Positions 1 to 37,793 of a stretch of DNA of 37,793 nt are shown here, piece after piece (position 1 is the first letter of the stretch; each line of letters opens with the position of its first letter). The stretch comes from Brachyspira sp. (GTDB lineage: Bacteria; Spirochaetota; Brachyspiria; Brachyspirales; Brachyspiraceae): contig NZ_JARHYI010000153.1 of assembly GCF_029258575.1 (NCBI RefSeq), positions 1 to 37,793 of the forward strand, in the 5' to 3' direction. Position numbers and translations under genes: made by a program. Below the pieces are notes generated by a model. The model was not told the DNA's origin and ran no database searches. It saw only the letters and a list, made by a program, of their open reading frames with translations.

Positions 1-3000
1 GCAGAACTTTCTAATGATGTATAAAAATTAGTTTCTGTATTTAATTTAATAGAAGGCTTTCCAACTTCCAAAATAGATGAAGGAAAATATTTGAATTCTC
101 TTATTTTAACCACATCATTATTTTGGAAAGCTTCTAAATATGCAAAAGGCACTGTAAATAAATTGGCAACTGAACCCGTTATATATATTCTATCAACTCT
201 TTGAGAATCCTTAATAATATCAGATGAAAGCATAGCACTTTGAATAGATTTCAATGAATTTCTTCTATCTTTTGCCTTAGATATATTTGTAAAATCATTT
301 AAATATGTATTAAGTTTATCTCTATCCACTAAAATTGATTTCTTAACTTCATTATCGCCTACAACATAACTATAAGCAGCATATTTATTATTCTCATAAG
401 AATAAAATATAAACATAGTATTAGTATTCTCATTTGAAAATATTTCATAAGCATTTTTTATATTAACATCAAAATCACTTTCAGGGACTCTTATCTTGTT
501 TAGAAGTCCGTATATATAAGCAGAATTAGTTTTGTATAATGAATAGAATCTATCTGCAAATTCAGATATTGTTTCATTTTCAAATATATATCTATTACCA
601 TATATATAATTCATAGTAGTAAATATATCATTTTCATTAGTTGATTTAGTATCCAATATAGTATTTGCAACTGTTAATACTTCATTTGTATCTTTCATTC
701 TATTTAATAAATTTGTTACTGTATCAATAGAAGTTTTGGCATATACCAAATCATAAATAACAGCAACTTCTAAAATTTTCTCTTTGTTATCGCCGTCAAC
801 ACTGCTTGCAATATAATCTAAATATCTAACATTTTCTTTAGTATCATCTTTAGCTTTCAAAAATCTTGATAAAGTTCTAGGAGTAAAATATTCATCTATC
901 AAATTATAATTATTATTTGTATATAAATATATGAAGTGTAATGCTCTATTAGCACCTTTCACAGCACCCTCTTCTCCCATTCTTCTATAAATAGGAAGCA
1001 TTGATTTCATAAATCTATATGCATTAGAATAGCTTATATTACTATAAGAACTTGAAAAGAATTTATATCCTTCTTCCGAGAAATGATAAGCTGAATTTGT
1101 ATCTTTTACTTTATATCTATCTTCAACTATTCTAGCATAGTTAATTATTCTTTCATTGTCGCTTTGCGAATATGCTATAATATTAGACATCATTGCTATA
1201 CTAGGAGCATCACTCTTAGCATAAGAATTATAAATTTGCATTTTAAATTCATACGCTGCATTTGATAATGAAGTTACACTATAGTCTGGCTTTCCATATA
1301 TGGTAAACAGATTATTATCATAACCCTTCATACTCTCTTCCAAGGATTTTTTTAATAATTTTCCGAAATAATTAGTGTAGAACATCGTTCTTGAATTTCT
1401 ACCATCATTTCCAACTACCATAGCTATACTATTTAAATGTATTAATACCCTTATATTATTTGTAAATGTAGCTCTATCGCAGTAAACTATATAAAGATTT
1501 TTATTCATCACATTAGATATATCAGAAGGACCAGCTCCTGTTATATCAACAACCAATGGAACATAAGAATTTGTAGCTACATCTTTTAATTCTATAAATC
1601 TAAAATTAACTCTTTTTCTGTTATTTACTGATACATTATTAGTTGATACTTTATGAATAGAATTAGTTGTATATATATTAGTTACTAATTCTTCATCATT
1701 AGTTGATGATAGAGATTCATTTGTAGTATATTGAATATTTCTATACAAATTATCATTATTATATTCTATAGAAACATCATTGGCATAATTATAGCTGTAA
1801 ACATTATTAGTGGCATTTGTATTGCTTGCCATAGTCATAGTATTATTTATTTCTTTTTGAGAATTTCTATTATTTTTATAGAATGATATCAATTTAGTAT
1901 CTATATATGCTGTTTTAGGAGGAAGCATATATTCTGTAGAATCATATAATTCTCTTACAAAAATATTTCTATTACTTATAACAAGAGGTTTAATTCCTAT
2001 ATGTGTAACATAGCTTTTAGTTTTAGGAATGGAATTAGTTTGTATATAGAAAGTAGTTTTTCCATTTTCCCTCACAAATCTATAATTAAAATAAGTATCC
2101 CAAATAAGAGTTTCATCTTTACGCATAGATTTATCAATATCCTGAGGCTTAACATCACATACCACTATAGGCTCTATTGGAGTATTAGAAAATCTTTCTA
2201 CAGCTTCTTTCTCATACTTAGCAATTTCTTTTAACATAGCAGATTCTGTTTTGCTGTCATAAGGAGTAGCAACTGAATTCAAATATCTATGATAAGCATA
2301 AATAGCTTTCTCATAAAGATCATAATATTCTTTAAGATAGTAATTATTTTCTCCTAAATTATAAAGCCTCTTATCTAAAAATCTCCTTCTCATATCAATA
2401 GCATCAAACATAGCAAGAATATTAAGGCTAGCATCTGGATAATTATCTTTTAAAAATTCTATAACTTTATATTTGGCCTGTCTTAATATAAAATTATTAT
2501 CCTCAACAAATGTTATCATAAATACACTTTCTCTCATTCTTTTAAGTATTCTAAATACATATTGTACAGGATAATCTAAACTATCTGGATATCTATTTCT
2601 ATACTTTGTACTAAAATCAATTAAAGTAGTTAATATGGCAATCTCTTCAACTGCAAATGCCGATGCCTGTGCTTTTGAAAATGCCGACATATATTCTCTT
2701 GCCGCTTCTTCTATATATCCAGCCAATTCATAAGCTTTAGCCAAATTATATCTTATAATAATTTCTGTTTTCAAATCCACTGGGAAATTAGAATTTGATG
2801 ATAGAATATATTTATATCTGTCAATAGCATCTTTAAGCATAGTTAATCTTTGAACATTTACATCATGATCATTCATATCTGTAGGATCATTATATTGTTT
2901 TTTTATATAATTAACATTATTATCTGCTGTTAGCTTAAATGCCATTATATATTGAAAAGCTGCTATATGAGAATATAATAATAATCTATCTTTTGTACTT

Positions 3001-6000
3001 ACTGCATTATTTGTAGACAATATTTGAAGAGTTTTAGTAGTATTAAACAGTTCTATAAAAAATTCTTTCTTTATAGAAGTTAAATCATTTTCAGATAAAT
3101 ATCTTAAATATAAAGATGATAAACTCAAATAATTCTTAGCATCATTTTGAGCATTTTGAAATTTTAAACTAGGATTATTAGCCAAAGTTTTTTCATCTAT
3201 AGTTTTTTCATATTCTTTTATAGAAGTTCTAAAAGACATTATAGAATTATATTGATCTCCCTGCTTATAGTATAAATAACCTTCATTGTTATAATAGGTA
3301 GCAAGCATAAGAGGCTGTATTGATTTTTTAGGCTTATCCTTAACAACATAATTTCTATATGATGATAAAGCTTCTCTTGCCTCAGAATATCTTCCCATCT
3401 TCTCATATAATTCCTGATATATAGAATAAAGCATCTGCTGTTTATCAACATTAAGAGGCTCTCCAGGTATATACCCTCCAAAAGAAGCAAGTCCCAAATT
3501 CACTATATTAATATTTGCACCATATAAAGTTATACTTAAATAATTTGGTGTATAAACAGATGAATCCAAACTATCTATTTGAGATTTTACTCTATCGCAG
3601 TAAGATAAAGCATTATTATAATCTTCCAATTTCAAATAACAAGCAGCAATTAAAAGCTGATTAAGTTCATTTTTATTAACATCATTTTCTATAAGCTTAT
3701 CTCTTTCCAATAATGATTCTATAGCTTTTTCATAATCTTCCTGCTCTATTGCAGCTATAGAGGTATATCCAACAATTTTATATATAGATTCTTTATCTCC
3801 TAATTTTTCAAATAAAGAACGAGAAATATCATATTCTCTATAAGCACCTTTTATATCATTATTCATCCATAAAGAATATCCATAGAAAAAATGATACCAA
3901 GCTCTACTCTTATCAGTTCCTACCCTATTGAGTAAACTTTCCGCCTCTTTATATTCATTGGCTGCATCAGAATATCTTCCATTTATCAAATAAGAATTGG
4001 CAAGCATTATAGAAACTATATTTGGTTTAGTTTTAACTTTACTTTTTGCCATTATCAATGAATCTATAATGTCAGAATCCAAATTCGCCTTTTGGAATGT
4101 TAACATATTATAGCCAAGATATACATCATTTGTTAAAGAGTTATTTTTATATGCAGGAACTAATTCCATTACACTTCTATATACTTTTTCATCTTGTATA
4201 ACCTGCATTTTTAAAGCCTGAGCAAATGTTAACATCTCCGCTTTTTTTATATAATAATTCTCCTCTTCAGGATATAGGAATATTGCAAAATCAATATAAG
4301 ATACAGCTTTTTTAACTATAGAATTGAAAGATTTATTCAAATACAAATAAAATCCATCTTCTCTTTTTTTATCACTTACAACATAACGTTCTTTACTATA
4401 CTGCTTTGATATAGCTATACCATAATATCTATTAGCTAAATAATAATATGCATTGGCTAATTCAGCATGTGCTTCATGAGATGAATACCTAGTTGCTAAA
4501 ATAGTTTTTTCCCTTTCTGCAATAGTTTTTTCTAAAGATTCTATTGTACTATATGCCCTAAGTCCACTTTCTATAACTCTTGCAGAAGAAGATGAATCTG
4601 TAGGATTATATTTTAAAGTTTCATTATAATTATCATAGGCAGCTGTATATTTACCTTCATTATAAGCTTTATCCGCTAAAGACTTATAATAATTAGCCAA
4701 TATCTCTTTAGAATTTTTAGCCTCATATGTAGAATCGAAATTCTTACCTCCAGAACTTAAAGCATTTTTGAATAATGCATAAGCTCCATCATCTTTTTGA
4801 GCTAATAATACTTTTGCATTTGCATAATTTCCCAATGCAAACATTACATCATTTTTCGATTCAATATAAGGCTTAAACAAATTAGTAGCATCATCATAAT
4901 TTCTTGAAAGTATAAGTCCCTCCAAATATATAAGCTTTGAAGCAACTGACAAAGGAGAATAAGGATGTGAATTCTCTATTATAATATCATAAGGAATTTT
5001 TGAACCCCTCATAAAGTCTTTAGCTATTTCTAATCTATCTGAGAATAATAAATCTCTTCTTCTATAAGGATTATTATAAATATCTTCATCTTCTGGGTAT
5101 TTATATCCGCTATCTTCAACTGAATGAGCATATAATTTTGCAATTAAAATATATAAATCTTTGTTTATATTAAGATCGATAATATTATCAAGTATTTGCA
5201 AAGTATCTTTATTTTTATTATTAGCCTTATACTTTTCATTTGCCGATATGTATCCAGACCAAGCTATCAAATTGGTAATTTCTAAATTATTATTAGTTAA
5301 AAAATATTCATTAGTATAATAATTAATATCAAACCAATTATTATTAGTATTAAATCTCTCATCTATTTTAGAAGTTAAAAATCCTGCAAAAGTTTCTTGG
5401 TATTCGGATATTAAAACCTCTTTAGCACTATTATATTCTTTAAGATTATTATTAGAATAAGAAGATATCATCATATCGAAATATGCTTTAGCAACATTGT
5501 TCTCATCTTCTTTGAAAGGAAAATATTCAGCAAACCTTTCTATAACAGCAGACTTTCTATTATATGGAAGCTCTACAAAACTATTATACATACTTTGAGA
5601 ATTATCATCTTTTATAAAATATTCTTTGGTAGATCCCATAGTTACTATACTAGTACCATCTTCACTTACAACATAAGCTCCAACCAAGGCAGAAGGATAT
5701 GCAACATTAAAAGTGGTTAATTGTGTATCTTCATCTAATACATAATATTGATGTGTAGTTAGAGAATATGACATCAAACGTCTTTTATCATAGTATGTTA
5801 AATTTCCATCTCTGTCAGAATCTTTTTCTATCTCAAAATAAATGATAGTATCATCATTGTAAAATGTAGGATTAAATTTGAATGTTTCTGTATCTGTAAG
5901 TATATTTAAATTAGTTTCTGAATTTGCCTTTAAATCTAATATAGATAATTGAGAATATTTTTCTCCTATTTTAGAAGTTATAAATGCTATTTTTGTATCA

Positions 6001-6626
6001 TCAAAAGAAAATGCGGGAGAACTAGCTTCTATATCAGACATCTTTTTCACTTCTTTACCATTAGGCTTAACAGTAAATAGTTTTTTTATTCCAGCATCCC
6101 TATCAGAAACGAAGGCTATAATATTACCCTTATGAGAAATAACAGGGTCTATATCATAGCCTTTATAATCAGTAATTCTTATTATATTCTGTTCTAAATT
6201 TTCTAAATTATTTTTTGAAGTTCTTATACCAAAATTAACAAGTTTATATAAATAAATATCACCAAAAGCATCATCCCTAGTAGAAGAAAAAACAATATAT
6301 TTTGATTTTTCATCAACAGATACTGAATCATCTATACCAGGACTTCTAGTTAATCTATAAGATTCTAATGTATAGGAATCTATTGCAAAAATATCAGTAT
6401 TTCCAGCATTTTCTCTTGTATAATATACCCAAGTACCCTCACTATCAATTACTGAATCCAAAGCAGGATTAACTTCCCCAGATGTTAAAGAATATCTCTC
6501 ATACTCTCTTAAAAAAGGTCTGCTATTAAATGCTCTGTCAGAACTTTTTTGACTGGAAGCACAAGCAAATAATACAAAAGAAAACAATAATAATATTTTT
6601 AATTTTATATAACACTTAAATTTCAT
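1..6626 (-). CDS. Giant lipoprotein: PD40 propeller, TPR array and CHAT-like segments (C-terminus outside the window)
   Basis: The frame is open from the ATG at 6626 to the left edge, giving at least 2,208 residues with no stop. The N-terminus is a short basic stretch, a hydrophobic segment and a lipobox LFAC with the lipidated Cys at about residue 22. Residues about 45-340 hold PD40/TolB-like strand repeats (VYYTREN, IVFSSTRDD, IIAFVSDRD, KIAFIT). Residues about 350-1430 are helical with TPR-type consensus (for example AYNEGKYTAAYDNYNE near 4625-4680). Residues about 1480-1790 (near 2200-1250) resemble a CHAT protease fold: a DETLIWDTYF start, a YIVYCD strand and a VVGND...FYTNYF end followed by IYGKPDY. 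A second CHAT-like start (TMFIFYSYENNKYAAY, then VANLFTVPFAYLEAF) begins near 470 and leaves the window before the usual His/Cys positions. Lipoprotein, propeller and TPR calls are firm. The CHAT call is a by-eye resemblance. It probably sits in the periplasm or at the outer membrane. The role is unknown. Confidence 0.8.
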   Translation of the reverse strand, partial: MKFKCYIKLKILLLFSFVLFACASSQKSSDRAFNSRPFLREYERYSLTSGEVNPALDSVIDSEGTWVYYTRENAGNTDIFAIDSYTLESYRLTRSPGIDDSVSVDEKSKYIVFSSTRDDAFGDIYLYKLVNFGIRTSKNNLENLEQNIIRITDYKGYDIDPVISHKGNIIAFVSDRDAGIKKLFTVKPNGKEVKKMSDIEASSPAFSFDDTKIAFITSKIGEKYSQLSILDLKANSETNLNILTDTETFKFNPTFYNDDTIIYFEIEKDSDRDGNLTYYDKRRLMSYSLTTHQYYVLDEDTQLTTFNVAYPSALVGAYVVSEDGTSIVTMGSTKEYFIKDDNSQSMYNSFVELPYNRKSAVIERFAEYFPFKEDENNVAKAYFDMMISSYSNNNLKEYNSAKEVLISEYQETFAGFLTSKIDERFNTNNNWFDINYYTNEYFLTNNNLEITNLIAWSGYISANEKYKANNKNKDTLQILDNIIDLNINKDLYILIAKLYAHSVEDSGYKYPEDEDIYNNPYRRRDLLFSDRLEIAKDFMRGSKIPYDIIIENSHPYSPLSVASKLIYLEGLILSRNYDDATNLFKPYIESKNDVMFALGNYANAKVLLAQKDDGAYALFKNALSSGGKNFDSTYEAKNSKEILANYYKSLADKAYNEGKYTAAYDNYNETLKYNPTDSSSSARVIESGLRAYSTIESLEKTIAEREKTILATRYSSHEAHAELANAYYYLANRYYGIAISKQYSKERYVVSDKKREDGFYLYLNKSFNSIVKKAVSYIDFAIFLYPEEENYYIKKAEMLTFAQALKMQVIQDEKVYRSVMELVPAYKNNSLTNDVYLGYNMLTFQKANLDSDIIDSLIMAKSKVKTKPNIVSIMLANSYLINGRYSDAANEYKEAESLLNRVGTDKSRAWYHFFYGYSLWMNNDIKGAYREYDISRSLFEKLGDKESIYKIVGYTSIAAIEQEDYEKAIESLLERDKLIENDVNKNELNQLLIAACYLKLEDYNNALSYCDRVKSQIDSLDSSVYTPNYLSITLYGANINIVNLGLASFGGYIPGEPLNVDKQQMLYSIYQELYEKMGRYSEAREALSSYRNYVVKDKPKKSIQPLMLATYYNNEGYLYYKQGDQYNSIMSFRTSIKEYEKTIDEKTLANNPSLKFQNAQNDAKNYLSLSSLYLRYLSENDLTSIKKEFFIELFNTTKTLQILSTNNAVSTKDRLLLYSHIAAFQYIMAFKLTADNNVNYIKKQYNDPTDMNDHDVNVQRLTMLKDAIDRYKYILSSNSNFPVDLKTEIIIRYNLAKAYELAGYIEEAAREYMSAFSKAQASAFAVEEIAILTTLIDFSTKYRNRYPDSLDYPVQYVFRILKRMRESVFMITFVEDNNFILRQAKYKVIEFLKDNYPDASLNILAMFDAIDMRRRFLDKRLYNLGENNYYLKEYYDLYEKAIYAYHRYLNSVATPYDSKTESAMLKEIAKYEKEAVERFSNTPIEPIVVCDVKPQDIDKSMRKDETLIWDTYFNYRFVRENGKTTFYIQTNSIPKTKSYVTHIGIKPLVISNRNIFVRELYDSTEYMLPPKTAYIDTKLISFYKNNRNSQKEINNTMTMASNTNATNNVYSYNYANDVSIEYNNDNLYRNIQYTTNESLSSTNDEELVTNIYTTNSIHKVSTNNVSVNNRKRVNFRFIELKDVATNSYVPLVVDITGAGPSDISNVMNKNLYIVYCDRATFTNNIRVLIHLNSIAMVVGNDGRNSRTMFYTNYFGKLLKKSLEESMKGYDNNLFTIYGKPDYSVTSLSNAAYEFKMQIYNSYAKSDAPSIAMMSNIIAYSQSDNERIINYARIVEDRYKVKDTNSAYHFSEEGYKFFSSSYSNISYSNAYRFMKSMLPIYRRMGEEGAVKGANRALHFIYLYTNNNYNLIDEYFTPRTLSRFLKAKDDTKENVRYLDYIASSVDGDNKEKILEVAVIYDLVYAKTSIDTVTNLLNRMKDTNEVLTVANTILDTKSTNENDIFTTMNYIYGNRYIFENETISEFADRFYSLYKTNSAYIYGLLNKIRVPESDFDVNIKNAYEIFSNENTNTMFIFYSYENNKYAAYSYVVGDNEVKKSILVDRDKLNTYLNDFTNISKAKDRRNSLKSIQSAMLSSDIIKDSQRVDRIYITGSVANLFTVPFAYLEAFQNNDVVKIREFKYFPSSILEVGKPSIKLNTETNFYTSLESS

Positions 6627-6757
6627 AGTATATTTCTACTTTCTTTATATTATAAATTAATACAATAAAACATTTACTTTACTTCATAAAATTAAGCAGT
6701 AAAATACATATATTAAAGTATTATACAAAAAATACAAAATAAAATCAATCTAAAATA

Positions 6758-7093
6758 TTACTCAAAAGATGCAATTGCTTCATCTATATTCTCATATACT
6801 TCAAATAAATCTTCTAATTCAACTGTTTTTAATATTTTCTTGATTATATCTGGAACACAAGCTAATACCAATCTTCCATTTTTTTCTTTAATTTTTCTCA
6901 TTATAGAAATAAATACTCTTATACCGCTTGAACTTAAATATTCAATACCTGATAATTCTAATATTAAATAAATAGAACCTGCTTCTACTAATTTCTCTAA
7001 TTCAGATTCTATAGATACAGATAAATTAACATCCAATTTACCAACTAAATTAACAACTTTAACTTTTCCTTTATCCTCTATATTCAAACTCAT
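6758..7093 (-). CDS. STAS-domain anti-sigma factor antagonist (SpoIIAA/RsbV type)
   Basis: This is a single-domain 111-residue STAS protein, the normal length for the family. The signature YLSSSGIRVF places the phosphorylatable Ser at residue 56, just before Gly57, as in SpoIIAA/RsbV. Known family members bind an anti-sigma or switch kinase when unphosphorylated and are inactivated by Ser phosphorylation. A PP2C phosphatase of the RsbU type (13962-15737) is the obvious candidate to reactivate it; no HPK-type anti-sigma kinase is visible in the window. An AAGGAG ribosome-binding site lies about 8 bases before the ATG. It sits 131 bp upstream of the giant lipoprotein on the same strand, so co-transcription is possible. 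Confidence 0.9.
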   Translation of the reverse strand: MSLNIEDKGKVKVVNLVGKLDVNLSVSIESELEKLVEAGSIYLILELSGIEYLSSSGIRVFISIMRKIKEKNGRLVLACVPDIIKKILKTVELEDLFEVYENIDEAIASFE

Positions 7094-7147
7094 ACTTTTT
7101 CTCCTTAATAATTATTTTAATTTTTTCAATATATTACATATATAACA

Positions 7148-7173
7148 ATATATTACGCAAATTTGTAATATAT
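7148..7173. promoter_or_regulatory. AT-rich inverted repeat (9-bp arms)
   Basis: The arms atatattac and gtaatatat are separated by 8 bases. The repeat lies 20 bp after the stop of the 172-residue protein and 55-80 bp before the STAS start, so it could be a weak terminator for the first or an operator for the second. It has no GC-rich stem, and the choice is open. Confidence 0.35.
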
Positions 7174-7193
7174 ATTTTGTGAAAAATTAATAT

Positions 7194-7712
7194 TTATGAT
7201 AAATAACCTATAATCGCTTTTTTCTCCCAATTTATATCAGAGGCTTGAGGAGATGGGAATGTATTCCATTTTACATTTTTTTTAGCAACCCAATTCTCTT
7301 TTGTTTCAAAAACACCGTTAAGTTTCATCCATTCATTAAGTTTAGTATAATAAGAAGGCTTATATGCATAAGTATAATACAACTTATCATTTTCAATAAT
7401 ATATCCTTCCATAAATGTTACTTTTATAGAAGGATATCCCGAAAAAACAAGCATAAATTTATTTAAATAATCTGTATTACTATAAAATGCCATATTATCA
7501 TATCTGGCTTTAATAAAAGTTAATTTCTTGCTTTTATTTATAATAAGTTCACCATCTTCTTTAAATAAATAATTCCTATCTTTTTCATTTACTGCTCTAT
7601 TTTTTACTAACTTTATCCAAGCATTATCATAGGATATAACTGGCTTATGATTTATAAAAAATAAAACAGTAATAACTAATACTATAACTAATACGATAAA
7701 AATATAAGGCAT
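7194..7712 (-). CDS. Membrane-anchored member of an unnamed family, copy 1
   Basis: This 172-residue protein has an uncleaved hydrophobic anchor at residues about 2-20 (FIVLVIVLVITVLFFI) and a soluble remainder. It is not a known domain to me. It is clearly related to the gene just upstream (7720-8250): both share an EGYxIExxKL motif, then KLxxWxKxN, a Trp-Val-Ala, and a closing W-x-x-[FY]-P-x-P...[DV][IV]NW block. The upstream gene stops 7 bp before this ATG and there is no good Shine-Dalgarno, so translation is probably coupled. The same module appears, more distantly, in the lipoproteins at 9764 and 13002. The anchor suggests it faces the periplasm or the outside. Function unknown. Confidence 0.75.
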   Translation of the reverse strand: MPYIFIVLVIVLVITVLFFINHKPVISYDNAWIKLVKNRAVNEKDRNYLFKEDGELIINKSKKLTFIKARYDNMAFYSNTDYLNKFMLVFSGYPSIKVTFMEGYIIENDKLYYTYAYKPSYYTKLNEWMKLNGVFETKENWVAKKNVKWNTFPSPQASDINWEKKAIIGYLS

Positions 7713-7719
7713 TTATTTT

Positions 7720-8250
7720 TTAATAAAGTTCTCCTGCATACTCACCATCAGCCCAGTTAACATCTTCAGGATGAGGAACAGGGTATGAAGACCAATTAGC
7801 ATTTGTATTGGCAACCCATCTGTCATTTGTATAAACAGAATTAGCTTTTTTCCAAGAGTCTAATTTTCCCTGATAACTTTTTACATATTTTGAATATCTC
7901 ATTATTTTTCCACCTTCTATAGAATATCCCTCAACCAAATTAACTCCTAAAGCTGGTGCACTATCATAGAAAGTTGAAATAGGTACTTGATGAGTATAAT
8001 AAGCATGTGTATCTGTTCTTGCTCCAATAAATTTATAAAGCTTTACAAGTAGAATTGGAGATTTACCTGATACTAATTCTAAATCTCCTCCAGGTCGCCC
8101 CTCATATAAAGCACCTTTCATATCAATAGTTTTTTTAAAAATAAAATTAGCCCAATTCTTAGAATTATCACTATCTTTTGTTATATTCTGAGCATTAAGA
8201 AAATTAAATGACAAAACAAACAAAAATACCATAAAAAATATCTTCTTCAT
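7720..8250 (-). CDS. Secreted member of the same unnamed family, copy 2
   Basis: This 176-residue protein has a classic signal peptide (MKKIFFMVFLFVLSFNFLNA, cleavage likely after LNA at about residue 20). The mature part carries AYYTHQ, then VEGYSIEGGKI, KLDSWKKAN, DRWVAN and SSYPVPHPEDVNW, all matched in copy 1 and in looser form in the two lipoproteins nearby. AGGAG lies about 9 bases before the ATG. It is the first gene of a likely two-gene unit with 7194-7712. I do not recognise a catalytic motif. The many Trp and Tyr residues would suit binding to a surface or a carbohydrate, which is only a guess. Confidence 0.75.
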   Translation of the reverse strand: MKKIFFMVFLFVLSFNFLNAQNITKDSDNSKNWANFIFKKTIDMKGALYEGRPGGDLELVSGKSPILLVKLYKFIGARTDTHAYYTHQVPISTFYDSAPALGVNLVEGYSIEGGKIMRYSKYVKSYQGKLDSWKKANSVYTNDRWVANTNANWSSYPVPHPEDVNWADGEYAGELY

Positions 8251-8286
8251 AATTATATTCTCCTATGTTTATACTAATAAAATCAT

Positions 8287-8292
8287 ATTATA
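8287..8292 (-). promoter_or_regulatory. -10 element before the secreted family gene
   Basis: On the minus strand TATAAT stands about 35 bp before the ATG at 8250, with a TTAACA-like -35 about 15 bp further up. The spacer is short, so the call is tentative. Confidence 0.35.
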
Positions 8293-8356
8293 AACATAAA
8301 TGTAAAATGTTAATATTATTTTTTAAATTATCGACATAATAATAAAGATTATAAAT

Positions 8357-8944
8357 TTATTCAGAAAAAACTCTCTGCATAATGATATCTGATATGTATC
8401 CTGCTAAATCTTCAACAGATATGAAGCAGTCATTAACAATCCAATCTGTTAGAACAGATATAAAAGCACCAGAATAAAAACTGCCCATAACTCTTATGAC
8501 ATTCTCTTTTTCTGGTTTTATAGTTTTGAAATCTTTTATACCTTCTATTACATAAGAGGCTAAATATTCTCTCAAAATTTTTGTAACGCTACCATCTCTA
8601 TTATTTTGAAATATTATCTTTAAATATTTTCTATTCAAATAAAAATAATGAAGTATTTTTTCCATTATATCTATATGGGAATCTTTCAATTTATTTTCGA
8701 TTTTATATCTATTTAAATCTTCTAAAAATTTTTCTTCATACTCATCTAATTTAGATTTTAATAATTCATATTTATCATTATAATAAGTATAAAAAGTACT
8801 TCTGTGCATATTGGCTTTTGCACAAATATCAATTACTCTTATATCTTCAAAGGGTTTCTCCTCAAGTAAAATCCCTAATGAATCTTCAAGCAGTTTTTTT
8901 GTTTTTTTCACCCTTGCATTGTTTTTATTGGAATTATTTTTCAT
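8357..8944 (-). CDS. TetR/AcrR-family transcriptional regulator
   Basis: This 195-residue protein is a typical length for TetR regulators. The N-terminal helix-turn-helix is plain: a first helix around residues 14-28, IRVIDICAKANMHRSTFYTYY as turn and recognition helix, then NDKYELL. The C-terminal half is a helical ligand or dimer domain of the TetR_C_8 sort (by resemblance). It is divergent from an RND efflux pump remnant starting at 9244, the classic layout in which a TetR repressor controls the pump next to it. Here the pump is destroyed, so the regulator is either an orphan or controls something else. AGGA about 12 bases before the ATG is a modest ribosome-binding site. Confidence 0.9.
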   Translation of the reverse strand: MKNNSNKNNARVKKTKKLLEDSLGILLEEKPFEDIRVIDICAKANMHRSTFYTYYNDKYELLKSKLDEYEEKFLEDLNRYKIENKLKDSHIDIMEKILHYFYLNRKYLKIIFQNNRDGSVTKILREYLASYVIEGIKDFKTIKPEKENVIRVMGSFYSGAFISVLTDWIVNDCFISVEDLAGYISDIIMQRVFSE

Positions 8945-9112
8945 ATATAAAGTGTCCTGCTAATTGATAAATAATATAATTAGTAAAATATTATCAGTAC
9001 TATATTTATTATATTATAATATTATAAAATGTAAACTATATAATACTATAATTATAAATAATTCAATAAAAAAAATAATAACTAATATGAAAATAAACAA
9101 CAATATAACATT

Positions 9113-9146
9113 TATGTCTAAAAAACAATGCTACTTTATAGACATA
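9113..9146. promoter_or_regulatory. Inverted repeat, candidate TetR operator
   Basis: The perfect 8-bp arms tatgtcta and tagacata are separated by 18 bases and lie about 100 bp before the RND remnant and 170 bp before the TetR gene. Position in the divergent gap is the main support. TetR operators usually have a shorter spacer, so this may be two half-sites. Confidence 0.35.
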
Positions 9147-9208
9147 TTTTCATTTTTGTCAAAATTAATAATATATATTAACTCTCATAAATTGATACTA
9201 AAATTTGC

Positions 9209-9214
9209 TATAAT
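9209..9214 (+). promoter_or_regulatory. Extended -10 promoter for the RND remnant
   Basis: TGCTATAAT is a TG-N extended -10 about 30 bp before the ATG at 9244. No good -35 is seen, which extended -10 promoters can tolerate. Confidence 0.4.
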
Positions 9215-9243
9215 ATAAATAATAGTTACAAGGTTATGGTATA

Positions 9244-9673
9244 ATGAAAAATCTAATATATTTCTTTGCAAGTAATAAAATACTTGTATTCATTTCTATT
9301 ATTATATGTCTGTATTCATACTATAATATAGATAAAGAATCATTTCCTTAAACATATTTGGAACTGATGATTTTGCAATTTATTTATCTATGAATCTCAC
9401 ATTTAGATGTTGAACAAAATCCTGTTATACATATAGATAATCATTGATAGTAGAAAGAGCTACTCAAAGAATTTTCCATATTTTCATAACAACAGTAACT
9501 ACTTTTGGCGGATTATTACTTACAGTTTATGGTATAGGAGGAAGATCTGATTTAATGGTTCCTATAATTATGAATTTGTATTATGGAGTATATTATCAAC
9601 ATTGATAACATTGATATTTTTACCTTGTATGTTTATGATAGCAATAGATTTAAGACTTATAAAATTAAAATAA
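9244..9673 (+). pseudogene. RND (AcrB/MMPL-type) efflux transporter, internally deleted and frameshifted
   Basis: The start reads MKNLIYFFASNKILVF then a hydrophobic helix and YYNIDKESFP, which is the first transmembrane helix and the start of the porter domain of RND pumps; a stop follows at 9349-9351. After a short scrambled stretch, 9452-9563 encodes ATQRIFHIFITTVTTFGGLL then a GGRSD-L loop, matching the conserved TTxxGLLPL region near the RND C-terminus. One base-shift later the sequence reads SILSTLITLIFLPCMF, the last transmembrane helix, and ends at 9673. About 430 bp remain of a gene normally near 3 kb, so the middle is deleted and the ends are frameshifted. It faces a TetR regulator on the other strand. 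Confidence 0.85.
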
Positions 9674-9681
9674 AATATAAT

Positions 9682-9728
9682 TAAGTCTTTAACAATACAA
9701 AATATTTAAGTAATTGAGTAAAGCCTTA
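9682..9728. terminator. Imperfect hairpin between convergent units
   Basis: The arms taagtctttaac and gtaaagcctta pair with one mismatch and one bulge. On the minus strand a T-rich run follows the stem, as expected for termination of the lipoprotein gene at 9764. The loop is long, so confidence is low. Confidence 0.35.
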
Positions 9729-9763
9729 TTTTCTTAATTAAAAAATTATATTATTTATTTTAT

Positions 9764-11248
9764 TTATTTTTCAATCAACCATTCATCACCATATTTTTTA
9801 ACCTCTAAAATTACAGATTTTCCTGCCTCCTCATTATTTATGCATAAAGAATCACCTTCATCGCCATAAGTTACTATATCTGTAAACTTCATTTCATTAG
9901 TTATAATATTAAGATAATAATCCATTTCCTGAGTAGCTAAAAACCAGTCATATTCCATACCTTCTGGAGCTCCGTCGCTTTGTTTATTTTTTTCCAAATT
10001 CTTTTTTATTTCTTCAAAACGATTTTCTATATTTTTAATATAATTATCAGAAAAATATCCAGAATTTTTAAATTTAGCTATATAAAGATATACATTTTCC
10101 ATATTAATTTGATAATATCCGCCGCCCTCAAAATCAAAATCTACAGTTTTATTAAAAATATCATTTAATTCACTGTAATTTTCAGCATACCATCTACAAG
10201 CATTATAATATGCTTTTTCTTTAGTACTTTTATCATTATACTCTACAGCAACTGGAGTTTCAGGAGCTTTTTTATATATGCCACTAAATCCATAGCCCCC
10301 TCTAGGCTCTGTTACCATAATAGTATCAGCATTTATAGGCTGAATAGACATAAGATAAGCTCCGTCAGCACCTACAACTTCCTCATAATCTAAAGTATGA
10401 GAACCTATACCGCAATAAGGTTCAACATACTGATTTTCTTGTAATAACATTTTACTTGTATCTGTGCTTTGAATATTAGTTACTGTTTGTCCGTTTTCAT
10501 TTGTAGTTATGTTAATAGCATATAAATAGAAAGTTTCATCATTATTTTTCTTTAATTCAATATAAGAATTATTATTTGAATATATACTGTTAAAATTATA
10601 AGTATTAATATTACCTACTTCTTCTGGTTTGTAATCTGATTCTGATATTAATATACCTTCCTGTATTTCATTATATTCATGAAAAGTTACATCTGCTTTA
10701 TTTTCATAAGGAAAATTATCAAAGTTAGGATTTTCTTTTACTTCTCTGTAATAGTAATTAGAATAATAATTTTCTTTTTCCCATTTACTCATTATAGTTT
10801 CATTAGGGTCGCCTTCATAACCTAGATAATTATCTTCATAAAGAATTCCGTTTTTTACAGAAAAGCCTTTATAGTTTGTAGCAATATTACTTGGTCCTTT
10901 TTCGTACTTATCCTGTATATTATAAAGTTCATAATAATAAGCATTAGTTCCGTCTTTTGAAGATTCAAATATATAATTTTTATCTTCTCTATAATCTCCA
11001 GAATCATATATATATTCTATATCTCCATTATCTTTGAAAGTGTATTTAGCCATACCACTTATAATTATTTTATTTTTCACCTTATCCAAAAATGTAGCAT
11101 CTTCCTGTGATAATATTTTTTCTGCTGGTATAGTTTCATTTGACTCTACCGCTTCATTTGTATTAACATTTGTTTGATTATCAGTTTTATTACCACATTG
11201 AATTATAATTAAAGACATTATTGTAATCAGTAAAAATATTTTTTTCAT
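9764..11248 (-). CDS. Lipoprotein of the unnamed four-copy family, full-length form
   Basis: This 494-residue protein starts MKKIFLLITIMSLIIIQCGN; lipobox IIQC puts the lipidated Cys at residue 18. An Asn/Thr/Glu-rich linker follows to about residue 45. Residues about 60-195 carry AYYYELYN, NYKGFSVKNGILYE, IMSKWEKEN and NFDNFPYENKADVTF, a distant match to the secreted proteins at 7194 and 7720. Residues about 200-325 end in GGYGFSGIYKK. The last 135 residues contain a YYNACRWYAENYSELNDIF helix region and an EVKKYGDEWLIEK tail. The first two-thirds is nearly duplicated at 12870-13874. It is likely exposed in the periplasm or on the surface. Function unknown. Confidence 0.85.
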   Translation of the reverse strand: MKKIFLLITIMSLIIIQCGNKTDNQTNVNTNEAVESNETIPAEKILSQEDATFLDKVKNKIIISGMAKYTFKDNGDIEYIYDSGDYREDKNYIFESSKDGTNAYYYELYNIQDKYEKGPSNIATNYKGFSVKNGILYEDNYLGYEGDPNETIMSKWEKENYYSNYYYREVKENPNFDNFPYENKADVTFHEYNEIQEGILISESDYKPEEVGNINTYNFNSIYSNNNSYIELKKNNDETFYLYAINITTNENGQTVTNIQSTDTSKMLLQENQYVEPYCGIGSHTLDYEEVVGADGAYLMSIQPINADTIMVTEPRGGYGFSGIYKKAPETPVAVEYNDKSTKEKAYYNACRWYAENYSELNDIFNKTVDFDFEGGGYYQINMENVYLYIAKFKNSGYFSDNYIKNIENRFEEIKKNLEKNKQSDGAPEGMEYDWFLATQEMDYYLNIITNEMKFTDIVTYGDEGDSLCINNEEAGKSVILEVKKYGDEWLIEK

Positions 11249-11275
11249 ATATTTTCCTTTTATATTATTGAAAAA

Positions 11276-11304
11276 AGTATACTATATAGATGTATTTATT
11301 TCAA
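11276..11304 (-). promoter_or_regulatory. Promoter of the 494-residue lipoprotein gene
   Basis: On the minus strand the elements are TTGAAA (11299-11304), a 17-bp spacer and TATACT (11276-11281). The -10 lies about 28 bp before the ATG at 11248. Confidence 0.65.
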
Positions 11305-11439
11305 TATTTTTTACTGTATATTATCAAGTATCATTTAACACTTTAAGTTTTTATATATTATAAGCTGCAAGTATAGTATAAAAGTAAAAGGAATTATAAA
11401 AAATATTTGTTTTATTATTTGAAGTATAACAGCAATATC
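11305..11439. other. AT-rich spacer with no gene seen
   Basis: There is no reading frame, hairpin or repeat of note. It separates the lipoprotein promoter from the glycosylase remnant. Confidence 0.5.
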
Positions 11440-11956
11440 TTAAGAGACAATTTTTAATTTTCACTCTTCAATTAAAATATTTCAGCCTGTAATTATATAA
11501 GATACTATTAATCTAATATCATTATAAAAAAATTTACTGTTTCTTACTTTGTATGCATGAATTGAAGGAATAACATTTTTCTTTGTCAGATTTTTTGCAA
11601 TCATATAGAATGACTTATTTACTGTATCACCCATAATCATAATAACTTTTATATTTGTAATAAAATAATTTCTGCATCAAGATACAGAGGGCTATTTTCT
11701 ATACTGCTTTTATTAATTGTATATTCATTTTCCAAGTTTTTACAGCATTTGTAATATAAATTTTAATATATCATCTATTGAATTAACTTCGGCTAAAATA
11801 GAACTGCTGATTTTATATAATTAGAATCGCTCTTTCCATAAAAATCATCTGAAGGCTCTAAAGGTCAACTTCATTTATCATAAGAGCTTTGATTGTGAAT
11901 GTATTAATATATATATCAATTCTATTTTATGCCAAATTTTGATTCTAATTCTTCTT
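11440..11956 (-). pseudogene. Uracil-DNA-glycosylase-like gene, broken by many frameshifts and stops
   Basis: No open frame survives, but shifting frames on the minus strand gives a continuous family-like match. It reads KEELESKFGI near 11950, EPSDDFYGKSDSNYIKSAV near 11860-11810, AEVNSIDDIL near 11795, ENEYTINKSSIEN-PLYLDAE near 11730-11680, then VIMIMGDTVNKSFYMIAKN, NVIPSIHAYKVRNSKFFY and DIRLIVSYIITG down to about 11485, with in-frame stops after it. This pattern (FYGxSxxxY, LMGDVA, VIPxGSTYKIR, SYxxTGxxxLIEKSK) is what I recall for the uracil-DNA glycosylase family protein of Clostridia and other anaerobes; recognition is from memory. The remnant begins right at the stop of the acetyltransferase gene, suggesting they once formed an operon. 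Confidence 0.65.
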
Positions 11957-12706
11957 TTATAAATTAAATTTTTTCTTTAAAAATGTTTCATTAAGAAGAT
12001 GATTAGTTTCAAACTCTCCGTTATAAAAAACAGCCCAATTATTAAATATGCATGGAAGTTTTTTAGCTTTCTCCAAACTATCAATGGCAATTAATTTTAA
12101 AGGTATATTATTTTTATTACAATAGTCTCTTACTTCATTAATACAGTTTTGTATATAAGGACATTGAAGACTGTAATATATAGTAAGTTCTTTATTTTTT
12201 ATTTTCATCTTCTTAGCACTTTCAGAAAAATGTGGCTTCTTTCCGTCAAATGATAATGCTAAAAGTTCATAATCATCTCCTGCAGTATCTACAGTTTCAA
12301 AACCATATTTGATAAAAAATTTCTTTTCAGATAAAAACGGTTTTTTCTTTTTTGAACTTAGAACACATATACCAGACTTTCCTTTCTCCTTTGCATCATT
12401 TATACAATATTCAATAAGAGATTTACCATACCCTTTTCCTTTAAATGAACCAGCTACCCAAAGGCAATAAATATATAAATAATTTTCTCCTACTATAGGA
12501 ACATAAGCTTTTTCTAAAGGTGCATACTCAATGAATATTTTTCCTTTTTCATCGAGTTTACGAAAAATATGCCCCTCTGCAATTCTTTCTCTTAACCATT
12601 CTTTTTTTATTGATACTCCGTCTTGATGTTTTTTATCCGATATAGCACAGCATAAATGTTGTTTATCAATATTATCTATAGTTAAGTTTATAAATTGGCT
12701 AATCAT
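11957..12706 (-). CDS. GNAT N-acetyltransferase with C-terminal YoaP-like domain
   Basis: In this 249-residue protein, residues about 1-150 are a GNAT fold: LYIYCLWVAGSFKGKGYGKSL holds the acetyl-CoA-binding G-x-G-x-G type loop, and KFFIKYGFE is the usual late motif. Residues about 165-249 match the YoaP-like domain that follows GNAT domains in some Firmicutes and other anaerobes, including CPYIQNC and the short W-A-V-F-Y-N-G-E-F stretch. The substrate is unknown. It has its own promoter. Downstream, the decayed glycosylase starts at once. Confidence 0.85.
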   Translation of the reverse strand: MISQFINLTIDNIDKQHLCCAISDKKHQDGVSIKKEWLRERIAEGHIFRKLDEKGKIFIEYAPLEKAYVPIVGENYLYIYCLWVAGSFKGKGYGKSLIEYCINDAKEKGKSGICVLSSKKKKPFLSEKKFFIKYGFETVDTAGDDYELLALSFDGKKPHFSESAKKMKIKNKELTIYYSLQCPYIQNCINEVRDYCNKNNIPLKLIAIDSLEKAKKLPCIFNNWAVFYNGEFETNHLLNETFLKKKFNL

Positions 12707-12735
12707 ATTTTTCCTTAAATTGTACTGTTAAATAT

Positions 12736-12764
12736 AGTATATTATGCAGATATATTTATTGCAA
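12736..12764 (-). promoter_or_regulatory. Promoter of the GNAT/YoaP gene
   Basis: On the minus strand the elements are TTGCAA (12759-12764), 17 bp, then TATACT (12736-12741). The -10 lies 30 bp before the ATG. Confidence 0.6.
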
Positions 12765-12812
12765 TATAAGTATTATTAATTCTGTATATATTAAACAACA
12801 TTGATAAAATAA

Positions 12813-12848
12813 AAAGGCTTTACCAATATAATTATTAATAAAGCCTTT
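12813..12848 (-). terminator. Rho-independent terminator of the duplicated lipoprotein gene
   Basis: A perfect 10-bp stem (aaaggcttta / taaagccttt) with a 16-base loop is followed on the minus strand by a run of T. It lies about 20 bp after the old stop at 12870. Confidence 0.75.
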
Positions 12849-12869
12849 GAATTTCAAATTAAATAACAA

Positions 12870-13001
12870 TTAATTAGACTTCTTTTTAAAGACTCCGCTA
12901 AATCCATAGCTTCCATGATTTTCAACTAAAACTAAAGCATCAGAACTTATAGGAATAATATCTATAAAATATGAAAAATCTGCACCGTAAACTTCCCCAT
13001 A
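12870..13001 (-). pseudogene. Read-through tail of the duplicated lipoprotein
   Basis: Just past the amber codon (TAG at 13002-13004) the same frame continues for 43 codons to a TAA at 12870. It encodes YGEVYGADFSYFIDI, then SDALVLVENHGSYGFSGVF and KKKSN. This lines up with DYEEVVGADGAYLMSI...GYGFSGIYKK of the full-length copy at 9764. The frame is intact and only the stop interrupts it. The 135-residue C-terminal part of the full-length copy is missing here. Confidence 0.75.
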
Positions 13002-13874
13002 CTAAATAGAATTATTAAATATTTCACAATAAGGCTCAACATACTGATTTTCTGATAATGCAATTTTACTAACATCTGTACTTTGAATATTAGTTACTGT
13101 TTGTCCATTTTCATCTATGGTTATATTAATGGCATAGAAATAGAATGTTCCGTCATCATTTTTCTTTAATTCAATAGAAGCATTATAACCATTTGTATAT
13201 ACATTGTCAAAATTATATGCATTAATATCACCTACTTCTTCAAGTTTATAATCTGATGCTGATATTAATATACCTCTTGATATTCCATTGTACTCATCAA
13301 AAGTTACATCGGCGTTGTTCTCATAAGGGAAATTATCGAAGTTAGGATTCTCTTTTACTTCTCTGTAATAGTAATTATAATAATAATTTTCTTTTTCCCA
13401 TTTACTCATTATAGTTTCATTAGGGTCGCCTTCATAACCTAGATAATTATCTTCATAAAGAATTCCATTTATTACTGAAAAGCCTTTATAGTTTGTAGCT
13501 ATATTGCTTGGACCTTCTTTATATCTATCTTGTATATTATAAGTTTCATAATAGTAAGCATTAGTTCCATCTTTTGAAGATTCAAATATATAATTTTCAT
13601 CTGCTCTATAATCTCCAGAATCATATATATATTCTATATCTCCATTATCTTTGAAAGTGTATTTAGCCATACCGCTTATAATTATTTTATTTTTTACTTT
13701 ATCTAAAAATGCCGAATCTGCCTGTGATAATATTCTTGTTGCTGGTATAGTTTCATTTGACTGTACAGCTTCATTTGTATTAGCATTATTAGCAGAAGTT
13801 TGAGTATCCGTTTTATTGCTACATTGAATTATGATTAAAGATATTATTGCAATCAATAGAAATATTTTTTTCAT
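13002..13874 (-). CDS. Duplicated lipoprotein of the four-copy family, cut short by an amber codon
   Basis: This 290-residue open frame starts MKKIFLLIAIISLIIIQCSN, lipobox IIQC with Cys at residue 18. It is very close to the first 290 residues of the protein at 9764 and shares long identical DNA runs (for example 88 identical bases, 13379-13466 and 10762-10849). It stops at YVEPYCEIFNNSI where the full-length copy continues, and the downstream sequence stays in frame and similar (12870-13001), so the stop is a recent nonsense mutation or a strain-specific or sequencing change. TAGGAG lies about 10 bases before the ATG, with a TTGAAA-like -35 further up. The shortened lipoprotein may still be made. 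Confidence 0.8.
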   Translation of the reverse strand: MKKIFLLIAIISLIIIQCSNKTDTQTSANNANTNEAVQSNETIPATRILSQADSAFLDKVKNKIIISGMAKYTFKDNGDIEYIYDSGDYRADENYIFESSKDGTNAYYYETYNIQDRYKEGPSNIATNYKGFSVINGILYEDNYLGYEGDPNETIMSKWEKENYYYNYYYREVKENPNFDNFPYENNADVTFDEYNGISRGILISASDYKLEEVGDINAYNFDNVYTNGYNASIELKKNDDGTFYFYAINITIDENGQTVTNIQSTDVSKIALSENQYVEPYCEIFNNSI

Positions 13875-13961
13875 AACATTAATCTCCTAAACATTAATTC
13901 CTAACATGATATAATATAATATAATATATTTCAAGAAAAAATATTATTTTATAAAAAGTAA

Positions 13962-15737
13962 CTAATTTAATAATCTAGCAACTAAAAGAGTAATATCATC
14001 GAATTGAGGAGTTTTACCTCTGAATGAAATAGTTTCATTAACTATATCGTCTACAAGCTCTTTAGAATCATCATAATCATTTTTTAGAATAGCTTTAAGC
14101 CTTTCTTCTCCGTACTCTTCTTCAGATTGATTAAATGTTTCTGTTATTCCATCTGTAAATAGTATAATAGTATCATAACTTGAATAAGGAATTAATTTAT
14201 TTTGATAAGTTGCATTTTCAATGAAACCTAAAGGCTTTCCATGTGTATGCATTTCATGTATAGAATCCAAAGCACTAATAGTATATTTTTTAATTAAAAA
14301 CTGTGGTAAATGTCCTGCATTAGAATATGTTATAGTTTGATTTTCAGTATCTATAACTATAAGGAAACAAGTAACAAACATACCATTATTAGAATCTTTA
14401 TATATATGTTTATTAACTGATTCCAATATTTTAGCAGGATCATCCATTTCAGAAAAATAAACTCTTAATATAGAACGAGTCATAGTCATAAAGAAACCAG
14501 CACCCAAACCTTTACCTGATACATCTGCTATAACAAGAGCATATTTGCTATTAGAAATTTTTATATAATCATAAAAATCTCCACCTACATTTTTACTAGG
14601 TATACTTATTGCAGCAATATCAAATAATCCATTACTTGGGAACTCTTTAGGAAGTACACTCTTTTGAAGCTGCTCTGTAAAATTAATCTCTTCGGTTAAA
14701 GACTCTTTTATTTTTGACTCTTCTGATAATAATATATGCATATAATTTTCACCGATTTGCTGAGCAAGCATTTCTAAAAGGGATAAATTACTTAAATTAA
14801 ATGCCTTATCAATATTGCGTTCAGTGGCTGATAAGAAACCTATAATCTTATCCTTTCCAACTATAGGAGCAACCATAAAACTATTTCTAGTATATCTAAG
14901 ATTTTTATTAGGTCTAAATCTTGAATCTTTATCTACATTAAATGAATAAACAGGCTTTCCAGTGCGAAGTACCTCAGCAAGAACATTATCATCAACCGTA
15001 ACAACACCATATTTAAGAACATTTTCATCGATGCCAATACCAGCCTTAAATTTAAAAACTCCATTCTCTTTTAATATTACGGATACCCTATGTACTTCAA
15101 ATGCCTCGCATACTATACTTATATTATCATTAAGTATCTCATCTATGGTATCGCATTTATTTATAGATATTGACATCTGATATAAAGCACCAACCTCATA
15201 AGCTCTTGACTGTGCCCTATCATATACCATTTTATTAACTAAAGCTAAAGATACGATATTAGCAAATAATGACATTACAACCGTATCTTTTTCTATGAAT
15301 TTCCCATTCTTTTTATTAATTAAAAATAAAGAACCTATATTTCTTTTCCTCACTTTTAGCGGTACAAATAATATATTTTTTAATTCATCTCCTAGAATTT
15401 CTTTCATAGGTATGAATGCTGAGTATTCCTGAGGATCATTAGAATATAGAGAACATGATGTAGTATATGCTCTTACTGCTAAAGGCTTTTCACTGTCTAT
15501 AATATGACCGAAAAATTTACTTCCAAGAGGTCCTATAGACATTTCATAATGAAGATTATACAATTCCTGATCTACCAAATATAAAAGTATAGAATCTGTA
15601 TACATTATAGTTTTTATTTCAGATATAATGGTAATCAAAGTTTCATCATAATCATTACTGGCATTCATTCTTTTAATAATATCCGAAAATACTTCTAATT
15701 GCTTTTCAGGATCATCAACTATATCATATATATCCAC
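13962..15737 (-). CDS. GAF-GAF-PP2C (SpoIIE/RsbU) protein serine phosphatase
   Basis: This 591-residue soluble protein has two GAF domains at about 25-170 and 190-335, a short coiled linker (EESKIKESLTEEINF), and a SpoIIE-type PP2C domain at about 365-590. Metal-binding motifs are present: NVGGDFYDY (Asp388), ADVSGKGLGAGF (Asp405), and FTDGITE near residue 535. Family members dephosphorylate a STAS antagonist such as the one at 6758-7093 to release a sigma factor or other output. The tandem GAF domains suggest control by a small ligand or partner. No membrane segment is seen. An inverted repeat overlaps its promoter, which suggests regulated expression. Confidence 0.9.
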   Translation of the reverse strand: MDIYDIVDDPEKQLEVFSDIIKRMNASNDYDETLITIISEIKTIMYTDSILLYLVDQELYNLHYEMSIGPLGSKFFGHIIDSEKPLAVRAYTTSCSLYSNDPQEYSAFIPMKEILGDELKNILFVPLKVRKRNIGSLFLINKKNGKFIEKDTVVMSLFANIVSLALVNKMVYDRAQSRAYEVGALYQMSISINKCDTIDEILNDNISIVCEAFEVHRVSVILKENGVFKFKAGIGIDENVLKYGVVTVDDNVLAEVLRTGKPVYSFNVDKDSRFRPNKNLRYTRNSFMVAPIVGKDKIIGFLSATERNIDKAFNLSNLSLLEMLAQQIGENYMHILLSEESKIKESLTEEINFTEQLQKSVLPKEFPSNGLFDIAAISIPSKNVGGDFYDYIKISNSKYALVIADVSGKGLGAGFFMTMTRSILRVYFSEMDDPAKILESVNKHIYKDSNNGMFVTCFLIVIDTENQTITYSNAGHLPQFLIKKYTISALDSIHEMHTHGKPLGFIENATYQNKLIPYSSYDTIILFTDGITETFNQSEEEYGEERLKAILKNDYDDSKELVDDIVNETISFRGKTPQFDDITLLVARLLN

Positions 15738-15760
15738 AAATTACCTCTATTATAATTAGC

Positions 15761-15789
15761 ATACACTATTTTATTATATCATAGTGTAT
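15761..15789. promoter_or_regulatory. Inverted repeat over the phosphatase promoter
   Basis: Perfect 9-bp arms atacactat and atagtgtat are separated by 11 bases and centred on the -10 hexamer of the phosphatase promoter. This is the position expected of a repressor operator. It could also affect the DusB gene 100 bp away on the other strand. Confidence 0.55.
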
Positions 15790-15800
15790 TTTATAGTCAA
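15773..15800 (-). promoter_or_regulatory. Promoter of the GAF-PP2C phosphatase
   Basis: On the minus strand the elements are TTGACT (15795-15800), 16 bp, then TATAAT (15773-15778). The -10 lies about 36 bp before the ATG at 15737. Confidence 0.65.
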
Positions 15801-15889
15801 TATTTATTTAATGTTTTTATACACTTGAAGTTTTTTAATTAATTGTTTATAGTATATAAAAATTTTAACTCAATCAATTTAAGGAAAAT

Positions 15890-16861
15890 ATGAATAGAAA
15901 TATAATAATAGAAAATGTAAATATACCATCAAGATTCTTTTTGGCCCCTATGGCAGGATATACAGATTATGTATTTAGAAGACTTTCAAGGAGATTTGGA
16001 GCTGGACTTCTTATCACTGAACTTGTAAGTGCCGCTGCATTGGCAAGACAAGTGAAAAAAACTTATAGATATATGGAACATAAAGAAAATGAAGATCCTA
16101 TATCTCTTCAATTATTTGGTGCAAATGAAGATGATTATAAAAGGGCTATAGAAATAACTGATTTAAGCGGTTTTTCTTTTATAGATATTAATATGGGATG
16201 TCCTACAAAAAAAGTAGTAAAAAATAATGGAGGAGCTGGACTTTTAGAGGATACTGATAAAATGATTTCAATACTTAAAGCTGTAAAAAGTGTATCTCCT
16301 TTACCTGTAAGCGTAAAAATAAGACTCGGGCTAAAAAGAGGAGAAGGCGGAGAAATAGAAAGAGCCTTGGCATTAAAAGAAAATGGGGCATGCTATCTTA
16401 CATTGCATGGAAGATATGCAAGCGATTTATACAGAGGAACTGCTGATTGGGAGGCAATAGCAAAAATAAAAGAGGTACTTGGAGAAGATTATATTTTAAT
16501 AGGAAATGGAGATATAAAATCAAAGGAAGATGCTGTAAAGGCATTTAATATTTCTAAAGTTGATGGAATAATGGTTGGAAGAGCCGCTATAGGCAATCCA
16601 TGGATATTTAGAGAACTTAATACTATATTTGATGATAATGATAAATATAATAATGATATTTCAGAAAATGATAATTTGAAAAACATTATAGAGGAACATA
16701 TAAATGGATGCTGTGAACTGTATGGAGAAATAAGTGGTATACATTTTATGCGTAAATTTATTATGAAATATCTAACTGGATATAGAATGGAAAATAAAAT
16801 AGAACTCATGAAATGCGAAAGTAAAGAAAAATTATTTGAAATATTATATAAGATAATATAA
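15890..16861 (+). CDS. dusB: tRNA-dihydrouridine synthase, DusB family
   Basis: This FMN enzyme reduces uridine in the tRNA D-loop, using NADPH. At 323 residues it has the usual length. Motifs: FLAPMAGYTDYVFRRLSRRFG at the start of the barrel (residues 17-37), SLQLFGANE, NMGCPTKKVVKNNGGAGLL with the catalytic Cys104, SVKIRLGLKRG, TLHGR, IGNGDI, and GIMVGRAAIGNPWIF as the phosphate-binding end. AAGGAAAAT lies just before the ATG. It converges with the ABC ATPase gene, leaving only 6 bp between stops and no visible terminator, so the two transcripts probably overlap. Confidence 0.93.
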   Translation: MNRNIIIENVNIPSRFFLAPMAGYTDYVFRRLSRRFGAGLLITELVSAAALARQVKKTYRYMEHKENEDPISLQLFGANEDDYKRAIEITDLSGFSFIDINMGCPTKKVVKNNGGAGLLEDTDKMISILKAVKSVSPLPVSVKIRLGLKRGEGGEIERALALKENGACYLTLHGRYASDLYRGTADWEAIAKIKEVLGEDYILIGNGDIKSKEDAVKAFNISKVDGIMVGRAAIGNPWIFRELNTIFDDNDKYNNDISENDNLKNIIEEHINGCCELYGEISGIHFMRKFIMKYLTGYRMENKIELMKCESKEKLFEILYKII

Positions 16862-16867
16862 AAATAA

Positions 16868-17980
16868 TTATTCAAATAAAATATTTTTTTCTGTGTCCTT
16901 ATCGAATATATGAATACTATTTAAATCAAAATCTATAAATACTTTATCATCTATTTTATAATCATTACTTGTATTTATTTTTATTGTGATTTGAAAATCA
17001 TTTAAATTCATGTATAAATAACTCTCAGAACCTATGACTTCAATAACATCAATAATAGCCTGCATCAAATTAGGAGAATTGCTCTCTGATTTATCTTTAT
17101 GAAGTATAATATTTTCAGGTCTTATTCCCAAAACAACTTCTTTTCCATCATAAGAATCCTCAACTTTTGAAGTTCTGTCATTATTCAATTCTATTTCATA
17201 TTTATCAAAAGCAGCATACCATTTTCCGCTTTTCTTTGAAAGTTTTGCATTTATAAAATTCATTTGAGGAGCACCTATAAATCCAGCAACAAATAAATTT
17301 TTAGGGCTGTTATAAAGAGCTTTAGCATCATCAACCTGCATAATATCTCCGTCTTTCATAACAACAATTCTACTACCCATAGTCATAGCTTCTACTTGGT
17401 CATGCGTAACATATACAAAAGTTGTTTGAAGTTGTTTATGAAGTTTAATCAATTCTGTACGCATCTGTACTATCAATTTAGCATCAAGATTTGATAAAGG
17501 CTCATCCAATAAAAATACGGAAGGATTTCTAACCATAGCTCTTCCTAATGCCACCCTTTGACGCTGTCCGCCTGATAATGCTTTAGGCTTTCTATCTAAT
17601 AAATGTGCTATATCAAGAACTTGAGCAGCCCATTCAACTCTTTTCTTAATCTCATCTTTCGGAGTTTTTCTAATCTCAAGCCCAAAAGCCATGTTCTTAA
17701 AAACAGACATATGAGGATATAAAGCATAATTCTGAAATACCATAGCTATATCTCTATCTTTTGGAGCTACATCATTAACTAATCTATCTCCTATATACAA
17801 TTTACCGTCTGTGATATCTTCAAGCCCTGCTATCATACGGAGTGTTGTAGATTTACCACACCCAGATGGTCCTACAAGAATTACAAACTCTTTATCTGCT
17901 ATATCAAGACTAAAATCTTTAACAACCTCAACATTATTATCATATACTTTTCTTATATGCTCAAATTTAATACTAGACAT
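16868..17980 (-). CDS. ABC transporter ATPase of the MsmK/UgpC/MalK type
   Basis: This 370-residue protein energises CUT1 sugar importers. Walker A GPSGCGKST is at 37-45, the Q-loop at VFQNYALYPHMSV, signature LSGGQRQ at 135-141, Walker B VFLLDEP with Asp159/Glu160, a D-loop SNLDA, and the switch His in VTHDQVEAMTMG. Residues about 235-370 form the regulatory TOBE/OB domain (LGIRPENI). It is the last gene of the minus-strand sugar-import set. The 46-bp gap to the DUF5107 gene suits one operon with the permeases at 20071 and 20927. A shared ATPase serving several importers is also common in this class. Confidence 0.93.
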   Translation of the reverse strand: MSSIKFEHIRKVYDNNVEVVKDFSLDIADKEFVILVGPSGCGKSTTLRMIAGLEDITDGKLYIGDRLVNDVAPKDRDIAMVFQNYALYPHMSVFKNMAFGLEIRKTPKDEIKKRVEWAAQVLDIAHLLDRKPKALSGGQRQRVALGRAMVRNPSVFLLDEPLSNLDAKLIVQMRTELIKLHKQLQTTFVYVTHDQVEAMTMGSRIVVMKDGDIMQVDDAKALYNSPKNLFVAGFIGAPQMNFINAKLSKKSGKWYAAFDKYEIELNNDRTSKVEDSYDGKEVVLGIRPENIILHKDKSESNSPNLMQAIIDVIEVIGSESYLYMNLNDFQITIKINTSNDYKIDDKVFIDFDLNSIHIFDKDTEKNILFE

Positions 17981-18026
17981 AATACCATTCCTTATCTTTT
18001 ATTTATTAAAATTATAAATGATTATT

Positions 18027-20051
18027 TTAAATCTTTACCATTCTAAAATCTAAATTTTCGGGTGCCTCTGCTTCAATTCTAATTTGTTTAATAAGTTCAT
18101 CATTAAATTCGATACCCTCTTTTTCTGATTTTAATTTGGCAATATATTCAAAATAAACATCTAATATATAATTTTCTCCTTCACGTATGGTTATCTGCTC
18201 CATATTAAAAATTTCTTCAAGCTTATCATACTGCTTTAAAAACAAATAGGAACGGGCAGCATATAAAGCTATTTTTTCGCAATAACCACGTTTTTCATAT
18301 ATTTCTACTACTTTATCATATTTTTTCAATAAGTCAAACAAATAAAAATATTCTACTAAAAAAGCTTCATCTATTTTTAATATATCAAATATCTCAACTG
18401 CTTTACTCATATAATATAAAGCTTTTTCATAATCTTTTTTATCTTTATAATATACAGATATATTTCTATAGGCTATAGCAGTAGGTTTAATATCCAAAGA
18501 TTTAAGCCATGATTCTAATGCTTTATCCTCCATAAAACTTTCATAATAAATAATACCCAAATGAACAAATACAGCAGCATTTTTATCATCACAAGATTCT
18601 AATAAATTTTTAAAATCCAACATATAAGAAATAGGAAGTTCATCAGATTCCATCTCATCTAAATAACCTTTATCTAAGAAATCCTTCCAAATCATAGAAT
18701 CTTCTTTCATTGAGTCTTTAGGAAATATCATAGACTTAAAAGATTTATTTAAATTATATTTTTCTCTCCTAATATCCTCTAATGCTCCCCATCCTTTTCC
18801 ATAAGATAATATACTGCTTATTTGCAAATCTGATTCTTCTGAGAATTTATTCATTAAATTATTCAAATGATTCTCATCAATATTTCTATTAACTTCTGCT
18901 TCAACTTTTTCTCTAGCTTTAGAATAATCCTCTGCAAATATATCATCATAATTATCTTTTAAATAATCAAAACTAAATGCCTGAATAAACTCTATACAGC
19001 TATTGGCATCCATATCAAAACCATTTACCTGAGTAGGCATTATACCAGCCTGAACTTCTATATATTCTCCTTCATTTCCTTTTGATAAAAAACTTTCCCA
19101 CTTTCTTCCGCCTCTTAAATTTCCCCAGCAGAACATCTTTCTGTATCTCAATTTATTAGTAGATCTTTCAAAAAACATAAATCCATCATTATAAACGGCA
19201 GCTTCCCAAGGACTTACAGTTTCTTTTTTAGTTTGAAAGAAATACTCGCTTGAATACTCAAAATTTAGAGGATAGCTTCCATCTTCTACAAAAGGAGTTT
19301 TAGGAAGTTTAGAGGCTCCAAATTTCTTAATAGAATTTTCTGTAGAACCCACACTATTAGGATATATATAAACAATATCATCTGTTGCTGAAAATACTCT
19401 AATATTTTTTTCTTCTCTCACTGCTATATTAGTCCACCAATACATAGGTTTTTTATAATTTTCATCATTAATTATTTTTACATAAACATATAAATTTTTA
19501 TCTCCATCAATAAGTCTAAAATCCATTTGATAATATATTCTTTTAGTTCTTTCAAACTCATAAACTCTAAGAAACTCTTTATTATCATTATCTTTAACTA
19601 CAGAGAAAAACAAAGGTTCGCAAGTTTGTAAAGAATGTCCGAACTGAGAAACATTCCATTCTATACCGCCTGAAAACCAAGCATTTCTAGAAGCTAAATT
19701 AGCAACTTGGAAAACGGGATTTTTAAATAAAATATCTTTTCCTGTTTCTTTATCAACCAAAGAATATAATCGTCCGCCGTATTCAGGTAAAAATACAGCT
19801 TTAACTTTATCATTCTCTATAACAACGGTATTTAATTTTATATTAGTCTTATTTCTATCATATCTATCTTGCATCTTATAAGGTAATAGTCTAAGCCCTA
19901 TTTCATAACCTATATTTTCCATACTTTCTTCATTCAAAGTTCCATCACTTTTAATCTGTTTATCTTTCTGTCTGTCCCTAAATATAGGAAGCGGATTTTC
20001 GCCTTTCAATAAACTTCCTTCAATATCCAAATGAGAAACATATATTTTCAT
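18027..20051 (-). CDS. DUF5107 domain protein with C-terminal TPR repeats
   Basis: This 674-residue protein has no signal peptide. Residues about 70-390 match DUF5107, a galactose-mutarotase-like beta-sandwich: LPEYGGRLYSLVDKETGKDILFKNP, then GGIEWNVSQFGHS, and RKMFCWGNLRGGRKWE. Residues about 490-660 carry TPR-like helices (AAVFVHLGIIYYESFMEDKA, IAYRNISVYYKDKKDYEKA). Members of this family lie next to glycan and sugar genes; their reaction is not known to me. A cytoplasmic sugar-binding or sugar-modifying role is inferred from the fold and from its place between the permeases and the ATPase. It is shorter than many DUF5107-TPR proteins, which often exceed 1,000 residues (from memory). Confidence 0.85.
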   Translation of the reverse strand: MKIYVSHLDIEGSLLKGENPLPIFRDRQKDKQIKSDGTLNEESMENIGYEIGLRLLPYKMQDRYDRNKTNIKLNTVVIENDKVKAVFLPEYGGRLYSLVDKETGKDILFKNPVFQVANLASRNAWFSGGIEWNVSQFGHSLQTCEPLFFSVVKDNDNKEFLRVYEFERTKRIYYQMDFRLIDGDKNLYVYVKIINDENYKKPMYWWTNIAVREEKNIRVFSATDDIVYIYPNSVGSTENSIKKFGASKLPKTPFVEDGSYPLNFEYSSEYFFQTKKETVSPWEAAVYNDGFMFFERSTNKLRYRKMFCWGNLRGGRKWESFLSKGNEGEYIEVQAGIMPTQVNGFDMDANSCIEFIQAFSFDYLKDNYDDIFAEDYSKAREKVEAEVNRNIDENHLNNLMNKFSEESDLQISSILSYGKGWGALEDIRREKYNLNKSFKSMIFPKDSMKEDSMIWKDFLDKGYLDEMESDELPISYMLDFKNLLESCDDKNAAVFVHLGIIYYESFMEDKALESWLKSLDIKPTAIAYRNISVYYKDKKDYEKALYYMSKAVEIFDILKIDEAFLVEYFYLFDLLKKYDKVVEIYEKRGYCEKIALYAARSYLFLKQYDKLEEIFNMEQITIREGENYILDVYFEYIAKLKSEKEGIEFNDELIKQIRIEAEAPENLDFRMVKI

Positions 20052-20070
20052 ATAATATATCCTTAATTAA

Positions 20071-20910
20071 TTAACCTTTTATAGCTCCGCCTGTAACATT
20101 AGCAATAATTTTTTCTGAAAGTATTACATACAATATAAATGTAGGTAAAAATACTATAACAACTGCAGCAAACATACCAGCCCAATCCCCTGTATATCTC
20201 ATTGATTGTATCATAGAAAATAAACCAACGGCAAGAGGTCTCATATTACTATTATTTGCAAATATTAATGCCATAAAATACTCATTCCAAACAGTAATAA
20301 AATTAAAAATAGTTACTGTAATAATTCCCGGCTGAGCTAAAGGAAGCATTATTACCCAAAATGTTTTCATAGGTCCGCATCCATCTATAGCAGCAGCTTC
20401 TTCAAATGTAAAAGATAAACTCTTGAAAAAAGTTATAAGGAAAAACACAGTAAAAGGTATATTGATCCCTATATATAAAAATATCAATACTAATCTTGAA
20501 TTTGTCATCTTAAGAGATGTTACTATACCAAATAAAGGCATAATTATCATAATAGCAGGTATTCCCAAAGCAATTACAAATATTTTCTGTACAGCACCAT
20601 TCAATTTAAATGGAAATCTTGCTAATACATAAGCTGCAGGTGCAGATATAATTATTATGCCAAAACAAGAAATTATAGTATAAATAAGAGAATTCAAAAA
20701 ATATTTAGCTACATTATGAGTAACTAAAGCTTTTATATAATTCTCAGGATGTAATCCGTCTTTAAATAAAGTATTCTGAAATATATTTGGAGTTGTAGAA
20801 AAAGATGCTAATATTATCCAGCCTATAACCAAAAATGTAAAAGTACACCAAAGAGATACTAAAGCATATCCTGGAAGCAAAGCAATTTGTTTATATTTCG
20901 TTTTATTCAT
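20071..20910 (-). CDS. CUT1 sugar ABC transporter permease (MalG/LacG type)
   Basis: This 279-residue inner-membrane protein has about six hydrophobic helices. The EAA loop that docks on the ATPase is clear: FEEAAAIDGCGPMKTFWVIMLPLAQPG at about 185-212. The C-terminus IANVTGGAIKG matches the usual VxGLTxGAVKG ending of MalG-type subunits. It follows the other permease after 16 bp and precedes the DUF5107 gene after 19 bp, so it is in an operon with both. Confidence 0.92.
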   Translation of the reverse strand: MNKTKYKQIALLPGYALVSLWCTFTFLVIGWIILASFSTTPNIFQNTLFKDGLHPENYIKALVTHNVAKYFLNSLIYTIISCFGIIIISAPAAYVLARFPFKLNGAVQKIFVIALGIPAIMIIMPLFGIVTSLKMTNSRLVLIFLYIGINIPFTVFFLITFFKSLSFTFEEAAAIDGCGPMKTFWVIMLPLAQPGIITVTIFNFITVWNEYFMALIFANNSNMRPLAVGLFSMIQSMRYTGDWAGMFAAVVIVFLPTFILYVILSEKIIANVTGGAIKG

Positions 20911-20926
20911 AAAAAACTCCGCTCAA

Positions 20927-21838
20927 TTAAAACTCTAATTTTTTATCTTTGAATATTATATTAGTAACAATAAAAGAAAGTACGATTATCAAAGTAAGTA
21001 CAACACCTACTGCAGCTCCGTTACCAACATTCCTATCTAAAACAACCTGATTTGCACCAAATACTTCCTGATACATATAAACCATTGGAGTAACAGTTCC
21101 AGGCTCAGGAATTAAAGGTGAGAATAATTGAGACCATACAAAAAATCCTACAGCATTTATAGTCCATAAAACCACATTAGTTCTCATAATATCTGAGAGA
21201 AGAGGCAATGTTATTTGGAAAAATTGCTGAAATACATTAGCACCGTCTATAGTAGCAGCTTCATAAAAATCGGTTGGTATTCTTTCTATACCTGCCATAA
21301 ATATAAGCATGAAATAACCTACCATACCGAAAGAATATGCTATTACCAAAGCAATAAATATATTATCAGGAGAAGTCCATTGCATATTTGCTAACTTATC
21401 AATAGACAAAAAACTAAATACACTTTTTAATAGACCATATTTAGAATTATATACATAGTGAATCCACATAGTAGCCATAGCAACAGCAGATACCACATTA
21501 GGCAAATATATAACAGATCTATAAAATGACTTAAACTTTACTCCTGAAGTAAGAATTACAGCAAAAAGTAAAGCAAAGAAAAATATAATTATACCGCCTA
21601 TTAACCATATAAAAAATACATTCTTTAAAGACTGCATAAATAACTGACTATTAAGCAAATTAATATAATTTCCTAAACCAATAAATCCCCATTCAGACAT
21701 TCTAGATGAAATAGAATCCATCTTAAAAAAACTCATTATAATTGTTTTTATTGTAGGATAAAAGAATATTAATGTATACATCAAAACTGCTGGAGATAGA
21801 AATAATATTATCATTAGTAATCTAGTTTTCTTAAGCAT
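20927..21838 (-). CDS. CUT1 sugar ABC transporter permease (MalF/UgpA type)
   Basis: This is a 303-residue inner-membrane subunit with about six helices and an EAA loop (FYEAATIDGANVFQQFFQITLPLL). I start it at the internal Met that reads MLKKTRLLMI because GGGAG stands 8 bases before that ATG. The frame could start 12 codons earlier at 21874, but no ribosome-binding site is there. It is the first gene of the minus-strand import operon, with its own promoter at 21972-22000. The binding-protein gene upstream has a separate promoter and a terminator. Confidence 0.9.
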   Translation of the reverse strand: MLKKTRLLMIILFLSPAVLMYTLIFFYPTIKTIIMSFFKMDSISSRMSEWGFIGLGNYINLLNSQLFMQSLKNVFFIWLIGGIIIFFFALLFAVILTSGVKFKSFYRSVIYLPNVVSAVAMATMWIHYVYNSKYGLLKSVFSFLSIDKLANMQWTSPDNIFIALVIAYSFGMVGYFMLIFMAGIERIPTDFYEAATIDGANVFQQFFQITLPLLSDIMRTNVVLWTINAVGFFVWSQLFSPLIPEPGTVTPMVYMYQEVFGANQVVLDRNVGNGAAVGVVLTLIIVLSFIVTNIIFKDKKLEF

Positions 21839-21971
21839 ATTTAACTCCCAATTAAATAAAATTAGCATATACATTATAACTTCATATGAATATTAAAATA
21901 TACTCAATATTGCTTCAAAAAATTTTTAAGATTTTTCACAAAAATAAATATTATTACTTTCACTGTGATAT

Positions 21972-22000
21972 AGTATAGTGAATATTTTATACATTGTCAA
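21972..22000 (-). promoter_or_regulatory. Promoter of the permease operon
   Basis: On the minus strand the elements are TTGACA (21995-22000), 17 bp, then TATACT (21972-21977), giving a 5' leader of about 125 bases. The hexamers sit in AACTTGACAATGTA and ACTATACTA, both also found at the binding-protein promoter. A palindrome, acaaatttgt (22005-22014), lies just upstream of the -35 and is a possible operator. The rest of the 21839-22156 gap holds only this promoter and the terminator at 22096-22131. Confidence 0.75.
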
Positions 22001-22095
22001 GTTAACAAATTTGTAACATATAAAAATTTAATACTGTAAAATATATTATATCAAAAATACTATAGATTAGTTTTTATTTAATTTAAAACATATAA

Positions 22096-22131
22096 AAATC
22101 TCCTAAAATGAATATTCATTTCAGGAGATTT
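22096..22131 (-). terminator. Terminator of the sugar-binding lipoprotein gene
   Basis: The 18-bp stem is fully paired on the minus strand with one G-U pair and is followed by a TTTTT run. It lies about 25 bp after the stop at 22157 and separates the binding-protein unit from the permease operon. Confidence 0.85.
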
Positions 22132-22156
22132 CTTTTATTATAAAATTTGTTTTATA

Positions 22157-23410
22157 TTATTTTTTTACTTCATCAACAAACTGCTCAGCTGTATATTGAC
22201 CTGACAAAACTTTAGTAAATGCTGCTACTATAACAGGAGTTTTATCAGTATTATACTGCACGCCTCCAGCCCAAGGATAACAAGCACCTAATTGTGAGAA
22301 TACCACCTTAGCATCTTCTAATTGTTTAGGCCAATCTGTTGTATTAGCCATAGGAACACCATAAGTTTTTTCTGCTAATTGTTTATCCCATTCTCCTGTA
22401 GTTAAATGTACTATCAATTTAAATACTTCTTCAGGATATTTTGTATTTTTATTAACTTGGAATGATTGTCCGCCGTAATTTAAATCATAAAGTCCTGATA
22501 CTCCGTTTGGTACTGTAGGATAAGGGAATTGTCCCCAAGGGAAATCAGGTCCTGTTGTAGGCATAATTTCATTTACAAGCCAAGTACCATTCAAATACAT
22601 TGTTACTTCACCATTAGCTACTTCCTGCTGACCTTGAGGGTATTTATTTCCTGCTACATTTGGAGAAACATAACCTAATTTATACATCTCTTCCCAGTCT
22701 TTAGCAGCCTGTAATACTGCAGGATCATCCCAATTTTTTCCTTCTATTACTAATTGTTTTACCCAATCAGAACCTTTATATTTAGCTAATTGAAATCCGT
22801 AAATAACATCAACATAAGCATCATCTACAGTTATAGGAGTAAATCCTGCTGCTTTTAATTTAGCACATGCATCTTTAAACTCTGCCCAAGTTTCAGGAAC
22901 TTTTGTAATACCAGCTTTAGCAAAATGATCTTTATTATACATAATTAAGAATGTAAAAGGCTGATAAGGTATAGCATAAATTTTTCCATCTTCTGAATAT
23001 GTTTTAGCTAATTCTAAAAGAGAAGAAATAACAGTTTCCTGATATGGTTTTCCATCTGTTGTATCATAACTCTTTGCAACATAATCATCTAAAGGCATTG
23101 CATACTTACCCCAAGTTCTTATAGTTCTTTCTAAATCTTCATCCCATATATCTATTATTTGATTATTGTCAAGTGCAGGCTGTAAAGTCTTTCTTATCTC
23201 TCTTCCGCTCCAATTCACTGTAACTTTTACATCAGGATATTTTTTCATATAATCCTCGATAGCTGCCTTGATAACCTGACCTTGAGGCTCTACCTCATTC
23301 CACATTGACCAATATACTATTGTTTTTTTATTAGTATCATCTGTTTTACCACAAGAAAATAATACAAATACAAAAAACACACTCAAACCTAAAAAAATTA
23401 ACTTTTTCAT
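22157..23410 (-). CDS. Sugar ABC transporter substrate-binding lipoprotein (SBP family 1)
   Basis: I start this 417-residue protein at MKKLIFLGLSVFFVF because AAGGAGACTAAAG precedes that ATG. The frame opens 42 codons earlier at 23536, but that extension spans the promoter and would bury the signal peptide. Lipobox LFSC puts the lipidated Cys at residue 20. The mature part starts VYWSMWNEVEPQ and has typical family-1 features: a YAIPYQPFTFLIMYNK strand, AEFKDACAKLKAAG, and GEVTMYLNGTWLV. It captures an unknown sugar outside the inner membrane and passes it to the permeases at 20927 and 20071. A single-gene unit is usual for a binding protein needed in excess. Confidence 0.92.
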   Translation of the reverse strand: MKKLIFLGLSVFFVFVLFSCGKTDDTNKKTIVYWSMWNEVEPQGQVIKAAIEDYMKKYPDVKVTVNWSGREIRKTLQPALDNNQIIDIWDEDLERTIRTWGKYAMPLDDYVAKSYDTTDGKPYQETVISSLLELAKTYSEDGKIYAIPYQPFTFLIMYNKDHFAKAGITKVPETWAEFKDACAKLKAAGFTPITVDDAYVDVIYGFQLAKYKGSDWVKQLVIEGKNWDDPAVLQAAKDWEEMYKLGYVSPNVAGNKYPQGQQEVANGEVTMYLNGTWLVNEIMPTTGPDFPWGQFPYPTVPNGVSGLYDLNYGGQSFQVNKNTKYPEEVFKLIVHLTTGEWDKQLAEKTYGVPMANTTDWPKQLEDAKVVFSQLGACYPWAGGVQYNTDKTPVIVAAFTKVLSGQYTAEQFVDEVKK

Positions 23411-23459
23411 CTTTAGTCTCCTTAAAATATAAAAAGAATAAAACACTGCATATTTTATT

Positions 23460-23487
23460 AGTATAGTTACTATTGTTACATTGTCAA
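23460..23487 (-). promoter_or_regulatory. Promoter of the binding-protein gene
   Basis: On the minus strand the elements are TTGACA (23482-23487), 16 bp, then TATACT (23460-23465), with a leader of about 42 bases. The hexamers lie within AACTTGACAATGTA and ACTATACTA, as at the permease promoter. The spacer holds a GTAAC direct repeat. Confidence 0.75.
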
Positions 23488-23629
23488 GTTTATTAATAAT
23501 TTTTTTATATTCATATTTCATATTTATCATTGACATTCATCAAATAAAGTATAAACTATAATATATATGTATAATTAATTATTATATTAGTTACATATAA
23601 ATGAATAAAAAATTATATGGGGGCTTTAT

Positions 23630-24487
23630 ATGCTAAAAAAAGGAATTAATCTTTGGGCTTTTCCTGCAGGAACTTCTTATAAAGATATGTTCACAATAGC
23701 AAAAGATGCAGGATTTGAAGGAATCGAGTTAAGTCTTACAGAAGAAGGTCCTTTAGGATTAAAAAGTTCTGAAAAAGATATATTGGAAGTAAAAAAAATG
23801 GCTGATGATATGGGACTTCAAATCAAAAGTTTTGCTTCTGATTTAGCTTGGGGTAATCCTATCACATCATCTGATGAAAAAATTAGAGATGATGCTGTTT
23901 CTTATATAAAAAGACAGCTTGAAGTAGCTTCCATACTCAATGCTGACACTATTCTTTTGGTTCCAGGATATGTTGGTGTTGATTTCATACCAAACAGCGA
24001 AGTTATTTATTATGAAGATGCTTATAAAAGAGCTAAAGAATGTATTTCAAAAGTTGTAGATACTGCTGAAAAATTTAAAGTTGCTATAGGTATAGAAAAT
24101 GTTTGGAATAAATTTTTAATTTCTGCTATGGAAATGCGTAACTTTATAGATGAATTTAATAGTGATTATGTAGGTTCATACTTTGACGTAGGTAATGTTA
24201 TTTATATGGGATATCCTGAACAATGGATAAAAGTTCTTGGTAAAAGAATTAAAAAAGTTCACTTCAAAGATTATAGAAGAGAAGTTGGTACTCTATCAGG
24301 ATTTGTAGATTTACTTGCAGGAGATGTTAATTATCCTGCTGTAGTAGAGGCTCTTAAAGAAATCGGATATGATGACTTCTGTACTGGAGAAATGATTCCT
24401 GCTTATAAGTATTATACATATCAAATTATATATAATACTTCAGCTTCTATGGATATTATACTTGGAAGAAAGAAATTTCCTTGTTAA
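23630..24487 (+). CDS. Sugar-phosphate isomerase/epimerase-type TIM barrel protein
   Basis: This 285-residue protein has an AP-endonuclease-2-like barrel (the IolE/IolI/UlaE superfamily). The strand ends carry metal-ligand candidates: Glu in GIENVW, Asp in YFDVGN, His in VHFKDYRR, and Glu in TGEM. Family members epimerise or isomerise keto sugars or dehydrate inositol derivatives in the cytoplasm. GGGGG stands just before the ATG. It is the first of three plus-strand genes, 32 bp before the first dehydrogenase, divergent from the sugar-binding protein. The exact substrate cannot be told from sequence. A keto-sugar or keto-glycoside is plausible because two oxidoreductases follow. Confidence 0.88.
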   Translation: MLKKGINLWAFPAGTSYKDMFTIAKDAGFEGIELSLTEEGPLGLKSSEKDILEVKKMADDMGLQIKSFASDLAWGNPITSSDEKIRDDAVSYIKRQLEVASILNADTILLVPGYVGVDFIPNSEVIYYEDAYKRAKECISKVVDTAEKFKVAIGIENVWNKFLISAMEMRNFIDEFNSDYVGSYFDVGNVIYMGYPEQWIKVLGKRIKKVHFKDYRREVGTLSGFVDLLAGDVNYPAVVEALKEIGYDDFCTGEMIPAYKYYTYQIIYNTSASMDIILGRKKFPC

Positions 24488-24519
24488 TTTTATTTAAATG
24501 AGTAAGTAGGAGAAATTTT

Positions 24520-25509
24520 ATGATAGCTATAATAGGCGGTGGTTTCATAAGCACTATACATGCTTCATGCTATAAAAATTTAGGTGTAAAAATAGAAGCC
24601 ATTGCAGATATAAGTGAGGAAGTAAGGAATAATTTCTCATCTAAATTTAATTGCAAGGCTTATGAATCTGCTGAAAAAATGCTTGAGGAAACAGCTGATA
24701 AAATAGAAATAGTGGATATATGTGCTCCGACATTTTTGCATAAAGAAATGATTGAGTTAGCTTTAAAATATAATAAACATGTTATATGCGAAAAACCGCT
24801 CTCTATTAATTTAAACATGTATGATGAAATAATATCTAAATTTCAAAATTCTGATAAATATTTGATGACAGCTCAAGTAATAAGATTTTGGCCTGAATAT
24901 GTAAAAATTAAAGAATGGATAGATACTGGAGTTTTAGGAAATATAAAACTAGTATCTGCCAAAAGACTTGCACAGCATCCTAAAAGTAAATGGTTTTATG
25001 ATCCTTCTAAAAGTGGAGGCGGTATATTTGAACTTCATATACATGATATAGATTTTCTTTGCTATTTATTCGGTGATGTTAAAGAAGTATACGCTAACGG
25101 TTCTCAAGATGAGAATAAATCTTGGGATTTTGTAAATAGTTCTATAAAATTCAAAAATGGTGTAAGTGCTGTATCTCAAGGTGCTTTTGGAATCACTGAG
25201 AATTATCCTTTTACTGCTAATTTCAAAGTTATAGGCGATAAAGGTACTGCAGAATTTAATCTTTCTGCGGGTGTTAACCTTGATAGCGGAGGTACAAACA
25301 GTTTAACTCTTTATAGAAACGGCTATCAACCTATAATAGAAAATGTTGGAAATAGAGATCCTTATGAAATAGAGTTAGAATATTTTATTAATTGTGTGAA
25401 AAATAAAATTTATCCTGAAATTGTTAATTTAAATTCTATTAGAAAATCAATAGAAACAACGATAAATTTAATTAAATCTTTAGAAACTGAAAATGTTATA
25501 AAATACTAA
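24520..25509 (+). CDS. Gfo/Idh/MocA oxidoreductase 1
   Basis: This 329-residue protein has an N-terminal Rossmann domain with IAIIGGGFISTIHASCY and the EKPLSI motif near residue 94. The C-terminal substrate domain has a SGGGIFELHIHDIDFLCYLF segment with the usual catalytic His/Asp set near residues 165-185. Family members oxidise a sugar or cyclitol hydroxyl with NAD(P). GGAG lies before the ATG. It is close to the next gene throughout, so the two come from duplication, but the dinucleotide loop differs (GGGFIS against GGGFMG). The pair may act as partners or on two related substrates. Confidence 0.9.
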   Translation: MIAIIGGGFISTIHASCYKNLGVKIEAIADISEEVRNNFSSKFNCKAYESAEKMLEETADKIEIVDICAPTFLHKEMIELALKYNKHVICEKPLSINLNMYDEIISKFQNSDKYLMTAQVIRFWPEYVKIKEWIDTGVLGNIKLVSAKRLAQHPKSKWFYDPSKSGGGIFELHIHDIDFLCYLFGDVKEVYANGSQDENKSWDFVNSSIKFKNGVSAVSQGAFGITENYPFTANFKVIGDKGTAEFNLSAGVNLDSGGTNSLTLYRNGYQPIIENVGNRDPYEIELEYFINCVKNKIYPEIVNLNSIRKSIETTINLIKSLETENVIKY

Positions 25510-25532
25510 TAATCGATTTTAAGGAGTAAAAA

Positions 25533-26534
25533 ATGGTTAAAGTTGCAATAGTAGGTGGCGGTTTCATGGGTACAACTCATGCTAAAGGTTATAAAAATAT
25601 AGGAGTAGAAATTGTTGCCATTGCAGATATAGATAAAAAAGCAAAAGAAGACTTTATGAAAACATATAATTGTAAAGGATTCGATACAGCTCAAAGCATG
25701 ATGGAAGAAATACATTCAGAAATAGATTATTTAGATGTATGTATTCCAACATATCAGCATGAAGAAATGGTCTTACTCGCTACTAAATACAATAAACATG
25801 TATTAAGTGAAAAACCTTTTGCTTTAACTTTGGAAGCTATAGATAATATGCTCGAAGCTACACAAAAAGCAAATAGTATATTTATGATAGGACAAGTGCT
25901 TCATTTCTGGCCTGAATATGCTAAAATAAAAAAATGGATTGATCAAGGAATATTCGGAGAAATAAAATTAGCTACTGCAGTAAGACTTGGACAGCATCCT
26001 GTAAGCGAATGGTATGGAGATATTAATAAAAGCGGAGGCGGTATATACGATCTTCATGTTCACGATATAGATTTCCTTTGCTATTTATTTGGAGATGTAG
26101 AGGAAGTATATGCCACAGGTAAAAAGGCAAGAAAAGATGCTTGGAATTTTGTAGATAGTACATTGAGATTTAAAAATGGAGTTAATGCAACTGCTCAGGC
26201 AGCTTTTGGTATTACTGATAATTATCCTTTCTCTATGAATTTAAGAATAGTAGGTGAAAAAGCGACAGCCGAATTTTCATTCTCTGCAGGATTTAATTTG
26301 GAAGATATTGCATCAGCTAAGAATTCACTAATTTTATATAGAAACGGAGAGAAACCATATCAGGAACCTCCAAGCACTAGAGATCCGTATGAAATAGAAA
26401 TTGAATATTTTGCTAATTGTGTTAAAGAAGGAAAACAACCCGAAATAGTAAAACCTAAAGAAGTAAGAAAATCTATTCAAGCTATTTTAGCTTTAATCAA
26501 ATCATTAGAAACAGGACAGGTTATTAAAATTTAA
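25533..26534 (+). CDS. Gfo/Idh/MocA oxidoreductase 2
   Basis: This 333-residue paralogue of the previous gene starts 23 bp after it with AAGGAG before the ATG. Rossmann loop VAIVGGGFMGTTHAKGY, EKPFALT near residue 93, and SGGGIYDLHVHDIDFLCYLF in the second domain are all intact, and it keeps the more standard dinucleotide loop of the two. It is the last gene of the plus-strand catabolic unit, which ends at the hairpin 26554-26585. Together with the isomerase it could run an oxidise, isomerise or epimerise, reduce sequence. Inositol dehydrogenase or 3-keto-glycoside-forming enzymes are the nearest known themes (inference). Confidence 0.9.
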   Translation: MVKVAIVGGGFMGTTHAKGYKNIGVEIVAIADIDKKAKEDFMKTYNCKGFDTAQSMMEEIHSEIDYLDVCIPTYQHEEMVLLATKYNKHVLSEKPFALTLEAIDNMLEATQKANSIFMIGQVLHFWPEYAKIKKWIDQGIFGEIKLATAVRLGQHPVSEWYGDINKSGGGIYDLHVHDIDFLCYLFGDVEEVYATGKKARKDAWNFVDSTLRFKNGVNATAQAAFGITDNYPFSMNLRIVGEKATAEFSFSAGFNLEDIASAKNSLILYRNGEKPYQEPPSTRDPYEIEIEYFANCVKEGKQPEIVKPKEVRKSIQAILALIKSLETGQVIKI

Positions 26535-26553
26535 TATTTTAATTCCATTATAA

Positions 26554-26585
26554 AATTAAGGGAGAATATAAATCCTCCCTTAATT
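26554..26585. terminator. Bidirectional terminator
   Basis: A perfect 11-bp stem (aattaagggag / ctcccttaatt) with a 10-base loop lies between two convergent genes. AT-rich runs on both sides make it usable by both strands. Confidence 0.8.
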
Positions 26586-26597
26586 ATTAATCAAACA

Positions 26598-27341
26598 TTA
26601 TATAGCAAACTTTCTAAACTCATCTGCAAGTGCTTTAGCTTCCATACCAACTACTATATGAACTTCATTATCACTTATTTTTTGCACAGCTGGATAATAC
26701 TTTTTTATCTCTTCTGCATTTATTTTATTAATATCTTTCACTTCCAATCTTAATCTAGTGGCACAATTATTAATTTTTAATATATTTTCTATTCCTCCTA
26801 ACAAAGGTAAAAGTAATGAACTTTTAAAACTTTGACTATCCATTAATTCTTTAAATGAATTTGCAAGTTTATTAGCCTCAGTACCTACAACTATATGAAT
26901 TTCATTATCACTTATTTTTTGCACAGCTGGATAATATTTCTTTATCTCTTCTATATTTACTTTATTAATATCTTTTATTTCCAATCTCAATCTAGTAGCA
27001 CAATTATTAATTTTTAATATATTTTCTTTATCTCCTAAAAGAGGAAGTATAACAAAAGCTTTATTACTATTGCTATCATATACAGATATAATCTTTTTTA
27101 AAGATTCAGCAAGAAGTTTAGCATTAGTACCTACAATTATATGAATTTCATTATCACTTATTTTTTGCACAGCTGGATAATACTTTTTTATCTCTTCTGC
27201 ATTAACTTTATCAGCATCTTTAACTTCTAATCTCAATCTAGTAGCACAATTATTTACTTTTAATATATTATCTCTATCTCCAAGCAAATTTAATGGAACT
27301 ATAAATTTCACATCTTCTTTATTAGATGAATTAATACTCAT
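26598..27341 (-). CDS. Triple EIIB protein: three tandem PTS glucose-family IIB domains
   Basis: This 247-residue protein consists of three near-identical EIIB domains, at about 13-86, 94-168 and 174-246, with short linkers and no IIA, IIC or signal segment. Each keeps NNCATRLRLE with the phospho-accepting Cys at 32, 114 and 193, then EEIKKYYPAVQKISDNE and a [IV]VG strand. The DNA repeats with a period near 240 bp, so it arose by recent duplication. Known EIIB domains pass phosphate from IIA to sugar at IIC. The neighbours are a IICB permease (27481) and a separate IIA (29144). It could be an extra phosphate relay or buffer for that permease. A GAGGT ribosome-binding site precedes the ATG. 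Confidence 0.9.
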   Translation of the reverse strand: MSINSSNKEDVKFIVPLNLLGDRDNILKVNNCATRLRLEVKDADKVNAEEIKKYYPAVQKISDNEIHIIVGTNAKLLAESLKKIISVYDSNSNKAFVILPLLGDKENILKINNCATRLRLEIKDINKVNIEEIKKYYPAVQKISDNEIHIVVGTEANKLANSFKELMDSQSFKSSLLLPLLGGIENILKINNCATRLRLEVKDINKINAEEIKKYYPAVQKISDNEVHIVVGMEAKALADEFRKFAI

Positions 27342-27355
27342 TTTTTACCTCATAC

Positions 27356-27381
27356 AATATTATTAATTTATTAATAATATT
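27356..27381. promoter_or_regulatory. Perfect AT palindrome before the triple-EIIB gene
   Basis: The 12-bp arms are separated by 2 bases, all A/T, and start 15 bp before the ATG, just upstream of the ribosome-binding site. It may be an operator or an RNA hairpin that affects translation. It is not a normal terminator, since the stem has no G or C. Confidence 0.45.
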
Positions 27382-27424
27382 AACACAATCTTAATTTTAT
27401 TTCTATATTCATTTTTATATAAAA

Positions 27425-27457
27425 AAGGCTTACAATATATAAAAAATTGCAAGCCTT
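27425..27457 (-). terminator. Terminator of the PTS IICB gene
   Basis: A 12-bp stem (one G-U pair on the minus strand) is followed by TTTTTT, 24 bp after the stop of the permease. It implies that the triple-EIIB gene needs read-through or its own promoter. Confidence 0.75.
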
Positions 27458-27480
27458 AATATTTTATTTAATTTAATGAA

Positions 27481-28941
27481 TTACTTTTTAGCTATTTTTT
27501 TAAATTCATCAGCTAAGAACTGTACTTTAGGTCCTACAATTACTTGTACAGAAGTTTTACCAGGTTTTAATACACCAGGGAACATCTTTTTAATTTCATC
27601 AGACTTTACAACAGTATTATCTTTTACTTCCAATCTAAGTCTAGTAGCACAGTTATCAATATCAATTATATTTTCTAAACCACCAAGCAAAGGAAGAAGA
27701 AGTAATGCTTTTTCAGCATAAGAGGCATCTGAGGAAGAAGTAACAGTAACTTCTACTTCATCATCATCTTCTCTTCCAGGAGTTTTTAAATTGAATTTCT
27801 TTATAGCAAAATTGAATATAACAAAGTAAAGTACAAAGAAAACTACACCTTGTAAAATAAGCATATACCATTTAACAGCTAATGGGTTTCTACTAGAAAG
27901 AATCAAGTCTATTAAACCAGCAGAGAAACCAAAACCAGCTATCCATTTCATACTAGAAGCAATAATCAAAGATATAGCAGTAAATAAAGCATGTATAAGA
28001 TATAATATAGGAGCAACAAACATAAATGAGAATTCTATAGGCTCAGTAACACCTGTAAAGAAACTTGCAAAACCAGCAGCAAGCATTATAGATCTAATTT
28101 TATTTCTGTTTTCAGGCTTAGCATTTCTTATGAAAGCAAAACATGCTCCTAAAAGTCCGAACATCATTATAGGGAAGAATCCAGCTTGATACATACCTGT
28201 TTGCCCTATAATAGCTTTTCCTGCATCTATAGAAGCCTGACCGCCTAAGAAATTAGGTATATCATTAATTCCTGCAACATCAAACCAGAACACTGAGTTA
28301 AGAGCATGGTGTAAACCTAAAGGAATTAAAAGTCTATTAAAGAATCCATATATTCCAGCACCTAAAGATCCAAGACCAATTATACCTTCACCAAATGCTA
28401 CCAAACCTCCGTAAATTGCGGGCCAAATTACCATCAAAATAAATGATACTACCATCATAACTACAGAAGTTACTATTGGTACGAATCTTCTTCCGCTAAA
28501 GAATGCCAAAAATTCAGGTAATTTTACTTCATAGAATTTATTATATAAACCGCCAGCTATGATACCACAAAGTATACCTATAAACTGATTATTTATTTTA
28601 GCAAAACCAGCAGGTACTTGATCTGCAGGTTTACTTAAAATCATACCAACTGTAGCAGGAGCTAAAAGAGTTGTTACAACAAGGAAAGCAACTAAACCAG
28701 CGAGTGCAGCAGAACCGTTTCTATCTTTAGACATACCAAAAGCAACACCGACAGCAAATAATATAGGCATGTTATCTATAATAGATCCTCCAGCCTTAAT
28801 AAAGAAAGCAGCTGCAGGATTTCCACCTCCCCAACCATTTGGGTCTATCCAATAACCAATACCTAAAAGAATAGCTGCTGCAGGTAATACAGCTACAGGA
28901 ACCATCAGCGACTTACCTATTTTTTGTAGATAATTAAACAT
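27481..28941 (-). CDS. nagE: PTS IICB permease, N-acetylglucosamine/glucose family
   Basis: This 486-residue inner-membrane sugar-phosphotransferase permease has a IIC domain at about 1-385 with roughly ten hydrophobic helices, then an acidic linker and a IIB domain at about 410-486 with DNCATRLRLE as phospho-Cys site. IIC matches the GlcNAc (NagE/NagP) branch better than PtsG by eye: NRLLIPLGLHHALNSVFWF, then DVAGINDI, GMYQAGFFPIMMFGLLGA, and FNLKTPGRED at the linker. TGVTEPIEFSFMFVAP is the usual substrate-site loop. It lacks a IIA domain, which is supplied by the divergent gene at 29144. GGAGG lies before the ATG. The gene symbol is by family resemblance and the sugar is inferred. Confidence 0.85.
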   Translation of the reverse strand: MFNYLQKIGKSLMVPVAVLPAAAILLGIGYWIDPNGWGGGNPAAAFFIKAGGSIIDNMPILFAVGVAFGMSKDRNGSAALAGLVAFLVVTTLLAPATVGMILSKPADQVPAGFAKINNQFIGILCGIIAGGLYNKFYEVKLPEFLAFFSGRRFVPIVTSVVMMVVSFILMVIWPAIYGGLVAFGEGIIGLGSLGAGIYGFFNRLLIPLGLHHALNSVFWFDVAGINDIPNFLGGQASIDAGKAIIGQTGMYQAGFFPIMMFGLLGACFAFIRNAKPENRNKIRSIMLAAGFASFFTGVTEPIEFSFMFVAPILYLIHALFTAISLIIASSMKWIAGFGFSAGLIDLILSSRNPLAVKWYMLILQGVVFFVLYFVIFNFAIKKFNLKTPGREDDDEVEVTVTSSSDASYAEKALLLLPLLGGLENIIDIDNCATRLRLEVKDNTVVKSDEIKKMFPGVLKPGKTSVQVIVGPKVQFLADEFKKIAKK

Positions 28942-28986
28942 ATATCCTCCATAAAAATTACAAAATTAATTTTTTCTTCATATATT

Positions 28987-29015
28987 AGTATAATACTTAT
29001 TTTCTATATTATCAA
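28987..29015 (-). promoter_or_regulatory. Promoter of the PTS IICB gene
   Basis: On the minus strand the elements are TTGATA (29010-29015), 17 bp, then TATACT (28987-28992). The -10 lies 46 bp before the ATG. Confidence 0.65.
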
Positions 29016-29083
29016 GTATAATACTATTTTTTAATATTATTATAATTTATATACTGAAATATCATATATTTTTAATATAATTA

Positions 29084-29111
29084 TTTACTTTAAAAACATT
29101 TATGATAGAAT
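29084..29111 (+). promoter_or_regulatory. Promoter of the IIA gene
   Basis: The elements are TTTACT (29084-29089), 16 bp, then TAGAAT (29106-29111). An unusually strong ribosome-binding site, GGAGGAA, follows before the ATG at 29144. Confidence 0.5.
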
Positions 29112-29143
29112 ATATATATAAATAAATTTGCGGAGGAATTCGT

Positions 29144-29608
29144 ATGGGATTATTCTCTAAAAAAATTGAAATAAAAAGTCCTATTAAAGGCAAATTAGTA
29201 GATATTACTGATGTTAAAGATGAAGCTTTTTCAAGTAAGGCACTTGGAGATGGAATGGCTATAATACCTGAAGAAGGAAAGATTTATTCACCTGTTGATG
29301 GAGAAGTTATTACAACAGTTGATACTAATCATGCTATAGGACTATCCTCTAAAGGAGTCGAAATATTAATACATATAGGAATGGATACTGTTAAATTAGG
29401 AGGCAGATATTTTAAATCATATGTAAATGAAGGAGATAAAGTAAAGACTGGAACTTTACTAATAGAGTTTGATAAAGAAGAAGTTGAAAAAGAATATGAT
29501 ATTACTTCGCCTATTATAATACCTAATTTTTCCGAATTGAAATCTTTAAATAAAACAGAGCATAGAAATGTTTCTACAAATGATGTTATAATGACTATTG
29601 TTAAATAA
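29144..29608 (+). CDS. crr: PTS glucose-family IIA protein (Crr type)
   Basis: This 154-residue soluble IIA domain alone receives phosphate from HPr and gives it to IIB. Motifs: SPIKGKLVDITDVKDEAFSS, GDGMAIIPEEGKIYSPVDG, TNHAIGL with His63, and VEILIHIGMDTV with the active His77. The IIB partners are the IIB domain at 27481 and perhaps the triple-EIIB protein. It is divergent from the permease, so the PTS is split into separately controlled units. In other bacteria a free IIA of this type also regulates uptake and cyclase activity; whether it does here is unknown. Confidence 0.93.
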   Translation: MGLFSKKIEIKSPIKGKLVDITDVKDEAFSSKALGDGMAIIPEEGKIYSPVDGEVITTVDTNHAIGLSSKGVEILIHIGMDTVKLGGRYFKSYVNEGDKVKTGTLLIEFDKEEVEKEYDITSPIIIPNFSELKSLNKTEHRNVSTNDVIMTIVK

Positions 29609-29622
29609 GATCTGCTAATTTT

Positions 29623-29646
29623 AATAGGAGCTAAAAAGCTCCTATT
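29623..29646. terminator. Terminator between the IIA gene and the response regulator
   Basis: A perfect 10-bp stem (aataggagct / agctcctatt) with a 4-base loop is followed on the plus strand by ATTTTTTATT. It mainly serves the IIA gene and may also stop the convergent regulator transcript. Confidence 0.85.
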
Positions 29647-29658
29647 ATTTTTTATTCT

Positions 29659-30993
29659 TTATATATCCTCTTTCAATTTTCTATATAATGTTGCTCTTTC
29701 TATTCCCAATATTTTTGCAACTTGTGCTTTATTAAAATTATTATGACTAAGTAAATAATTAATATACATTCTTTCAAGCTCCTCTAATGTAACATTATTA
29801 TCTACAACGAAATTTTCATTATTATTTTTTAAAGCCCAATCTGGTATATTATTCTCATCTATTTTACCATCTTTACACATAACTACCATAGTTTCAATAG
29901 TATTTCTTAACTCTCTTACATTTCCTTCCCATTGTAATGAAGATAATATTTTATAAACCTTTTTATCAACAGCTTTTATTTCTATAGAATGAACATTTGA
30001 AAATTCTTTTATAAAATTATCTATCAAAAGCGGGATATCCTCTCTTCTATCTCTAAGTGGAGGCATTTCTATTTTTATAACATTAAGCCTATAATATAAA
30101 TCCTCTCTAAACTTACCTTCTTTTATTTCTTCAGATAATATTTTATTGGTGGCAGCAATTACCCTTATATCAACATCAATAGGACTATTAGAACCAACTC
30201 TCTCTATGACTCTCTCTTCAAGCACCCTTAAAAGTTTAACCTGAACAGTTTGATTAATCTCACCTATTTCATCTAAAAAAATAGTACCCTTATTTGCCGC
30301 TTCAAATCTTCCTATCTTCTTATCTATAGCACCAGTAAAAGAACCTTTTTCATGCCCAAATAATTCACTTTCCAAAACTCCTTCAGAAAGTGCCGCACAA
30401 TTCACAGTTATATAAGGCTGATTTGATCTGTCAGATATTTGATGAATAGCATTTGCAACTAACTCCTTACCTGTTCCACTTTCACCTTCTATAAGTACAG
30501 TAGCTTTAGTTCTTGCAACCTGTTTTATAGCATCATAAACTTTTAACATTTTAGGACTATGACCTATCATGCCATAGAAACTTTCATGATAATCAACTCG
30601 TTTTTCTAAAGTTTCATTAGTCTTTTTTATATTTTTACTCTCCAATGCTCTTGCTATTATAAGAAGCATTTTATCGAGATTGAAAGGCTTTGTCATAAAA
30701 TCATAAGCTCCAAGCCTCATCATATCAACAGCCGTTTCTACATTACCATGCCCTGTAAGTACTATTACAGGTATATGCTTATCAAATTCCAAAATATCTT
30801 TCAAAAACTCTTCCCCTGTTTTTTCAGGCATTTTTAAATCTGTTATAACCAAATCTATTCCGCCTTTATAAACGATTTCTATTCCTTTCTCTCCGTTATC
30901 TGCAGTTACAACTTCATAACCCTCAAATTCTAAAGATTTCTTGATACCATCTCTTATATTTTTTTCATCATCTATTACTAATATTTTAGGCAT
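29659..30993 (-). CDS. NtrC-family sigma-54-dependent response regulator
   Basis: This 444-residue protein has a receiver domain at about 1-120 with the phospho-acceptor Asp52 (DLVITDLKMPEK), an AAA+ domain at about 140-370 with Walker A GESGTGKE, a sigma-54 contact loop ELFGHEKGSFTGA (GSFTGA rather than GAFTGA), and Walker B GTIFLDEIGE. A Fis-type helix-turn-helix at the end reads NNFNKAQVAKILGIERATLY. It activates promoters read by sigma-54 when phosphorylated by the kinase whose gene overlaps its own by 8 bp (ends at 30986). Its targets are unknown and I saw no -24/-12 promoter in the window. Confidence 0.94.
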   Translation of the reverse strand: MPKILVIDDEKNIRDGIKKSLEFEGYEVVTADNGEKGIEIVYKGGIDLVITDLKMPEKTGEEFLKDILEFDKHIPVIVLTGHGNVETAVDMMRLGAYDFMTKPFNLDKMLLIIARALESKNIKKTNETLEKRVDYHESFYGMIGHSPKMLKVYDAIKQVARTKATVLIEGESGTGKELVANAIHQISDRSNQPYITVNCAALSEGVLESELFGHEKGSFTGAIDKKIGRFEAANKGTIFLDEIGEINQTVQVKLLRVLEERVIERVGSNSPIDVDIRVIAATNKILSEEIKEGKFREDLYYRLNVIKIEMPPLRDRREDIPLLIDNFIKEFSNVHSIEIKAVDKKVYKILSSLQWEGNVRELRNTIETMVVMCKDGKIDENNIPDWALKNNNENFVVDNNVTLEELERMYINYLLSHNNFNKAQVAKILGIERATLYRKLKEDI

Positions 30994-32179
30994 AATCTAA
31001 TAAATCCGTTTGTAAAAATTTTTGATTCTCTTGATGCAAAGGAAGTTTTATTATAAATTCGCTTCCCTTACCGTACTCACTTTCTATAGTTATATTACCA
31101 TTATGAGCTTCTATTATGCGAACTACATTTGTAAGTCCCAAACCTGTACCATGTCTTTTTGTAGTAAAATAAGGCTCGAATATTTTACTTAATGTTTCTT
31201 CTTTCATTCCAATACCAGTATCCTTTATAATCAAAACAGCATAATTATCAATAGTTTTTAATTTTATATAAATTTCTTTTTTCTTATCATCAGAATTTTC
31301 ACTCATAGCATCAATGGCATTCTGTATTATATTAATCAAAGACTGCTTTATATATTTTTCATCTAATTTTAAAATTAAATTATCTTTATCAAATTTTATA
31401 TCTATACTAATATTATTCTTTTCTATCTCGTATTTTAAAAATGAAACAGTTGATAAAATAATTTCATTTATATTAACATCTTCAATATTAAGCTCCAACT
31501 TTCGCACAGAAAATAAAAATGAATTGATAGTATCTTCAAGTCTACTTATTTCCTCTTTTATGATATCAGAGTACTCCTTAAAATCTTTATAGCATTGACA
31601 GTCATTATCCATATTCTTTTTTATTATCTTTTCTATAAGCTGTACATATATAGAAATAGAACCAAGCGGATTTTTTATTTCATGGGCTACTCCTGCCGCT
31701 AAAGTTGTAAGAGAGGCTAATTGTTCTGCTCTTTTAAGTTTCTGTGCACTTTCATAAGTTTTGGTTATATCAAATGCTTTTATAAGAGTACCTATTATTC
31801 TTCCACTATCTCCTATTGGAAGTATATTTATTTGAAGTATTCTATCATTTTCATCATCTTTTAATAATTTGGTATCCGATATTTTATCTTTTATAAGTTC
31901 TAGTATAGATTTTCCTATATTATTTCCAAGCATATATTTACTAAGAGATTTTCCCTCAGAATTTCTTGGTATAGAAAACAAAAAACATGCTTTTTTATTT
32001 ATACCTTGTATTAGTCCTTTATCATCTATGGCTATTATACCCTCTTCAAGATTTTCTATAATAATATTTTGAGAATAAAAAAGATTAGATAATCTTTTGA
32101 ATACTTTCTTTTTTTCACTGTCAGAAACTTTATCGAAATTCTGCAAAATTTTATCAAAAAATTGATTAGTCCTATTCAT
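30986..32179 (-). CDS. Soluble PAS-domain sensor histidine kinase (NtrB type)
   Basis: This 397-residue cytoplasmic kinase has no membrane segment. A PAS-like domain is at about 40-140 (NLEEGIIAIDDKGLIQGINKKA), HisKA at about 150-235 with the phospho-acceptor His166 in AAGVAHEIKNPLGS, and HATPase at about 275-390 with an N-box IIQNAIDAM and G-boxes IKDTGIGM and TGLGLTNV. It phosphorylates the regulator encoded downstream by translational overlap. The cue sensed is likely soluble and intracellular. The -10 of its promoter is only 7 bp before the ATG, and no Shine-Dalgarno is seen, so the mRNA may be leaderless. Confidence 0.93.
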   Translation of the reverse strand: MNRTNQFFDKILQNFDKVSDSEKKKVFKRLSNLFYSQNIIIENLEEGIIAIDDKGLIQGINKKACFLFSIPRNSEGKSLSKYMLGNNIGKSILELIKDKISDTKLLKDDENDRILQINILPIGDSGRIIGTLIKAFDITKTYESAQKLKRAEQLASLTTLAAGVAHEIKNPLGSISIYVQLIEKIIKKNMDNDCQCYKDFKEYSDIIKEEISRLEDTINSFLFSVRKLELNIEDVNINEIILSTVSFLKYEIEKNNISIDIKFDKDNLILKLDEKYIKQSLINIIQNAIDAMSENSDDKKKEIYIKLKTIDNYAVLIIKDTGIGMKEETLSKIFEPYFTTKRHGTGLGLTNVVRIIEAHNGNITIESEYGKGSEFIIKLPLHQENQKFLQTDLLDYA

Positions 32180-32186
32180 CTAATAA

Positions 32187-32214
32187 AGTATAATAAAAAT
32201 AAAAAAAACTTCAA
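32187..32214 (-). promoter_or_regulatory. Promoter of the kinase-regulator operon, placed for a leaderless mRNA
   Basis: On the minus strand the elements are TTGAAG (32209-32214), 16 bp, then TATACT (32187-32192). The expected transcript start falls at about 32180, next to the ATG at 32179. Confidence 0.5.
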
Positions 32215-32471
32215 TAACAAAACTAAATTATTATACAAATAGAAATTTTATTTATATCTTTATTAACTTATAAATAAAATAATATTATTTATTTTAATTG
32301 TATACTTAATTAAAAATAAAGATTAAATCGCATAATTATTGATAAAAAAATAATTTCTGCAATGAAAATAAATTTATTTGTTTTTTATTTTTTATATAAA
32401 TTTAAACTTTATAATTTACTTTATTTAATATATTAACAAAAATATTCAATGTATTAATGCCTATATTATAA
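32215..32471. other. Very AT-rich intergenic region
   Basis: It lies between the kinase promoter and the TldE terminator. It has no frame of note and no clear repeat. It is almost all A/T with short A and T runs, so intrinsic DNA bending is possible. Confidence 0.5.
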
Positions 32472-32509
32472 AAAACAGATAAAAATATAAAAATACTTTT
32501 ATCTGTTTT
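32472..32509 (-). terminator. Terminator of the tldD-tldE operon
   Basis: A perfect 13-bp stem (aaaacagataaaa / ttttatctgtttt) with a 12-base loop lies 18 bp after the TldE stop. A T run follows on the minus strand. Confidence 0.8.
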
Positions 32510-32527
32510 AATTATTTTATATAGAAA

Positions 32528-33892
32528 TTACGAAGCAAATGAAAGTTCTTTAATCAAAGCACTAGGAGTATATATAGATGAATGATGATAATCTGTATCA
32601 TTGGCAAGCATTTCTATATTATTTAAAAAATCTAGTATATTACCAGAAACGATAAAAGGACTTGTAGTATAAGCCAATTTACCATTTTCTATTTTTACAC
32701 CTTCAGCTTGCAAAGAAAAATCTCCGCTTATGGCATTCACTCCTGCATGAGTTCCTGTTAAAGAATTTACTAATACACCATTTTGAATTTGAGAAATTAA
32801 TTCTTCTTGTGTATTATTTCCATCTTCCAAAATAAAATTATGACATGATATACCTATAGGGGATTTAAAACCTCTTGAAGCATGAGAGGTTGTTTTTCTA
32901 TTTTCTTTTCTTGCTGTATAATTATTGTATAAATAGCTATTCAAAACTCCGTTAGTTATAATATTCAAATCTTTAGTTTTAGAACCCTCTCCATCAAAAT
33001 TTGTATTAGCTAACCCCTTATCATACATAGGAATATCTTTAATATTTATTATTCCACTTGCTATTTGTTCATTCAATTTACCCTGAAAAAGAGATAATTT
33101 TTTCTGCACCGCTTCAGAAGAAAATAATCCCAAATAAGCCCCAATCATAGTTCTCATAGCCTTGCTTGTAAATACTGTTTTATACTTACCACTTTCTATA
33201 GGCTTTGCCGATAATTTACTTACAACATTATTAACTATATTTTTAGTAAAAATATCAGCATCAAAAAAGCTATCTCTTGAAGAATAAACATCAAAAAAAG
33301 TTTTAATAGCATTACTGTCTTTAGCTATCACTTCACCATAATATGATATACTGTTTTTTTTCTCTTCTTTGCATATACCATTACTATTTATTATACATTT
33401 AGTAAAATTATATCTTGCAAGTCCAGCAGAAGGTACATTAACTATTCTGCTATCAAGAGAATATAATTTGTCTTCTATAGATAATGATATTTCTTTAAGT
33501 TTATCATTAGGAATATTAACTATATCTTTATTTATCATATCATAGCTTTTTTCATCTTCATCTTTTTCTATTAATGTATTATATTCAATTTCAGACACTG
33601 CATAATTGAGTGAATTTTTAGCATTTTCCACAAGATTATTAATAGAATAATTGGAATCAATTCTCTCTGTAAAACTTATACCAACTTTTCCATCTTTAAT
33701 CAATCTTAATCCAATACCGCCTGATTCAGCATAAGTATATTTATCTAAATCTTTTTCTCTGACAGTAAACTCCTCTTCTCCACTTACCGACATATAAATT
33801 TCTATATTATCAATATCCTTTGACTTATTTTTTATATCATTATATATTTCTTTTATTCTATCCATATTAATAAAGCTATTTGACTCAGACAT
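32528..33892 (-). CDS. tldE: TldE/PmbA metalloprotease partner subunit
   Basis: At 454 residues it has the family's usual length. The TldE (PmbA) subunit has no metal site and pairs with TldD to cut peptides. Matches include ESGGIGLRLIKDGKVGISFT, IVNVPSAG, FDGEGSKTKDLNII, TSHASRGFKSPIG, and TGTHAGVNAISGDFSLQAEG near the end. It starts 2 bp after the TldD stop on the same strand. In E. coli the pair acts on microcin and on CcdA; here no such peptide gene is seen, so a general peptide-turnover role is likely. Confidence 0.92.
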   Translation of the reverse strand: MSESNSFINMDRIKEIYNDIKNKSKDIDNIEIYMSVSGEEEFTVREKDLDKYTYAESGGIGLRLIKDGKVGISFTERIDSNYSINNLVENAKNSLNYAVSEIEYNTLIEKDEDEKSYDMINKDIVNIPNDKLKEISLSIEDKLYSLDSRIVNVPSAGLARYNFTKCIINSNGICKEEKKNSISYYGEVIAKDSNAIKTFFDVYSSRDSFFDADIFTKNIVNNVVSKLSAKPIESGKYKTVFTSKAMRTMIGAYLGLFSSEAVQKKLSLFQGKLNEQIASGIINIKDIPMYDKGLANTNFDGEGSKTKDLNIITNGVLNSYLYNNYTARKENRKTTSHASRGFKSPIGISCHNFILEDGNNTQEELISQIQNGVLVNSLTGTHAGVNAISGDFSLQAEGVKIENGKLAYTTSPFIVSGNILDFLNNIEMLANDTDYHHSSIYTPSALIKELSFAS

Positions 33893-33894
33893 TA

Positions 33895-35283
33895 TTATCT
33901 GCCTCCCACAGTAAGTTCTTTAACTCTAATAGCAGGCTGACCAACGGTAGTAGGAACAGATCCTGAAATACTTCCGCACATACCATCAGCCAATTCTAAA
34001 TTTGATGAAACTGCTTCAATATTCATAAGTGTTTCATCGCCTCTTCCTATAAGTGTAGCACCTCTAACAGGCTCGGTAATTTTTCCATTCTCTATTAAAT
34101 ACCCTTCAGAAACTGCAAAATTATAATCAGTTGTAGCAGGGTCTACAGATCCTCCACCCATCTTTTTAGCATAAAGCCCATACTCTATACCTGAAATTAA
34201 ATCATCAAAACTAGAATTTCCTTTATCTATAAATGTATTTCTCATTCTAGAAGTAGGAGCATATTTATAACTTTCTCTTCTAGCACTTCCTGTAACTTTC
34301 TGATTCATTTTCATAGAACCAAGCTCATCAACCAAATAATTTTTCAAAATACCATTTTCTATTAATACAGTTCTTTGTGCCTCATTTCCCTCATCATCAA
34401 TATTGTAGCTTCCCCAAGCATTTTTTATTGTACCGTCATCAACAGCAGTAACGACATCTGAAGCAATTTTCTCTCCTAATTTACCACAAAATACACTTGC
34501 ATTATCAGCAACAGATGTAGCCTCCAAAGCATGTCCGCATGCCTCATGAAATATTACTCCGCCAAATGCATTATCTATTACAACAGGATATTTTCCAGAT
34601 TGAGGATATTTTGAATTAAGCATTTTTATAGCAGAATTAGCAGTTTCTATAGCCATATTCTCTAAATTAATATCCTTTATCACCTGAAATCCGTCTAATG
34701 CCCCTCTTGTTCTGCTTGATGTCTGTGTATTAGTGCCATCGCTTGCCATAGACATCATAACAAGTCTTATATATGTTTGAGAATCCTCTTTCAATATTCC
34801 ATTGCTTGCACATACTAAAATATTTCTCTGTTTCTCCATATATCTTGCATTAACTTGTTTGATTTTATCTGATACTCCTCTTGCAGTTTTATCCAAATAT
34901 GAAAGAACATCTATCTTTTCATCAAAATTAATATCAAAAGGATTTATATGCAATGGATGATTATTATTCTCCTTCGACTGAATAAAATCTTTAACTATAT
35001 ACTTTTGATCATTTATAATTGAAGCTGCACTTCTAGCTAAGTTAATCAGGCTTTCATTACTTGTATCATTTGAATATAGATATATTGTCTTTTTATTAAC
35101 TATAACTCTTAAACCAACTCCATAATTATTACCAAGATTCATATCATCTACTTTAGAATCTAAATAACTTATTGAATTTATCTTAGTATCTTCAAAAAAT
35201 ATATCAGCATATTCTCCTCCATTTTTCAAAGCTTCTTCTATAAGAGAATGTAAAAAATTTTTATCGAAATTGAAATACTTCAT
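33895..35283 (-). CDS. tldD: TldD metalloprotease catalytic subunit
   Basis: This 462-residue protein contains the zinc-site motif HEACGH at 246-251 (HExxxH) in a GGVIFHEACGHALEA context, followed by SVFCGKLGEKIAS and the late conserved Cys in DGMCGSISGSVP (near residue 440) that supplies a further ligand in the family. It forms a heterodimer with TldE, encoded next. AAGAGGT precedes the ATG. No signal peptide is present, so it is cytoplasmic. Confidence 0.94.
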   Translation of the reverse strand: MKYFNFDKNFLHSLIEEALKNGGEYADIFFEDTKINSISYLDSKVDDMNLGNNYGVGLRVIVNKKTIYLYSNDTSNESLINLARSAASIINDQKYIVKDFIQSKENNNHPLHINPFDINFDEKIDVLSYLDKTARGVSDKIKQVNARYMEKQRNILVCASNGILKEDSQTYIRLVMMSMASDGTNTQTSSRTRGALDGFQVIKDINLENMAIETANSAIKMLNSKYPQSGKYPVVIDNAFGGVIFHEACGHALEATSVADNASVFCGKLGEKIASDVVTAVDDGTIKNAWGSYNIDDEGNEAQRTVLIENGILKNYLVDELGSMKMNQKVTGSARRESYKYAPTSRMRNTFIDKGNSSFDDLISGIEYGLYAKKMGGGSVDPATTDYNFAVSEGYLIENGKITEPVRGATLIGRGDETLMNIEAVSSNLELADGMCGSISGSVPTTVGQPAIRVKELTVGGR

Positions 35284-35431
35284 TTATACCTCTTAAATTT
35301 ATTTATATCTTTATAAATATATCATAAAAATAAAAATTATTCTATACATTATAACATATAAATAAATAATATTGAAAAATATCTGAAATAAAGTATTATG
35401 AAAATATATAAAATGAAAAAAAGGAAATTTA

Positions 35432-35827
35432 ATGCATACTATAAATGTGAAAACTAAAACTAGATTTGATATAGTTGATATAACAAAAGAAGTACAAAAA
35501 TGTATAGATGAAGAAAAAGTAAATAGTGGTATTGCTGTAATATTTGTACCTCATACAACTGCTGCTATAGGTATTAATGAGAATGCCGATCCTGATGTTG
35601 TTTTTGATATGAAAAATGCTTTTAATAAATTAGTACCTCAATATGATAATTATGAACATGGAGAAGGAAATTCTCAAGCCCATGTTTTATCATCTTTAGT
35701 ATCTCCAAGTTTAACTGTAATAATAGAAAATTCAAAAATAGTATTAGGTACTTGGCAGAATATATATTTCTTTGAATTTGACGGTGCTAGAAACAGAAAA
35801 GTATATATACAGGTTCTTTCTAAATAA
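35432..35827 (+). CDS. YjbQ/UPF0047 family protein
   Basis: This 131-residue single-domain protein is of standard length. The family pattern is complete: VPHTTAAIGINENADPDV, EHGEGNSQAHVLSSLVSPS, and LGTWQNIYFFEFDGARNRKV. The His and Asp/Glu residues in these loops form a putative metal site. E. coli YjbQ has a weak thiamine-phosphate synthase activity in tests; the natural role is uncertain. AAGGAAA lies before the ATG. It stands alone and divergent from tldD. Confidence 0.9.
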   Translation: MHTINVKTKTRFDIVDITKEVQKCIDEEKVNSGIAVIFVPHTTAAIGINENADPDVVFDMKNAFNKLVPQYDNYEHGEGNSQAHVLSSLVSPSLTVIIENSKIVLGTWQNIYFFEFDGARNRKVYIQVLSK

Positions 35828-35828
35828 T

Positions 35829-35860
35829 TTAGAGAGAGAATATAAAAATTCCCTCTCTTA
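35829..35860. terminator. Shared hairpin between YjbQ and a candidate small transcript
   Basis: The arms ttagagagagaat and attccctctctta pair almost fully. One mismatch on the plus strand becomes a G-U pair on the minus strand. It lies just after the YjbQ stop and about 180 bp after the start of a minus-strand promoter unit. Confidence 0.5.
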
Positions 35861-36013
35861 ACAATGTGGTAAACTATTATGCTAAAATATATGGGAATTA
35901 ATCATTCTTTATGTCTTGTTTATTTGTAAAAAATTTTCTTTTTATTAAATTAGCAATTGAACCAATTAGCTCTATTATTATTCACATATTAACTCCTTTA
36001 AATGAATCTTATA
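35861..36013 (-). ncRNA. Candidate small RNA or very small peptide gene
   Basis: A strong promoter (36020-36047) reads into this region on the minus strand and a hairpin (35829-35860) ends it, giving a transcript near 180 bases. AAAGGAG (35993-35999) is a good ribosome-binding site, but the ATG after it (35987) is followed at once by TGA. A GTG at 35985 overlaps that ATG and gives only 11 residues (MNNNRANWFNC, ending at 35950). Another frame, without a normal start, reads IIIELIGSIANLIKRKFF then TNKQDIKND (stop at 35898), like a small amphipathic peptide. It may be a regulatory RNA, a leader peptide, or a small gene with one shifted base. Confidence 0.4.
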
Positions 36014-36019
36014 GTATAT

Positions 36020-36047
36020 AGTATATAAAAAAAATCCTTATTGTCAA
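36020..36047 (-). promoter_or_regulatory. Strong promoter with no annotated gene behind it
   Basis: On the minus strand the elements are TTGACA (36042-36047), 16 bp, then TATACT (36020-36025), a near-perfect housekeeping pattern. The only product downstream is the small transcript at 35861-36013. Confidence 0.6.
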
Positions 36048-36150
36048 TATACCCTATACATGTATAATATATATAAAATAATAAAAAAAATTATATAAAA
36101 ATATAAAAATAATGTATAATAAATATATAAATTATTATAAGGATATTAAT

Positions 36151-37158
36151 ATGTTCAAATCAACAAAAGAGGATTTTGGAAAAAATTCTTATATATATAC
36201 ATTGGAAAATGATAAAGGACTAAAAATAAAATTGGCAGAAGTAGGTGCTAGTATAACAGGAATATTTTTTAAAGATAAAAATGGAAAAGAAATAGAAACA
36301 GCATTCGGTTCTGATGATATAGAATTTTATACTGATAAAGCAAAAAACGGACATATGGGGGCTACAGTTGGAAGAGTGGCTGGAAGAACTATAAATGCTA
36401 AATTTAAAATAGATGATAAAGAATATAATATAACACCAAATAAAAATACAGATCATACCCATGGAGGAATAAAGGGACTTTCCTATGTAATGTACAATTC
36501 TATTCAGAAAAAAGAAAATGAAGTTGTATTCTCTTATGTTTCAAAAGATGGAGAAGAGGGATATCCTGGTAATCTTAACTTAATAGTAAAATACGAAATT
36601 ACAGATAATAATGAAATAATAATAGATTATATTGCAACAACAGATAAACCTACTCCTTTAAATATAATGAATCATTCATATTTTAATTTGAATGGAGGTG
36701 GTAAAATAAATGATCATGAAATATTTATAGATGCTAAATACTATTTGGCTGATGATGAAAATGCAATAACATCAGGTGAAATATTAAGTACAAAAAATAC
36801 ACCCTATGATTTTACTGCATTAAAAGAAGTAGATGAAATAATAAAGGCTAAAGACGGATGCGATAACTGTTTTATCTTTGACGATAATGATATAAATAAA
36901 AATAGAGTAAAAATATTATCAAGAAAAACTAATATATGTTTGGAAGTATTTACTACAAAACCATCTGTACTTTTTTATACAGCTAATCACTTTAATAATT
37001 TTAAAGTGAGAAATCAAACATTAAATAAACATGAAGCTTTTTGCTTGGAAACACAATATTTATCATGCTCTTTAAATTTCAATCATTTCCCAAGTATCAT
37101 ACTTTATCCAGATAGAGAATATAATCATAGAACAATATATAAATTTAGTTTGATATAA
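36151..37158 (+). CDS. galM: Aldose 1-epimerase (galactose mutarotase)
   Basis: This 335-residue enzyme interconverts alpha and beta anomers of aldoses. I start it at the Met reading MFKSTKEDFG because AAGGAT lies 8 bases before; the open frame begins 13 codons earlier (36112) without a ribosome-binding site. Catalytic features: NGHMGATVGRVAGR, DHTHGGIKGLSY with the first His, MNHSYFNLNGGG with the second His, and EAFCLETQYL with the catalytic Glu. It has no signal peptide, so it is cytoplasmic. It stands alone and would assist any aldose pathway. Confidence 0.92.
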   Translation: MFKSTKEDFGKNSYIYTLENDKGLKIKLAEVGASITGIFFKDKNGKEIETAFGSDDIEFYTDKAKNGHMGATVGRVAGRTINAKFKIDDKEYNITPNKNTDHTHGGIKGLSYVMYNSIQKKENEVVFSYVSKDGEEGYPGNLNLIVKYEITDNNEIIIDYIATTDKPTPLNIMNHSYFNLNGGGKINDHEIFIDAKYYLADDENAITSGEILSTKNTPYDFTALKEVDEIIKAKDGCDNCFIFDDNDINKNRVKILSRKTNICLEVFTTKPSVLFYTANHFNNFKVRNQTLNKHEAFCLETQYLSCSLNFNHFPSIILYPDREYNHRTIYKFSLI

Positions 37159-37165
37159 TAAATAA

Positions 37166-37198
37166 AGGGTTTTATTTAATCAATATAAATAAAGCCCT
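37166..37198. terminator. Bidirectional terminator between galM and the outer-membrane gene
   Basis: A 12-bp stem (agggttttattt / aaataaagccct) has one G-U pair on the plus strand. Two convergent genes flank it, 8 bp and 7 bp away. Confidence 0.75.
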
Positions 37199-37204
37199 AA
37201 AATA

Positions 37205-37793
37205 TTATTTATTCTTTTGAGAAATAAAATACATTCCAAATTGGAAACCTATATCAAATGATGCTAAAGAATCCTGATTAATAGTAAAATCTTTTAATAT
37301 TCCATTCTTATTTATATTGATAGGAAAATCATAATTAGCATATACTCCAAAAGAAAGCATAAATTTTCTTCTAGTCTTTATTAAAAAATCTATAGAAGCT
37401 TTAACATAAGGTATATAAAAAGTTTCAAATGAATCCTTTATATCTCCAAAATCTAATAAATATTTATTGCTATCATATCCCTTTCCTTCTTTACTATATC
37501 TTAAAGAAAAAGGCAATTTAACTCCGCCACCTACACCAATAGATAGAAATCCTATATTAATTCTAGGAAACAAACCCAAAGATAAACTACTAAATTCATA
37601 ATTTTCTAAAACTCTATTACCTTTTATATTATATTTTATTTCATGCTTATCTTTATTGTATCCTATATCTAGTAAAAAAGTAGTTGATAATAAATCATCA
37701 TATCCCCAAAATACACCAGGCTGAATAGAAAAAGAAATGTCAAAATCTCTAAAATCAGTTGTAAATATTTTACTCCTATCTGTAGTACTACTG
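37205..37793 (-). CDS. Outer-membrane beta-barrel-like protein, C-terminal part (start outside the window)
   Basis: The minus-strand frame is open from the right edge to the stop at 37205, about 195 residues. A TTG at 37579 is only an internal codon, not the start. The sequence alternates polar and hydrophobic residues in strand-like blocks with turns: FDISFSIQPGVFWGYDD, INIGFLSIGVGGGVKLPFSL, FYIPYVKASIDF, FMLSFGVYANYDFPI, and a final FDIGFQFGMYFISQKNK. This pattern fits a transmembrane barrel of a spirochaete outer-membrane protein. The family is not recognised. The N-terminus and signal peptide lie beyond the window. Confidence 0.6.
   Translation of the reverse strand, partial: SSTTDRSKIFTTDFRDFDISFSIQPGVFWGYDDLLSTTFLLDIGYNKDKHEIKYNIKGNRVLENYEFSSLSLGLFPRINIGFLSIGVGGGVKLPFSLRYSKEGKGYDSNKYLLDFGDIKDSFETFYIPYVKASIDFLIKTRRKFMLSFGVYANYDFPININKNGILKDFTINQDSLASFDIGFQFGMYFISQKNK

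Follow-up and report, generated by a model that had tools for sequence, protein, structure and literature searches.

A gene for three tandem EIIB domains

The window, that is the whole stretch of DNA analysed (37,793 nt of a Brachyspira sp. contig), carries on its minus strand, at positions 26598-27341, a gene for a 247-residue protein composed of three EIIB domains of the glucose family, here called poly-EIIB: unit 1 comprises residues 10-85 (27087-27314), unit 2 residues 92-167 (26841-27068) and unit 3 residues 171-246 (26604-26831). The motif NNCATRLRLE occurs three times, with the predicted phospho-cysteines at residues 32, 114 and 193 (codons 27246-27248, 27000-27002 and 26763-26765).

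The Pfam model PTS_EIIB matched three stretches of the protein with an overall E value of 2.8e-38, which excludes a chance match. The score for PF00367 was 129.4 bits against a cut-off of 27, again in three stretches, and each unit exceeded this cut-off in a search of the genome; TIGR00826 matched the whole protein, in three stretches, with 93.8 bits (cut-off 45.75). No IIA or IIC domain was found in the protein with the Pfam and NCBIfam models. The best NCBIfam model was the GlcNAc-specific IIBC TIGR01998, with 146.9 bits against a cut-off of 553.2: the score lies far under the cut-off because the IIB parts alone match, and the protein is not a permease of this type, as a fused IIC is absent. 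Nor is it a multiphosphoryl transfer protein, since it contains IIB domains only and no mixture of IIA, HPr and EI. The composition described in the first-pass annotation (three EIIB units with NNCATRLRLE, cysteines 32, 114 and 193, neither IIA nor IIC) was therefore reproduced by sequence and domain models. The description of the units as almost identical was overstated: pairwise identity is 67-74% in protein and 77-80% in DNA.

The AlphaFold2 prediction contained three complete IIB folds (mean pLDDT 84.5, pTM 0.55), the pTM value leaving the arrangement of the three domains uncertain. Foldseek matched the predicted fold to the E. coli IIBGlc structures 1o2f_B, 3bp8_C and 3bp3_A; for 1o2f_B the TM score was 0.89 by target length and the rmsd 1.2. 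The longest exact repeat common to the units of the window was 57 nt, which makes read collapse in assembly unlikely, and poly-EIIB with four units is present in genomes assembled into one or two contigs (G004, G009 and G010).

Neighbouring genes and putative control signals

Upstream of the poly-EIIB gene, on the same strand, lies a nagE-type gene (27481-28941) coding for an IICB permease with its own IIB domain (TIGR01998, 631.5 bits, above the cut-off of 553.2), the probable client of poly-EIIB. A lone EIIA gene of the glucose family (29144-29608, plus strand; PF00358, E=1.4e-46), the probable phosphate donor, is divergent from nagE. Both neighbours had been recognized from the sequence before and were confirmed by the domain models.

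The 139-nt spacer between nagE and the poly-EIIB gene (fold z -3.1) contains a terminator-like hairpin with a T tail at 27425-27457 on the minus strand, which a simple terminator scan did not list. Equivalent hairpins are visible by eye in the relatives with nagE upstream, and an exact-stem search called three. A stem search placed a second terminator-like hairpin downstream of the gene, at 26554-26585 on the same strand. Between the spacer hairpin and the start codon, at 27376-27405 (minus strand), is a promoter-like element, TAGAAA-N17-TAATAT with TG before the second hexamer, which is kept before every aligned copy of the gene. Its general form is TAGAAA-N17-TA(A/G)TAT, and it is also found before the copies that have moved away from nagE, with a spacing one shorter. 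The 30-nt pattern of the element gave 18 matches in 26 Brachyspira genomes, each immediately before a poly-EIIB gene; the eight genomes lacking the gene had no match, and the reversed pattern, used as control, gave one. No match was obtained in G008, in which the poly-EIIB gene is broken by contig ends. A gene-specific regulator may bind at a site that overlaps the element. Given the hairpin and the separate element, a simple nagE operon that includes poly-EIIB is unlikely. No Rfam match was found in 26400-29700.

Elsewhere in the window, positions 16871-26534 hold an ABC sugar-transporter cassette together with an isomerase-like and two oxidoreductase genes. The cassette lies between the poly-EIIB gene and an ATPase gene in some species and is absent in others, and hence behaves as a module. 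Two similar lipoprotein-like ORFs with MKKIFLLI...IIQC starts (9767-11281 and 13005-13886, minus strand) lie close together, possibly as a local duplication.

Distribution and genomic context in Brachyspira

The poly-EIIB gene was found in 18 of 26 Brachyspira species: it is complete with four units in 16 of them, comprises three units in the window species and is broken by contig ends in G008. The named loci with poly-EIIB belong to Brachyspira, B. hampsonii and B. innocens included. For the other eight species the best match was the single IIB of a NagE-type permease. A second, shorter poly-EIIB was observed in G009 (L097 2806-4637, two units) and G015 (L103 375-1115), so that the number of gene copies, like that of units, varies between species.

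Among 296 spirochaete genomes, matches outside Brachyspira did not extend beyond about one IIB domain, and none at E<=1e-8 was obtained in those sister genera of the family that were sampled. A scan of GTDB species genomes returned Brachyspira only; its peptide patterns recognize this protein specifically, and multi-EIIB proteins with another ancestry may therefore exist elsewhere. In a plasmid collection, multi-piece matches spanned single IIBs only, the one on a Caballeronia plasmid being a single IIB inside a 644-residue open frame. The arrangement is thus kept in related spirochaetes, a check proposed in the first-pass annotation, and was found only within Brachyspira. Single-copy genes in sister species, decaying cysteines and an assembly error, which the same annotation had named as counter-evidence, were sought and none was found. 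The open-access papers searched contained no description of a multi-EIIB protein, nor of any PTS carrier domain repeated as a homopolymer in which every site is intact.

The nagE gene is divergent from the lone IIA gene in 18 of 18 holders of poly-EIIB. Beyond the lone IIA, ntrC is found in 15 holders and other ORFs in G008; in G015 and G020 the examined stretch ends there. All eight non-holders have nagE in other contexts, and a close orthologue of the lone IIA was detected elsewhere in six of them (not in G013 and G019). In the non-holder G012, nagE is directly followed by the oxidoreductase genes seen in the window, with the poly-EIIB gene absent, which may reflect an insertion in the holders or a clean loss in G012. 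No pseudogene remnant of poly-EIIB was found in the non-holders. A location of their nagE with nagA/nagB was considered and discarded, the neighbours in G012 being metallo-beta-lactamase-fold and tRNA-methyltransferase-like genes.

The moved copies, in G002, G018 and G020, do not adjoin nagE: they follow an ftsK-like gene and have a MsmK/UgpC-like ABC ATPase gene beside them. Eleven holders have this ATPase gene adjacent to poly-EIIB, and three (the window, G004 and G006) have it within about 9 kb; in four it was not detected. In G007 (L095 3348-4838) nagE is broken by a stop codon into 135 and 361 residues, and the adjoining poly-EIIB gene is intact.

Age of the units, unit loss and selection

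Units at the same position were 72-79% identical between species, against 64% for units within one protein. In a tree of the units, which rests on 76 columns and has many poorly supported inner forks, units of different species grouped for the most part with those at the same position, and the NagE IIBs stood apart from every poly-EIIB unit (SH-aLRT 100%). Position-wise grouping and the identity pattern indicate that the four-unit protein is old, in contradiction with the recent amplification proposed in the first-pass annotation. A NagE-like IIB that was duplicated and internally amplified is the probable ancestor of poly-EIIB, both events falling early in the Brachyspira lineages with the gene. 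The NagE tree is weakly resolved; on it, the presence of poly-EIIB requires three changes.

In the alignment, the protein of the window consists of unit 1, which is nearest to unit 1 of the four-unit relatives; a second unit in which unit 2 is joined to the last helix and the linker of the ancestral unit 3; and a third unit that is the counterpart of unit 4. The window species thus appears to have lost one unit by in-frame fusion of units 2 and 3, most simply via recombination between units.

The catalytic Cys-x-Thr-Arg-x-Arg residues are kept in 71 of 71 units (19 genes, 18 species). For pairs with dS below 1, the dN/dS values of same-position units 1 to 4 were 0.16, 0.31, 0.34 and 0.22, respectively. 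Judged by these ratios, all four unit positions are under purifying selection, and the earlier claim that all sites are under selection is supported.

Active-site signature

All 71 poly-EIIB units have His where NagE IIBs have Gln, and the Asp two residues before the Cys is missing in 69 of the 71, mostly replaced by Asn. Both Asp and Gln are retained in every NagE IIB of the genus, that of G007 included, and also in the IIBs encoded at C53 and C89 of the window genome. Alignment and counting from Cys421 place the His at the position of E. coli Q456; in E. coli IIBGlc, Gln456 and Asp419 are located by Cys421. The His and the sequence KKYYP are invariant residues specific to this paralogue. The replacement of Gln and the loss of Asp, compared with NagE, suggest a changed chemistry or a changed partner.

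Other PTS components and regulators of the genome

The genome contains two IIA-Glc domains, the lone IIA and one fused IIA, and three short HPr-like proteins; two longer open frames, of 483 residues (match at G000:C36:10850-11092) and 393 residues (G000:C35:8823-9047), also contain HPr-domain matches. No IIA was found in the open frames of two IICB permeases (C2 and C89). A glucose-family IIC without its own IIB was not found in the genome: C2, C53 and C89 each have one, which goes against the earlier proposal that poly-EIIB serves IIC proteins lacking IIB. Among the five other PF02378 matches, C99, C61 and C134 included, the one examined in full, C39, looks like a cellobiose/lactose-class IIC.

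No Mlc/NagC-like repressor was found among the three ROK proteins: the only one bearing an HTH is XylR-like and lies beside xylose genes, and those of 329 and 315 residues were classed as kinases by length only. The lack of a IIB-less glucose-family IIC and of a Mlc/NagC repressor weakens two proposed roles, as supplier of such IICs and as partner of such a repressor. PRD proteins, which can be controlled by PTS components, gave matches on contigs with other PTS permeases.

Discussion

Poly-EIIB combines ordinary domains with an unusual and old architecture that is apparently restricted to the genus, a conserved control element of its own and a distinct active-site signature. With the E. coli PtsG/NagE EIIB (PF00367) its units have in common the fold, a length of about 75 residues and the Cys-x-Thr-Arg-x-Arg site; they differ in forming one soluble chain of three or four units without IIC, with His in place of Q456 and, for the most part, Asn instead of the Asp two before the Cys. 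Other glucose-family EIIBs also occur without IIC, such as stand-alone PRK09702 and the TpiA-IIB fusion PRK14905, but these are single IIBs according to the model descriptions, and poly-EIIB scores far below their cut-offs. Duplication of a PTS domain within one protein is likewise seen for the IIB of FruA, both IIB domains of which are needed for full activity in E. coli (PMC2405797), and for the HPr/IIA of multiphosphoryl transfer proteins. These belong to the fructose family and are fused to IIC or other PTS domains, and are not soluble IIB homopolymers.

We favour, at a probability of roughly 40%, a function of poly-EIIB as a soluble phospho-EIIB with several heads, which would receive phosphate from the divergent lone IIA and relay or buffer it. 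EI, HPr and the lone IIA would charge the cysteines, so that a single flexible chain would bear three phosphocysteines (four in sister species). Acting in trans for the IICB permeases that lack IIA, NagE first, this chain would deliver its phosphate to sugar at the site of the IIC or return it to the IIA. The promoter-like element, being separate from nagE, would set the amount of poly-EIIB independently of the permease. Many EIIBs are phosphorylated by EIIAs of the glucose family, and IIC and IIB remain active when separated (PMC6148471), which makes it plausible that the lone IIA charges poly-EIIB and that poly-EIIB works in trans.

The relay or buffer function is supported by the site residues kept in every unit, the low dN/dS, the complete predicted folds, the presence of HPr and the lone IIA in the genome, and the divergent nagE-IIA pair of all 18 holders. 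Against it count the tethered IIB that NagE already has, so that an extra supply is not obviously needed; the Gln and Asp positions changed in poly-EIIB and kept in the NagE IIBs; the eight species that manage without the gene; and the location of the gene away from nagE in three holders.

These same changed positions would rather favour a regulator that responds to its phosphorylation state: the phosphorylated or unphosphorylated string would bind a transcription factor or another partner, its several heads providing avidity, and so report sugar flux. This reading, the main alternative, is tentative. It fits the separate gene-specific promoter-like element, the paralogue-specific His and KKYYP and the existence of PRD proteins in the genome, and it has a precedent in the sequestration of Mlc by unphosphorylated E. 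coli IICBGlc, also an EIIB acting as flux sensor (PMC3901232). However, that protein is membrane-bound and requires a Mlc-type repressor, and none was found in this genome, where the one HTH-bearing ROK is XylR-like; the PRD matches lie on contigs holding other PTS permeases, and the string has no effector domain.

Both active-site arginines of EIIB are needed for transfer of phosphate to sugar and not for accepting it. Their invariance in poly-EIIB is the reason for preferring relay or buffering to state sensing. We regard as possible, while doubting it, that the string has ceased to be an EIIB of transport and now works as a dedicated phosphocysteine device with several sites, as reservoir or as sensor of PTS flux, in which His for Gln would alter the life-time or the target of the phosphocysteine and the level would be set by a gene-specific promoter/operator unique in the genome. 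The arginines also speak against a phosphate sink that would hold IIA unphosphorylated and tune its signalling while passing no phosphate to sugar; this we consider improbable, in spite of the several acceptor cysteines per chain and the altered active-site residues.

A link from the PTS to an ABC sugar importer through the MsmK/UgpC-like ATPase is more improbable still. The ATPase gene adjoins poly-EIIB in most holders, or lies within about 9 kb, and moved with it in G002, G018 and G020; four holders have no detected close orthologue, which rules out an obligatory link, and four species without poly-EIIB (G001, G012, G017 and G019) have the ATPase. That repeat expansion left poly-EIIB as a dispensable by-product, or that it is an artefact of assembly, is very unlikely: the gene is missing in eight species and varies in units and copies, but conservation of the catalytic residues in 71 units, dN/dS well below 1, the kept promoter-like element and the four units of near-complete assemblies contradict it.

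The genus Brachyspira includes the swine-dysentery species, and to our knowledge the control of sugar uptake in these species has been little studied. The poly-EIIB family provides a natural test of whether linked phosphocysteine carriers change PTS flux or signalling, and the His of the string against the Gln of NagE, an invariant difference within the same cells, offers a sharp mutational handle.
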